Shown here piece by piece: positions 1 to 64,000 of a stretch of DNA of 64,000 bases; position 1 is the first letter of the stretch, and the number at the start of each line of letters is the position of its first letter. The notes beneath the pieces are model-generated. The model was not told the origin of the DNA and ran no database searches. It saw nothing but the letters and a program-made list of their open reading frames with translations. The DNA comes from Branchiostoma floridae. Its lineage: Eukaryota; Chordata; Leptocardii; Amphioxiformes; Branchiostomatidae. The position numbers and the translations under genes are program-made. The DNA lies in the NCBI RefSeq assembly GCF_000003815.2, contig NW_023365693.1:148309-212308 (forward strand), in the 5' to 3' direction.

Positions 1-1790
1 CAACAACATCCTCACTGTTGTAGATATACCGTTAACTGCGTTGCGACGAGAATATTGTAGCAGTACCTCGCGACAAATCCCATAAGTAGCATAAGTTTCT
101 AAGGAATCAGTGGCAATATTTGTGAACATGTCGTCTTAAGATCACAAAACAAAATCAACCATGTTACAGAAAAAAACAAGATGACGTCTTAACAAGACAT
201 TAGGATTGAAGACATCAACTTTGTACTCTTTATAACATTTTATTTATATTACTTGATACTTTTCAACAATAAGAATTAAAATGTACAAAGAAGTCTTTGG
301 TTTCCGTATTCGTCTTCTTAGTCTTAACATTAAGTCTTAATTAACATTTCCAGATATCTTTTCTTGTAGCTAATTATAATTCCATCTCTGTGAGTGACAT
401 TTTGCTGTTCAATAGGGCATTCTTAATATGGTTTCTCCTTTCCAAGCGTGGCTAAATAAAACGGTGGCATTTCCTTAAGGAAACAAGAACAACAACAAAC
501 ATATCGCTTGATAATTACAAAACCTGCACCGGTTACGCACACTGTTTACATCATGACATAGTGCCAAAATATGGCTACTCCTTTCAAAGAGTTTCACAAA
601 ACAGTGCCATTTCCTTAACGAAAAACAACAAGACATAGCTTGGTAACTATAAGAACGGTAAGGCACATTGTTTACACCATGACGTAGTTTCCAAAAGTCA
701 ACACAAATGGCAGCAGCTTTCTTGAAACCTTACTGTGTTTATGAATATATCTGGCCAGGTCAGTTCTAAACGTTGTTGGCATGACACTAACAATCTGTAT
801 TTTTCTCAGTCATTGTGATTGGTCAAAAACAAGCTGCATCTTTGTATCTTCGTGGTGATTGCACAATAAAGGATTCGCATTTTGAAATAAACATAAACTT
901 CATATTCTCAACATGATTCATCATTTACAGTACCAAATGTTGCCCCCCCCCCAAAAAAACTGTTCCATATTTTCTTTTGGCGCCTGCATCTATTCTAGCG
1001 GTCCAGAATTGTTGATTGTTATCTCGCAAAATATCCTTTCCTCTTGTGGCCGGTTGTGTTTATCCTAGGATCTGCATGTGTCTATCTGTAAGGCATCCAA
1101 ATTATACAAAACATTCTAGGGTTGTATTTGATGCTATAATGTAAAGCAACACTTCTCAAAACACAAATAACATGAGTGGTGAAAGATGTTTATATGTTTT
1201 GGGTTGGGCAGTAAATTCTTGATAAATTAGCTCGTGAACTCGGAATAAATGAGTGGGAATTTGGCAGCCCCACAACAATCCTCAGAACTGACGTGAGTGA
1301 CCAGATATAAACAGAGCTTGACTCATAACTTCATAAGTACTTACAGACGCCATAAGAAAATGAGGGGGGATTTTGATATCGGTCTTAGAATTTCTTCTTT
1401 AAAAAATCTTTTGAATTCAACGTATCGTTTTCTACTACTAGTCACTGCTTTACGGTGGCTAGGTTACAATCTAATCATAAAAAACAACAACAAAAAAACA
1501 CGACAGAAAAAAAGCAAGGCAATATGAAAAAACTGGCCGACTTTGACCTATTTCTGTTATCGTGAACAGATGTTTACGTTCAAATAAAGCTATTCAAATA
1601 TTGCAATTTCTGGAATTTCATAAACTTACAATGATGTTGAACATAGTGTTGTGATATGATATTCTCTTGCTTTGCTGTGAATTCAAACTTGGCGAGACGG
1701 CACAGATAACCTACTAATGTCAAGAAGAGAAATATGCTAGTACTAATTGAAACGGCCTTACGGTTGTAAATGATGCTGAATGTGACGTTA
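1..1790. other. Intergenic, no gene recognised
   Basis: AT-rich non-coding sequence. Short open frames (for example 475-666 minus and 1297-1527 plus) have no recognisable domain, start context or splice structure. An imperfect tandem duplication at 427-690 is listed separately. Confidence 0.6.
427..690. repeat. Imperfect two-copy tandem duplication
   Basis: Two diverged copies of about 125-135 bp follow each other. Both begin with ATATGG followed by CTCCTTTC, carry the shared core GCCATTTCCTTAA or GGCATTTCCTTAA, and end with CATGACRTAG. Indels separate the copies, so this is an old local duplication. Confidence 0.6.
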
Positions 1791-1991
1791 GTTCACCTTT
1801 ATCCGCAGGGTAACCTATATCCGTTGTGTTGCTTAACAGGGTATCAAAAAAACGAAACGATGGACGGTAGTTTTAAATTGTACTATTTTCAAAATATTGC
1901 AGTTTGAAACCACCATCTCTCGACTTGATATCCCTCAATACATTGTTCTTAATAAAAACGGATAAAGGTTACCCTAAGGATAAAGGTGAAC
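1791..1991. mobile_element. Fold-back MITE with TA target duplication (family A)
   Basis: The left end GTTCACCTTTATCC and right end GGATAAAGGTGAAC are inverted copies, and pairing extends for about 34 bp through GGGTAACCT. Both ends are flanked by TA. No coding capacity is seen. A second, more diverged copy with the same ends and related internal sequence (a GTTTGAAACCA core and a GATATCCCT-like block) is at 60866-61151. TA duplication fits a Tc1/mariner-type or similar non-autonomous element; the superfamily assignment is inference. Confidence 0.75.
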
Positions 1992-2982
1992 TAGCGTTAA
2001 TCGATTTAGCATTTACAAGTGAAGGATTCAGTGGGAGGGGAATTTTCTCGGATGATTTGAAAGCGCAAACTTAACGATCGTTTTACGATAAACAAACGGT
2101 AGCTTGACCTGCTGCCCGTGTCGGCCCGTCTGTCTCATTTGGTCCTCTTCTCGCCGTCCAGCCCTGCTGTCAATCAAAAATTCGTAGCGTTCTCCTCTCC
2201 CTGTTAGCGGCTCGGGTTACTGTCAATCAAACTAGCCTGGCAGCAGGCTTCGCGGTGGGCGTGTATTAAACATCGTTTTTCCTCACTAATTACAGTCAGA
2301 TTATTGCAAGGTGTACATTTTGGATACGGAGCAGGACTACTTTGTAAGAGGTTTGTGAATCAGCCAGTTTACGTCACCAGGGTGCAAGAACCTTCTCTGA
2401 ATCATGACGTATTCACGCCACCTTTGATTCATTCATGACGTCATCATGTTTGCGGTTTCCGGAAGGTCAGCGCAGGGAATCAGTGACATCTAATGATGGT
2501 CAAACTCTACAACTATGGATTCTGCCAACACAAATGATTTTTCATTCGGACACAATCAGACCTGTTTTAGTGTCCAGTTGATCAATAGGAAAACTAGTAA
2601 AAAAAAAGATCACCACATCGGAAAGCCTGCTCTAATGCAGAGGTGGCCACTAGTACGGGTTTGACTGCACTTACTGTTAGTGTTAGCCGGCCAATGTTGT
2701 AGAAGTCTTGCGACAAACAATACGTATCCAACAATTTTGTAACGCCCGTCGCGAAGCCTGCGTTCATGGCTAGCAGAGCCACCAGGGACCACTTTCTTTC
2801 GCTCGAACACAATCTCAGAATCTGTCGCTGTCAGTTTCCCCGCGATCTCTCCCTAACATGGAAACACTCGCCCTGTCCGGCAGCACGATCCAAACACGTC
2901 GTTCAACTCTTGGGTCTGAAAAATACAGTCTCCATTTTTCTCCCTCTCTCTCGCGTGACGTTTGTGGGAGAATATTTTACAG
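1992..2982. other. Intergenic stretch with CRE-like motifs
   Basis: No gene is recognised. Around 2160-2235 the phrase CTGTCAATCAAA occurs twice, and at about 2435-2445 a palindromic TGACGTCA (CRE/ATF consensus) lies in CATGACGTCATCATG. The open frames over 2594-3079 on both strands look like chance frames. Whether the CRE-like site is functional is unknown. Confidence 0.4.
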
Positions 2983-3444
2983 TTACACCAACGTCAGGCC
3001 GTTCCGTGGGGAATCCAGAAGCTCCCTCGGGCACACGATCACCTCGGTTTTCGCGCGTTCTTCTCTCTTCTTGAGATGACGCTTCTTCATGTTTCTGTCC
3101 AGCTTCTTGGCGCTTTCTCTTAAGTTTTGTACCGACTGCTGCAAGACTCGTCTAGCTCGCTCTTCCTCCTCCTTAGCTTCCGGCCCCTCGTCCTCAGTCT
3201 CCTTGATTTCGTCGAAGGTGATGGGCTGCGTCTTGAAGCGGGCCGAACGAGCCCGTCGGTTTCTGAGCCGCTCCGACTTGGACTGCTTGGCGGGGGCAGG
3301 CGCGATCGGCTCCGCCGGTTTCACCAACGGGAACCCCTCGCTCGGGCTGAACCTCGGCAGCCTCTCCTGGAACCGAGCGCACGACAGGTCCTGGAAGTTG
3401 GGAGACGACGACGACGACGACATGTCGTGAGCAGCGGCCGCCAT
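2983..3444 (-). CDS. Unrecognised small basic, coiled protein
   Basis: Single open exon of 153 codons on the minus strand starting ATGGCGGCCGCTGC. The N-terminus is Ala- and Ser-rich with a run of six serines (residues 9-14). A middle segment contains RFSPSEGFPLVKP and a basic patch SERLRNRRARSARFK, then the phrase PITFDEIKE. Residues about 85-135 are charged and heptad-like (EEEERARRVLQQSVQNL, KKLDRNMKKRHLKKREER), so a coiled coil or long helix is likely. No signal peptide or membrane segment is seen. The GC-rich start and CpG content fit a housekeeping promoter. I do not recognise the family. The 3' end is uncertain: a GTGTAA just before the stop could be a splice donor, so this may be only exon 1. 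The overlapping plus-strand frames look like shadows of this exon. Confidence 0.6.
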   Translation of the reverse strand: MAAAAHDMSSSSSSPNFQDLSCARFQERLPRFSPSEGFPLVKPAEPIAPAPAKQSKSERLRNRRARSARFKTQPITFDEIKETEDEGPEAKEEEERARRVLQQSVQNLRESAKKLDRNMKKRHLKKREERAKTEVIVCPRELLDSPRNGLTLV

Positions 3445-3452
3445 CTTGAATC
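3436..3452 (-). promoter_or_regulatory. YY1-like initiator overlapping the start codon
   Basis: On the minus strand the start codon is embedded in CAAGATGGCGGCCGC, a match to the AAGATGGCGGC consensus bound by YY1. In many metazoan housekeeping genes this site sits at or just downstream of the transcription start and overlaps the first ATG. This supports 3444 as the true start. Binding itself is inferred. Confidence 0.6.
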
Positions 3453-3778
3453 AGACGATAATTTGTGTTGAACTTGTTTACAGGCTGGCTACTGCTGACT
3501 TAAGAGCTCTCAGTCAGCAGACTGCGCGCGGCTGTTCGGTAGTGAGTCTGCCCGAGTGCCATTCCCTTAAACGCTCTGTATGTGGAGAATCCCCCGCGAG
3601 TTACGACACGGCTAGAGTTTCAGGCCGCAGAGCTTCAGCATACCAGGCCGCTCGGCGAATGGGCGGGGATAATTTTAGCAACCGGAAGCACGGGGCTGGG
3701 GACATACGTCATAAAAGGGCCCGAGTTTGAAGTTGTGACCCGAACCGAACTCTCGTGGCTTAGATATCGATTTTGTTT

Positions 3779-4214
3779 TAATCTCCAAGCAGAGGTTAGG
3801 TTTCGGCTGTTTTTTGACGATTATTAGGCATTTTATCGGGATTTTCTATTTTGTACCGTTTTGTTGTTTCTCGGTCGCTAAAAACGCATTAAAAACGTGC
3901 GAGAATTTTTTATTACCTTTGCCAAGAAGGTTATGTTTTCGGTGGTACTTATGTAGTCATGTTGATGTTCATGGACAGCATAAAGTATAACTTAAGAAGT
4001 TGTGGATGAAACTTTATAGTATTCATTATGTTGGTAGATGTCGGTAAAATGAAGAACATCTTAGGTCCGATTTTGGGTCCCCTATTTTCTGTACTGTTTC
4101 CTTTACGTCTCGTGGCCAGAGACATAATAAAAACGGTACAAAATAGAAAGCCAGATGAAAACGCCTAAAAAAACGTCAAAAAACAGCCGGAGTCTAACCT
4201 CTGCTTGGAAAGTA
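3779..4214. mobile_element. Fold-back element with about 80-bp inverted arms (CTCCAAGCAGA family)
   Basis: The left arm from 3779 reads TAATCTCCAAGCAGAGGTTA and continues through GGCTGTTTTTTGACG to TTCTATTTTGTACC. The right arm, read in reverse from 4214, is TACTTTCCAAGCAGAGGTTA with the same following blocks, so about 80 bp pair imperfectly. The centre has no coding potential. The termini match those at 17369, 20443, 34025 and 51457. No clear target duplication is visible here. A related unpaired fragment (TTTATCGGGGTTTATATTTTGTAC) is at about 7898-7925. Confidence 0.75.
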
Positions 4215-4998
4215 CCAAAACGCTACGGTATAGATGATCACATAGTCTGAAGAAAGGTGAGTTTATCCATGCACCACCCACACAAGATCCTTCCATTCAG
4301 GTTCCATTCTCGACTTTGAACCTGTGACGTCATGACTCCTTTGATGTGCCGACGGTTACGTAAGCGGTTTTGAAAATGTTAAACAAAAGCAGCCTTTGTG
4401 TAATGTTGGAAACAAGCAATGGCGATTTGCACGTCGCATCATACAAAGAAAACTTACTTTACTCATGCACCACTCAAAGTGAACCCTAGTTTTTTCCAAC
4501 GAAATAATGACAGTCATTAAAGCAGCCACTGTCAGAAGCAAGGAACTCCGTAATGCTGAAAAGACAGGCAAAGAAAAGTACCCAATGTTTGTGTTTTTTC
4601 CCACTCGTCGCAAAGCCAGATCTAGAGAGTTGCCACGAGGACTTCTCCGATCTCGCCGAAGGTCACGACAAATTTTGAACTCTAGCGAGATTAATTGCGT
4701 CGTGTTGGCGTCACATGCACACGACCTGGTATGGGTCACACAAAGCACTCTCCTATCTGAAGTCGAGTAGCATTAAGTGACATGGTCAACCTATGCTTTT
4801 GTCGGGCACTTTTGCAATAAAGGTGCCTCTAGCGGATATTATATATACTGCAGTCCATACCTCACATGATGTTTTGACTGATTGCTGACAGGTTGTTAGA
4901 GATTGGCTAAATGAAGTGAACCATCTAGCATAATACTGAGGCTCGAGCTCAATAGAAGAGTATAAATAACCGACAAATACGATGCACACACATGGCAG
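4215..4998. other. Intergenic, no gene supported
   Basis: A 130-codon open frame on the minus strand (4356-4748) has scattered hydrophobic stretches and cysteines but no recognisable family, start context or splice signals. It is not called as a gene. Confidence 0.4.
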
Positions 4999-5051
4999 AC
5001 ACACACACACACACACACACACACGTATGCACACACACACACACACACAAA

Positions 5052-5088
<37 letters not shown>
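4999..5088. repeat. (CA)n microsatellite
   Basis: Nearly uninterrupted CA dinucleotides with a few GT/TG interruptions. The Val/Cys-rich minus-strand frames here are artefacts of the repeat. Confidence 0.95.
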
Positions 5089-5089
<1 letters not shown>

Positions 5090-6045
5090 TAATAGAAAGA
5101 GACATAACTGAAAAAAAAACAGCAGATGCAACCATTGTACAGGTATTTATTGCTTTATTGCTCTGCTGTAAATATGATAGTCCAGGTAAACTTTCTTCTT
5201 TCTACTTCTTCATTCTACTACTGAACATGTTAAAGAATTGCATGAATTGCAATTATGGTCCCCATTGGTCAATACTGACCATGGTAAAATCCTAATTGAT
5301 ATCAGCCCTACAGCTTCAACTATAAATTAACAGTCAGTATACAACAATGACTCTGCCACATAGGGTACATCTAAATCTATAAGCTGACTCAGGTCTGTTG
5401 CAATGACATCACCATTTAAGGTATATTATTAATCTTCTGAAGTCTTAGAAACATTCAAAGTATTTTACGAACTGTTTCATACATGCCTCAACAAGGACCA
5501 AGTAAGGGCTACGTATACAATAAAGCAACACTCAGTCGCACTCAAAGCTACTGAATAGAAATCGTTATAGGTACATTTTCTACCTTCTTTCTTTTCGGTA
5601 TCAGTAGATTACTCATTGATTATTTCCAGTTGATACTTACTCCAATACTTTGTGAAATTATTGGTAAAAATCTGCTAACGTTACAATCCATATTTCTAGA
5701 ACGTTGTAAAAATTGGTAAGTTCACATCACTCCTGGTGAATTACTGAGTAATAAAAAGCAAAATAGCAAATGCTTTTACACTTTTTTTGAAGAGTAGCAA
5801 TTCTGAGAGAAGTCTCCAGCTAGATTTCAAATACGCAAAGATTGGTTACACTACGTTTTTTTTTACAAAGTGGCAAGACATTTCTACATTTAATATATAG
5901 TTGAATGGTCGATATACACAGGAAAGACCATCAACACCACATGACTATAATGTTACAGATTTACATATTATAATATGATTTATGATCAAATTCTGGTAAT
6001 TCAACCTGAATAGATTGTAGACTGATTTTAAATCAACTTGTTAGA
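5089..6045. other. Intergenic, AT-rich, no gene seen
   Basis: No open frame, RNA gene or recognisable transposon terminus was found in this stretch. Confidence 0.5.
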
Positions 6046-6259
6046 TACTGTAAATGCATTTAAGTTCGCGGGGATTTAATTTCGCGGTAGCGGGAAAAAA
6101 TGACTTTTCGCGGTGGTTTTAAGTTCGCGGTAACACAATAGACTGCAGTCTAATACCACAATAGACAAAATCTTTGCGGTGTTTTTAAGTTCGCGGTGAA
6201 GTGGTCACCGTGAAAACCGCGAGCATTCATCCACCACGAACATTTCTGCATTTACAGTA
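6046..6259. mobile_element. MITE, TACTGTAAATGCA family, copy 1
   Basis: Starts TACTGTAAATGCATTTAAG and ends TTTCTGCATTTACAGTA, so about 12 terminal bases are inverted. The body contains the diagnostic phrases TTCGCGGGGATTTAATTT, CGCGGTGGTTTTAAGTTCG and ACCGCGAGCATT. It is flanked by TA. The same element recurs at 23784, 27351, 47091 and 56241, with decayed copies at 42560 and 49098. It has no coding capacity. Confidence 0.85.
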
Positions 6260-6410
6260 TTTCTCTGTCCATACTTGTATACTCTCCAATGTCAGAAACG
6301 CTGCCTGAGAGTCTGTGTGGTGTAATTTGTCACATTTAATTGCTAATAAATAAATGAATATTGTCTTTCTACATGTCAGCTCCAAATTAAGACATAAAAA
6401 TCTCATTACA

Positions 6411-7458
6411 ATTCTGAATCTTTCTCTACTAAAACGTACAATTCTGAATCTTTCTCTACTAAAACGTACAATTCTGAATCATTCTCTACTAAAACGTACA
6501 ATTCTGAATTATTCTCTACTAAAACGTACAATTCTGAATCATTCTCTACTAAAACGTACAATTCTGAATTATTCTCTACTAAAACGTACAATTCTGAATC
6601 TTTCTCTACTAAAACGTACAATTCTGAATCATTCTCTTCTAAAACGTACAACTCTGAATCATTCTCTACTGAAACGTACAATTCTGAATCTTTCTCTACT
6701 AAAACGTACAACTCTGAATCATTCTCTACTAAAACGTACAATTCTGAATCTTTCTCTAATAAAACGTACAACTCTGAATCTTTCTCTACTGAAACGTACA
6801 ATTCTGAATCATTCTCTACTAAAACGTACAATTCTGAATCATTCACTACTAAAACGTACAATTCTGAATCTTTCTCTACTAAAACGAACCACTCTGAATC
6901 ATTCTCTACTAAAACGTACAATTCTGAATCTTTCTCTACTAAAACGTACAATTCTGAATCATTCTCTACTAAAACGTACAATTCTGAATCATTCTCAACT
7001 AAAACGTACAATTCTGAATCATTCTCTATTAAAACGTACAACTCTGAATCATTCTCTACTAAAACGTACAATTCTGAATCTTTCTCTACTAAAACGTACA
7101 ATTCTGAATCATTCTCAACTAAAACGTACAATTCTGAATCATTCTCTACTAAAACGTACAATTCTGAATCATTCTCTACTAAAACGTACAATTCTGAATC
7201 ATTCACTACTAAAACGTACAACTCTGAATCATTCTCTACTAAAACGTACAACTCTGAATCATTCTCTACTAAAACGTACAACTCTGAATCATTCTCTACT
7301 AAAACGTACAATTCTGAATCATTCTCAACTAAAACGTACAATTCTGAATCATTCTCTACTAAAACGTACAACTCTGAATCATTGTCTACTAAAACGTACA
7401 CTTCTGAACATTTCTCTACTAAAACGTACAATTCTGAATCTTTCTCTAATAAAACGTG
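6411..7458. repeat. 30-bp minisatellite, about 35 copies
   Basis: The unit is ATTCTGAATCATTCTCTACT followed by AAAACGTACA, exactly 30 bp with almost no length variation over about 1.05 kb. Because 30 is a multiple of three, one frame on each strand stays open for the whole array and gives 10-residue peptide repeats (LNHSLLKRTI on plus, VLVENDSELY on minus). Base changes between units are few. I read it as a non-coding satellite because a stop-free unit makes a long open frame automatically. There are no splice sites or start context to argue for coding. Confidence 0.9.
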
Positions 7459-8024
7459 AAATGCAGACTCTTCACTTTTTGTCCCTAATAAAACTTACAA
7501 ACTTTTCACAATGGGATCACTATGTCCAAGGGCGCTATGTCAATTTACAATGCATGCGTCGCCATGGATCAGCACAGCACGACGAATAATATGGCATTTG
7601 AGCAAGCTCTATCAAACTAGTTTTGGAACTTCCATTACAGAATGCGCCAATATTGCCAACTCATCAAATAATTCTGTAAGCATCAAAATCACGTGACAAA
7701 ATGCATCATTTTTAGTTATTCACTCCCCAAGGTATTGAGTATCAAAACCATGAATAAGAAATTACATATAAGTGCAACAATTGGTGCAAAAAGTTGAAAA
7801 ATCTATTCGAATGATAGTACTGCTGAAGTCATGCGTGTATTTTCCTAGCAGAGGTAATTATAAGGCTCAATTTTTTGAGGTTTTTTTAAAAGTCGTTTTT
7901 ATCGGGGTTTATATTTTGTACTCTTTCTTGATGTCTCGCGGCCTGACGTTAGTTGCAATGTAATTTTTATATGGTTGGAATTTTTAATCACTTCCACTAC
8001 TGTGGATTGGATGCATGAAGTATT
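7459..8024. other. Spacer between minisatellite and LRR cluster
   Basis: No gene is recognised. It holds a decayed fragment related to the 3779-4214 fold-back element at about 7870-7970 and otherwise only short chance open frames. Confidence 0.45.
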
Positions 8025-9272
8025 TTAGGGGTTTGCATCGGGCCCTGGACTTGTTTTTGATAATTCTACGCCCTGCCCTTTGCCGTCCTGTTGATCGAGA
8101 TTTTGTCGCTTCCGTATGAACTTTATGGTGAATGCAGCAATGGCCAGTGTGAAAAGCAAGGTAGCAACGACAGAAATGGCTACAATGGCTGCCTTGGGGA
8201 AGGAACTTGATACTTCAAGGGCGGAACCTGATACTTTAGGGGCGGAAGTTGATGCTTTGGGAAGGGAACTTGTTGCTTTTGGTTTGGAAGTCATTGTCTC
8301 AGACACATGGGTTTCGTTTGTAGCTGTAGTTGGCCGGGTACTCTGCTGATCATCGTCATTACCATTCGGGGACGAAAAAGCGATTTTCGGCATAGTGTTA
8401 GTCACCAGGGTTTCCACCTGTCTGATCTTCGGAATAGTCATTGGTCGTTTTGTTTCACTATTGGAAACTGTGCGAGGGACGTCGTTTGCTGTGGATTGGG
8501 CATTGGGAAGAGTTGTAGTTTGGGCAATTGTAGTCACTACAGTTGTTTGGTAAACGTTGGTGGTGGTTGTCAGCTGGCACTCAGGTAGGGTTACGTCATG
8601 CAGCAGTGAGTCTTTGAAGTTGTCGGGAGTGCTACACTTAAAATCGTCACTTAGAGAAAACCCTGCCTTTAACGGGCTATTATCTACTTCAGCCGGACAA
8701 CCATACCTCTGTAACCAGCATTTTGCCTTGTATGTGGAAGCTAGCTTTGCTAACCAGGCCATCCGGCAGTCGCAGTGGACAGGATTGCCCTGCACATACA
8801 TATTTCGGATTCTTCGAACTCGTTTGGAGATAATGCCAAGGTTTGTCTTCGAGAACGTCGCCAGCTTGTTATAGGCTACACTCAACCAAGGCGAGCTAGT
8901 CGCCGCCAGGTCAAGCCTAACCGAAGATAACTGATTATGTGACAAATCGAGCGTTCGAAGGCTCGGCAGGTTCTTTAGAGATGCCCAGGGAAAGGTTTTG
9001 ATCAGGTTGTGAGTGAGATTTATCTTGCTCACCATCGGGAAATTGGAAAGGTCTCGGACCGTTTGAATCTGGTTCTGTGAAAGGTTGATTTGGTCCACGA
9101 ATCTTTGTGTGCCTGTAGGTAGGCCAGTTATAGGAGGCTGGTAGTTCGGACAGTTGATATGCATCATGACAACGCCTGTCTTGACGTAACACTTCCTAGG
9201 AAATGCATAATTTGTTGTGACACTTGTAAGTAGCATCATATGAATGAAGAACTTCAGATATGTCATCCTCAT
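8025..9272 (-). CDS. LRR type I membrane protein, paralogue 1
   Basis: Intronless 415-codon gene, first and most diverged of four tandem paralogues. Order: signal peptide (about residues 1-23, ending TTNYAFP), short N-terminal cysteine cap (KCYVK, INCP), three to four LRRs (INLSQNQIQTV, INLTHNLIKTF, LDLSHNQLSSV), then a C-terminal cap with GNPVHCDCRMAWLAKL and two further cysteines. A Thr/Ser/Pro-rich stalk (about 240-355) follows, then one membrane helix (AAIVAISVVATLLFTLAIA), a basic stop-transfer patch (KFIRKRQN) and a short tail. It should display a small LRR solenoid at the cell surface; the ligand is unknown. Amphioxus is known for expanded LRR receptors. No signalling domain is seen in the tail. 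Two in-frame ATGs (9272 and 9266) are possible; the second aligns best with the paralogues. Confidence 0.85.
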   Translation of the reverse strand: MRMTYLKFFIHMMLLTSVTTNYAFPRKCYVKTGVVMMHINCPNYQPPITGLPTGTQRFVDQINLSQNQIQTVRDLSNFPMVSKINLTHNLIKTFPWASLKNLPSLRTLDLSHNQLSSVRLDLAATSSPWLSVAYNKLATFSKTNLGIISKRVRRIRNMYVQGNPVHCDCRMAWLAKLASTYKAKCWLQRYGCPAEVDNSPLKAGFSLSDDFKCSTPDNFKDSLLHDVTLPECQLTTTTNVYQTTVVTTIAQTTTLPNAQSTANDVPRTVSNSETKRPMTIPKIRQVETLVTNTMPKIAFSSPNGNDDDQQSTRPTTATNETHVSETMTSKPKATSSLPKASTSAPKVSGSALEVSSSFPKAAIVAISVVATLLFTLAIAAFTIKFIRKRQNLDQQDGKGQGVELSKTSPGPDANP

Positions 9273-9290
9273 GATTAATGTTAGATAGAG

Positions 9291-9665
9291 ATGTTACAAG
9301 AAAGACCGTTTTGAAATTTAGTTCGTTCCGCCTCGCCTTTTGATTTTGAATGTCACGTTTTTATACTAAGAATTAGATGATTTATTTTATTTAGGGTTGA
9401 TGCCTGAATTAGTTATGTCGGGGATATAGCAAGAAAGACCGTTTTGAAATTTTAGTTCGCTCTCGCCTTTTGATTTCAAAGATCACGTTTTTCAACTTAA
9501 AAATTAGATGAATTCTAAGGGTTGGTGTCTGATACAGTGATGTCGTGGGATATGACAAGAAAGATTGTTTTGAACATTTAGTTCGCTCTCGCCTTTTGAT
9601 TTAAAAGATCACGTTTTTAAACTTCAAAATTAGATAATCTTAAGAGATGAGGTCTGATTCAGTTA
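9291..9665. repeat. Tandem repeats upstream of LRR paralogue 1
   Basis: Three copies of about 125-135 bp lie immediately 5' of the gene. Each has the shared phrases CGTTTTGAAATTTAGTTCG or close variants, CTCGCCTTTTGATTT, ATCACGTTTTT and AATTAGAT. Related but diverged blocks lie upstream of the other three paralogues, so this is part of the duplicated unit and possibly promoter-proximal. Function is inference. Confidence 0.7.
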
Positions 9666-10175
9666 TGTAGTGGGTTGAGTTGTCTCCTTTGCTTGAAATC
9701 GATGGTAGTTGTGGTTTTACTTCAAAATCTCACTGGGCCGGGATCTACCTGCAACACAAGGACAACAACTCTCAGTTCACTCCAAACTATGGACCTCATT
9801 GGAAAGAATAAAAACTGCCTCTTCTTTCACTCCGTTAGGATTGTTAAGGACAGCTTTATACGCACAAAGGGACGGTGTTGTCTAAGTCTGGTCTTAAAAG
9901 TCTCATTAACCAGTTGGTGGTGCTTTGTGTTTTAGTGAAAGAATGGAATCATGTTGGGGTTTAGATTCTTTGGCCCAGTTCTCAAAACCACTCCGGAGAC
10001 GTAAGTGTGAGCATCTGACCAAAAGAATGTTCAAGGCACTCAGTTGCGTTCTGTGCAGCTTTTTTATGAATTGTTTTATTTGACACAGACACTGTTTTAG
10101 TCACGTACTAGTAATTTACAGAGAGACTCCTTGACTGTAAGCCAAAGATTTGTTTCTGCTTCTCCACAAAATATT

Positions 10176-11450
10176 TTACTGATATGTATTGGGCACTGCA
10201 CGTGTTTCTGATAGTTCTACGTCCTGGCCTTTGTCGTCTTGCACATCGCGATTCTGAAGTTTTTGTATGAACTTTCTGGCGCATGCCGCAATGGCCAGCG
10301 TCGAAAGCAAGGCAGCAACAACTGTTACGGTAATGGCTATAATGGCAGCTTTGGTGAAGGAATTTGATACTTTAGGGGCGGAAGTTGATGCTTTAGGGGC
10401 GGAACTTGATCCTTTAAGGACGGAACCTGATGATTTAGGGACGGAGGTTGATGTTTCGGGGACGGAACGGGTTACTTTAAGGGCGGAATTTGATACTTCG
10501 ACTTCATTTGTAGCGTTAGTCGACCGGATGATATGAGTGCGGTGTTCATTTACTGACGAAATAGTAATGTTTGGCGTGGTGATAGTCACCAGGGCTTCAG
10601 CCTGTCGGACCTTGAAGATAGTCGTGGACTGTTTTACTGTACCTGTTGCTGTGGTTTGAGCAACGGAAAGTGCTCTAGCTTTGGCAGTAGTGTAAGTTGA
10701 TACTGTAACAGTTGTTTGGAAAGAGTCGTCGGTGGTTGTCGTCTTGCAGTCAGGTAAGTTTACGTCATATAGCGGTGAGTCTTTGAAGTGGTCAGGACCG
10801 CTACACTTGAAGCCATTGCTCATCACAAGACTACCGTAAAATGGACCAGCCTTCAACTCATATGGACATCGACGAAGGCCAATGGCCTGGGACCAACAAC
10901 GCTCTTTGAATATGACAGCTAACTTTGCCAACCAGGACATACGACAGTCACAGCGGATGGGATTCCCTTGTATATGTCTGGTCACTTTCGGGATATTGGT
11001 TTGGGGAGGGACGCCCATGTTGGTTTCCGAGAATGTAGCCAGCTTGTTGCACTCTACATTCACCGTTGTAATGTATTTAAGTAGGTGTTTAACAGCCAAG
11101 CCGAGCCTGATAGAAGATAACTCATTATGAGACAAGTCAAGTGTTGTAAGGCGCCGCATGTGTCTCAAAGATTCCCAAGGGAATGTTGTGATGAGGTTGT
11201 GACTGAGATTTAGATTATTGACGTTTGCGAATTTGGAAAGGCCTTGGACTATTTGGATCTGGTTGTATGGCAGCTGCACGCCAGTCACGTAGCTCGGAGG
11301 GTTAGTAGGTAGGCTTGTTATGTTGGATTTTGGACAGTTGATCTTTGCAAATGGTCCATATCTTTCGACATAGCATCTCTCTGGAAATGTATCATTTGTG
11401 CCTGCACTTGTGAGTAGCATCATAATAAATAAGCACTTTAGATATTTCAT
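10176..11450 (-). CDS. LRR type I membrane protein, paralogue 2
   Basis: Intronless gene of 424 residues; the start is the ATG at 11450 (MKYLKCLFIMMLLTSAGTN), because upstream in-frame codons include no ATG. Signal peptide, N-cap (ERCYVE, INCPKS), LRRs (VQLPYNQIQIV, LNLSHNLITTF, LDLSHNELSSI), and a C-cap with GNPIRCDCRMSWLAKL and the phrase FKCSGPDHFKDSPLYD. The Thr/Ser stalk ends in about seven 7-residue repeats of the type SVPKAST or GSVLKGS. One membrane helix (AAIIAITVTVVAALLSTLAI) and a basic-acidic tail ending in VELSETRAVP follow. It is nearly identical to paralogue 3 in the ectodomain. Its position about 2.15 kb from paralogue 1 and 2.09 kb from paralogue 3 marks a regular tandem array. 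Confidence 0.87.
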   Translation of the reverse strand: MKYLKCLFIMMLLTSAGTNDTFPERCYVERYGPFAKINCPKSNITSLPTNPPSYVTGVQLPYNQIQIVQGLSKFANVNNLNLSHNLITTFPWESLRHMRRLTTLDLSHNELSSIRLGLAVKHLLKYITTVNVECNKLATFSETNMGVPPQTNIPKVTRHIQGNPIRCDCRMSWLAKLAVIFKERCWSQAIGLRRCPYELKAGPFYGSLVMSNGFKCSGPDHFKDSPLYDVNLPDCKTTTTDDSFQTTVTVSTYTTAKARALSVAQTTATGTVKQSTTIFKVRQAEALVTITTPNITISSVNEHRTHIIRSTNATNEVEVSNSALKVTRSVPETSTSVPKSSGSVLKGSSSAPKASTSAPKVSNSFTKAAIIAITVTVVAALLSTLAIAACARKFIQKLQNRDVQDDKGQDVELSETRAVPNTYQ

Positions 11451-12266
11451 GATGGTGATCAAGGACTGTAATGACGTTGCAAAATAGGCTGGTTTAAAGT
11501 TTAAGTTAGTTCTTCGCCGTTTGCTTTTTACTTAAAAATAAGATTAGCTTTTCTTAGTAAACCAGCTTTAAGGGTTAAGGAATGGTTTAGTATCACAAGA
11601 AAGGCTGTTTTGAAACTCCAGGTCTTTCCTCGCCGTTTGGTCTTTCCTTAGTTTTGCTTAAATTTGAGATAAAGGTTTTCTACTTAAGGAGAGATGTCAG
11701 ATGACAATTTTTACGAGTAAAGTAATGGTTTCTGATAACAGGGGAGTTTCGTAGGTGTCGTGGTTGGATTGAGATGAGGTGAAACCGATGATGGCTGCGT
11801 TTTCTCGCCGGGCCGGAAGTGCCCTGCAACACAAGGAGACAACTCTCAGTTCACGTCAAACTATGGACACCTCATTGGAATGAATAAAAACTGCCGGCGC
11901 CTCTTCTTTCACTCTGTTAGGATGGTTGAGGACAGCTTTTACGCACAAGTTAAGGACGTTGTCAGTTTCTTCATCGATCTTGTTTGAGGAGGCACCTTGT
12001 AGTCATGGTCTTTAAAGTCTCATTTTCCATTATGTGATGCTTTGTATTAGTGAAAGAAAGGAGTTATGTTCTAGTTCTACTTCTCAAAACCACGAAGACA
12101 TTAGTGTGAACATCTGACCAAAAGAATGTTCAAGGCACTCAGCTGCAGTTTTATGCAGCCATTTTATGAATGTTAGATTTGACAAAGACAGTTTTGGTCG
12201 CGTAATTTGCAGCGAGACTCCTTGACTGTAAGCCAAAGAGATTTTTCTGCTCCTCCACAAAATGTT
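11451..12266. repeat. Spacer of the LRR tandem unit
   Basis: 5' flank of paralogue 2 and 3' flank of paralogue 3. It carries the block AAAGGCTGTTTTGAAACTCC, the phrase CAACACAAGGAGACAACTCTC and the phrase CAAAAGAATGTTCAAGGCAC. All three recur at matching places in the neighbouring spacers (9675-10175, 13560-14365 and in part 15640-16310). Conservation of the spacer with the gene shows that the whole unit of about 2.1 kb was duplicated. Confidence 0.75.
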
Positions 12267-13526
12267 TTACTGATTTGCATCAGGACCTGCAGCTGTTTCT
12301 GACAGTTCTACGCCCTGCCCTTTGTGATCTTGCACTTCGTGATTCTGTCGTTTTTGTATGAACTTCCTGGTGCATGCGACAATGGTCAGCGCCAGAAACA
12401 AGGCAGCAACAACAGCAATTGCTACAATGGCAGCTTTTGGTACGGAACTTGATACGTTAAGGGCGGAACCTGATCCTTTAGGGACGGCAGTTGATGTTTT
12501 GGGGACGGAATCTGATACCTTAAGGGCGGAACCCGATGCTTTGGGGACGGAAGTTGATGCTTTAACTTCATTTGTAGCGTTAGTCGACCGGGTGATATGC
12601 GTGTGGTGTTCATTTACTGACGAAACAGTAATGTTTGGCGTGGTGATAGTCACCAGGGTTTCAACCTGTCCGGCCTTGAAACTGGTCGTGGATTGTTTTG
12701 TTGCACTTGTGCTAGTGAGGCTGTCTTTTGTGGTTTGGGCAACGGAAAGGGCTCTAGCTTTGGCAGTAGTGGAAGTCGCTACAGTTGTTTGGAAAATGTG
12801 GCTGTTCGTTGGTGTAACATTGCAGTCAGGTAAGTTTATGCCATATAGCGGCGAGTCTTTGAAGTGGTCAGGACTGCTACACTTGAAGCCATTGCTCATC
12901 ACAAGACTACCGTAAAATGGACCAGCCTTCAACTCATATGGACATTGATGAAGGCCAATGGCCTGGGACCAACAACGCTCTTTGAATATGACAGCTAACT
13001 CTGCCAACCAGGACATACGACAGTCACAGCGGATGGGATTCCCATGTATATGCCTGGTCACTTTCGGGATATTGGTTTGGGGAGGGACGCCCATGTTGGT
13101 TTCCGAGAATGTAGCCAGCTTGTTGTGCTCTACATTCACCGTTCCAATGTATCTAAGTCTGTGTTTAACGGCCAAGTCGAGCCTGATAGAAGATAACTCA
13201 TTATGAGACAAGTCAAGTGTTGTAAGGCGCCGCATGTGTCTCAAAGATTCCCAAGGGAATGTTGTGATGAGGTTGTGACTGAGATTTAGATTTTTGACGT
13301 TTGCGAATTTGGAAAGGCCTTGGACTATTTGGATCTGATTGTATGGCAGCTGCACGTCTCTCACGTATTTTGGAGGGTTAGTAGGTAGGCTTGTTATGTT
13401 GGATTTTGGACAGTTGATCTTTGCAAATGGTCCATGTCTTTCGACATAGCATCTCTCTGGAAATGCATCATTTGTGCCTGCACTTGTGAGTAGCATCATA
13501 ATAAATAAGCACTTTAAATATTTCAT
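12267..13526 (-). CDS. LRR type I membrane protein, paralogue 3
   Basis: Intronless gene of 419 residues, start at the ATG at 13526. It has the same order as paralogue 2: signal peptide, cysteine N-cap, LRRs (LNLSHNLITTF, LDLSHNELSSI), C-cap (GNPIRCDCRMSWLAEL), a Thr/Ser stalk, one membrane helix (AAIVAIAVVAALFLALTIVA) and a short tail (VELSETAAGPDANQ). The stalk ends in about six 7-residue repeats (STSVPKA, SGSALKV, SDSVPKT, STAVPKG and similar). Ectodomain identity with paralogue 2 is very high, but the stalk before the repeats differs by indels, including an added KDSLTSTSATKQ segment shared with paralogue 4. This pattern suggests recent duplication or gene conversion of the LRR part with faster stalk change. 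Confidence 0.87.
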   Translation of the reverse strand: MKYLKCLFIMMLLTSAGTNDAFPERCYVERHGPFAKINCPKSNITSLPTNPPKYVRDVQLPYNQIQIVQGLSKFANVKNLNLSHNLITTFPWESLRHMRRLTTLDLSHNELSSIRLDLAVKHRLRYIGTVNVEHNKLATFSETNMGVPPQTNIPKVTRHIHGNPIRCDCRMSWLAELAVIFKERCWSQAIGLHQCPYELKAGPFYGSLVMSNGFKCSSPDHFKDSPLYGINLPDCNVTPTNSHIFQTTVATSTTAKARALSVAQTTKDSLTSTSATKQSTTSFKAGQVETLVTITTPNITVSSVNEHHTHITRSTNATNEVKASTSVPKASGSALKVSDSVPKTSTAVPKGSGSALNVSSSVPKAAIVAIAVVAALFLALTIVACTRKFIQKRQNHEVQDHKGQGVELSETAAGPDANQ

Positions 13527-13534
13527 GATGGTGA

Positions 13535-14365
13535 TCAAGGACTGTAATGACGTTGCAAAATAGGCTGGTTTAAAGTTTAAGTTAGTTCCTCACCGTTTGC
13601 TTTTTACTTGAAAATAAGATTAGCTTTTTTTTAGTAAATCAGCTTTAAGGGGTAAGGAATGAATGGTTGATTGTCACAAGAAAGGCTGTTTTGAAGCTTC
13701 AGGTCTTTCCTAGCCGTTTGGTCTTTCCCTAGGTTTGCTTAGATTTGAGATAAAGGTTTTCTCAATCTATATGTAAGACTTAAGGAGAGATGTCAGATGA
13801 CAGTTTAACGAGTAAAGTAATGGTTTCTGATAAAAGGGGAGTTTCGTAGGTGTCGTGGTTGGATTGAGATGAGGTGAAACTGACGATAGCTGCGTTTTCT
13901 CGCCGGGCCGGAAGTGCCCTGCAACACAAGGAGAATAACTCTCAGTTCACTTCAAACTTTGGACACCTCATTGGAAAGAATAAAAAAAACTGCCTCTTCT
14001 TTCACTCTGTTAGGATTGTTAAAGACAGTTTTATACACACATGTACAAAAGGACGTTGTCAGTTTCTTCATCGATCTTGTTTGAGGAGGCACCTTGTAGG
14101 CATGGTCTTAAAAGTCTCATTTTCCAGTATGTGATGCTTTGTATTAGTGAAAGAAAAGGGTCATGTTGAGGTTTAGATTCTTTGGCCTACTTCTCAAAAC
14201 CACGAAGACATTGGTGTGAACAACTGACCAAAAGAATGTTCAAGGCACTCAGTTGAATTCTGTGCAGCTTTTTTATGAAAATTTAATTTGACGCAGACAC
14301 TGTTTTAGTCACGTAATTTTGACTGCAAGTCAAAGAAATTTTGTTCTGCTCCTCCACAAAATATT
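13535..14365. repeat. Spacer of the LRR tandem unit, second copy
   Basis: It matches the 11451-12266 spacer block by block: the AAAGGCTGTTTTGAAGCTTC segment, the TGCAACACAAGGAGAATAAC segment and the AAAAGAATGTTCAAGGCACT segment, in the same order and at similar distances. No independent gene is seen; a short frame at 13874-14134 is only conserved spacer. Confidence 0.7.
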
Positions 14366-15622
14366 TCACTGATTTGCAACGGGTCCTGCAGCTGTTTTTG
14401 ATAGTTCTATGCCCTTCCCTTTGTCGTCTTCTTCATCATGATTTGGACGCTTCTGAATGAACTTTCTGGTGCATGCGGCAATGGCCAGTGTCAGAAACAA
14501 AGCGGCAACAACAGCAATGGCTATAATGGCAGCTTTTGGTACGGAACTTGATGCGTTAAGGGCGGAATCTGATGCTTTAGGGGTGGAGGTTGATGTTTTG
14601 GGGACGGAATCTGATACCTTCAGGGCGGAACCCGATGCTTTGGGGACGGAAGTTGATGCTTTAACTTCATTTGTAGCGTTAGTCAACCGAATGATATGCG
14701 TGTGGTGTTCATTTACTGACGAGACAGTAATGTTTGGCGAGGTGATAGTCACCAGGGCTTCAGCCTGTCCGGCCTTGAAGATAGTCGTGGACTGTTCTGT
14801 TGCACCTTTGCTAGTGAGGCTGTCTTTTGTGGTTTGGGCAACGAAAATGGCTCTAGATTTGGCAGTAGTGGAAGTCGCTACAGTTGTTCGGAAACAGTCG
14901 TCGGAGGTTGTAACATTGCAGTCATGCAGGTTTACGTCATACAGCGGTGAGTCTTTGAAGTGGTCGGGATCGCTACACTTTGATTCCAAGACAAGCTTCA
15001 GACTTTTATAAAATGGACCAGTACTCAACTCCCTTGGACATGGTCGAAGAGGATTGTACCGGGTACACAGCTCGTCGATTTGGGCAGCTAGTTTTGCCAA
15101 CCACGACATACAGCAGTCACAGCGAATGGGGTTCCCCTCTATACGCCTGAAAACCTTCATACTACTGGTTCGGGGAGGAACGCCCATGTTGGCTTCCGAG
15201 AATGTGGCCAGCTTGTTGTAGGCTACATTCACCGTTGTAATGTATTTCGACGGTCCGCGTCTGACCACCAAGTCGAGCCTGATCGAGGATAACTGATTAT
15301 GCGACAAGTCAAGTCGTCTAAGGCGCCGCAGGTGACTCAAAGATTCCCAAGGAAATGTTGTGATCAGGTTATGGCTGACATTTAGTGTATAGACGTTTGC
15401 GAATTTGGAAAGGCCTTGGACTATTTGGATCTGATTGTATGGCAGCTGCACGTCTCTCACGTATTTTGGAGGGTTAGTTGGTAGGCTTGTTATGTCGGAT
15501 TTGGGGCATTTGATATCGGCAGAAGATCGAGATTTTCTGACATAGCATCTCTCCGGAAATGAATCATTTGTGCCTGCACTTGTGAGCAGCATCAAAATAA
15601 CGAAGCACCTCAAATATTTCAT
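14366..15622 (-). CDS. LRR type I membrane protein, paralogue 4
   Basis: Intronless gene of 418 residues; the start is the ATG at 15622 (MKYLRCFVILMLLTSAGTN), since the upstream in-frame extension begins at a TTG. It shares the fold of its neighbours: N-cap (ERCYVRK, IKCPKS), LRRs (LNVSHNLITTF, LDLSHNQLSSI), a C-cap (GNPIRCDCCMSWLAKL), a Thr/Ser stalk with about six 7-residue repeats, one membrane helix (AAIIAIAVVAALFLTLAIAA) and a tail ending IELSKTAAGPVANQ. The C-cap has an extra cysteine (CDCCMS instead of CDCRMS) and a different loop (QIDELCTRYNPLRPCP), so its disulfide pattern may differ. It is the most 5' unit of the array and has the longest upstream repeat region. Confidence 0.87.
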   Translation of the reverse strand: MKYLRCFVILMLLTSAGTNDSFPERCYVRKSRSSADIKCPKSDITSLPTNPPKYVRDVQLPYNQIQIVQGLSKFANVYTLNVSHNLITTFPWESLSHLRRLRRLDLSHNQLSSIRLDLVVRRGPSKYITTVNVAYNKLATFSEANMGVPPRTSSMKVFRRIEGNPIRCDCCMSWLAKLAAQIDELCTRYNPLRPCPRELSTGPFYKSLKLVLESKCSDPDHFKDSPLYDVNLHDCNVTTSDDCFRTTVATSTTAKSRAIFVAQTTKDSLTSKGATEQSTTIFKAGQAEALVTITSPNITVSSVNEHHTHIIRLTNATNEVKASTSVPKASGSALKVSDSVPKTSTSTPKASDSALNASSSVPKAAIIAIAVVAALFLTLAIAACTRKFIQKRPNHDEEDDKGKGIELSKTAAGPVANQ

Positions 15623-15639
15623 AATCGTGGTCAAGGACT

Positions 15640-16310
15640 GCAAAACGTTACAAAATAGACTAGTTTAAGTTAGTTCCTAACCTTATGCCCTTTACTTTGT
15701 TTTACTTAAAAATGAGATTTATTTTTCTTATGAATCCAACTTTAAGAGACAAGGGATGGTGTAATGTCACCAGAAAGACTGCTTTTAAATTCCAGGTCGT
15801 TCCTAGCCGTTTAGTCTTTGCTTAGTTTTGCTTCAATTTGAGATGGAGGTTTTCTAAATCTATGTGTGAGAGTGAGTTACGGAGTGATATTCGATAACAA
15901 TTAAGTCAGCTTTAGGAGTAAAGTAACGATGTCTTTGTTCTACTTTAAAATGAGATTAACGTTTCTTAGCAATCCAGCTTTAAGGGACAAGGAATGATTT
16001 TGTGTCACCAGAAAGGCTGCTTTTAAATTCCAGGTCTGGCTTCGCCGTTTTGGCCTAACTTAGTTTTGCGTAAATTTGAGATGAACGTTTTTTAATCAAT
16101 TTTAAAGACTTTAGGAGTGATGTCCGATATATACAGTTGAGTCAGCTTTAAGAGTAAAGTAACAGTGGAATTTTGTAAGTCGTGGATGGGGGGGGGGGGG
16201 CTGAGAAACAGATGATAGCTGCGTTTTTACGTCAAACTGTCGTCAGACCGGAATGCCCTGTAACACAAGGGAAACAACTCTCAGTTCACTTCTAATTACC
16301 ACCGCCTCAT
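15640..16310. repeat. Upstream repeats of LRR paralogue 4
   Basis: The block with AGAAAGACTGCTTTTAAATT, TCGTTCCTAGCCGTTT and TTTGAGATGGAGGTTTTCTA appears twice (from about 15770 and about 16008, spacing near 240 bp), followed by the conserved TAACACAAGGGAAACAACTC segment at about 16261. A 12-base G run is at 16189-16200. This resembles the repeats 5' of the other three genes. Confidence 0.65.
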
Positions 16311-16387
16311 TAGACTAGTTAAACATTGCACCATCTTTTGCCCCGTTAGGACTACGTGTGCCTATCAGCCTTATATGCCTGACTGCG

Positions 16388-16720
16388 TGCGTACATGTAG
16401 TCCAGTGGTTATAGCGACCAAGCCTCTAGCTCTGGAACTAGAAGCTGTGAGTTCGATTCCGGCTGTGTCGCTCGCCGGACAAGGCGACATGAACGCTACC
16501 GGAAAGAGTTGCAGTCCTTGGACAGGACGTTAAAAGATGTGGTCCACTGTTCATTGTGCTTGTCGAAAAGAGCTAGGGGAATTTCCCCGGTACAATGAAC
16601 CTGTAGATCCTGTACATGGCGTCTGCCTTCTCTGTCACAATCAGTGGAAGACTATCTCAGACTAACTGAGTCGAGTCGATCGAAAAACTAGATAAAGATA
16701 ATAATAGCAAGGATTTAATA
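16388..16720 (+). mobile_element. tRNA-derived SINE
   Basis: The head is tRNA-like: a box A region TAGTCCAGTGGTTATAGCGA and a box B GAGTTCGATTCCGG about 35 bp later match RNA polymerase III internal promoter elements. A non-tRNA body follows (TCGCCGGACAAGGCGACATG, TTGGACAGGACGTTAAA, CCCGGTACAATGAACC), then an A-rich AATAATAGC tail. It does not fold as an intact tRNA gene: no acceptor-stem partner is found downstream of the T arm. It is a retroposon copy, not a tRNA gene. The 3' boundary is approximate. Confidence 0.8.
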
Positions 16721-17368
16721 ATAAAATGTTAGAACCACTCATCTGCAGGTTTATGCATTTGACGGACACCTCAAGGCTGAAGTCGTGAAATTCAAAGGAA
16801 ATCTTGCTAACGAAAGTATTGAGCCAGCGGAGGATGGTACTCAGGCTAAATTAACGCCATCTCGCATTGATGTGTAAGCAGAACGATCTGACTGTTGGAT
16901 CATGAGCATAAGTAAAGGTATCAATGCTTTTGATGGGCAACTGGGCAGCTATCATTTGTTAGAGCGCGTATCATAGAATGTACAAGATCTGATTGCCAAA
17001 TATACTCCGCCCATTGACCAACTCAGTACATTGAACTACTTCGAAAATATGCTGACTTTCAATGTCAAAGACATAAAACCTGGGGATAAGGATGAGCTAG
17101 GGGTGGGTACCAGTACAGAAAATTCATGTCCAGGTCCGGTCCAGGTTCAGAGGATCAGGACCAGGTCCGGTGAACTTATCATACTCATTACTCAAAACAT
17201 TAATGGACCAATTCGCTAACAAAGGATTCTGTTATGTGTAAACAACACTAACCGCATGCGCATCTCTTTTAGCTTGACTGTGAAAACCTGGTAAAATGAC
17301 TATCAACTCTCCTCTACTGCACTCTTGTTATTTGCTTGGACCTGTAAGCCCCAAACTACGTAAACACC
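16721..17368. other. Intergenic, no gene seen
   Basis: Low-information sequence with short chance frames. The AGGTCCGGTCCAGGTTCAGA region at about 17131-17165 is a small imperfect repeat of GGTCCGGT. Nothing else is recognised. Confidence 0.45.
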
Positions 17369-17529
17369 TAGTCTCCAAGCAGACCCTACGGTGCCTTAGA
17401 AATAGTATCAAAGCTGGCAAGGGACTTAGTATAGCCTCCGATGCCCGTTTGACTCCCTTTGGCCGGCTATACTCCTTTGCCAGCTTTGATACTATCTCTT
17501 TAGGCACCGTAGGGTCTGCTTGGAGACTG
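17369..17529. mobile_element. Palindromic MITE, CTCCAAGCAGA family
   Basis: A near-perfect hairpin. The left arm (TAGTCTCCAAGCAGACCCTA, CGGTGCCT, AGTATCAAAGCTGGCAA) is repeated in inverse on the right (TTGCCAGCTTTGATACT, AGGCACCG, TAGGGTCTGCTTGGAGACTG), leaving a loop of about 45 bp around CCGTTTGACTCCCTTTGG. It has the same arms as the copies at 34025-34183 and 51457-51636. No target duplication is clear at this copy. Confidence 0.85.
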
Positions 17530-20442
17530 CCGATAAATTTTGTTCATTTTCGATTCAAAGTCGATTTTGTATACCGGTGCCCACTCTCAGGATGAGCGTT
17601 ACAAACTTACACCAAAAAGTAGTTACTCAAGCAAATGGATATGGTTTTAGAGACGGTCAGACGTTTCGGATATAATCCACTATCCTTCGTCAGTGACACT
17701 GAAGAGATCTGGAAGAAACACGTCCTTTATACTCTAACTATGAAGGAAGACAATTTCAGATGCCCAATAGGAAACGTTGTTAGACAATTCAGACAGAAGA
17801 CAATTTGGATTCCAAAGAAAACAAAGGTAGGGCAAAATCAAGCTGAAGATAATTTGGATTTCAAAGGATAACAAGGCTAAGACACAGTTAATGCAAATGA
17901 GTCAATTAGCTCCTGTTGTTTTAGTAGCAACTTACCGTGTAGTTGGGCAGGAGACAGATGTGGTGAGCGGCGTTACGTGGCGATCAAGAATACAAGTTGA
18001 AATGCGTCGGTCTGTTCTGAGGGTTGCAGGTCTAACTTTTCACGATATATCCTGAAAAAGGGGCCATAAATGACTGGATTAACCTCAAGGCGGTGTAAAA
18101 AAAACAATTCGAAGTTTGATACGGACTGTTATGTACCCCACTCAATCAAAAAATGAGCAGTCCTTATCAAATATCGAGTACTAGTAAGTTACGGAGGAAA
18201 TATCAATAAAGTCTGATATAGAGTTGATATTCCTATTTAACCACATTTATCTCAACAACGAAGAGCGAACTACTTCGAATTCTGCAAAAAATCGAGGACA
18301 CTTCGGATAGAACCTACGCGAGACATAAATTACCGTGACCATCAAAGCTTACAGCTGTGGGACAGATACCTGAGCTCATTTAGGAACATGGAACATGTAT
18401 GGAGTTTCTTTTTTCTAGTCTGTCGAAACCGATTGTTCAAGTTTGAAGGCAACTAAACAAGTCCTTAGAATCAGTACAATATTGCCACAAGTTGTTGACA
18501 GAGATAGAAGTAAGTTTTGATTCAGTCGAAGGCCTGAATGTCTCTAGGAGAGTACTAATCATAGCACCAATGCTATGGTACCATTTTAGAAAAAGTGGCC
18601 CCTGCGGGTAAATTAAGCGCTATTTTTCTACATGGCCATATGGGAACCCTACCGGGCTATTTTAGGGCACGGCCAAGTCCCTGGATTTTTCAAAACTCAC
18701 AGTTAAAATCAAGCCCGGACCCGGCAACAAATAGATGCCCGATTACTTAGTCGTGATGTACCCCCAGTATCCAGCAGTCCACCGGGACAAATTAGTGGCT
18801 TCAGAGCCCGAGAAGGCGAGAACTGAGCGTATTACTCTGGAAAAAAACAACTCACGGTACTACTAAAGATAGTACAACCGTGTGCAAATGGTACCGCGAC
18901 CGTAGTATTACATGTACATGGGTGTCTCCAGAACGAGGCTCACTTGTAGAATGCTCGCTTCGCCAATAAAAATTAACATGGGAATTTCTACTTCTTCGTT
19001 TCTGGGTATCGGGCCACCGTAGGCAAACTGAGAACCATGAGCATAGTGAGACTATAACTAGCTACAAATGGCAGCCAGAGTGCGGGGGCTTGCCGCTGAA
19101 ATAATCTGCTACAGGGTGACATTTTTTACACATCGAGGGGATCTAGACATGTGTAAGAACGGTCTACCCGCATCAAGTGAGAACCCACGGCGCTTAGAAT
19201 TTCGAAATACTATCATAGCGCCGGATCTACTTAAAATCCAACTTCAAGCCAATACCTGTAAAGGATTGTTGTCAAATGTCAAGCAACGTCCTGGCTAATC
19301 ATACCGCCGATTGCTAATCTAACTCGCCGGACAAACTGCCTCGGGCTGCCGAAGAAATTGGCTGCCGGTCCCCAAAACTATACGAGTACAGTCGAGCATC
19401 CCTTTATATGTTTTTCACGGTGCTATACTGTCTAACGCATCTCAGGATTAGTCAAATATGATATCACTCTTTTATAGAGAAACCAGCGTTAGCTGTGCCC
19501 TGTACAATGGGTAGAAAGGTTGCAAACATACCGGTCTTTGTTTCAGAGAACGGCTGGAACGGCTGGCTCTGTCACCTTCAACGAGTGCTCGGGTAGAGAA
19601 AAGACAAGCGCATGTCTTGCGGGGCCCTTTTATGATCTCAAAGACGTGGGCGTTATCTTATTTCATGTCTACCTTCGCAATCTGTACGTAATCCTGAAAA
19701 CTCCGAGAAATGATGAATATATGAAATATATGAGATAGTCTAGGCTCTTTTGATTGACGTACATGCCGTACTTTTGCCACGTGTCTCTGCTATTGCAAAT
19801 AACTATAGACACGTCATGAAAACATTGGATATGACAGAGACTACGGATTGGTGTGCAGAGGCGTTTGTTTGCGTCACCATGTTTCGTAAACAAGTTTGTA
19901 TCTGGCTCATAACAATCTCTCTTTGCAAAGAACGTTCAGACTACTTATCAACTTCTATGATCGCACGACGATTGCATTTTTTGTACAGCTACTGATAACT
20001 GATCTAAATTGCTTGTCTAGATATACGTTGATGCAGTGTACCTAGTAGATTTTTTAACTGTAATTTTTTAACTGTAAAGCAAGCCTTAATGCTATCGATT
20101 GTGTAATTTTATGTATCTTCACCATCAAGATATGTATCTTATCGATGAAATAAACCAATTAATGTTTCGATTATTATTCAATATTTTGAAGGTTAGCGCG
20201 TGGGAAGATGACTCCCACGACGCAGACGTAGTTCGACTATTAAATAAACTTTCAAGATTGCGTGAAGATTGTGAACTTTAAGGTGGCCACGTAACGGCGC
20301 CCACGTCTTCACCCACACCTTAGACAATCAAGCCTTGCCCTTTGTCTGCTTCATCATATGACTGCTCTTCACATTTGAGGAAAAACAGCAACGTCTGTAA
20401 CATTCTGAGTAATGCTACGATCCCATTTACACAGGTACCCGT
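17530..20442. other. Gene-poor stretch, nothing recognised
   Basis: Almost 3 kb without a supportable gene, RNA or transposon terminus. Open frames are under 82 codons and on both strands. Single-exon coding or splice-linked coding could not be argued for any of them. Confidence 0.45.
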
Positions 20443-20691
20443 TACTCTCCNNNNNNNNNNNNNNNNNNNNNNNNNNNNNNNNNNNNNNNNNNNNNNNNNN
20501 NNNNNNNNNNNNNNNNNNNNNNNNNNNNNNNNNNNNNNNNNNNNNNNNNNCTTCGGGGGGAGGAGTACTAACACAGAATTTGAAAGGATGTCCCTGCCCC
20601 AATGCGTTTTGAGGCAGAGGTAAGAGGAGCGCCAGTGTAATTTTTCCGACTACTACTATATCTACGCGACTCAACCTCTGCTTGGAGAGTA
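20443..20691. mobile_element. Fold-back element with 9-bp target duplication; contains assembly gap
   Basis: The left end TACTCTCC (20443-20450) runs into a 100-N gap (20451-20550). The right end is CAACCTCTGCTTGGAGAGTA, ending at 20691. The flanks carry a perfect 9-bp direct repeat GGTACCCGT at 20434-20442 and 20692-20700. The right arm matches the AACCTCTGCTTGGA arm of the 3779-4214 element. A 9-bp duplication is typical of Mutator-like elements; that assignment is inference. The gap hides most of the left arm, so the true length is unknown. Confidence 0.75.
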
Positions 20692-21373
20692 GGTACCCGT
20701 CAGTGATGTAACCCCGACCAGGCTCCAAAGCTACAAATTTGTCCAAGTGGACTGTCGGACACGGGGGTTACATCTCTTTTTTTAACGGGAAAGTCACGGC
20801 GTCCATTTCTTGCCTGGTCCCTGGTTGATTTTAATTGCGATTTGAAAACAAATTCAGGGTACCCGCCGTGCCCCCAAATACCTCAGTAGCCACGGGGTGT
20901 TCTACGGGTCCTCCTAGGAGTGACGCCAGAGTTTTCTGCAGATTTTTCAGACGTTTCAAGTTCTTCATGATTGTGCTGCCAACCTTTTTTTTCTCAAGTC
21001 ATGCATCAGAATTGTATTCGAAAAGTTTCAGGAACTACAGACTACGTATAACTTTCGAGAATCACATGCATGTTGCTAAGGTACACGCAGTCCCTCTCAA
21101 TCTCAAGTCACAAACTTCAAATGGCAAGGAGCAAATTAGACGAGAAAGTTCAAACTCATCAAGAGCCTTGCCCTTTTGATACCACGTGCGTCTTGCAATT
21201 GCTGCTCAAGGCAGGCACCAACAATGTATTAAAACCATTGTAGTGCTGTGCGCGCCCAACATATGTTGGGAAGCATATGTTGGTACTGTTTTCACTATGC
21301 TACTTTCTTGTTACATTCCTGGATAACCCTATAACGTTATACATGTACATTATTACTACTTTTCAAACAATTT
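20692..21373. other. Intergenic, no gene supported
   Basis: A 114-codon plus-strand frame (20835-21179) has no recognisable motif. No RNA gene was found. Around 21250-21290 there is a short inverted phrase CAACATATGTTGG. Confidence 0.4.
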
Positions 21374-21540
21374 AATGTAGTATAGTAATAACAGTACCCC
21401 CACTTTCCAAAGAGTCTAAAACGCCCAGCATTGGGAAATGTATAGTGAAAAAATGTAATGTAGTATAGTGATAACAGTACCCCCACTTTCCAAAGGGTCT
21501 AAAACGCCCACTATTGGGAAAATGTACTGTGAAAATTTGC
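21374..21540. repeat. Two-copy direct repeat of about 83 bp
   Basis: AATGTAGTATAGT plus ATAACAGTACCCCCACTTTC and TCTAAAACGCCCA occur at 21374 and again at 21457 with few differences, directly in front of the retrotransposon 3' end. Confidence 0.8.
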
Positions 21541-21550
21541 CAGCGCCACA

Positions 21551-21880
21551 ATGCCTGTACATGGTACCAGTATCTTTACGGGTCTGGGGCATTTTTCAGC
21601 TAAATCTGTGATGCGTAACACACCAGCCACTAAGAGACTGTGTCCTATATGTCATGAAAATATAGAAGACGAATTCCACTTTGTTATGACATGTCCTACC
21701 TACAGTAAAGAGAGAGAAACATTGTTTAAGAACATTAGAACCAAAACACACATCTCTCTTACTGGTGCAGAAAACGATATTTTCAATATATTGCTCTCAT
21801 GTTCAACTCATATATCCGTCTACGTAGACCAGTCTCTTCATAATGTATTCCAAATGCGAGACCAGATTACTCATACATAA
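21551..21880 (+). pseudogene. 3' end of a non-LTR retrotransposon reverse transcriptase ORF
   Basis: 109 codons with a zinc-knuckle-like motif typical of the extreme C-terminus of CR1/L2/jockey-type polymerase proteins: RLCPICHENIEDEFHFVMTC (CxxC-8x-H-4x-C spacing) followed by YSKERETLF. The stop is at 21878-21880. The downstream region to about 22030 is a short 3' UTR ending in CAATAAACTCATTCATTCAT, a tetranucleotide tail typical of CR1/L2 elements. No reverse transcriptase core is present upstream, so the copy is strongly 5'-truncated, as usual for target-primed insertions. The protein remnant would not be functional. Confidence 0.8.
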
Positions 21881-22032
21881 ATGTACTGTTATCGATAATG
21901 TTTTGTTATTGTTTTGTACATGTTTGTATGTAGCCTCTTAGTACTATTGTCTGTAGTTGTTATTGGTTGCCATACATTGTACCCTGTGCGATTGTTGAGC
22001 AATAAACTCATTCATTCATTCATTCATTCATA
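21881..22032 (+). mobile_element. 3' UTR and (CATT)n tail of the truncated non-LTR element
   Basis: AATAAACTC at about 22001-22009 is followed by about five CATT units ending near 22030. A tail of short 3' tandem units instead of poly(A) fits CR1/L2-like elements. Confidence 0.7.
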
Positions 22033-22367
22033 CCGCAGCAAGTAAACCGCATCGATTGGGAGAGTAAATCTGAGGTAGAAGCACAGAATAGGTTGTATTT
22101 TTTACTGATCTGATTAATTAACCAGCTTGGGGGGTTAAATTGGCAAAAATAAGCATTCACAGCAGGACAAGGGTTAAGCGAGAAAACTATGACTACTTAC
22201 AACTTCCGCTGCTTGGAACATTACGTCAACGCTGCAAGGGTAGACAGATATGAAATGAGATGACGCCCACGTCTATGTGAATGATGAAAAAATGCAAAAA
22301 AAATGTTGTGTTTTCGGTTACATGTATACAGTTCTGGAAAAATTAGTGTCGTTCGGCAGGGATTCCA

Positions 22368-22432
22368 ATCAATCAATCAATCAATCGATCGATCGATCGA
22401 TCGACCGATCGATCGATCGATCGATCAATTAA
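22368..22432. repeat. (ATCA/ATCG)n microsatellite
   Basis: Runs of CAAT and CGAT tetranucleotides switch from ATCA to ATCG midway. No other content. Confidence 0.9.
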
Positions 22433-23006
22433 TGATATTTTGCTATCATCTAACTAACTAGCTAGCCTTTCTGACAGCATCCACTATAATGCACTCTATG
22501 ATATAGCACATGATGTAATCAGGTAGCAGGTGCTCTTCATCTTTGCCCTCTAACCTTTGACCTGTCGCCAGTGTATTCGACAAGCTTTCTCAGTTTCAAA
22601 TTTCGAGAAAACGGCAACGCAAAACGCTTCAAAAACTGTTTCAATGATTGCTCCATTTTGAAGAAACGTTACAAGAAGCAGGTGCGTATGGTGTTCTCGT
22701 TATAGTGTCGTAATTTGATGCATAATTTTGTGTTTGGTTGTTGTTGTCTTCTATAGTGACTGTGTTACATGTGGGGAGGGCGGGCCCCTAAACATAATAA
22801 TTTTGATGAAACGTTCTAACGTTACTGGGAGTCTAAGCAGTCTAAGCGGTAAAGAAAGAATTGATGAAGAGTTGTATTTTACTTTTGATTCCATCCACTG
22901 TAAAAAAAAAAAGCCCTATCTCGCGATTAAACAGCTCTTTTTTGTACGTCTCCTTCAAGCAGATGTAGGGTTGTACAGACGTAACATTGTCTGACTCCTT
23001 TTATAC
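22433..23006. other. Intergenic, no gene seen
   Basis: No family recognised in any frame. The left copy of the target-site duplication of the next element (CTTTTATAC) is at 22998-23006. Confidence 0.45.
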
Positions 23007-23596
23007 TAGCTCCAAAGGAACGGTATATTACATAACACCGTTCCAAAGCGAGCCATACAAGAGATCCAACTTGTGTTCACTGGGTCTTTATTCTGGCCCG
23101 GCGGGCCGGATTCTTCAACTCCCTACCTTCCGAACGCACTTACCTGCGTTTGCGGACGAAAAACAAGTCCAGAAGCCCCAAGATNNNNNNNNNNNNNNNN
23201 NNNNNNNNNNNNNNNNNNNNNNNNNNNNNNNNNNNNNNNNNNNNNNNNNNNNNNNNNNNNNNNNNNNNNNNNNNNNNNNNNNNNAATGAGCTGCTATCAT
23301 TTTTCCAAAGTCGACGTGGGGGTCACATCGGGTCAAATCCCCGCATTAATAATGACAAAAATGGCCGGCGGTGACTTTTATGAATGGACTCTTTGTTTTT
23401 CTACCGCTTATGTGGATTATCTTGGGGCTTCTGGACTTGTTTTTCGTCCGCAAACGCAGGTAAGTGCGTTCGGAAGGTAGGGAGTTGAAGAATCCGGCCC
23501 GCCGGGCCAGAATAAAGGCCCATTGAACACAAGTTGGATCTCTTGTATGGCTCGCTTTGGAACGGTGTTATGTAATATACCGTTCCTTTGGAGCTA
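23007..23596. mobile_element. Long-TIR element with perfect 9-bp target duplication; contains assembly gap
   Basis: The left arm starts TAGCTCCAAAGGAACGG and the right arm ends CCGTTCCTTTGGAGCTA. At least 178 bp (23007-23184) pair with the right arm with only two or so mismatches before the left arm runs into a 100-N gap (23185-23284). The flanks are a perfect 9-bp repeat CTTTTATAC at 22998-23006 and 23597-23605. The centre has no transposase-like frame. Long TIRs with 9-bp duplication are characteristic of Mutator-like (MULE) elements, so this is probably a non-autonomous MULE. High arm identity suggests a young insertion. Confidence 0.85.
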
Positions 23597-23783
23597 CTTT
23601 TATACCAGACTTTTTCTTCCTAGGAGCATTTTAAGAGCATCTAACTACTAGTAAGCTATTACATCAGTCCAGAAGTCAGACAAACATCATGATCTTACAA
23701 CCAACATCAGCTTGGAGATTCATTAATCCACAACCAGGAATTTGATGTTGACAATCAGTGTTTTTTGTCTCTTTTTGGTGTAA

Positions 23784-23980
23784 TACTGTAAATGCAGAAA
23801 TGTTCTCGGTGGATTTATGTTTGTGGTTTTCGCGTTGGCCATTTCACCGCGAATTTAAAACCACCGCGAACATTTTTCCAGGGCATTAACTTGATTAAGA
23901 TTCTACAGTGCATGGTGCTACCGCGAAAAGTCCTTTTTCCACGACATTAAATCCCCGCAAACTTAAATGCATTTACAGTA
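23784..23980. mobile_element. MITE, TACTGTAAATGCA family, copy 2
   Basis: Opposite orientation to copy 1: starts TACTGTAAATGCAGAAATG and ends AAATGCATTTACAGTA. The internal phrases GTGGTTTTCGCG, ACCACCGCGAAC and ATTAAATCCCCGC are diagnostic. Confidence 0.85.
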
Positions 23981-24338
23981 TGTTCTCGTTCAGTGTATAG
24001 TATATCCCTTAATAATACCATTCTTTAGAGTAGCTCTAAGTAAAATATCATACATAGGTTTGGTTGAAATCGTTACAATAAAGATTGATTGATACAAGCG
24101 ATCGCGATGATGTCACTGTGACACAGTGGTAGGCAAAACGCAGATGTTTGGCAAACGATTGATTTACATATGAACCGGTAATTTGATCTGCTAATTTAAA
24201 TACGAATCTTTAATTCAATTTACTGACGTCCTGGTAGGCACTAACCGCCGAATACCCCGGATATAAACAACAACAACGATCGCTCGTATTGTGTGGTTGG
24301 TTGATTGATTGATTGATTGATGATTGATTGCAGATAAG
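23981..24338. other. Probable 5' flank or intron of the zinc-finger gene
   Basis: No gene. A (TTGA)n run at about 24298-24330 ends in TGATTGCAG directly before ATAAGATG, which could be a 3' splice site joining an unseen 5' UTR exon to the first coding exon. Confidence 0.4.
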
Positions 24339-27300
24339 ATGTCTCAGAAGGATCCTCCGTACGGACTGTCCAAGGTCGTAACCTTGGCGGTGCTGCCAAG
24401 ACTGTACATGGAGGAGCTCGTCTTGGAGCTCGGGAGACGATGCATCGAAGCTCAAACCTCGTCAAGTCGTGAGGACCTCATCGACACCCTGGCTGATGTG
24501 ATCATGCGCGAGTTCTGTGGACTGACGACCGGGTCTGTGGAAGACAGCTCAAACAATGAGGTTTGTTTGTTTGTTTGTTTATTTTCAAACGCCTGGGTAG
24601 CCTATCCAGTTTAGAGAAACTGGTTTTAAATAGGGCCCAGTATTTACATACATGGAAATAAAAGCATGTTACAAAGAAAATGAATAGACATTACACTTCG
24701 GAACATATAAATACAAATGAAACATTGAAACGGCTGTGGAAGACAGCTCAAACAATGAGGACTGCTGATCATTTTCAAATCTAGTCTTCAAATACAATTC
24801 AATCTCTACAGCTGGATAAAAAACGGATATTTACTTCCGGACGTTTCGAGTGACATCCATCACTCTTTTTCAGCATCACTAGAATGAACTAGCAGAACAA
24901 TTTGATACAAGTACAGCTAACTAGAAGAGTGATGAAGAGTGATGGATGTCACTCAAAACGTCCGGAAGTAAATATTCGTTTTTTTAATCCAGTTGTAGAA
25001 ATTGAATTGTATTTGAATATTGCTTACCTGGATGTCTAACTTCTGTCTCGTGCGCATGCTTTTCTCTCGCGCACATGCTTCTCTCTCGCGCACATGCTTC
25101 TGTCTCGCACACATGCTTCTCTCGCGCGCGCATGCTTCTCCCTCGTGCACATGCTTCTCTCTCGCGCACATGCTTCTCTCTTGCGCACATGCTTCTCTCT
25201 CGCGCACATGTTTCTTTCTCGCGCACATGATTCTGTCTCATGCACATGTTTCTCTCTCGCGCACATGCTTCTCTCTCGCGCACATGTTTCACTCTCGCGC
25301 ACATGCTTCTCTCTCGCACACATGCTTCTCTCTCGCGCACATGCTTCTCTCTCGTGCACATGCTTCACTCTCGCGCACATGCTTCTCTCTCGCGCACCTG
25401 TTTCTCTTGCGCACCTGTTTCTCTCTTGTGCACCTGCTTCTCTCTCGCGCACTTGCTTCTCCCTCGCGCACCTGTTTCTCTCGCGCACATCTGCTTCTCT
25501 CTCGCGCACCTGTTTCTCTCTCGCGCACCTGTTTCTCTCTCGCGCACCTGTTTCACTCTCGCACCTGTTTCTCTATCGCACCTGTTTCTCTCACGCACCT
25601 GTTTTACTCTTGCGCACTTATTTCACTCTTGCGCACCTTTTTCTCTCTTGCGCACCTGTTTCTCTCTTGTGCACCTGTTTCTCTCTTGCGCATCTGTTTC
25701 TCTCTTGCGCACCTGTTTCTCTCTCGCGCACCTGTTTCTCTCTCGCGCACCTATTTCACTCTCGCACCTGTTTCTCTGTCGCACCTGTTTCTCTCGCGCA
25801 CCTGTTTTACTCTTGCGCACTTATTTCACTCTTGCGCACCTTTTTCTCTCTTGCGCACCTTTTTCTCTCTTGCGCACCTTTTTCTCTCTTGCGCATCTGT
25901 TTCTCTCTTGCGCACCTATCTCTCTTGTGCACCTGTTTCTCTCTTGCGCACCTATCTCTCTCGCGCACCTGTTCTTCTCTAGCACACCTGTTTCTCTCTC
26001 GCGCACCTGTTTCTCTCTCGTGCACCTATTTCTCTCTCGCACACCTTCTTCTCTCTTGCGCACCTCCTTCTCTCTCGTTCATCTGTTTATCTCTCGTGCA
26101 TCTGTTTCTCCTGCGCATCTGCTTCTCTCTCGCGCACCTGTTTCTCACTTTCGCACCTGTTTCTCTCGTGCACATGCTTCTCTCTCGTGCACACGCTTCT
26201 CTCTTGTGCACATGCTTCTTTCTCGTGCACATGCTTCTCTCTTTCTTGTTTGTCGGTTTTTATTCTTTTATTACGTTAGATTTCTTGGCTAATTCTTAGT
26301 CTTTTTTTTCCACCAGCCCAGTGAGAGTAGGGAGGCAGATAGTGGGTCTTGCGGGAACTCGACACTCACCACAGAAATCTTGAACTCGAGGATGCGAACG
26401 CCCAGCACAGTCTCGCAGGTTTCTTCAAGCCACAAAAGGAAAAGGAGAGAAAAAGAGACCTCCACAAGATCTGGCGTCTCGATAACACCTCCAAGACGAT
26501 CACAAGAAAGCACCGAAGAACCCAGAAATAAGAAACAACAAAGTTTAACAGACAAACACTGCTCTACAGCTGTCACAAGCACTGATTATGAAGAACTAAC
26601 ACAAGCAAACTTGTCCAGACGACTGGGCAATGGAAGCTTAAATGAAAATGAAAGTCCGCAACTCGAGAGCAGTCCGTCGTCAGATGTAGTTATTGTTAAG
26701 GTTGAGCCATCCGTGGATAGAGAGAACGAGGGACAAACGTTGTGGAGAGATTTCAGAGAAACAACAGAAGCTGTACATGTACAGGACCAAGCAGACGTGG
26801 GGAGTGACTATCTTGCGAGAATGGAAGAGTGCACTATGCAGCCGGGGGTCGGGAGGAGGTATGGGGATGTGCATGGGGGTTTGGGGAACACTGGAGAGGC
26901 GGTTAGTGAGTGGTCCGTGGAGCAGAACATGATCGTGGATGGAGGCGTCTCCATGGAGATGGGACACGCCCTTCTGAATCAGCAACAGGAGATGGAAGTA
27001 AGTTTGTTTGTTTTGCTGGTAAAGCACAACATAGAATAATGAACACATTGTTTTGTTGCATTGATTGTTTATTGATGCCTTTATTGCTTGACCAATGACT
27101 TGATATGCCCTCTTATTCTTAAGGACTGTAGTTTTCCCCACAAATCAACATTCAGAACTTTGTACAAATTTGTTTTTGACATAGGAACTTCTTGTATTAA
27201 AGAATTAAGGAGAGCTTACTCTAGCTACAATTATTATAGAAGGTGCAATTATTGACAGTATTCCAACTATATGATGCTTTTTAAACCCCAGGGTTGCAGC

Positions 27301-28434
27301 AGTGTAAGGCTAGCTGCAGTACTGGCAATTGGGCTGCTAGTTATGACTAATACTGTAAATGCATTTAAGTTCGCGGGGATTTAATTTCATGGTAGCAGGA
27401 AGCAGGACTTTTCGCAGTGGTTTTAAGTTTGCGGTAGAACCATGCACTGCAGTCTCTTACTGCCAAGGAAAAATGTTTGCTGTGGTTTTAGTTCGTGGTT
27501 AAGCGGTCACGCGAAACGCGAACACCAATGTGAAAGTTTCTGCATTTACAGTATTCATCAAGAAGGTCGAATTGCTGACAGAGCTTTTGTCTTACACCCC
27601 TTCCAGATGCCAGGTGAGTCCAGCTGCAGTACCGGTAAGCTCCACAGGTGTCCCCACTGCAGCTACACCACCACCTGGTCCTCTGTGCTGACCCGCCACC
27701 TGAGGACCCACACAGGGGAGAAACCCTTCAAGTGTCCCGACTGTGACTACTCAGCATCGCAGAAGGGCACCCTGGACCGGCACTTGGCGGTATGTAAAAA
27801 TTGTTTTTTATTTTCAGGTATGAGGGTTTAACAAATTTTCTAAAATTCACTTGAATGTGCTATTTGGCAAGCACATAAAAGTTTTACTTGCCCAAACCAA
27901 CTTTTCACATGCCCAAAATTTACATTAGAATTTTTCATTGTATTCTCACTTCAGCAATGGAATCCTTTCAATTAAGTTTTATTATTTGCTCTACTTTTCT
28001 GTGTTAACCATTGCCTGATACATGTACCATGACACTGTGATAGGGATCATTCATTCTGTGAACAAGGTTGATGAAGTTTGACAAAATAATTTAGAGGGGT
28101 AAGTCGCTATAGTGCTGATTCCAGTGTTGGATGTAGGATATAAAGTGTTCGCATTTTTCTATAATGTATTCTACCAACGCAGATGAACTTTCATGCTTAT
28201 TTACATCTACATTCCTTACAGGTGCACAGTGGAGAGAGGCCCTTTGTGTGTGTGGAGTGCGGCTACAGGGCTGTCGACAAGTCCCGACTGACGCGACACT
28301 ACAAGTCTCACAGTTTGAACAAGCTCTTTGTGTGTGAGCTGTGTGGGTTCAGCACCCAGGATGGGAGCCTGTTGGTAGCCCACGAAGCGACCCACGCAAC
28401 ACACCCAGCCGACCCGGGTGGTAACCCATGTTAA
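24339..28434 (+). CDS. C2H2 zinc-finger protein, four coding exons
   Basis: Predicted 432-residue DNA-binding protein. Exons 24339-24560, 26317-26997, 27607-27789 and 28222-28434 all join in phase 0 at GT/AG sites (donors GTTTGT, GTAAGT, GTATGT; acceptors CACCAG, TTCCAG, TTACAG). Exon 1 (MSQKDPPYGLSKVVTLAVLP) encodes a helical N-terminal segment of about 74 residues often seen in amphioxus zinc-finger proteins. Exon 2 is Ser/Thr/Glu-rich with a basic SSHKRKRREKE patch (possible NLS) and a sumoylation-like IVKVEPS. Exons 3-4 encode four fingers: CPHCSYTTTW, CPDCDYSASQ, CVECGYRAVD and CELCGFSTQD, with linkers TGEKPF and SGERPF; the exon 3/4 junction falls just before a finger's histidine. The stop at 28432-28434 lies about 20 residues after the last finger. 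Target genes are unknown. The last finger's coding segment is repeated downstream in broken form. Confidence 0.75.
24562..24733 (-). mobile_element. Probable retroposon at the exon 1 splice donor
   Basis: The last 26 bases of exon 1 plus one more form a 27-bp sequence (24535-24561) that is repeated exactly at 24734-24760 (start CTGTGGAAGACAGC, end CAAACAATGAGG). The 172 bp between begin GTTTGTTTGTTTGTTTATTT, which reads as an AAACAAAC-type tail on the minus strand. This looks like a minus-oriented retroposon flanked by a long target-site duplication. If so, the splice donor GTTTGT is supplied by the insertion. Confidence 0.55.
24789..25018. mobile_element. Fold-back element, arms about 100 bp
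   Basis: The left arm contains CAAATACAATTCAAT, TATTTACTTCCGGACGTTTC and GTGACATCCATCACTCTT. The right arm contains the same blocks in inverse (AAGAGTGATGGATGTCAC, ACGTCCGGAAGTAAATA, ATTGAATTGTATTTG). It lies in intron 1 of the zinc-finger gene. No coding content. Confidence 0.8.
25040..26260. repeat. 19-bp minisatellite, about 60 copies
   Basis: The unit is TTCTCTCTCGCGCACATGC, drifting after about 25400 to a CACCTGTTTCTCTCTCGCG variant. Some units are 17 or 20 bp long. Since 19 is not a multiple of three, three units make 57 bp, and long open frames appear in all three plus frames and several minus frames; these are artefacts. The array lies wholly in intron 1 of the zinc-finger gene and its pyrimidine-rich strand is the sense strand. 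Confidence 0.9.
27351..27553. mobile_element. MITE, TACTGTAAATGCA family, copy 3
   Basis: From TACTGTAAATGCATTTAAG to TTTCTGCATTTACAGTA with the body phrases TTCGCGGGGATTTAATTT and GTGGTTTTAAGTTTGCGG. It sits in intron 2 of the zinc-finger gene, ending about 50 bp before exon 3. Confidence 0.85.
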
Positions 28435-28735
28435 GGGAGACAATTTATAACTTGAAAAACACTGTAAGACTGTTGAACAAGCTGTGCATGTATGTGTGTG
28501 AGCTGTGTGGGTTTAGCACCCAGGATGGGAGCCTGTTGGCAGCCCACGAAGTGACCCACGTAGCCGACCCGTGTGGTAACCCATGTTAAGGGAGACAAGT
28601 GGTAACTTGAAAGACACTGTGTGGGAGACAAGTGGTAACTTGAAAGACACTGTAACTTCTGTAAGACTGTTGAACAAGCTGTACATGTATGTGTGTGAGC
28701 TGTGTGGGTTTGGAACCCAGGATGGGAGACTTGAG
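28435..28735 (+). pseudogene. Tandem broken copies of the last zinc-finger segment
   Basis: After the stop, the segment with GTGAGCTGTGTGGGTT and CACCCAGGATGGGAGCCTGT (the CELCGF finger) recurs at about 28480-28590 and again from about 28680, each linked by a TTAAGGGAGACAA-type 3' flank with ACTTGAAAGACACTGT. The copies have lost the reading frame or the second histidine pair, so they are not functional fingers. They show repeated duplication of a unit covering the finger and the stop-proximal flank. Confidence 0.75.
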
Positions 28736-30733
28736 GAAACACAAAGGTCGCAGAGGAGGATCTCTTGCAAAAGATCCAGGAGATAGAAAAGGCTCATGAA
28801 AACAGTAAACACGGGCAGAGCTGGAAACTGATAAATGAGATAACAAACAGGGAAGCGACAAAGAAAAGTCAACTGGAAGGAAACTCACAAGAAGAGCGTG
28901 TACAAAGCTGGTACAATCACTTTAAAAACCTCCTTGGTAATCCCCCAGACATAACATGCGAGGACGAGGAAATTCCAACTGTCTTGGGTGATCTCGGTAT
29001 AAAGGTAGGCCCTTTCGACAATGATGAATATGAGAAGGCAAGGAAATCACTCGTTGAAGGAAAAAGTAGTGGTGAAGATGGAATACCACCTGAGGTACTG
29101 AAAAGATGCAAAGACCTAGACGGGATTATCATTGATTTCTGTAACAGGGCACTGCTGGAAGGGGAAAAACCAGCACAATGGAGTACCCTAAATATTGTAC
29201 CAATACCCAAAGCTGGGAACCTCAGACTCACTGAGAACTACCGTGGCATCAGCTTGAGCTCTATCATTGCAAAGACATACAACAGAATGATCCTGAACAG
29301 AATAAGACCAGTACTGGATAAACACCTGAGGAGGAACCAGAACGGATTCAGGGTGTTGAGGTCTACGGTAAGGCACATTCTTGCAATTCGTAGGCATATT
29401 GAAGGCATCAATGCATATAATTTAACATCAATAATTACATTCATAGACTTCAAGAAAGCCTTTGATACTATTCACAGAGGCAAGATGCTGAAGATTCTCA
29501 GAGCATACGGAATACGGCATACCAGAACAACTAGTGGAAGCCATAGCCGGCATGTACCAGGATACTAAGGCAAAAGTCATCTCCCCTGATGGTGAAACTG
29601 AGCTTTTTGAGTTGTATGCTGGGGTGCTGCAGGGGGATACGCTTGCTCCATATCTGTTTGTGATTGTCCTTGATTACGGAGGGTCTGTATGGGGGGTCCC
29701 GACAACGATTTACGCTGTATTCAGAAGAACCTCCTACGTATTACGCTAAATCAAGGAAGGCAATTACGCTAAATTTGGTCGCCTTGCTACGAATTACGTA
29801 GATAAGATGGTTTTCCCTACGACTTACGGGAAATAAAATAGGCTGCCTACGCCTTACGGAAAAGAGCATGCAGACCCTCATTACACACTGAGGATGGCTA
29901 TAGAGGGTAGGGAGGAAGAACTTGGTCTGCAAGTGGAGAGGAGGCGAAGTAGAAGGATTGGCCCAAAAGTAATGACTGACTTGGATTTCGCTGACGATAT
30001 AGCGCTGCTATCAGGGGCGATCCAACAAGCTCAGGAGCTACTCGGGAGTGTAGAGAGTTCAGTGGGCAAGGTTGGACTCCGTATAAATGCTGGAAAAACA
30101 AAGTACATGGCCTTTAACATTCCGACTCCATACTGTCTCATAACAAACGAAGGTAATACTCTAGATGAGGTAAAGGATTTCAAATACCTGGGGTCTAGAA
30201 TGGAAAGCACAGCAAAGGACATAACAGCAAGAAAAGCAGCAGCCTGGCGTGCGTGCAACAGGCTAAAGAAGATCTGGAGATCAAACCTCTCTCGTGAACT
30301 GAAAGTGAGGCTCTTCCTCTCGACTGTCGAATCAGTACTCCTGTATGGGTGCGAGTCGTGGACACTTACTACCAAGCTGGAAAAACAGCTGGACGGCTGT
30401 TACACGAGGTTGCTGAGAACTGCTCTCAACGTACACTGGACACAGCATATCTCTAACAAGGACTTGTATGCTGGTATACCAAAACTGTCCGATAAGATCC
30501 AAAGGAGAAGATTAAAGTTTGCAGGTCACTGCCTTAGGAGTAAGGAAATGGTTGCTGACCTGGTACTCTGGACACCCAGGCATGGGAAGAGGAGGCCAGG
30601 AAGGCCGGCAGCAACATATATAGACATGCTCAGGAAAGACACAGGCCTGGAAGTCGACAACTTACAAAGTGCAATGATTGACAGGGGCGCCTGGGCTGCC
30701 ATCTCAACTCGAGGCCGGATGGACTCGACTTAA
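28736..30733 (+). pseudogene. Reverse transcriptase ORF, frameshifted and interrupted
   Basis: Coding runs in three pieces. The first (to about 29525) has the N-terminal RT region: KSSGEDGIPPEVLK, NIVPIPKAGN, NYRGISLSS and TFIDFKKAFDTI (with the first catalytic Asp). A local duplication near 29510-29525 (ATACGGAATACGGCATACC) shifts the frame. The second piece carries GVLQGDTLAPYLF. It is cut after VLDY by a 0.2-kb DNA transposon. The third piece resumes with LDFADDIALLSG (catalytic FADD), GKTKYMAF and KYLGSRM, then a C-terminal segment with LYGCESWTLT, YTRLLRTALN and RRLKFAGHCLR. The stop is at about 30731-30733. Motif set and spacing fit RTE- or CR1-related endonuclease-reverse transcriptase proteins of invertebrates; clade assignment is tentative. 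Confidence 0.8.
29678..29879. mobile_element. Small DNA transposon nested in the retrotransposon
   Basis: Ends GAGGGTCTGTATG and CATGCAGACCCTC are inverted (12 of 13). A 5-bp ATTAC repeat flanks it at 29673-29677 and 29880-29884. Removing the insert with one ATTAC brings the two RT frames into the same phase, which supports the boundaries. Inside, TACG or TTACG tokens recur about ten times (CTACGTATTACGCTAAAT, GCTACGAATTACGTAG, CTACGACTTACGG, CTACGCCTTACGG). It has no coding capacity. Confidence 0.75.
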
Positions 30734-30752
30734 GCAAGTAAGTAAGCAAGCA

Positions 30753-31140
30753 TGGGAGCCTGTTGGCAGCCCATGAAGTGACCCACACAGTGCACCCAGT
30801 TGACCCAGGAGACAAGTCACTTAACCATTCATAGTTGCAAATGTAGCATAAGCTGTTATTGTGTGAACTGCATGGGTCTTCACCCAGGATGGTACCCTGT
30901 TGGTTGCCCACAAAGTGACCCACACAGCACACCCAGGTGACCCGGAAGGTAACCCATGTTAAGGGAGACAATTTATAACTTGAAAAACACTGTAAGACTG
31001 TTGAACAAGCTGTACATGTTTGTGTGTGAGCTGCGTGGGTTTAGAACCCAGGATGGGAGCCTGTTGGCAGCCCACGAAGCAACCCACACAGCACACCCAG
31101 CCGACCCAGGTGGTAACCCTTGTAGAGGAAAACATGTCTG
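30753..31140 (+). pseudogene. Further broken copies of the zinc-finger segment
   Basis: 30753-30830 is the second half of the duplicate split by the retrotransposon (CATGGGAGCCTGTTGGCAGC). Two more copies follow at about 30855-30960 (GTGTGAACTGCATGGG) and about 31010-31125 (GTGTGTGAGCTGCGTGGG), each with the ACCCATGTTAAGGGAGACAA or similar flank. None keeps a complete open finger joined to the gene. Fainter echoes (GACCCACATAGTAGCCC) continue to about 31395. Confidence 0.7.
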
Positions 31141-32142
31141 AACTGACCAGACACTTATGTATATAAGACTCACAGTTTGAATAAGCTGTACGTGCATTGT
31201 ATGTCCAGAAGTATTTATGTGTCACTGTTAAACAAATGTACAGTATTTATTTACAAGCTAATAGTGTGAGGTTTTTACACAGTTTAGCACACTACTAATA
31301 AAGACCCACAAAGTAACCCAGTTTACCCACACAACACACCAATTTTACCCAGATGATGTACTTGTACACAGGTGACCCACATAGTAGCCCAATTTTGTTC
31401 CCATCCATATGACTAAGAGGTTGATAGTGTATTGATATTTAATGTTCATGTAAGCTTGTTTGTAAGTTTGATACATTATTTTATTGCCATGTGGTCTGTA
31501 CATATACTATACCTGTCCAATATATGTAAATTAAAAGGCATTGTCCTGTAAAAGCCATTTGATAAAGGTCTCTCTTTCTTTGGACAATCCTTCATGTGAT
31601 TGTTGACTTTGAGGGACCGAGTACAGTTATATAAAAGCGTTTGGATGGCTGGATGCTTAATTTTAGACTTAAGCTTAATTTTTTTTTTTGAGGACTTTTC
31701 AGTAGTGTGTGTGTGAGAGGATGGGCATGTGACATGATTTATTATATAACAACTTGGCGGAAGGATCTGTATGAGTGTGCTTTGGATTTGTTGCAAGCTC
31801 CTATACTCTTAAGAGTTTCTGCTACCTTGTTACCTCATGTCATGAAAATGGAGGTTATGTTTTAGGTAGCGTTCCCGTGTGTGTGTGTGTCTGTTTGTGT
31901 CTGTCTGTGTGTGTGTGTCTCTCTGTGTTTTTTTGTCTGTGTATTTTTGTTTGTTTGTGTGTGTGTGCCAAGGACATTATTTAGCACTCAGCATTTGGAA
32001 AATATTAGATCAACGCTTGTGTGGCCTAAGGCTACAGAAATGGAGATGGTGCCATCTGGGAAGGACTTTTAAACAAACAAACAAACAAACAAACAAACAA
32101 ACAAACAAAGGTCAGGATATTTGTTTTTCTCCCATGTTCCAG
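31141..32142. other. Spacer upstream of TLC copy A
   Basis: It holds a GT-rich low-complexity stretch (about 31876-31970) and an (AAAC)n run at 32069-32108. I looked for a counterpart of copy B's first exon and did not find one. No independent gene is seen. Confidence 0.5.
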
Positions 32143-34958
32143 CCTGATGGCCCTCCTCCACAGCGTACTGGTCGGCTCCATGGCGCTCTACCTCTTCCTG
32201 TTCTCTGACGTCATCACGCCAACCGTCATCAGGTCTGCTCTACTTGGTTACTAAATATTACGTCGTAAATTTGATTTGGTCGTGACGTATAGCTTACCAG
32301 GCGACGATTAAGGCATTAGATCACATACACGATTGTGGCCTGGCGCATATCGGAGTATATGAAAAGCTGATAAAACATCAATAGTTTGTTTTGTATGCGT
32401 TAACAATATCATAACAATATAATAAGTATATGAACGTAATATCGTACTACATCCATGGTTGGAAGTCCTCCTAGGAGACGGATACTCCGAACAACAAAGC
32501 TACATCTGCTGGAGCCGCCTCACACGTTGCATACAGTTGCCCCTGTGAGACTTAGTGCTCCAGTAGACGAGAGGGTGGAGAAGGAATTGCACACCCCTCC
32601 TTCACCATAAAAAGTCATGTGCAGGTCAGGCAAACAGGCAAATAGCCTGTCTGCCTCCTCATCTGTCCAATCGACAGGAGAGAAACCAAAATCGTTCTAC
32701 AAACAATGGCATCACAAACAATCATATGATATCATTGGCTGGTGTGTTACGTCGAACAAAGATGGTTATACCGGCTACATAGATACGGATACAGATATAG
32801 GAGCCTTGAAATACGTTATTGATAACATTTCAATAACATCTGAGCACTTTTGGTTTTCTTCTCCAGGCAGGAAGTTCCGCTGTTAAAGCTGTCTGTGTGT
32901 GTCCTGGTGGGCTACACGATGGCAGGTAGTTCCTTGCTTTTACTAGCGAAATTGCATGTAGAAAAAAAATGCTTCTTTCGTCAATTATCAGATAAGGGGA
33001 ACGTGCGGACTAAAAAGTACCTAAAACCATCTCAGAAAAGAACAATAAAGAGTCATAACCAGTCGTACCTTCAAGTATCAGAGTTCCGGAATTAGCACGT
33101 CACCAGAACGTACTGCGCCTGCGCGAAAAGTATAGACATGCTAAACCTGGCTAAACCCCCGGTTTACTAAAGGGCCGCATTTAAGAAAGTACGTGCGTAT
33201 ATAAGGGTAAAATCCCGTGTACGTTTTGCATGAAACCATGTCTCTAACATATACTGTGCAACAAGCGGGATTTCAATGCAACGTTGACCAAACCAAGCCC
33301 CAAAACACCAGGGTTCGCGCAGGCGCAGTACGTTCCGGTGACGTGCTTCCGGAATTAAGGTGTTCAAAAATACTTTTCCCTGGAACTTTTCCTGCCCTCT
33401 TAGTAACAACCTATTACTTTATTTTAATATCATCAAACTAGACACGGTGGTTCTTGCATCTAATCCGACCGAGGACGTCTCCCATTGGTCCATGTTCGTG
33501 CATCACGTGATCTGCCTCTACACCGGACACGCCGCCGCCGTACGTATACGTCACGGTTTCTATGGCAACATTGTTGCCAACAAGTAGGCTATTTTCTTTC
33601 TTGCCTACTTTTGTTGTCACCCAGTTTTTTCTTCATTTTTCGTCCCTCCTGTACATGTTTCTTCCCAAATAAGTCGGCTCGTGATATAAACTGCGCATGT
33701 GTAACTAGAAGCAATGTGGCCAATAACTAAAAGTTAAAGGATCCTGGGACATGAAGAAAATACGTCTGGACTTGTATAAACCAGGTTCTAGACAAAAGTT
33801 GTTTACAACTTATAATATGGGTCTTCCCTTTTACATATCACCCACAAGACATCTCGCTGCGCAGGCGCAGTTTAAACAGTGAACTTGCTTATTCTTATTC
33901 TTCCCCTTCCAGGCTTCAGCCGAGTTGCCCTACTACCAACTGCAGTGGATCCTAATGGAGCTTGCTAACCCATTTAACAACCTGCGGTAAGTGTAAACCC
34001 TTTCATATCATCGGGTCTACCGACTAATCTCCAAGCAGATCCTAAGGTAGCATAAGATAGTATCAAAAGCTGTCAGAGTGAAGCCGGCCAAGGAGTGTGC
34101 CCGTCTGACTCCCTTTGGCCGGCTATCCTCACTTATCAGCTTTGATTCTAACTTATGGTACCGTAGGATCTGCTTGGAGATTACTATTAACCATTCCAAC
34201 CAATCCGGTGAACATATTGCAAATGGTCGAATGACTAGGCGAGCAGAGACGAGTTCAACAGGCCAATTCCTGGCATTCCTGACTAGACATATAGTCTAGT
34301 CTAGTGTTCTTGGGAAAGGCACTTTACAGGGCTTTTCTGACTAAAAGCAGGTGTAAAATGGGATACCTGGCTTTAGCAACTGCTCCTGACGGTATTAAAA
34401 TTTGGGAGCGGACCAAAGCTAACAAGGCAGAACTTCAGGCTATTGAACTTGGCTTCGGTTGGGGTGGTGAAAGACTTTGAAAGGGGTTGGGCTCCGCCTT
34501 CCAATACCGTACCACTTTTTGAAACCTCCTTGCACAGACCAAGGAGCTTATGCACAGACGCAGTTGAACAGACACAGACACATCCCACGTGTACTGTTCC
34601 TAAATGATCCTAAATGTACAACCTCAACGCTGTGGGCCTTACATTTTGTATTTTACACTTTTGCAGGTTGATATTAAAGGAACTTGGTCAGAAAACGTCC
34701 ACCCTCTACCAAGTGAATGGACTCGTCCTTCTGGCGATGTTCTTCCTGACCAGAGTCGCACCCATCCCCTTCTTCTGGTATCACCTGACCTCTATCATCC
34801 AATCAGAGGACTTCTCCGGGGTGACCTTCAGTATGAAGGTCGTGGCGTTGGTTCTATCTCCCACGATGCACTGCTTGAACCTTTTCTGGTTTTACAGGAT
34901 ATACAGAGGAGTGATAAAATACTTCTTCGGAAACAAAGACAAGAAAAATCAAACGTAA
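32143..34958 (+). CDS. TLC-domain multipass membrane protein, copy A (exons 2-6)
   Basis: TRAM-LAG1-CLN8 (TLC) domain protein, most like the TLCD4 (TMEM56)/TLCD5 group, an endomembrane family. Exons 32143-32232, 32867-32925, 33442-33539, 33913-33986 and 34667-34958, with GT/AG sites and consistent phases. The product has membrane segments around SMALYLFLFSDVI, KLSVCVLVGYTMA, FVHHVICLYTGHAAA (the paired His typical of the domain), GLVLLAMFFLTRVAPIPFFW and a last one at SPTMHCLNLFWFY, then a basic tail ending KDKKNQT. The stop is at 34956-34958. No exon 1 equivalent is visible within 1 kb upstream, where copy B carries about 50 residues. Either the start lies farther upstream or this duplicate lacks its first exon. 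The last exon is intact, unlike copy B. Confidence 0.75.
33095..33346. mobile_element. 252-bp TIR element in TLC copy A intron
   Basis: Ends GCACGTCACCAGAACGTACT and, inverted, GCACGTCACCGGAACGTACT continue through GCGCCTGCGCGAA (about 33 bp of TIR). An 11-bp direct repeat TTCCGGAATTA flanks it at 33084-33094 and 33347-33357. No coding capacity. The long flanking duplication (8-11 bp) again suggests a Mutator-like non-autonomous element. Confidence 0.8.
34025..34183. mobile_element. Palindromic MITE, CTCCAAGCAGA family
   Basis: Left arm TAATCTCCAAGCAGATCCTA and right arm TAGGATCTGCTTGGAGATTA with the shared inner phrases AAGATAGTATCAAAAGCTG, CTTTGGCCGGCTATCC. It lies 38 bp after the splice donor of exon 5 in copy A. 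The loop CCGTCTGACTCCCTTTGG matches that of the 17369 copy. Confidence 0.85.
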
Positions 34959-36389
34959 AGTCAAAAGGTAACGTTAACAGGCACCAAAGTATGAAAGTGT
35001 TAGAGGTTCTTTTTTGCCATCGCAATCAACTGTAAAAGAATTCAATACTATAATAGAATGATACATGAAATTAAAAAAAAAAAGCATTAAAGATGCAACG
35101 AGTATCATCGAATAATCATTTATGTAAGATAGAAACTTTATATATGAGATATTGAATTTATTACAGTGGCTTATGAAATGGCTTTCCGTGGCACTTTGAA
35201 ACATCTAAATAGAGGCGGTTGCTCATACATAAATATCTATTTAAAGACGGTTCGATGTTGGGATATATTTGCTACGGAGAACTGTTCTAATGAATTGTCT
35301 ATGGTAGAGTGGACTCATTCCTCAGCTAACCGACATCTATCGCACCGCAGTTATTCCTTAGTAAAACATCTGGAGCCGCATAGTTTAGATTTCTTATTCA
35401 GCCTGCCAAACCGGTTTTCAGTTCTGTTTATTATCAGGCACTATGGCCCATATGGACGGACAATTGACAGTACATTTAAAAGAAAGAACAATAATCTACT
35501 GTTTAAAATCAAAAATACAGGACTCACATTGCGTCTCGTCGTGCACGTGGTCTGTGCACGACCTTACAGTAGTTACTCCAGAAAGTGCTTGTGGAGACAG
35601 CATCAGAGCATGCCAGCGCTCTTACAATATCGTTCTCGGACGCCAGGAGGCGAGTCGCAAATGAATGCGTCAGCTTACGCCTCCTGGCGTCGAAGGTGTC
35701 TAAGCGCAACAGTGCAAACAGCCAGCTGTTGCTGGTGGATCTAGGTTGCGACGTCATGATTTTAAGGGCGTCGTGGAATGCAACTCTGACTCTCTGGAGC
35801 GCGGCGGCGCTGTGATTAGACCACACCTGTACACAGTACAGGGAACAACAATGTGACATGAACAGGACTCGTTTTGTCTCAACAGGTTTTGTTGCATACA
35901 ACTTCTTCAGTGGCTGTTCTAAAATAATTTGCGGTAAAGAGGAAGATTACTTTGTGCAAAATTAAATCATTTCGTAAAGGAAAAAAAAAAAAAAACACCC
36001 TCCGGTACAAACGTAGCTCCGGTGACACAACAGGTCTAACTGGATCTGCCTGATTGCTTTGATTATTTAACTCATCTACATGTCAATTGAAATACTCGTT
36101 CCTACATTTATAACGGCTGCATTTGTTGCTATTCCTTTCTGCGTTAGATTTTAGTGTCCAAAACGTCTGACTCTCAGTCAGAGAAGCTATCAAATTGCTT
36201 AACTTTTCTTGTATCACGTAAAGGCAGTGTATCATATTACACTTTGGCGGAAGGTTCTGTACAAGAAGGAGAGCGCTTTGGTGTAGTTCCAGCATGCAAG
36301 GAGGTTGAAAGAGGGAACCTCCTTGGTTCCAGTGCTCAGTGATGCGGAACGCTTTTCTAAGAGTTTAAAAGAGGTGAAGTCGACCAAAA
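34959..36389. other. Spacer between the two TLC copies
   Basis: It contains the 3' flank of copy A, a minus-strand retrotransposon remnant (35524-35901, listed separately), a poly(A) run at about 35981-35995 and the 5' flank of copy B. No other gene is seen. Confidence 0.5.
35524..35901 (-). pseudogene. C-terminal remnant of a non-LTR reverse transcriptase
   Basis: 125 codons on the minus strand resemble the post-RT C-terminal region of invertebrate non-LTR elements: LYCVQVWSNHSAAALQRVRV, AFHDALKIM, TFDARRRKLTHSFATRL and ENDIVRALACSD. There is no RT core in the vicinity, so this is a 5'-truncated fragment. It differs in sequence from the other two non-LTR remnants in the window. Confidence 0.65.
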
Positions 36390-38291
36390 ATGACGCTGAG
36401 CTATGACGGTTTGCTTTACATGAGCGCAAGTTTTGCGTTTTTCATGTTCGTTTACAAGTACGTCGTCTCAGCCGCCCTCCGAGGGTGTTCGAAGGCGTAC
36501 GAGTCGCTACCGCGTGAGAAGAGAGTAGGCGTGGATACCAGGTAAGCTATGAGCTCTGTTTCAAGTTTTTTTTTGTATTTTGTATGTACTATGTCGCATC
36601 ACTTGTTGTGCCACAGCGTGTACGGTTCTGTACTAAATGCTGAACGGGTTGTAAAGTACAAACTGTGTAAAAGCTTGCATTTACGTACTTCAGCCACGCC
36701 CATTGGCGGCCTTCTGCTGTGGTCAGTGGGCCATGTTGATTTGATTATTTGGATGAAATCCCATGAGAATAAATTTTCGTTCGTTTTCCAAAAATAATTC
36801 CAACCACACTATAAATTGGACGAAGCAGCTGCAAAATGAGCACATATTTTGGAAAAGATTGGAAAATTTAAAAATATCGGGAAACGGATACAAATATTAT
36901 AGAATGCAATCGTCCAATTCAAGGTCAAAGAAGAAAATGTGAAAAAAATGAAGACTATTAAGTGTACATAATCTGTTAATTAACTCATTAATTCATTCAT
37001 CCCATGTTCCAGCCTGATGGCCCTCCTCCACAGCACGCTGGTTGGCTCCATGGCGCTCTACCTCTTCCTGTTCTCTGACGTCATCACGCCAACCGTCATC
37101 AGGTATGCTCTGATTGGTTATTCAATCTTGCGTCAATAAATTTGAACTGGTATGACGTACGTATACGGTCTTGCTTACCAGATGCTGATGTAGTACATAT
37201 TTCGTATACGCGCTTGTCGCACTGGCGAAAAACTAGTCTGTCTTTAGGGGCACAACACCTGCTACATAGAGTTTTGGCAAGTCATGTATGAAGATACATA
37301 TAACATATGTGCACTTATAATGATGTACGTTCTCCAATCGAAATACGCGATTTAACACAATGATGTTTTTCTCCTCCAGGCAGGAAGTACCACTACTTAA
37401 GTTGGCTGTTTGTATCCTGGTGGGGTACATAATGGCAGGTTTGGGCATTTACAGTGCTTTACTTTTGACCGTACATTATGTAGTTTTAATTTGAAAATAC
37501 AATTCTTTGCTTGTGTCGCTAGCTTTTCAAAAGAGTAGATAAGGAGGGTCCACTTTCACAAAAACAAACATAAAGAAAACAATCTTTGGTGACATACTAA
37601 CTCTAGCTGGCCAGTTAAGTACTAAAAACTGCTTTTGAATTGTGGCAGAGATGTTCCGTAACAAGTTACCTAAAGCAAACGGTACTGATGCTGAAAAATG
37701 ACCAAAAGAAAATCGGGAAAACGTTTTGTTTTTTTCAAGTAATAAGTACTAAGTATATTTTTTTTTGTTTGTTATCATGAAATTAGACACGTCAGTTCTT
37801 GTCTGTAACCCGACCGCGGACGTCTACGATTGGTCCATGTTCGTTCATCACGTGATCTGCCTCTACACCGGATACGCTGCCGCCGTACGTATACAGTGAC
37901 GTTTCTATGGCAACGATGGCTTTTGATAGGATTTTCTATGATTATGCTTGTGCTCAGCAACCGTGGCAGACTAATACTTAAACGATGAGGCGCAATTGCT
38001 TGGCTTATTTTCCTATATGAGACTAAGTTGTTGCAAGCTTATAACGTTATCATGTTTTACTGAGAAGTATCTAATTTATAAGAAAATTTGTTTTTGTAAT
38101 TTGAGTGTCATTTGCTCGTTTTGTTACACTTTTTGTTTGTACCGTTGATTTTGTGTATTGTTAATGTCTGTTGATTCCCCCAGGCAACATTGAAAAACGC
38201 CGATTGAGGCCGATATGTATCCCCCTGGTTGAATAAATAAATCCATATGCCCTTCTAAATGATATAACTACAATTTTATGTTACCGATTAA

Positions 38292-38891
38292 GCCCCCTTC
38301 ACACGAGAGCAAGAATCAGCCAGAATGCCGTCGGAATGAAAATTCTTTTCTATTCCTGACATATTCCTGGCAATTCGTACTTTATTCCAGACATTCTTAC
38401 TGTATTCCAGCTATTTGTGCCCGTTTTTGGCTGGCCCGAAAATTTTGACACGTTAAAAACTGTCGAGGTGCATTCGAAGTGGAGAAATATCGAATGACAT
38501 TCGAAGTAGATTCTAAGTGTATTTTAACTATTCTAACTGCAGTCTGACCGCATTCTACGGCATTCCAACATTATTCGAAACATTCTTATCTCATTCGATG
38601 GAGAACCGAAACGGCAAGCCACTTCGAATTCTGCCCGAATGTTGCCTAAAGAATATCTGGAATGCAGCAAGAATTTCTCGAATACTAGTACAGTATGAAT
38701 TTCCAGGAATAGAAAGGACTTTTCCTTCTGACGGCATTTTGGCTTATTCCTTCTCGTGTGAAGGGGATATAAGGTCCATTTGAAATTCCCACACGGAGTG
38801 GCCCCGAATGTGGCACGAATTTTGCAAATACTTCATTCCGACTGGTTCTGCTTGATTCCTGCCCATTCGATTTCCGTGTGAAGGCCCTGTT
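38292..38891. mobile_element. Fold-back element rich in ATTC tokens
   Basis: The left end CCCCCTTCACACGAGAGCAA and the sequence to about 38390 pair with an inverted copy ending TTCTCGTGTGAAGGGG at about 38766 (arms include GGCATTTTGGCTTATTCC and TTTCTATTCCTG). A further end TTTCCGTGTGAAGGCCCTG lies at about 38872-38890, so the element may be composite. It sits in intron 4 of TLC copy B. Confidence 0.7.
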
Positions 38892-39752
38892 AGCAATTTT
38901 CTCCATTTTTTATACTAGTAACCTCCGACCTCTCTACTTTCATTGCCACCTAATTGGGTTCATTTTCGACGTTCTTTTCGTCTGCCGTTTGTTCTAAAAT
39001 ACATTATTGTAGGTATCAGCTGAGTTGCCGTACTACCAACTACAGTGGACTCTAATGGAGCTTTTCAACCCCTTTAACAACCTCAGGTACGTGACGTGTA
39101 AACCCCTTTACACCCGCATGGCTACCAACTTATCTATTCGATCCAATCATCAGGTGATAATTGTTAACTCGAATTGTTTTACCTTAGCTTGCTAAAATTT
39201 CATGTTATGCAAAGTTGAACTGCATCTTCCTGGACAAATATTGCCCCAAATTTGCGAAGTCGTTTTCAAGGAATGGACAATCCTTCGTTTCTGTGATGTC
39301 ACGTTATTCTTGTGGAACACATTGTTCACTGGATTATAAATTGCAAAAGGTGAAGAGAAGCTTTGGATTGCTCAACAAACTCGAGTTAGACAGTTACTGA
39401 TTTCATTGATTATTTTTTTGTTAGAAATTACCTTCTGCTTCAAAATCATTTCTATCAACACAGATGAACGTTCAAGCTTATTTTACAGTAAGTCAATTTT
39501 TTTCAGGTTTATCTTAAAGGAACTTGGTCAGAAAACATCCACCCTCTACCTGATGAATGGAATCGCCCTGGTGGGAATGTTCTTCTTGGCACGAGTCGCG
39601 CCCATCCCGTTCTTCTGGTATCACCTGACTTCTATCATCCAATCAGAGGACTTCTCTGGGGTGACCTTCAGTATGAAGGTCGTGGCATGGAGTTCAAACA
39701 AGGGGGTGTGGCTACTAAGGCTGATGGGAAGGATTAGGCGTGCCTCACCAAA

Positions 39753-42331
39753 ATGGCGCCCGCCAGAACTTGGAGCAATGACGTGCTGAAGAACCCCGGG
39801 GACTGTGCGTTTATTCAGCCGTGTGCCGACACATGGAAGGTGCGTATGTACAGGGGATAAAACAGTGTTTCATTCGGTATGCTATATGTACTGTGTTAAG
39901 TGCCGATCGCTCTTCTTTCACGTGTTGTATCTTTAGGTTATAGCTATATACTACATTTTTTACCATTTCGAAAGTCCTAAATGGTTACGGTAATATATAG
40001 CTATCTTTGAATATAATCCTTTGTCAGAACTCAATAGAATCTACTTACACAGAAAATTTGAAGTCAATCGGCCAAGGCGATCTTGAGAAAATGATTTTTG
40101 AAGTTGACATCATGTGTAGTTGCCCCCCTCCCCACTATTCAGAAGTGTGGTAACTTCAACATGTCACAGGGATGTGATCATTTAATGTAAACCTTACAAA
40201 GGTAGTTTGTATCATTAGTAGATATATTTGTGCAGCATATGATGGAATATGAAGCAAATCTATGCTTTTGATGAAGAAATAAAAACACTGGAAGTTGACC
40301 TTCAATTGACCTTCTGTATGACTGACACCCAGCCACATTCAAAAATTCCCCGGAAATAAAAAAAAAATTGTTTGATTGCAAAAAAATAGCAAGAATCAAT
40401 AGTACGTATATGTCTCCAACATATATTGGAATATCAAGTCCATCCATACTTTTGATGAAGAAAAATACTCATCCAAAGTTGACCTATATTTGACCTCTTC
40501 TGTCACTCTTACCCAGCCACATTCCAAAAATCCCCGGAAATACAAAAAATTGTCTGATTGCGAAAAAAATAGCAATAATCAATAGTATGTATATGCCTCC
40601 AACATACATTGGAATATCAAGTCCATCCATACTTCTGATGAAGAAAAATACTCATCCAAAGTTGACCTTCAATTGACCTCTTCTTTCGTTCACACCCAGT
40701 CACTTTCAGAAAATAGACGGAAATACAAAAACTTCTCTGATTTCGAAAAAAATAGCAAGAATCAATAGTACGTATATGTCTCCAACATATGTTGGAATAT
40801 CAAGTCAATCCATGGTTTTGATGAAAAAATATAGCCTTTGGAACTTGATGTAAATTTCAGCTGTTACATTACTGACACCTAGGTCCATTCCAAAATTCCC
40901 CGGAAATATAAGATCTTGTCTGATTTTCTGGAAACTAGTAAGAATCAATAGTACATATATTTCTCCAACATATATGGGAATATCAAGTCAATCCATGGTT
41001 TCGATGAAAAAATATAGCCTTTGGAACTTGAGGTGAATTTCAGCTGTTACATTACTGACACCTAGGTCCATTCCAAAATTGCCCGGAAATATAAGATCAT
41101 GTCTGATTTTCTAGAAACTAGTAAGAATCAATAGGACATATATTTCTCCAACATATATGGGAATATCAAGTGAATCCATGATTTTGATGAAAATATATAG
41201 CCTTTGGAACTTGAGGTGAATTTCAGCTGTTACATTACTGACACCTAGGTCCATTCCAAAATTCCCCGGAAATATAAAATCATGTCTGATTTTTCAAAAA
41301 CTAGTAATAATCAATAGTACATATATCTTTCCAATATATGTAGGAATATGAAGTGAACCCATGCTTTTGATTAAGCAATATACTCATTGCAAGTTGACCC
41401 AAATTTTGGTTGTATTCTTGTTTACAGTGAGCCTTTTCAGAAATGCCCTGGACTCAGAAAAACATCTTTGATTTTTTTCAAAAACTAGTAATAGTCAACA
41501 GTACTTGTAATTTTGTATGTCTGAAACTTATGAGAGAATATTAATTGCATCCTTGCTTCTCACTAAGAAGTATAGAGTTTGAAAGTACAAGTAAACATGC
41601 TGGCTGTATTAATTTGAAAGTTGTAACTTCAGTATTCCATTTCTGAGTGTTATATGCTACTTGATTGCCTCAAGCAATAGAAGTCATTACATTTAGAATT
41701 TCCCTTTTCTTCATTATATTTGAGGTGATTGAGGAAATACGCGCTTTTGATCAAGAAATACAGACTTAAGTTAATCAATGTATTTTAGTTGGTCAACCAA
41801 CATACATATGGAAGTCATCCTGAAAGGAAACAATATGACATTGTATACTAGTAGGTCATTAGTACTCGTATCTTCACTATAGTATGCAGAAAGACACTTA
41901 CTCAGATAAATATCAACTCATTTTTTTTTAATGAAGAAATTTAGACTCTGATTCTTACTCACTGGGACAGTACATGAAACTTGAGCGTATTTGTTATGTG
42001 CTGCATATTCACTTGAGTGCATAAGTAGCTTTACTTACAGATTGATTTTTTTGCTATAACAGTGTAAGGCTAAAGGAGCAAAATATTGTTAAGCACTTAA
42101 GTAATTGATAACTTGCAGATTTCTGATTTTATAACAGCTGTCTGCATACCCTGCCCCCCTCCCCCTCACACATAGATTACATGTATCTGGCTATTCAAGT
42201 GACCCACACCATATCAAAGTACTCTATTAGTAGAATTGAAGAGTATGATAGTTCAATGAATTCCTTGTTAACTTTCCACTGTGAAATGTTTTCTTTTTTT
42301 TCAGATGGTGTCCGCTCAGCAGTGGAAATAA
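39753..42331 (+). CDS. Possible two-exon mini-gene inside the insertion
   Basis: Exon 1 (39753-39839) starts at AAAATGGCGCCCGCC, a good initiation context, and encodes 29 residues including WSNDVLKNPGDCAFIQPCAD, ending AAG before the donor GTGCGTATG. A strong acceptor (TTTTCTTTTTTTTCAG, ending 42304) opens a second exon in the same phase that encodes MVSAQQWK and stops at 42331. The predicted product is 37 residues. The start lies only 66 bp inside the transposon end, so the terminal region could act as promoter. I do not recognise the peptide. It may be a captured gene fragment, or chance splice-like signals. Confidence 0.35.
40170..41480. repeat. Tandem array of about 183-bp units, about seven copies
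   Basis: The phrase CCCCGGAAATA or a close variant recurs at about 40350, 40533, 40715, 40897, 41080 and 41263, with a decayed copy near 41445. Between them lie conserved blocks: AGCAAGAATCAATAGTACG, TCTCCAACATATATTGGAAT, ATCAAGTCCATCCAT, GATGAAGAAA and TGACCTTCAATTGACC. Units from about 40850 onward share a sub-variant (TAGCCTTTGGAACTTGA). Wholly inside the 4.6-kb insertion. Confidence 0.85.
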
Positions 42332-42559
42332 AATGAACACTGAAGACTTTTAGTTCTGACATATGATGATGTACCTTGAACTACCTTCCTAACAAAGGAG
42401 TTGAATGCAACCATAGGCATATTTATAGTTAATTGTATTTTGAGAATATCATGGTATTTTATACAGAGTTTTGGATTTTCAATGCAGTGATTTGTAGAGT
42501 TGTTTCATGTACAGTGAAGAAGAAGAAGAGTATACAGTGTATATGTCCTTATTACAAAT

Positions 42560-42735
42560 TGTAAATGGGTAATGTTTGCAGTGGTTTTATGTTCATGTGT
42601 TTTTTGCAGCGATAAACTAACTGAAGGCTTAAGTGATTGCAAATATTTGGCCTTTAATAGTAAAACCCTGCATGGAAGTTTCAACCGCGAACTTAAAACC
42701 ACTGCCAACACTCCATTTTCTCCCTTTTACAGTAG
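42560..42735. mobile_element. Decayed MITE, TACTGTAAATGCA family
   Basis: The internal phrases GCAGTGGTTTTATGTTCATG and CGCGAACTTAAAACCACTGC survive, and the right end reads CCCTTTTACAGTAG. The left terminus is lost. It is older than the copies at 6046 or 27351, and nested in the 4.6-kb insertion. Confidence 0.6.
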
Positions 42736-44042
42736 TACATGTTTTAAAATAATCCCTTATCAAGTTTTGTAATTGATGATTTCAGAACTTTTTAATTATG
42801 TTTAGCTTCCTTTTTAGAGTTGACTATGATAAATAACTGACTGCCTATATGCTTGAGGGAAAAGAAGGATTTATAATAATAGTCCTAATGATAAGTATCA
42901 CAAGTTCTTGGAAATTATTGCCTGAGGGCTAATTACAAGTGAGAAAAATGACGAACAAACAATGGTAAACAGTACAGTAAGTGACCACTCTAGTCTAAAG
43001 TCTAACTCTAAGATGTTACTTATTCATAACCAATGCTATTCATTTATTCTTATATATAGTACAATGAAGCAGTACTTTGCCAGTGTTTTGAAAGTTATCA
43101 AATTGAAAGTCATTGATATTTTGTGTTTGTTGGTTTTAACAATGATATACTGAAACAGTAATGGTATCTTTGGCAATAGGAATTCTATTCATGAGCATTT
43201 CCTGTAATAGAATGCTGTTTCATTGAGTAAAACAATGCTGGATTATGTATGAAATATAGACCAACTTTACACGGTGTAGTGTAACATGGATAGAATGTAT
43301 GAAATGAGCCTTCCCTACAGTATGTAGATATATTTTCCACATCAAGAGCTGTTGATACTTTGCTATGATAGTGCTTGTGTGAACTTGTCACAGCTACATG
43401 TATGCCCAATAAGAAATAACCAGCTTTTGGCAATTTTTCCATGTGTTTTTCTTATTGCAGATTAAAAAGTGAACCAAAAGTCTGTATCTGATTTGCATCC
43501 TGTTTTGCACTGATTATGGTAATGCAACAGTAATAGAAATGCTTTGAAGATGCATGTTAATGTTGATACAGCCAAATTTTCCCAGCTAAAACAAACCTTA
43601 GCCAAATCCTAACCCTAACCTAGCAATAAAGGAATCCAATAAGGAACATTTGGCCTGTATTTCTGTTTGACTTTTATTTTTGTACATGAATTAATGTTCA
43701 ACAATTGCAGCTGTGTCTTTTGTAGTAAAGTACAACAAATCCAAGTTGTTGATTAGTTGATAATTTCTTGGAAATAACAATTTGAATTGGTGAGAAATAT
43801 ACATCAGCATCTTGCTGTCTGGTGCAGCATACTGTGTTGTCTTACAATTCAAATAAAGTTAAATTTAAAGAGATATACTTTCACCAAAAAAGTTAACAAA
43901 TACAAAGTTTTCTTCTGATAAATTCTGAAAAAAATTACTTTTCTTCTTCTCTGCTTTGAATTGTCCTTTGTATGGCAAAGCCCCTTGAAGATCTATGTCA
44001 TCTGTGAGTCATAAATTAATGGTATTTCATTTTGTTGAAGGT

Positions 44043-44288
44043 TCATATTTCAAAGTTTTCCATAGCATAAAAGCGTCCAAACCTATTGGTATCGTTTAAG
44101 GTTTGTCTGACTTCGACTATATGGCGATCCTGCACCCCGAAGATCAGTAGATCTAGTTGGATATCATGTTTATCGCTAGCCAAGGACTCCCCGGTTTGAA
44201 TATACCGCGCGTACCACATCCGGGTACCCATCATCCTTAGCGAAAACCATGAGTCGAGCCTCGTTTCCGTGAACCGGTCTGTCGCCAC
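44043..44288 (-). other. Unassigned open frame at the insertion's right end
   Basis: An 82-codon stop-free minus-strand stretch begins just inside the right terminus of the insertion (first codon GTG, not ATG). It contains RLDSWFSLRMMGTRMWYARY and IQLDLLIFGVQDRHIVEV, which looks more protein-like than neighbouring frames. No family recognised. It could be another captured exon or chance. Confidence 0.25.
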
Positions 44289-44423
44289 ACCCCCTTGATT
44301 GATTCCATGGTCGTGGCGTTGGTTCTATCTCCCACGATGCATCTCCTGAACCTGTTCTGGTTCTACAAGATATTTACTGGGTTGCTCAAATACCTCTCCA
44401 CAAAGGCAGAGAAGAAAGTTTGA

Positions 44424-45586
44424 TAAGGGGCACTGTGGCATTAACTTAATTCTAGGGGATTTGGTCAGTTTCTTGAGACTTCAACTGAACATAAATTTCA
44501 TGTTTCAAATTTCTTGCAAAGGTTGTGTAAAGGAGAGCCCCAAATGTGATGAAATAGCATATCCTATCATAACATATACCGCTAAATTAAACAAATAGAG
44601 CCAGTCTTCACCAAAGAGGTGTTTTATTGTGTACAAAACTCCAGTTTCCCTTCTAAATTCGAATACTACCATGGAGGGGACATTCAGTTGGGGCTGTGAG
44701 GGGGACACTTGGCTACTGGTCTGTTTTCTCTTATAAATCAGAAGCAGGGAAATCAGCTATAGTTTATCTGCAAGCTTTGAGTTGTACCATCAAAACGGAA
44801 GTACAGAAATAAGGATGACACATTGCCTTTGTATCGTGATAACTACTTGTAACTAAAGGTAATTGTGATACAGTACAAAAAGTATAGTTCTAGGGTTTGT
44901 GCTTCAAGAAGACACACGGATGATGCCCTGAAAATAAGTTGGGTATACAGTAACTACTAGTAAGGGGTAAAATCGCGTGTTCTCGTGTAATAACAAAACT
45001 GTATACACCTTACTTGATAATCAACCGTATCATGATGCTGTGCACTTTTCTACCTTTGACAAGTTAGAGGGACTGACCTAAAAGCTTATTCAGCACTTCA
45101 TATACTTCCTTTTTACCTCATCCAAGGACGTTATATAATATACGTCCTTGCCCCATCTTATGAAACAATCAATGAGTCTGTCAATGTGGTCTTTAAGCCA
45201 CATTGCTGAGGCTATAGGCAAACCTCAGTTCTGTATTCCTTACTCTAATGGTCTCAAGAAGAATGTTCAGTTTATATGTACTCAATAAAAAAAAAAGGAC
45301 ACCTTAAAAACTGTCTGTACAGTTTTTTAACAGGTTGGGTTGAGCCACAAAGAAAATATAATGAAACTATAACTGAAATCTTTTCTTCAGGAAATAACAA
45401 ATATCATCAGTTTCCCATCATAGCTTCAATACACATGTACATCCAAGTGATCACAAAAGTCATCTTTACCATAGAAATGAGTATTGTTCAAAAGTACATG
45501 ACACAAGATTGCAGTATATACCGAGATGAGTGTAAAGGATGTACAGGCTTGTCTATATCACTAAATGACAATGTTTGGAAGGAAAA
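44424..45586. other. Spacer between TLC copy B and SNRPE
   Basis: 3' flank of TLC copy B and 3' flank of SNRPE (convergent genes). A short perfect-looking hairpin with AAGGACGT and ACGTCCTT arms lies at about 45125-45151. No gene is supported; the 104-codon plus frame at 45276-45590 overlaps the antisense of SNRPE's last exon. Confidence 0.5.
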
Positions 45587-48084
45587 CTAAGAGTTCACAC
45601 TCTGTATCAAGGTGATGTTGTCTCCCTTCAGAAGAATCCGACCTGAAAAAACAAAACATTTTTCTTCTTTTCATTCATGTCTTTAAGAAGAACAATCAAA
45701 TATACAAAACTGTTGGTGAACAATAAAATGCAACTCAACTTCCTTCTTTAAACAATAAGACAGTAATGATAAAGTGAAACTGTGAAAACAAGTAACAAAT
45801 AATTACATTTTTTATAGCAGTAGAGACTCTACTGAAAATGTAATGGTTACATAATTCATTCAAGTTGCTCTCTTAGTCTCTAGCATGGTTCTTAATGCAG
45901 TTAGTTTGGCATCTGACTCAAACAGATGGAGAAAGGGGAGACATCACATAGTAGGGATCCAAGAATGAGAAGACCAAGACTGCATTAAAATGAGAGAGAG
46001 AACAGATGAAGGAGTGAAGAAAGAAGAAGACATAAAGACGATGAGAAAGGGAAGACTCAGATGAGCCAGTTCCTTACCCAGCGGCTTCCTGTTCTTTGTC
46101 TTGAGATGAATCTCCTCTGCATCATCCAGCACCAGGTTCATGTACTCATCAAATCCCTGCAGATACAAATGATGAGGAATAATTACAAAACAATAAAAAT
46201 AAATGATACTTTATCCAGGGATGTGTATCCTTGAATTGGAGTGGGTCAAGGGAGGGGTTCCTCTGAAAGAGCGACAACATCCTGCTACGGGAGAGTGAGA
46301 GAGAGTTAATCAATTGCTTCAACTTTTAAACTGATTTTGCAGTCTTAATACAAATGTTCAGCTTCTATTCTAGAAATTATCCCTATCAAATTTAAGTCTG
46401 ACAGGAATTCTTGGTAGTATGTGAAAGGTTCAAGTCCCTGTACAAGAATACAAAACGTTGGTCGAAACAATGGCCGAGACAATGAAGTTCTTGAAATAGT
46501 TATAAGGATTCTACCAACACAGATGAAGTTTCAAGACAAGGAAGTTGTTTTTCAGGGGACTTGATATATTTGACATGTTTGGCAATTTTCTTTCTTTCCT
46601 TATTACCTGAGTTTCCTGTCAACACTCATGCATTCTGATCTCTGTGAGAGGGCTCAGGGTTCTCCCCAGAATTTTTTTAGTATAGTGGAGGGGCTGGCAA
46701 AAATAACCCGCACCAACGCGTTGCGCTTTCATGAAAATGGGTTCATTTTGCAATGACAGAGGGTGTCAAATACTACAAGTATTTACTGCTATTTACATAA
46801 TATACTGTTGTGATTCCTTTGTTGTGAAGTGGCAAAACAACTATTGTTTTGATCATTGCTCATTCACAAGTTTTTGCAGACAATGCTGACTAGAAAAGTG
46901 ATGCCACTTGGTACAAAAATCTGTGAATTGTCATTAATTTTAGCAAAACTAACAAAGAAAATAGGGAAGAAACACACTAAATTTGAAAAATAGTATAGTG
47001 GAGCTGGCTGAGAGTATAGTGGAGGGCCTCCCTTATTCCACCCTCTGGGGAGAACCCTGGGGCTTATCATATTTTCATATGGTTAAAACTTACTGTAAAT
47101 GCAGAAATGTTTGCGGTGTTTTTATATTCATGGTTTTTGCAGTGGCCACTTCATCGCGAACTTAAAATCACTGCGAAAAGTCCATTTTCCCACTACCGCG
47201 AAAGTAAATCCTCGCGAACTTAAATGCATTTACAGCATTAGAAAGAAAAAATCTTGTGAGGAAACTCACAATGATGTGTCCCTCGATTCTCATGTTGGTC
47301 TGCTCGTACAGCCAGATCTGGATACGCGAGCGCTGCAAGGGGATGGGAAATAAAGTCTTGTGAACAGAGCTCATAAATTATCATAATTTGTGTACATTGG
47401 TAGTTAGTGGATTAAGTTGAAAATATTACTTTTATGAATAGAAAACAATACAATAAAGTATGTTGGGAAGGACAATAAAGTCATTAATATTTTCATATTC
47501 TACTACCAGGATTCGGACTTTGCGACCATACTGTTAATTACTAACACACACACAATATGCTATGATTATGAATACACACTTCTAAATTATGGCCTTTACC
47601 CAACATTATTCTGCACATTCTTCAGAGAAACTGTACTTACGTTTTGCAGATATCTGAAGATCAAGTTCTGAAAATGTCTGGTTAAGGAAAAATCACACAG
47701 TACAAAACCTTTATGTCAATTTCATAATCTAGTTATTTTCTTTTGCTGGACATTTAAAAACAACAGAGAATGACAGCCTTAGGCCAGCAATAAATAATTG
47801 AATTGAAAAAAATGATATAATCTCACAAACGAAATGCAACTTTGAAACTACAAGTACAAACTGATTTTGGTCCAGTGGAGAAACAACAGTACGTGTGATA
47901 TAGACATAAAACATTACATAGCATAAGAAAGAAGAAGAAGCATAAGGTGTGTATATGGGGAGGGGGGCACACGTGCAAAATCCACCGAACAACAAAAACA
48001 ACGCAAACAGCCCTGCAAACGTTACAGAGAGGATACGATCGGCTGCACCATAACCTTCTGCACTTTCTGTCCTTTGTACGCCAT
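45587..48084 (-). CDS. SNRPE: Small nuclear ribonucleoprotein E (Sm protein E)
   Basis: Core spliceosomal protein, one of seven Sm proteins that form the ring around the Sm site of U1, U2, U4 and U5 snRNAs. Five coding exons on minus: 48084-48037 ([16 protein letters not shown]), 47667-47641 (NLIFRYLQN), 47332-47270 ([20 protein letters not shown]), 46156-46078 ([17 protein letters not shown] and on) and 45642-45587 ([17 protein letters not shown], stop). All introns are GT/AG and phases close. The 90-residue product covers both Sm motifs, including [15 protein letters not shown] (Sm1) and [10 protein letters not shown] (Sm2), and is close to the 92 residues known in mammals. It should be expressed in all cells. 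Intron 3 (between the third and fourth exons) holds two MITEs, one ending 32 bp from exon 3. Confidence 0.95.
46655..47059. mobile_element. MITE with 16-bp perfect TIRs in SNRPE intron 3
   Basis: The termini CAGGGTTCTCCCCAGA and TCTGGGGAGAACCCTG are exact inverses. Subterminal AGTATAGTGGAGG-type phrases occur once near the left end and twice near the right end. The CAGGG end resembles hAT-type termini, but no 8-bp duplication is visible, so the class is uncertain. Confidence 0.75.
47091..47237. mobile_element. MITE, TACTGTAAATGCA family, copy 4
   Basis: It runs from TACTGTAAATGCAGAAATG to AAATGCATTTACAGCA and is shorter than the other copies because of an internal deletion. It lies in SNRPE intron 3 and ends 32 bp from the splice donor of SNRPE exon 3. 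Confidence 0.85.
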
Positions 48085-50499
48085 GGCTGCTGCGGTAGGT
48101 TTGTCGGAATGCTGGAATAAAACAGACGAGGAAACAAAGAAGCTGTGTTTCGTCGGAGGAAGAAAATGGCGGAAAACGCGCTGGCGACGTTAGCGCATGC
48201 GCTTAGTGCAAAAGTGATTAGAGTGACGAATACATTGTAATCTTAGGTAAGTTTACAATTCTTTCTGTGAAACATTTGATTTGAACATGAGGGATAGAAT
48301 ACGGTATGATACAAAACTGAATACTAAATTGTTTATATTTGTACTATTTTTAACCTTTTTCATTGCAAAATTGTGGTTCTGTGACGTTTAAATAAAAGTT
48401 AACTCACCCTCTCATAGAATGTAATCATCTCTTTTCAACATTCCAACATGGCGGCTGTTTTGATCGATTTTGGAGCGTCTCTTCGAACGGTTTGCGTCAG
48501 ATAGAGGCGATAGATCAATCGGTATGTACTAAATGTGCATAAATGATAATAGCCGTTTTCGCTTGCGATAATTAGGTCCCTAATGATCACTGGTTTGGAC
48601 GATTGTTGTATCAGAAAAGCTGTTTTTTTGTGTGTCGAGGGGAGGGGCGCGCGGTCTCCATACTTTTTCATATTTTTCGCCGCCTGTCAGAAACTGCTGT
48701 TGTTTGACTGACTTGCTATCAAGACCTTTCCCCTGTTCTCTCCTGTCAAAAGCATCTGGTTTTGTTTCTTTCATGGCGTTTGTTTATCGTGTCCGCCAAT
48801 GTGATGTTGTTGTTGCGTTACATTTATGTCAACGTTGTCAACGTTGCCATGGAATCATGGAAACGTTACCATGACTACAAGTCTTGTCAATCCTGAATCG
48901 AGATGTCTAGAAACTCGTTCATCCCTTAAACCAATGAGGTTATCTGTCTATAGTAATACACCTGGTGATTATCATAGCCCTCTTGCTTTTCTTGACACAA
49001 TCACCCTGTTTAAAACTTTACAGAATGGGACTAAAAGAATATCATTGTCAAAAGATAAGGTAGGCTTTAACCCATGACTAGAATTAATGTTCATGCAATT
49101 AAAAGTTCAATGGGATTTTATTTGGCGTAAGTGGGAAAGTGGAGTGTTTGCTGTGTTTAAAGTAAAGCGGTAAGACTGTCTTGCAAAAACTGCAAACATA
49201 ATAGTTTAAAACCACTGTGAACATTTCTGCACTTATAACTTATATTTAGAATTAGAGGTGTGGCAATTCATAAGCAGCTGTTAGGTAAAAATTTGGTCCT
49301 GGGTTTTTATATAAGACAGGAAAGCTTTGGATACTCGAGGTCAGAAGCAAAGAAGTTGCTGTTTAAATTTAATGTATAAAAGAATGTAACTTTCTTCACC
49401 CAACCCTGTTTCCTGTCGTGATCAACAGGGCAAATTTTCTTTCAATCACTCGGGACTAATTATGCTTCGTTGCATGTTTTGTTCCACAGTTTGAATGAAA
49501 TAATTCTTAACTATAAGGTGTAGGTTATAATCAGATTGAACATGTCTTTTCTATCCACTAATTGCTCCCTTAAGCAGACCCTTAGAATCATTTCATTTTG
49601 AGTGAGTCTCTTTTGGCCTTTCTGTTCCAACCTGTTACAGGTCTCTTGAGTTTTTTTAATACAGATGTGTCTATTCTGAAAAGACTGCTCCTACAATGAC
49701 ATTTCCTGCCTTTTGATATATTTTCTCTATGTTATACAATAAAATCTATTGTTACAATAGTCTGATACCCAGGTGATCAGAAATGTAAAATTCTTCAAAT
49801 TAGAGGCATTTTCCTGTCCCTGGTGTCCCTGGTGTCTCATTATTTTGTCTATATATAATGCCATGTAGAACAGGTAGAGTAGTAACCACTTTGTCTTGTG
49901 CCATCTCAGACAGACTCTCACCTCTCTCTGCAGCCTTGCTGTCAGCATTGACTTAGAGACTAGTAAGCTTGTCTTCTTGCAGATTCTGGAAGGTAAGTAT
50001 TGCTATCCACTTTCTTTTAATCCACTGAATTGTTTGTGCTACAAATGATGTACTCTGATCTTCATACTTTTCCATTTTCTTGTATATTTTACATCAAACA
50101 TGTCTGTAGCCGCCACGCATCAACATATGATGCATGCGAACGATTGATTGATGTAAAATCAAAGGAACATCCCCAAACATCGTCATTCTCATTTATCTTT
50201 TGAAAGAACACAAGAGTTTTCAGACAACTGTGTCGGACACTGCTGCGATACAATGCAAACTCATAAATTTATGTCCAAAGTTAGGGGACCACCCGTTACA
50301 TAACATATGTTGTTACTCCAACATGTTGTTATAGGTGTGTAATTTTGCCAGACAGGAGTTTTTCGGGTCTGGACCTGTGCTTCAACTGCTGTAACACAGC
50401 TGTAACCTGTGCCCGAAAATCCTTTTAAATTCAGTCTTATGTAATACTATATACATGACACTAACTCATCACAACAGGTGATTCTACCATCTTGTTGCA
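48085..50499. promoter_or_regulatory. Divergent promoter region between SNRPE and the CAPS2-like gene
   Basis: SNRPE reads left and the CAPS2-like gene reads right from this interval. AAAATGGCGGAAAACG (about 48167) and AACATGGCGGCTG (about 48447) are YY1-like ATGGCGG sites, and GCGCATGCGC at about 48193-48202 is a perfect match to the NRF1 core. A candidate 5' UTR exon is bounded by CTTGCAG and GTAAGT (about 49983-49992), and ACAACAG just before the first coding exon is an acceptor. A decayed MITE is at 49098-49240. Transcription starts are not known. Confidence 0.5.
49098..49240. mobile_element. Decayed MITE, TACTGTAAATGCA family
   Basis: The surviving phrases are GTTCAATGGGATTTTATTTG, AACTGCAAACATAA-type sequence and GTGAACATTTCTGCACTTA. 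The termini are degraded. Confidence 0.5.
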
Positions 50500-53393
50500 A
50501 TGGACTTCATCCTGCACGGGCGTGGCACCCCCAGACACAACAGGGGAGGGGGTGCAGGGAGAGGACAGGACAGGCAACAGGTGGGTGGTGGGAGGGGAAG
50601 TATCTTACAAATATTTTTATTTTTTATTTCATTAAAAGCTGACAGAAATGCTGAACTAACATCACGTGTACATGTAACTTAGATGCTTATTTTGTCAGTG
50701 TGATATAGCTATGCATTGTACGGACTTGATATCAGAGAAAGCCAGTATAGATAGGCACTAGCATTAAATGTAGTAGTGTTCAGAAGGCAGGGATTGAGTT
50801 AAGGGTTAATGACCCGCCCCGAGGTGTATATAGGAGCGATGCACACCTGCCTGGCCTGAATCTATGTGTTACAGCGTCATAACCAACGTGGAACGGGGCC
50901 TTCTGATTGGTCCGCGGCGCCTGGCTATATGATAATACACCTTTGATAGACAAATTAGGAATAAAAAGGAGATGTTCCACTCAAGTTTTGCCTGAGCTGT
51001 AAATAAGTTGAAGAGACTGGATGTATCCTGACAGTGTGTAAGAAAAACCTGAGAGAAATTCCATTGCAACTAGAAAATATACGTGTAATCTTTATAAGAG
51101 GAAAATCATCCTTTTTTGAGACAAGGCTGTAGCCATCTTTTCTGTCCCCACAAGTAGAGGAACTACATGTACCTCAGTATAGATTTGACAGGACTGCATG
51201 TTTTTTTCACCCTATTTCGTCCAGCGATGATTGGAATGGTAGAATGTATTTTGCTAACCATGTAGTGTTTGGTTACTGCCCTTTCAAAGCATTGTTCTCA
51301 TTTCATATATTTCTCATCTCACATACATGTATTTTTTTTCTAGCCGGATCCTGCGAGAGCTCCCTCCAGACGAGACACAGCCAGCAGACCTGCAGAGTGA
51401 GTTTTACTATAAAGTTGTCTGTTTAACCTTTTCACCAGACCTCAGCTAGGGTATCATAATCTCCAAGCAGATCCTACGATGGCATAAAATAGTACCAAAC
51501 TGGCCAAGGAGTGTAGTCAACCAAGAGGTGTCCATTTGCCATGTTTCAGTAGCGAAACACCTAAGCCGGCTTCACTCCTCTGGCAGCTTTTGATACTACT
51601 GTATCTTATGCTGCCATAGGATCTGCTTGGAGATTAGGGTATCGGGTTTGTTTTTAGGCTAATTAAGTTGTCAAGGTAACAGAGAGTATCGATTCATGCC
51701 AGAACCAAGTCTTGCAGCATTCACATAAAACAGCCATTTATTGAATTAGATTTTGAACATGACATAAAGAATGAATAATCAAGTAATTAGTGAAAAACTG
51801 ATGCCAAGTTTAAAGACTGTAATAATTGATTACCTTTTCTAAAAGCTCAATGTACAATTTCATTATATCCTTCAAAAGATCTTTATAAATGTTTAACAGT
51901 CCAACCTCTTGTAACATAAAGCTGAAAACTTCACAAGCAACAATTTCTATGACCTGTATCAGTACTGTCCCACAGAACACATGAAATTTGTACCTATAGC
52001 TTTGCAGTAAGCAAAGCTGTTCACAATATGATCTAACTTTACAATTCCACTGTTTTCATAGCAAAGACAGTTCAAAAGCATTGGCTTAAAGAAATCTCAT
52101 ATGCTCATTTGTTTGCTGTTACATTACTTTCAAACAGTACAATGCATTACCCTTAATCACACTCACAGTGCGCCACTAATCTAGATCTCTTCATTTCAAT
52201 CTCATGCAGCATTTACTGATTAACTTCCTTAAAATCATATTTGAATTCACAAACTCACTATTTTGGCCCAGTGCCTCAAAGCAACTAAGTGTTGCCTTTG
52301 ATAAAACAACTAGAGATGGTCAAACACAAAACAATCTTTAGCAGCTAAGCACTAAAATGATAACAATGAACTTAACTTAAACTTAATGTAACTTAAACTT
52401 CTTTCTATCTTACTTAAACTATTACCATCATGTTATAATGATAACACATACAGTTCACATAAGTCTCTATAGCAGGCTTATGAGCTGGACTTTTTTGTGC
52501 TTATCATGTTTTCTGTAATTCTCATTGTACATTTCCATTGCTTATTACTACCATGGAAAAACGTTCGCTGTGGTTTTAAATTCGCAATTGTTTGCCAGCT
52601 TTTGACATCAGATTACACACAAGGCAAAGTGTACGTAAATTCTTCAAAACAAGCATTATTTATGCAAAGTGTGTTTTAACTGGATGGTTTTGAATCAAAG
52701 ATACACATTGCCTTCCCCTGCTGCCTAGCGCTAGGCTTGTCGCGTACCGTTTGGTGCCAAAAGGCTACTTAAGCAGGGGGAAGGGTGAAAACTTGAATGT
52801 TTGTTTGTTTTGTTTTCTTAAGGTCTTGTTTAGCATTACATTTAGTGTACACTGGAGTCCACAATGTGTTCGAAAGGGAAAACTTTGGTCCCTCACATGT
52901 ATCTGTACTTTCTGATACAGTGGTCACCAGCATCAGCTACAAACACGTGTCCATCCTCTGTCACAGCCACCCCGTGGGGAAGGTTCAGTTTGTCTCCATC
53001 GCTGCTGATGGTTGACACCCAGTTACCATTTGAGTGGAACACCTGAAGCTTTTTACTATGTATACCATCAATTTTACCCCCAATGTTTGCCAGAACTATG
53101 TTCCCCTTGCTGTCAGATGACACCCCTGCAGGGCCCCACATGTCCTGTGGCTTTCTGCCCTTCTGACCAAACTTCTGTTTAAACATCAGATGCTTGTCAA
53201 ACACCTTAACACAGTGGTTGTTTTTATCTGCCACAATGATGTTGTCTTCTTTATCCACACAGACAAAACATGGCTTATCAAACTGCCCCACCCCCTCCTC
53301 CTCATCATCATCATCAAGATCCTCCTCTTCCTCCTCCTCCTCCTCCTCTTCCGTATCAAAGTCATCCCCCTCCATTACCACCTCTTCCTCATT

Positions 53394-53430
<37 letters not shown>

Positions 53431-56400
53431 AGATTGTCCCCCTCCTCCTTCTCCCCCTCCCCTCCCACCTGTTTCACCAGCTTCCCATCTGCCTCAAACA
53501 GGAAGATGCTTTGTTTGCCATAATCAGCTACAACAACCCTCCCATCCCTCTGTACTGCAAGGCCATAGGGGTCTGTGCAATATTCACCCAGTGGAAATGT
53601 GTTTATCAGTTGTCCTGATGGTTTAAATTTTTTCACTTCCTGCCCAGATCTCAACACTATGGTGCCATCAGTTTGAACTGCAACTGATCCAGGGCTTGTA
53701 CCAGTTGAAAATGAGAAGCTAAAGTTCCCATTCAGATCAAACATTTGAACACGGTGGTTATCAGTATCAGCCACATAAAGCCTGTCCCCCCTGACTGCTA
53801 CATCTATAGGCCTGTCAAACTGCCCCTGCTGGCTGCCCTTCTGCCCAAACCTCAGTACAGGGTTGTTACTGCCCACATCTACTATGGTAGGTTTAGGTTC
53901 CATGCTCTGCCATACAACATATCCTTGCTTACGAATGCTCCTTGTAGTTATCCCCACCGCATGCTTCCCTGATGTTTGTGGTGTCCAGACTGCTTCAAGT
54001 ACCCCCTCACTGATTCTGGTGGTGTCTAGTTTAGCAAAATCGTCCTCTGGAAAGGCAAAGTCCTGGCACATTTTTTGTTTCCTAGAATACTGAATCTCAT
54101 TAGGAGATAGTGACCACCCAGAGGGGATGGCTGTTTCAGGGATGACTGTGACTTGTGCTGTTGCCTCATAGCTGCCATGGATCGAATGATAGAATGGCTC
54201 TGTATCATCGACAATGATAGTAGTTGGCAGGCTTTCTATTGGGGGCTCTCTGAATCTAAAGTTTGCATAATGCTCTTCCAAACTCCCTGGACTACACCTG
54301 AATGTCTCCATATCACTCTTTAGGTCAAATGTTATTTGATAATCTAATCTCACATCTTTGAGCTCTCTATATAAGTGTTTAAGGTTGCCTTTTAGCTGCT
54401 CTTCAAGTTTAAGAATTTCTACATCATCAACAGTTACAAGGATATCTTCACAGAACTTAAGTCTTCTTTCACTAGATTTGGAAGTCTCCTCAAAATTCTT
54501 TCTTTTCTTCAGAAGAGAGTTTTGCAGTTTATCGCCCATCTGCTTCAGTTTGCTTGTCATTTCCTGCTCTTCTTTCTCCATTTTTGCTCTCAGCTGTGCA
54601 AAATGTTCCTGGATTTTCATCTTCTGTAGTTCATAGTTTGTTTTGGCACAGATCAGTTCTTTTCCAAGAATGTAGTCTGTTTCCTTCACTTTGTCCTGCG
54701 TTTCTGCAACCAATTTCTGTAGTTTAGTCTTCACCTGCTGCGCAGCATCACTGACCTCCTGTAGCTCATGGTCCTCTTCTGGTTGATGTTCAGTTGTGGC
54801 ACACTCTTGGCACACCAAGTCTGCACAGCCATACCCATGGCAGTAGAATGTTATGGGTTGGTTGTTGTGTTTGGGACAGTACTCTTTAGGGCTGTCAAGT
54901 CGTGTGATGTGATGGTTCTTCAGTGCTGGAATCTTGCCATGTCCTGTTATACAATTTTTGCAGAGGAACAAATGACAGTCCACACAACAACCCTCTACCC
55001 TGGCCCCTGATTCACACATCTGACACTGAGCATAAGCTTCTTTTACATTTTGTGAGGCTCTGTAATCTAGCATCTCTTTGATGTGGAAATTGGGAGAGAG
55101 ACTGCTGATACCTTTTCCCTGTAGGCTTACCTTGCGCCGACATTTAGGGCAGCTAAAGTCACTCTCATTTTTTCTCTTCCGCCATTTTTCCAAACACCTG
55201 GCGCAAAAGGTGTGGCCACAGGGCAGGACGCGAGGGTCTTCGTAGATGTTCTGGCAGATGTCACATGTCAGGAACTTGTCGTCAAACCCTTCTGGTGGGA
55301 AGTTTGCCGCAGTTGCCCCTGTCCCTAGTGCTGCAGCCTCTGCATAGCCTTCAAGGGGAAAGGAGAGTAGGAGTTGGGGGTATTAAAATTTTCATTATTT
55401 CATTTTTCTTAAAGAACAAACTTGCGAGACACCTTACGATTGTAGGCATAAGTAGGTTTCAACATTGTATTCATGTAACCATGCAAACTATTTCATGTTT
55501 TTTTACTATTCTCTTGTTGATATCAATATTCTTGTGCAACAAATACATTTAATGATTTTATTTGATTTTAGATATGAAATTTACCTTCAACAGAGACTGT
55601 TATCTCCTCCTCTCCTTCATCAGGGTCTGACAGGAGTTTCTTTGATGGAGTGGTCACGTCTTCTGTGTAGAAGGCAGGTTTGCTTGTAGTAACATCCGTA
55701 TCCGCCGAAGGGTCTTCATCTGAAAGAGTAATTTGGCTTACATTAAATAGACAACGTGTGTCAGCTTGTCAGTGCTGTTTACATCTATCACATTCAATAT
55801 TTCTATTCCATCAGTTTTGACATCATAGCTTGTCCTATGAACACCCTGACAGTCTCATTTGTCATTTGAGAACTTTATGACAGCAAATTGACAATGGAAA
55901 ATGATGAAGTCATATTGTACTGAGTTTACAAAAACAAATATATCTTTATCAAACCCTGAATACTATAGTTCACTCATAGACTATAGACTGTGATTCCTTG
56001 TTTGGTTTTAAGAAAAATCAAACCTTTGGCTGCATCTTCCATGTCATCAGTTTTCTTCAGACTGTCTTCAGATGACTCCAGTTGGTCCAAGTGCTTAGAT
56101 TCTGATGGGTTGTTTGTAGCTGCAGGAATTTCCACCACCACAACATCCTCATTGCCTGTAATAATCACAGTAAAAACTTCTGTATCTGTATCTGTATCTA
56201 ACTTAATTAATATCAGCTGTATTCATTGTCATGATTATAATACTGTAAATGCAATTAAGTTCGCAGGGATTTAATTTTAGTAGAAAATAGAGTGTTTGCG
56301 GTGGTTTTAAGTTCGCATTAGCACCGTATACTGTAGTCATAAAAAATGTTGTCATGGAAAAATGTTCGCAGTGGGTTTCAGTTGGTGTTGAAGCGGCCAC

Positions 56401-59400
56401 CGTGAAAACTGCGAACATAAACCACGAACATTTCTGCATTTACAGTAATCGTATTTGATTTCAAGTATTTCCAGTATATTATTAATATAATCCTTCCCCA
56501 GGGCCCCTAATTAAGTCCTCTCAGATTGATGATATATGACTCAGTCTTAGAATGAAACGTAATTCCACTCACCTCCTGAGGCTGTGGCCCCCTGCAGTTC
56601 CTCCACCATAGCCTGTGAAGGGTTCCTCACGCCGATGGCCAGGTTCATGTTCACCGCCCTCCCCTCGGCCGCAAACTCCGGCAGGAAGGTCTCCAGGAGA
56701 ACCTGCTGGAAGGTCCCGTCTCTGGCCATGCGGAGGAGTTTCAGTCGGTCCTCTTCTGTAGGAACCTCCAACTCCAACAGGATGCATCCGTCCCTGGCAT
56801 TTTTCAACTTGCAACGCACGCTGTTTTCTGACATCATTGTCGCGAACTGTTCTCGAATTTCTTTATCACCAAGTCTCTCAAAAATGTCCTCTTTTTCTTT
56901 TGGATTGATTCCGAGTTTGATGCAGGTTTTCACAAATGCTGCAGTGAAGGGACAGACAGTACAATCAATTTTGATACCCCTACCCCTGTCTGCCTGACCC
57001 CTAATGTCTAACTCTATGCACTACATGATTGCTTGACAGCTGTCAAACATTCTCTCTATATCATGTTAAGATAGATCATGATAAATGCAATTATTGTACT
57101 ACTAAATTAAATGTTAACAGTGACAGTTACTGATCTTTATTCGGCATATTCATGCCTAACATGGGCTAAATGCACTCAGTCATTAAATAACTTAAAGCAG
57201 AAATGTAGAAAAAATTTCATTCCATCCCTGACTCCTTGAAACATGTAAATTTCAAAACAAATGTTATTTTTTTCCATTACATGGTAGTCTTTAGATGGCG
57301 TACCTCAAACTATTATAGTATTATTAATTACATACTCCATGACACATTACTGTAAAAAGATAACTACAGTACTTACTGTCTTCCTGTGGGATCAGTTTCC
57401 CCATGATGTTGTTGTCCCCAATTTGCACGGCTTCACAGCCCTCTATATCCTTCTTGCTGTACAGGAGAACTGTTCCAGGCTTACGGATCACAAGTTGTGA
57501 GGGACTCACAGGGGCCGACGTTGCACCAACTAGACTGTTGTCAGTAATGTCGGCACTGATCACATTGCTTTGACCCAACTGTACTTGAGACGAGTTTGTC
57601 ACGTTTATGTTCTCCTGTATGATAACTTGATCAGGCTGCTCGATCACAATAGATCCTTCACCTTGCCCTGGATGCAGTGCAGGTAAAGTTGCCTCGACTG
57701 TTGCTGGGTTGTCAGAAGACACTTGTACGTTGTAGGCTGAGGACTGTTTGGCAACTTCCAATATGGCCGCCCCCTGTCTTTTTGTTGTTTTCGTCTCGGA
57801 CATTGATGCAAAACTAAAACTGTTGACTGGCGGCTTGCCTGTGACAGTCTCTGTTGTGCTTGGCATGGATACTGTTGATGGAGTTGTCCTGTCACCGTTC
57901 TCCCTGTTTTCATCAGAAAGGTCTGGCTTTGCTTCTGGTCTTCGCTTCTCCAGACTAGTAGTAACAAGTTCATTGTTCTTGGTAAACTTCCCCTTTCTCT
58001 TGCCATGATGATCGCTGTTGTTTTCTTGTGGATCCATATCTTCTAGCTCCTTTTTACAGCTCTAAGACATGTACTTTATATTTGAATACAGTACACAAAA
58101 AAGCTCTCGAAAATACAGCTGATAATCTGGAATACAACTGTGTGGACAGCCACTGTTACAGCACTGTAGTATACCTACATACACAGCAGGCTCGTCTTGG
58201 CACAAATTTGAGGTTTGGAAAGCACCTGCCTTATTTTGTCGCCTCTGTACAATGTCAGCCTGATTTAGTTACAACTGTGCCACACTGATTGGTTCAGAGT
58301 CATTGTTGAGTGAACAGTAGTCACCTGTTTATTTGCCCACTGATGGTGTACAATGTACAATGTAATTGTACACTCAGCCATCAATAGCTGGTCTGGCTAT
58401 GTGATCTACACAATTGTACTGTACACAATATTACATTGTAGTTGCAGCACTTGAATTTCACACCTTCAATGCAAAAGATTTAGGTATGGAGTATCCTTCA
58501 GTAAGCGGTAGAAAATTATTGATGTGAAAACAAATTTTTGTGGTGAATTTGAAGACTCTGAGGTGGGTCCCTGACAAAACTGTGAATTTGTAAACACCAA
58601 AAATATTCCAAGGCTGTGCCATACCTTGTAGACCTCAGGCTCTTATCACATCATCTCTTACAAAAAACTGTTCTCATGAGTCATATAGAGGTTGTTTTTT
58701 TACATACTGTCACTCATAGTTGTTACCTGTCATGTTAGGTTTAAGACAAGGATGAATTTGTACAATGTAATTGTGCACTCAGCTAGTATAGGTAGTCTGT
58801 CAATATGATCTGTTGTACATGTATCAAGTACCTTCCAGTTTGGTGCACTTGAGTTTAACTTTTATGCCATTTCTGTCCTGTGTATACAGAGTTCCAGCTC
58901 TGGACTTGGGCAAACTGGTGGACAATGACAACACGGTAAGCAAGTTCAGAGTTACTGTTGTAGCACAATCATACAAAATTTCAACAATTTATAAGAAAGT
59001 AACATGTAAATTTACTAATAAATGTTATCAGTTATGGCTTATAACTGGCTTATTAGTCATGCCATGTAAACTGATATTGTTGATACTATTGGGACATTGA
59101 AGTTTCTTTTACTATGTGATAGGCAACCAGCAAAGTCAAACCTAAGGAAGTGAGACACTGGTTGTGTAAAAGAAACCTCAATATCACATATTCTACAAAC
59201 CTGATTAAATTATTATGGGTAAAATCTTTAATCAATTTATATATCAATCAATAAATTGATCAATCAGTCAATGAATGAATGAATCAATTAATCAGTTTAT
59301 TCCCTCTATTATTTTACAGCTGACAAGGCCCCCTGACCCATATGCCCAGTACCCTACACTACACAGTCCTGGGACTGCTTCTACTGTCAGGTGTGTTGTC

Positions 59401-62400
59401 AACAAGCTTTGTCTTTTTTATAGATTCTGAACTATTACTGTAACAAGAATATTAAAAGACTGAAATCTGTATGAAAAATCATTTGTCAGTTTCTGGTTTT
59501 GTCATTGTCTGTAACATGTGCGTATGATACATGTAAAACTACCAACTTGAAGTTGAGAGTAACAGTTACAATAACTGTAACATTTTGAGACCGGCACACT
59601 TTTGCCAGTAGTATTGGGCTACAAGAGTTGAGGTCCTCACAGGGTTTCTCATGAGTTGATGTCAGCTAATATACATGTACATGTACATTATTCTATTTCC
59701 CTTTGTTTCCAGTTGGGGAACCCCCATCAACTCACCATTTGCTCTGCACTATCCCACTGGGAGAGCCAAGATGGTAAGAATTAACTAAGAAATATACTTG
59801 TTATGATGGAGGGGGGTGTAAACATGTCAGTTTTCAACAGACATTTTTAAAGATGTGATGTTGTTTTTCAGGCAATTTACTTTTATGTGAAAAGTTTTTG
59901 TTTTGTTTTGCTGTCATCCGTTCCTCAAAGTTCTTCAAGTTCTTGTAAACTTTTGCCTAATTGGTGCTGAGCAACATTCCAACATAGGGCCACACCGATT
60001 TAATTTCTTGGTTCACGGATTCGCTCGCTCCTATTTTTTGGGGAAAAAAAATAAAAATAAAAATGACCACTCAGCAAATTTTCACCATTAATGAAACCAT
60101 TCACCAACTTTCTGGTGTAGCAAATTGGCCTTTATATTATAAGCTCCTTAAAGTGTGGGTACAGGACCTGGTGCTGTTACTGTACAAAAGTAGTGTTTTT
60201 GTACTTTTTTCAAGCTGAAAACTTTTTTCTTTATGTTTTGGATTAGCCGTTACCTTTACCCCAACCATTTTACAATTTTTATTTTTATTTTTATTTCGCC
60301 CTTTCGCTCCATATTTTTTATGAAAAATCCGTGAACCAAGAAATTAAATTGGTGTGGCCTAGGTGCTGAATTGCCTTCCAATGGATATTTTAGCTATGAT
60401 GCCTTACCAAACCTACGGCATAGAGATGGCTTAATTGCTTGCAAACAATTGCTTGTTCTTCATGTCATTCATGGCTCCGTTCATCTTGCAGGGAGCCCAT
60501 GGCAAACCTGCTTCAGGGCGTGTCAAGGAAGAACCCAAGCAAAAGGTCTGAATAGATTTTATGTTATCTTTGACCCATTGAAAAAAGTAATTATACGTGT
60601 TCTCTGTGTTGCTAAAATGGGTACCATCCTTCATTGTAACTGCTGACTCAATCTTAAGCTGCAAAAATGGGCTCCTTGTATATTCAGATAATCATGCTGA
60701 CTCAGAGATAATTTTTATGAAAAACTCTCATGAAGTCTTATACCCACACAACCCCACCCCCAAAATGTAGAATTTTGCTGCAATCTTTCCTCTTATTCAG
60801 GACAACCTACCCTCTCCAAAGGGTAGCATAAGTTAAAACAGAGTTCCTTCATAATGCTGCATGTAGTCCACCTTTATCCGCTGGATAACCTAATAGGAAA
60901 ATTGGGGTACGGTTCATGCAGAACTGTTTGCAATGGATTTATGTTGGCTGTTTTTGTGGTGATGGCTGCCTTAATATTTAAATTAAATGAAATGGCTTAA
61001 ATGAACAGTATTTAGGGATACTGGGTCTAGGAAAAATTGCAATAGTTTCAAATATATCAGTTTGAAACCAGTCTGTCAATGTCATATCCCTAAATACTCA
61101 GTTTTTAAATACAGCAGATATAGCTAGGTTATCTTGCACATAAAGGTGACCTAGCTTTGATACTACTTATAAAAATGTTTTGCATAATATATATATATCT
61201 CCCCTGCAGACGGCATGGGATGACCCCCTGTCCCAGACAACCTGCCCTCCCCCGGGGAGAAGTACAAGGCAACCAGTTCACTCACTGATGGTCTAACCCA
61301 ATGGTTCTTTGAAATAATCTTGATGTTTTGTGTCTTTCTCCTCACAGACAGTGTGGGACGACCCCCCCAGTCCCAGACAACCTGCCCCCTCCACCCCTCT
61401 TGAGTACTAGGCCCAGTATAAAAGCATTTGTCCCTCTCCTTACTACATCATATTGTTCCTTTGATAACCGTATTTTGTTGCTCCCTTTTTTCTTCACAGG
61501 CAGTGGAATAAACCCTCTGTTCCAGACAAACTGCCCTCTGAAGAGAGTAGCACAAGGCATAACGGGTGCTATTGTACCATCACATAAAAGAATTCATTCT
61601 CCAATATTGTCTTAGACACCTTTTACCGATGCTGTATTGCTACATCTCTCTATTCACTTTAGATTTAGTATCATTTATGGCATCCGGTGGAATTATGAAT
61701 CGCAGAATTGTCGCCTGTTACATCTAGTAACTCAGTCTAACCAGAGTGTTCCTTTGATATTGAAAGTTTTGTGTCTTTTCCCCCCACAGACAGCTTGGGA
61801 CGACCCCCCAGTCCCAGACAACCTGCCCTCCCCCGGAGAGAAGTACAAGGCCCAGTACCGGCAGTACCAGCAGGAGAGGCAACAACAGGTGCAGGGGAAC
61901 GTACCACTCCACGGCGGGGGTGACGCCCAGGCAGGGCCCATACACTCTCCCAAGGCACCCGCAAATGGAGACACACAGTGAGATACAATGACTGTCTTAG
62001 ATATTGGATACTGAAAGACTTCATTCTATATCATTTGATACAACAATGTAGGTTTGCATTTTCTAGTAATGTTGCATCCATTTATCCAGAGGCTAGTCAT
62101 AAAAATTATGCTATTTGATTTGGCAGAATATAGTGGCTTCTCTGCTGTTCTGTCTGGGATCCTTGACAATCTTAATGTCTGGAATCGTCCAAATTTTGGA
62201 CGAGGGCGATGATTGGTCTGTACACATGAGCGAATTATGGAATGGGTTCAAGCTCTCGTTCAAACAGGCATTCCAATACCCGAAATGCCCTCCGTCCGCT
62301 TGTGGGAGGCCTGTTGTCTTCAAATAATCAATCTAGAACCCATTCCTTAATTTGCTCATTAACTGATGTTAGCACCAAACGGTTTGAATGTGCAAGTCTC

Positions 62401-64000
62401 CAGGCGGGTAGCAGAAGCAAACATAGGAGCAAACTACTACACAGATGGTACCCAGCCTAGATTCAGCCAACAGCATGGCTTAATAAGTGTTTTTCTCTCC
62501 CCTCTCAGACTGGACCTGCAGGATCAGGAATCCAGCGAGGCGACCCTTGATCAGGTGGAGGCCATGCAGCTGACCTTCACACGGCAGCCGTACAGCCACA
62601 GGCATCAGCAGAGGAAAATGGATGCTGTGAGTCATTCCTTTATTTGTTCATTCCCACACTCACTCACTCACTCACTCACTCAGTCAGTCAGTCAGTCACT
62701 CACTCATTAACTCACTCACTCACTCATTAACTCACTCACTCACTCACTCACTCACTCACCCATGCAGCTGACCTTCACACGACAGCCGTACAGCCACAGG
62801 CACCAGCAGAGGAAAATGGACGCTGTGAGTCATTCCTTCATTCATTCACTTTCTCACTCACTCACTCACTCACTCACTCACTCACTCACTCACTCACTCA
62901 CTCACTCACTCACTCACTCACTCACTCGTTCACTCACTCACCCACTCACTCACTCACTCACCCACTCACTCACTCACTCACTCACTCATGCAGCTAACCT
63001 TCACACGGCAGCCATACAGTCACAGGCACCAGCAGAGGAAAATGGACGCTGTGAGTCATTCCTTCGTTCATTTGTTCATTCACTCACTCACTCACTCACT
63101 CACTCACTCTAGCTACTCCCCTCGTCCTTCTCTCATTTATCCATGCTCTCACTCCTTCTTCTCTTCAATCCTTACAGAAAGACTTACAAGAAGACAGCAG
63201 AAAACAGATGATAATAGAGCAGGACTCTTTCTTCCTTCCTTACATGAAAAGAGATGATACCAGAACAGGTTATGTTATCCAGAGTGTGATCAAAGTGACT
63301 CCAGGTTGCTCCACTCCCCCTCTCATTCCTTCATTCCTTTCTACCTCCTTACAGGAAGATTTGCAAGAAGACAGAAGGAAATAGATGATAGTAGAGCAGG
63401 TGATGGTGGACATGTTGTCTCAGGCTGTGATCAGCGACTCCAAACTACTGCTCTCCCTCCCTCTCTCATCATTCACTCACTCCTTCCTTCCTTCCTCCCT
63501 GCAGGATGATTTAAGAGAAGATAGAAGGAAGCAGATGATAGTAGAGCAGGTGATGGTGGATATGTTGTCCAGAGCAGTCATCAGCAAACCCAAACTACTC
63601 CCTTCCCCCCCTCTCTCTCTTTCTTTATCTCAGTCTCTCTCTCATTCATTCCTTTCATCCCTCCTTGCAGGACGACCTTCGAGAAGACAGAAGGAAGCAG
63701 ATGATAGTAGAGCAGGTGATGGTGGACATGTTATCCAGGGCTGTGATCAGCGACCCGGACTACTCCCTTCCCCCTCTCTCTCTTTATTTATCTCAGTCTC
63801 CCTCTCATTCATTCCTTTCATCCCTCCTTACAGGATGACTTGCGAGAAGACAGAAGAAAGCAGATGATAGTGGAGCAGTTGATGGTAGACATGATGTGCG
63901 GGCTGTGATCATTGATTCCATACTACATTGTACTTCTGTCTTCTTCTTTTCTCATTCATTCTCTCATTCCTTCCATCCTTGCAGGACGACCTTCGAGAAG
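50500..64000 (+). CDS. CAPS2: Calcyphosin-2-like protein, 5' half, runs off the window
   Basis: Coding exons on plus with matching phases: 50500-50580 (ATG; Gly/Arg-rich MDFILHGRGTPRHNRGGG), 51344-51396, 58890-58935 (EVPALDLGKLVDNDNT), 59320-59390, 59713-59773 (SWGTPINSPFALHYPTGRAKM), 61790-61977 (TAWDDPPVPDNLPSPGEKYK, QYRQYQQERQQQ), 62509-62626 (QPYSHRHQQRKMDA) and an exon of the type DDLREDRRKQMIVEQVMVDM followed by LSRAVISD (several copies from 63178). The order LDLGxLVDxD, GWGTP-like, PDNLPSPGEKYK, YRQYQQ and EQVMxDxLSRAVISD matches the N-terminal half of vertebrate CAPS2 as I remember it. The EF-hand C-terminus that binds calcium would lie beyond 64000. The second intron (7.5 kb) contains an antisense TRIM gene. 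Three exons have tandem extra copies. The family call rests on recalled similarity, not a search. Confidence 0.65.
51457..51636. mobile_element. Palindromic MITE, CTCCAAGCAGA family, with near-perfect 9-bp duplication
   Basis: Left arm TAATCTCCAAGCAGATCCTA, right arm TAGGATCTGCTTGGAGATTA. AGGGTATCA lies before the element and AGGGTATCG overlaps or follows its last base, so eight of nine bases match. It lies in CAPS2 intron 2, 60 bp after exon 2. The loop differs from the 17369 and 34025 copies by an insert with CACCTAAGCCGGCTTCACTC. Confidence 0.8.
51637..52892. other. Intron of CAPS2-like gene / 3' flank of TRIM gene
   Basis: AT-rich, no gene. A fragment of the TACTGTAAATGCA MITE (AACGTTCGCTGTGGTTTTAA) is at about 52560-52580. 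Confidence 0.5.
52893..58037 (-). CDS. TRIM-NHL protein with a long unusual N-terminal extension
   Basis: Five exons on minus: 58037-57377, 56938-56573, 56155-56024, 55719-55585 and 55348-52893; phases close and give about 1,249 residues. Residues 1-220 are Ser/Thr/Gln-rich with no fold recognised. Exon 2 encodes a globular segment (GCILLELEVPTEEDRLKLLR, QQVLLETFLPEFAAEGRA) that faintly recalls TRADD-type N-terminal domains. Exons 3-4 are acidic linkers. Exon 5: RING from about residue 459 (CDICQNIYEDPRVLPCGHTF to CPKC), two B-boxes (about 540-632), a coiled coil (about 640-760), a filamin-type Ig region and NHL repeats (FDRPIDVAVRGDRLYVADTD, PYGLAVQRDGRVVVADYG, LPHGVAVTEDGHVFVADAGD). RING implies ubiquitin E3 ligase activity; NHL propellers in TRIM2/3/71-type proteins bind RNA or protein. 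An acidic tract splits the NHL region. The gene lies antisense inside CAPS2 intron 2. Confidence 0.85.
53285..53445 (-). repeat. In-frame ATC/TCC microsatellite coding an acidic tract
   Basis: TCATCATCATC and CTCCTCCTCC runs on plus encode, on minus, a run of 12 aspartates, then EEEVVMEGDDFDTE, then about 10 glutamates and more D/E, roughly 50 residues. It falls between two NHL repeats of the TRIM protein, presumably in a loop of the propeller. Confidence 0.9.
56241..56447. mobile_element. MITE, TACTGTAAATGCA family, copy 5
   Basis: It runs from TACTGTAAATGCAATTAAG to TTTCTGCATTTACAGTA, with GCGGTGGTTTTAAGTTCGC inside. It is in the intron between TRIM exons 2 and 3 and also within CAPS2 intron 2. 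Confidence 0.85.
58038..58889. other. Upstream flank of the TRIM gene within CAPS2 intron 2
   Basis: It carries two related segments, ACAATGTAATTGTACACTCAG (about 58355) and ACAATGTAATTGTGCACTCAG (about 58762), each followed by a GTCTGGCTATGTGATCT-like phrase, so there is a short dispersed repeat. It presumably includes the TRIM promoter, but no specific site can be argued. Confidence 0.5.
60866..61151. mobile_element. MITE with TA flanks, family A, second copy
   Basis: Left GTCCACCTTTATCC, right ATAAAGGTGACC, TA on both sides. The inner blocks AGTTTGAAACCAG and CATATCCCTAAATAC match the 1791 copy. A fragment with GTTTGCAATGGATTTATGTT appears to be a scrap of the TACTGTAAATGCA MITE inside it. 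It lies in CAPS2 intron 5, ending about 60 bp from the first duplicated exon. Confidence 0.7.
61210..61560 (+). pseudogene. Three degenerate copies of the CAPS2 TAWDDP exon
   Basis: Copies start after CAG acceptors at 61210, 61348 and 61500, upstream of the intact exon at 61790. The first (ACGGCATGGGATGACCCCCT) and second (ACAGTGTGGGACGACCCCCC) each carry a one-base length change in the C run or next to it that shifts the frame. The third is more diverged (CAGTGGAATAAACCCTCTGT). The second and third copies and the intact exon share intron sequence upstream (TTGTGTC or GTTCCTTTGAT phrases), so intron and exon were duplicated together. Confidence 0.75.
62640..63110. repeat. (CACT)n microsatellite arrays between duplicated exons
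   Basis: Three CACT arrays at about 62653-62760, 62837-62990 and 63075-63110 separate copies of the QPYSHRHQQ exon. Long Ser/Leu/Thr/His frames here are artefacts. Confidence 0.9.
62766..63052 (+). CDS. CAPS2: Two extra copies of the CAPS2 QPYSHRHQQ exon part
   Basis: 62766-62826 and 62992-63052 repeat the 3' half of exon 62509-62626 nearly base for base (CTGACCTTCACACG, CAGCCGTACAGCCACAGG, AGGAAAATGGACGCT, then GTGAGT). Each is preceded by CATGCAG, which could serve as an acceptor, and both start and end in phase 0. Splicing of one or both would add a 20-residue peptide (TFTRQPYSHR and on) in frame. Use in transcripts is unknown; the array spacing is 226 bp. Confidence 0.5.
63178..64000 (+). 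CDS. CAPS2: Array of six copies of the CAPS2 DDLREDRRKQ exon
   Basis: After CAG acceptors, copies start at 63178, 63355, 63505, 63671, 63834 and 63985 (cut by the window end), spaced 150-177 bp. Copy 1 diverges (KDLQEDSRKQMIIEQD). Copy 2 has an in-frame TAG after DLQEDRRK. Copies 3 and 4 are open (DDLREDRRKQMIVEQVMVDM, LSRAVIS). Copy 5 has lost the frame after MVDMMC. No good donor follows the AVIS segment in copies 1-5; only an internal GTGATG could act. So most are likely pseudo-exons, and the working copy may be the last, at or beyond the window edge. Confidence 0.6.

Follow-up and report, generated by a model that had tools for sequence, protein, structure and literature searches.

A recent jump of a low-copy, non-autonomous DNA transposon with 7-bp target-site duplications into the last exon of a lancelet TLC gene

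In Branchiostoma floridae a 4,624-bp element splits the final exon of TLC copy B, a gene with a neighbouring paralogue (TLC copy A), and the insertion is a genuine transposon jump, as an earlier note on this DNA had proposed and as other genomic copies with the same termini bear out. The locus lies in a stretch of 64,000 nucleotides (the window) of contig C135, in an assembly of 513,431,437 bases (513 Mb). The element has no recognisable transposase gene, and with great confidence we assign it to a young non-autonomous cut-and-paste family that generates 7-bp duplications. Here a low-copy transposon family of a lancelet has recently jumped into a coding exon; the case also illustrates that a 9-bp repeat seen at a single site can mislead classification, with the ends and the 7-bp duplication being fixed only by comparison of several copies. 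The corrected anatomy takes away a supposed Pack-MULE capture in a deuterostome.

The element's ends and the interrupted exon

The sequence GGTCGTGGC stands on both sides of the insert (39678-39686 and 44309-44317), with a third copy in the TLC copy A exon at 34838. This flanking repeat was earlier taken as a perfect 9-bp duplication that made both ends certain to the base. The repeat is real but the true duplication is 7 bp (GTCGTGG), the two outermost bases of the 9-bp stretch, G and C, agreeing with the element's own terminal bases by a coincidence expected once in 16. Comparison of copies shifts each end outward by one base, and the boundaries of Table 1 and the 7-bp duplication were adopted because the readable termini of the other copies begin CATGG (that at C9:0.79 Mb excepted). 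So delimited, the element opens with CATGG, closes with CCATG and carries inverted repeats of about 26 bp (CATGG...CAARGGGGTGYGGC), the pattern of its termini being CATGG N5-7 AWCAARGGGGTGYGGC, also written CATGG...CAARGGGGTG. That the termini match in inverse orientation, as previously noticed, is borne out by a perfect inverted 14-mer, CAAGGGGGTGTGGC, in both; when a 4,622-bp interval was placed at random 197,607 times in the window (the placements overlap and are not independent), the longest inverted end match was 11, and 14 was never reached.

Table 1. Features of the insertion and of the two TLC exons (positions in the window)
Feature	Position	Strand	Remark
TLC copy A last coding exon, uninterrupted	34667..34955	+	empty-site reference
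TLC copy B last exon, part before insertion	39507..39685	+	
Left target-site duplication GTCGTGG, 7 bp	39679..39685		
Non-autonomous DNA transposon, 4,624 bp	39686..44309		termini set by comparing genomic copies
Left terminal inverted repeat CATGGAGTTCAAACAAGGGGGTGTGGC	39686..39712	+	
Conserved left subterminal region	39713..39946		includes 'exon-like' ORF, not conserved as coding
183-bp satellite array, 7 units	40203..41484		found in old subfamilies too
Palindromic short element	42573..42710		relatives elsewhere in window
Stretch of window copy missing from C317	42776..42989		
Conserved right subterminal region	44069..44283		CpG-rich
TATA-like word	44195-44204	-	105 bases in from element end
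Right terminal inverted repeat CATGGAATCAATCAAGGGGGTGTGGC	44284..44309	-	
Right target-site duplication GTCGTGG, 7 bp	44310..44316		
TLC copy B last exon, part after second duplication copy	44317..44423	+	runs to stop codon

Removal of the insert together with one repeat restores an exon like that of the paralogue, as first proposed: the joined flanks align without gaps to TLC copy A (34659-34946, 288 bp, 84.7%), the frame is open, and the TLC domain is recognised (Pfam PF03798, E 7e-9). In the exon as it now stands the frame runs for 33 foreign codons into the element, up to a stop at 39787-39789, and the insertion is predicted to swap the last 34 residues of TLC copy B for 33 foreign ones. 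Over six aligned exon blocks, copies A and B show 77-89% identity, the last exon being the one that was translated. Between the joined exon and copy A, dN is 0.12 and dS 0.40 over 279 bp; upstream of the insertion point the values are 0.06 and 0.37, and downstream 0.22 and 0.47, showing stronger constraint on the upstream part. A search for an insert-free allele of TLC copy B gave, among the best 40 of 1,218 candidates, the window itself as the sole full match; the remaining rows all fell on a repeat of 600 bp in the query. Widespread presence/absence variation is described for lancelets in PMC12373286.

Elsewhere in the window, 38287-38897 holds a repeat of about 600 bp with partly self-complementary ends and 87-89% identity to at least 39 other genomic places. 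The gene content includes TRIM-NHL and LRR genes, and a tandem array at 9728-16314 has units of about 2 kb with long open frames, one of which (12270-13589, the one such frame scanned) gave an LRR match. At 23007-23596 inverted 178-bp copies (98.9%) on either side of a 100-N gap look like an assembly artefact.

Copies of the family elsewhere in the genome

The check suggested for a transposon family, that further copies share the termini but differ in their flanking repeats, gave a positive outcome. Family-related sequence occurs at at least 16 loci besides the window: at least 13 came from a whole-element search (best 40 of 408 candidates scored), and a right-end search (16 of 16 candidates scored) contributed a further three, at C3:16.47 Mb, C2:5.17 Mb and C4:29.47 Mb, the count leaving out 23 of 62 rows that matched only one short repeat within the insert. 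Among those best 40, copies over most of the element's length number one each on contigs C6 and C317 and two each on C17 and C4, with two older ones on C9; fragments are on C9, C3, C15, C11 and C153. An end-less fragment at C9:4.69 Mb is 94-97% identical to the element.

Readable termini of these copies start CATGG throughout, save at C9:0.79 Mb (CATTG, CATAG). Four of the seven copies with both ends readable have perfect 7-bp duplications, all different (GTCGTGG in the window, CTCATGT on C6, CCAACAC at C4 29.2 Mb and GTTTATT at C17 1.6 Mb), and three have none: C317 (judged by eye), C9 0.79 Mb and C17 5.84 Mb, the last being a young copy. Kimura two-parameter (K2P) distances to the window copy are 0.015 (98.5% identity) for the copies on C6, C4 (29.2 Mb) and C17 (5.84 Mb), 0.12-0.14 for those on C317, C17 (1.6 Mb) and C4 (4.8 Mb), and 0.30 and 0.47 for the two on C9, the latter values being rough as the global alignments also take in stretches that lack local similarity. 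In the older copies the termini are among the better-conserved parts, as expected of cis-acting sites. The family is undescribed in the titles and abstracts of the literature searched, which is no proof of its being unpublished.

At C153 and C4:29.47 Mb there is a second right-end subfamily, with the right end in common and a different interior; beyond the right end its interiors are mutually similar (L024 14-110 against L060 1501-1600). It is a candidate lead to an autonomous element. Pfam searches with eight ORFs of L024 gave nothing above cut-off (one match had E 0.092), and inspection by eye of ORFs of at least 100 aa in L023-L026 yielded nothing suggesting a transposase. That the autonomous member resides in this subfamily with a transposase that Pfam fails to recognise, the whole being an undescribed chordate lineage of DNA transposons characterised by CATGG termini and duplications of 7 bp, is a speculation to which we give little credence.

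The interior of the element and the question of capture

Start-to-stop frames contained entirely in the insert do not exceed 89 aa, in keeping with the original observation that it has no transposase frame. Its own satellite array, also reported at the outset, is confirmed as a 183-bp array whose three middle units are 91-95% alike and the others 66-87%. What did not survive is the proposal that exon-like sequence and other genomic material had been taken up, Pack-style, by the window copy from host exons or a host satellite. A low-GC, CpG-poor core and a strong-looking splice donor at 39840, top-scoring among the insert's 275 plus-strand GT sites though in a frame that is not conserved, speak for such uptake. 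Against it, the copies at K2P 0.12-0.14 (C317, C17 1.6 Mb, C4 4.8 Mb) have the whole interior in common with the window copy except 42776-42989 and small gaps, and the two oldest copies, on C9, share the ends, the satellite (one only partly) and a good part of the right half. A repeat at about 42886-43033, overlapping the stretch absent from C317, has matches at at least 23 other genomic places (among the best 40 of 408 candidates). The left ORF, starting MAPARTW, is interrupted by an in-frame stop in three of four older copies (by eye, TAG in C317 and in both C9 copies, with C17 1.6 Mb open). For the exon-like readings, the top Pfam match (E 0.07) fell short of its cut-off and the top PDB matches had E 0.6 and 1, no better than chance. 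With its interior common, wholly or largely, to other subfamilies, capture by the window copy is unsupported, and we regard it as scarcely credible; a captured host gene fragment, with the interior shared, the ORF not conserved and no homologue, was rejected for this copy.

Superfamily and relation to known systems

The identity first offered was a non-autonomous Mutator-like element that had picked up genomic material; the reading considered here covers MULEs and the satellite-bearing Rehavkus alike, whether or not DNA was captured. Such an identity would suit the apparent 9-bp repeat and the absence of genes, and for Rehavkus PMC6446971 gives a minisatellite, duplications of 9 bp and inverted repeats of 26-400 bp; a gene-less element, inverted repeats and an internal satellite are what the insert has in common with Mutator-like elements, Rehavkus and Pack-MULEs. 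Yet wherever a duplication is present, in four of the seven copies (three having none), its length is 7 bp, as against the 8-11 bp given for MULEs in PMC6446971, and capture is unsupported. In addition the start is CAT and not the G/C run in the first three bases of most arthropod MULEs described in PMC13359780, and PMC6446971 speaks of limited evidence for MULEs in chordates. A Mutator-like identity is thus highly improbable.

The reading that we consider probable, with moderate confidence, is of a non-autonomous family mobilised in trans in a P-superfamily-like manner. A transposase encoded elsewhere, of the P superfamily or working like one, would cut and paste a low-copy family whose members offer inverted repeats of about 26 bp and conserved subterminal ends; each integration would create a 7-bp target duplication. 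One copy has recently entered TLC copy B, in its last exon. Termini of the form 5'-CA(T) are the general rule in the P superfamily, and the CA start of the element (CATGG; CATTG or CATAG in one old copy) is found in Galileo and the superfamily at large. The 7-bp duplication lies within the superfamily's 7-8 bp (PMC4168063, PMC10983969).

A genome search with the P-type RNase H profile PF21787, in which all 10 candidates were scored, gave three loci. The C19 and C11 loci are enclosed by perfect inverted repeats, of 31 and 39 bp respectively by BLAST. In both elements the termini start CAAGGAG and the flanks were read as target duplications of 7 bp, CTCTAAC and AAGTCAT; on C11 this reading depends on the inverted repeat being counted from its second base. 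Two P-transposase elements in the same genome with 7-bp duplications and a CA start make a P-type mechanism the most likely one. Within about 5 kb on each side of the three PF21787 loci the core of the element's ends (up to two mismatches) does not occur, nor was a transposase-bearing element with the insert's termini found near them. Similarity between the element's ends and the P-like termini is weak: for the left end it was equalled or bettered by 78 and 262 of 5,000 shuffles, and for four other ends by 317 to 4,926 of 5,000.

This weak similarity, the failure to find a matching transposase and the right-end subfamily with its different interior at C153 and C4:29.47 Mb are points for membership of another superfamily with duplications of about 7 bp (hAT-like) or of an unnamed lineage. 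On the other side, PMC3706591 describes P and hAT elements with duplications of about 8 bp, and Dada-U6 and Dada-U1 (6 bp; Dada overall 6-7 bp) without terminal inverted repeats, and the two P-like elements of this genome read as 7 bp. Such a membership is possible though on balance unlikely. Dada itself was rejected by the criteria of PMC3706591, the element having inverted repeats and sitting in a protein exon and not in a small RNA gene; Rfam gave no match in the window at gathering score.

The C19 element (G000:C19:10306000-10318000; L030/L031) is of interest in its own right. A stop-to-stop frame of 767 aa (4192-6492 of the joined stretch) has at residues 29-115 a match to PF12560, the RAG1 importin-binding-like N-terminal region (E 7e-8), and at residues 555-703 the P-type RNase H PF21787, and a similar-looking N-terminal frame is present in L033 (C11). 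According to PMC8355894 the RAG1 N-terminus is thought to derive from N-RAG-TP, a sea-slug element made entirely of that region; with both domains in one C19 frame, elements of the N-RAG-TP type may be members of the P superfamily. Both P-like elements (L031 on C19, L032 on C11) have a second long frame, of 362 and 351 aa respectively, convergent with the transposase frame, that of C19 being without a Pfam match.

Among the known systems that come closest is Galileo: this P-superfamily member has mostly 7-bp duplications (PMC4168063), many non-autonomous copies and tandem repeats, in one copy inside the inverted repeats, whereas the insert is without transposase and THAP domain and its inverted repeats are merely about 26 bp. 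Zebrafish Pdre2, P element-like, has an inverted repeat starting CATACC and known internally deleted copies, and differs in its 8-bp duplication, 13-bp inverted repeat and THAP9-type transposase gene (PMC10983969). Nearest to home, the elements at C19:10.31 Mb and C11:17.08 Mb share with the insert the genome, the 7-bp duplications and ends that start with CA, but they carry transposase frames.
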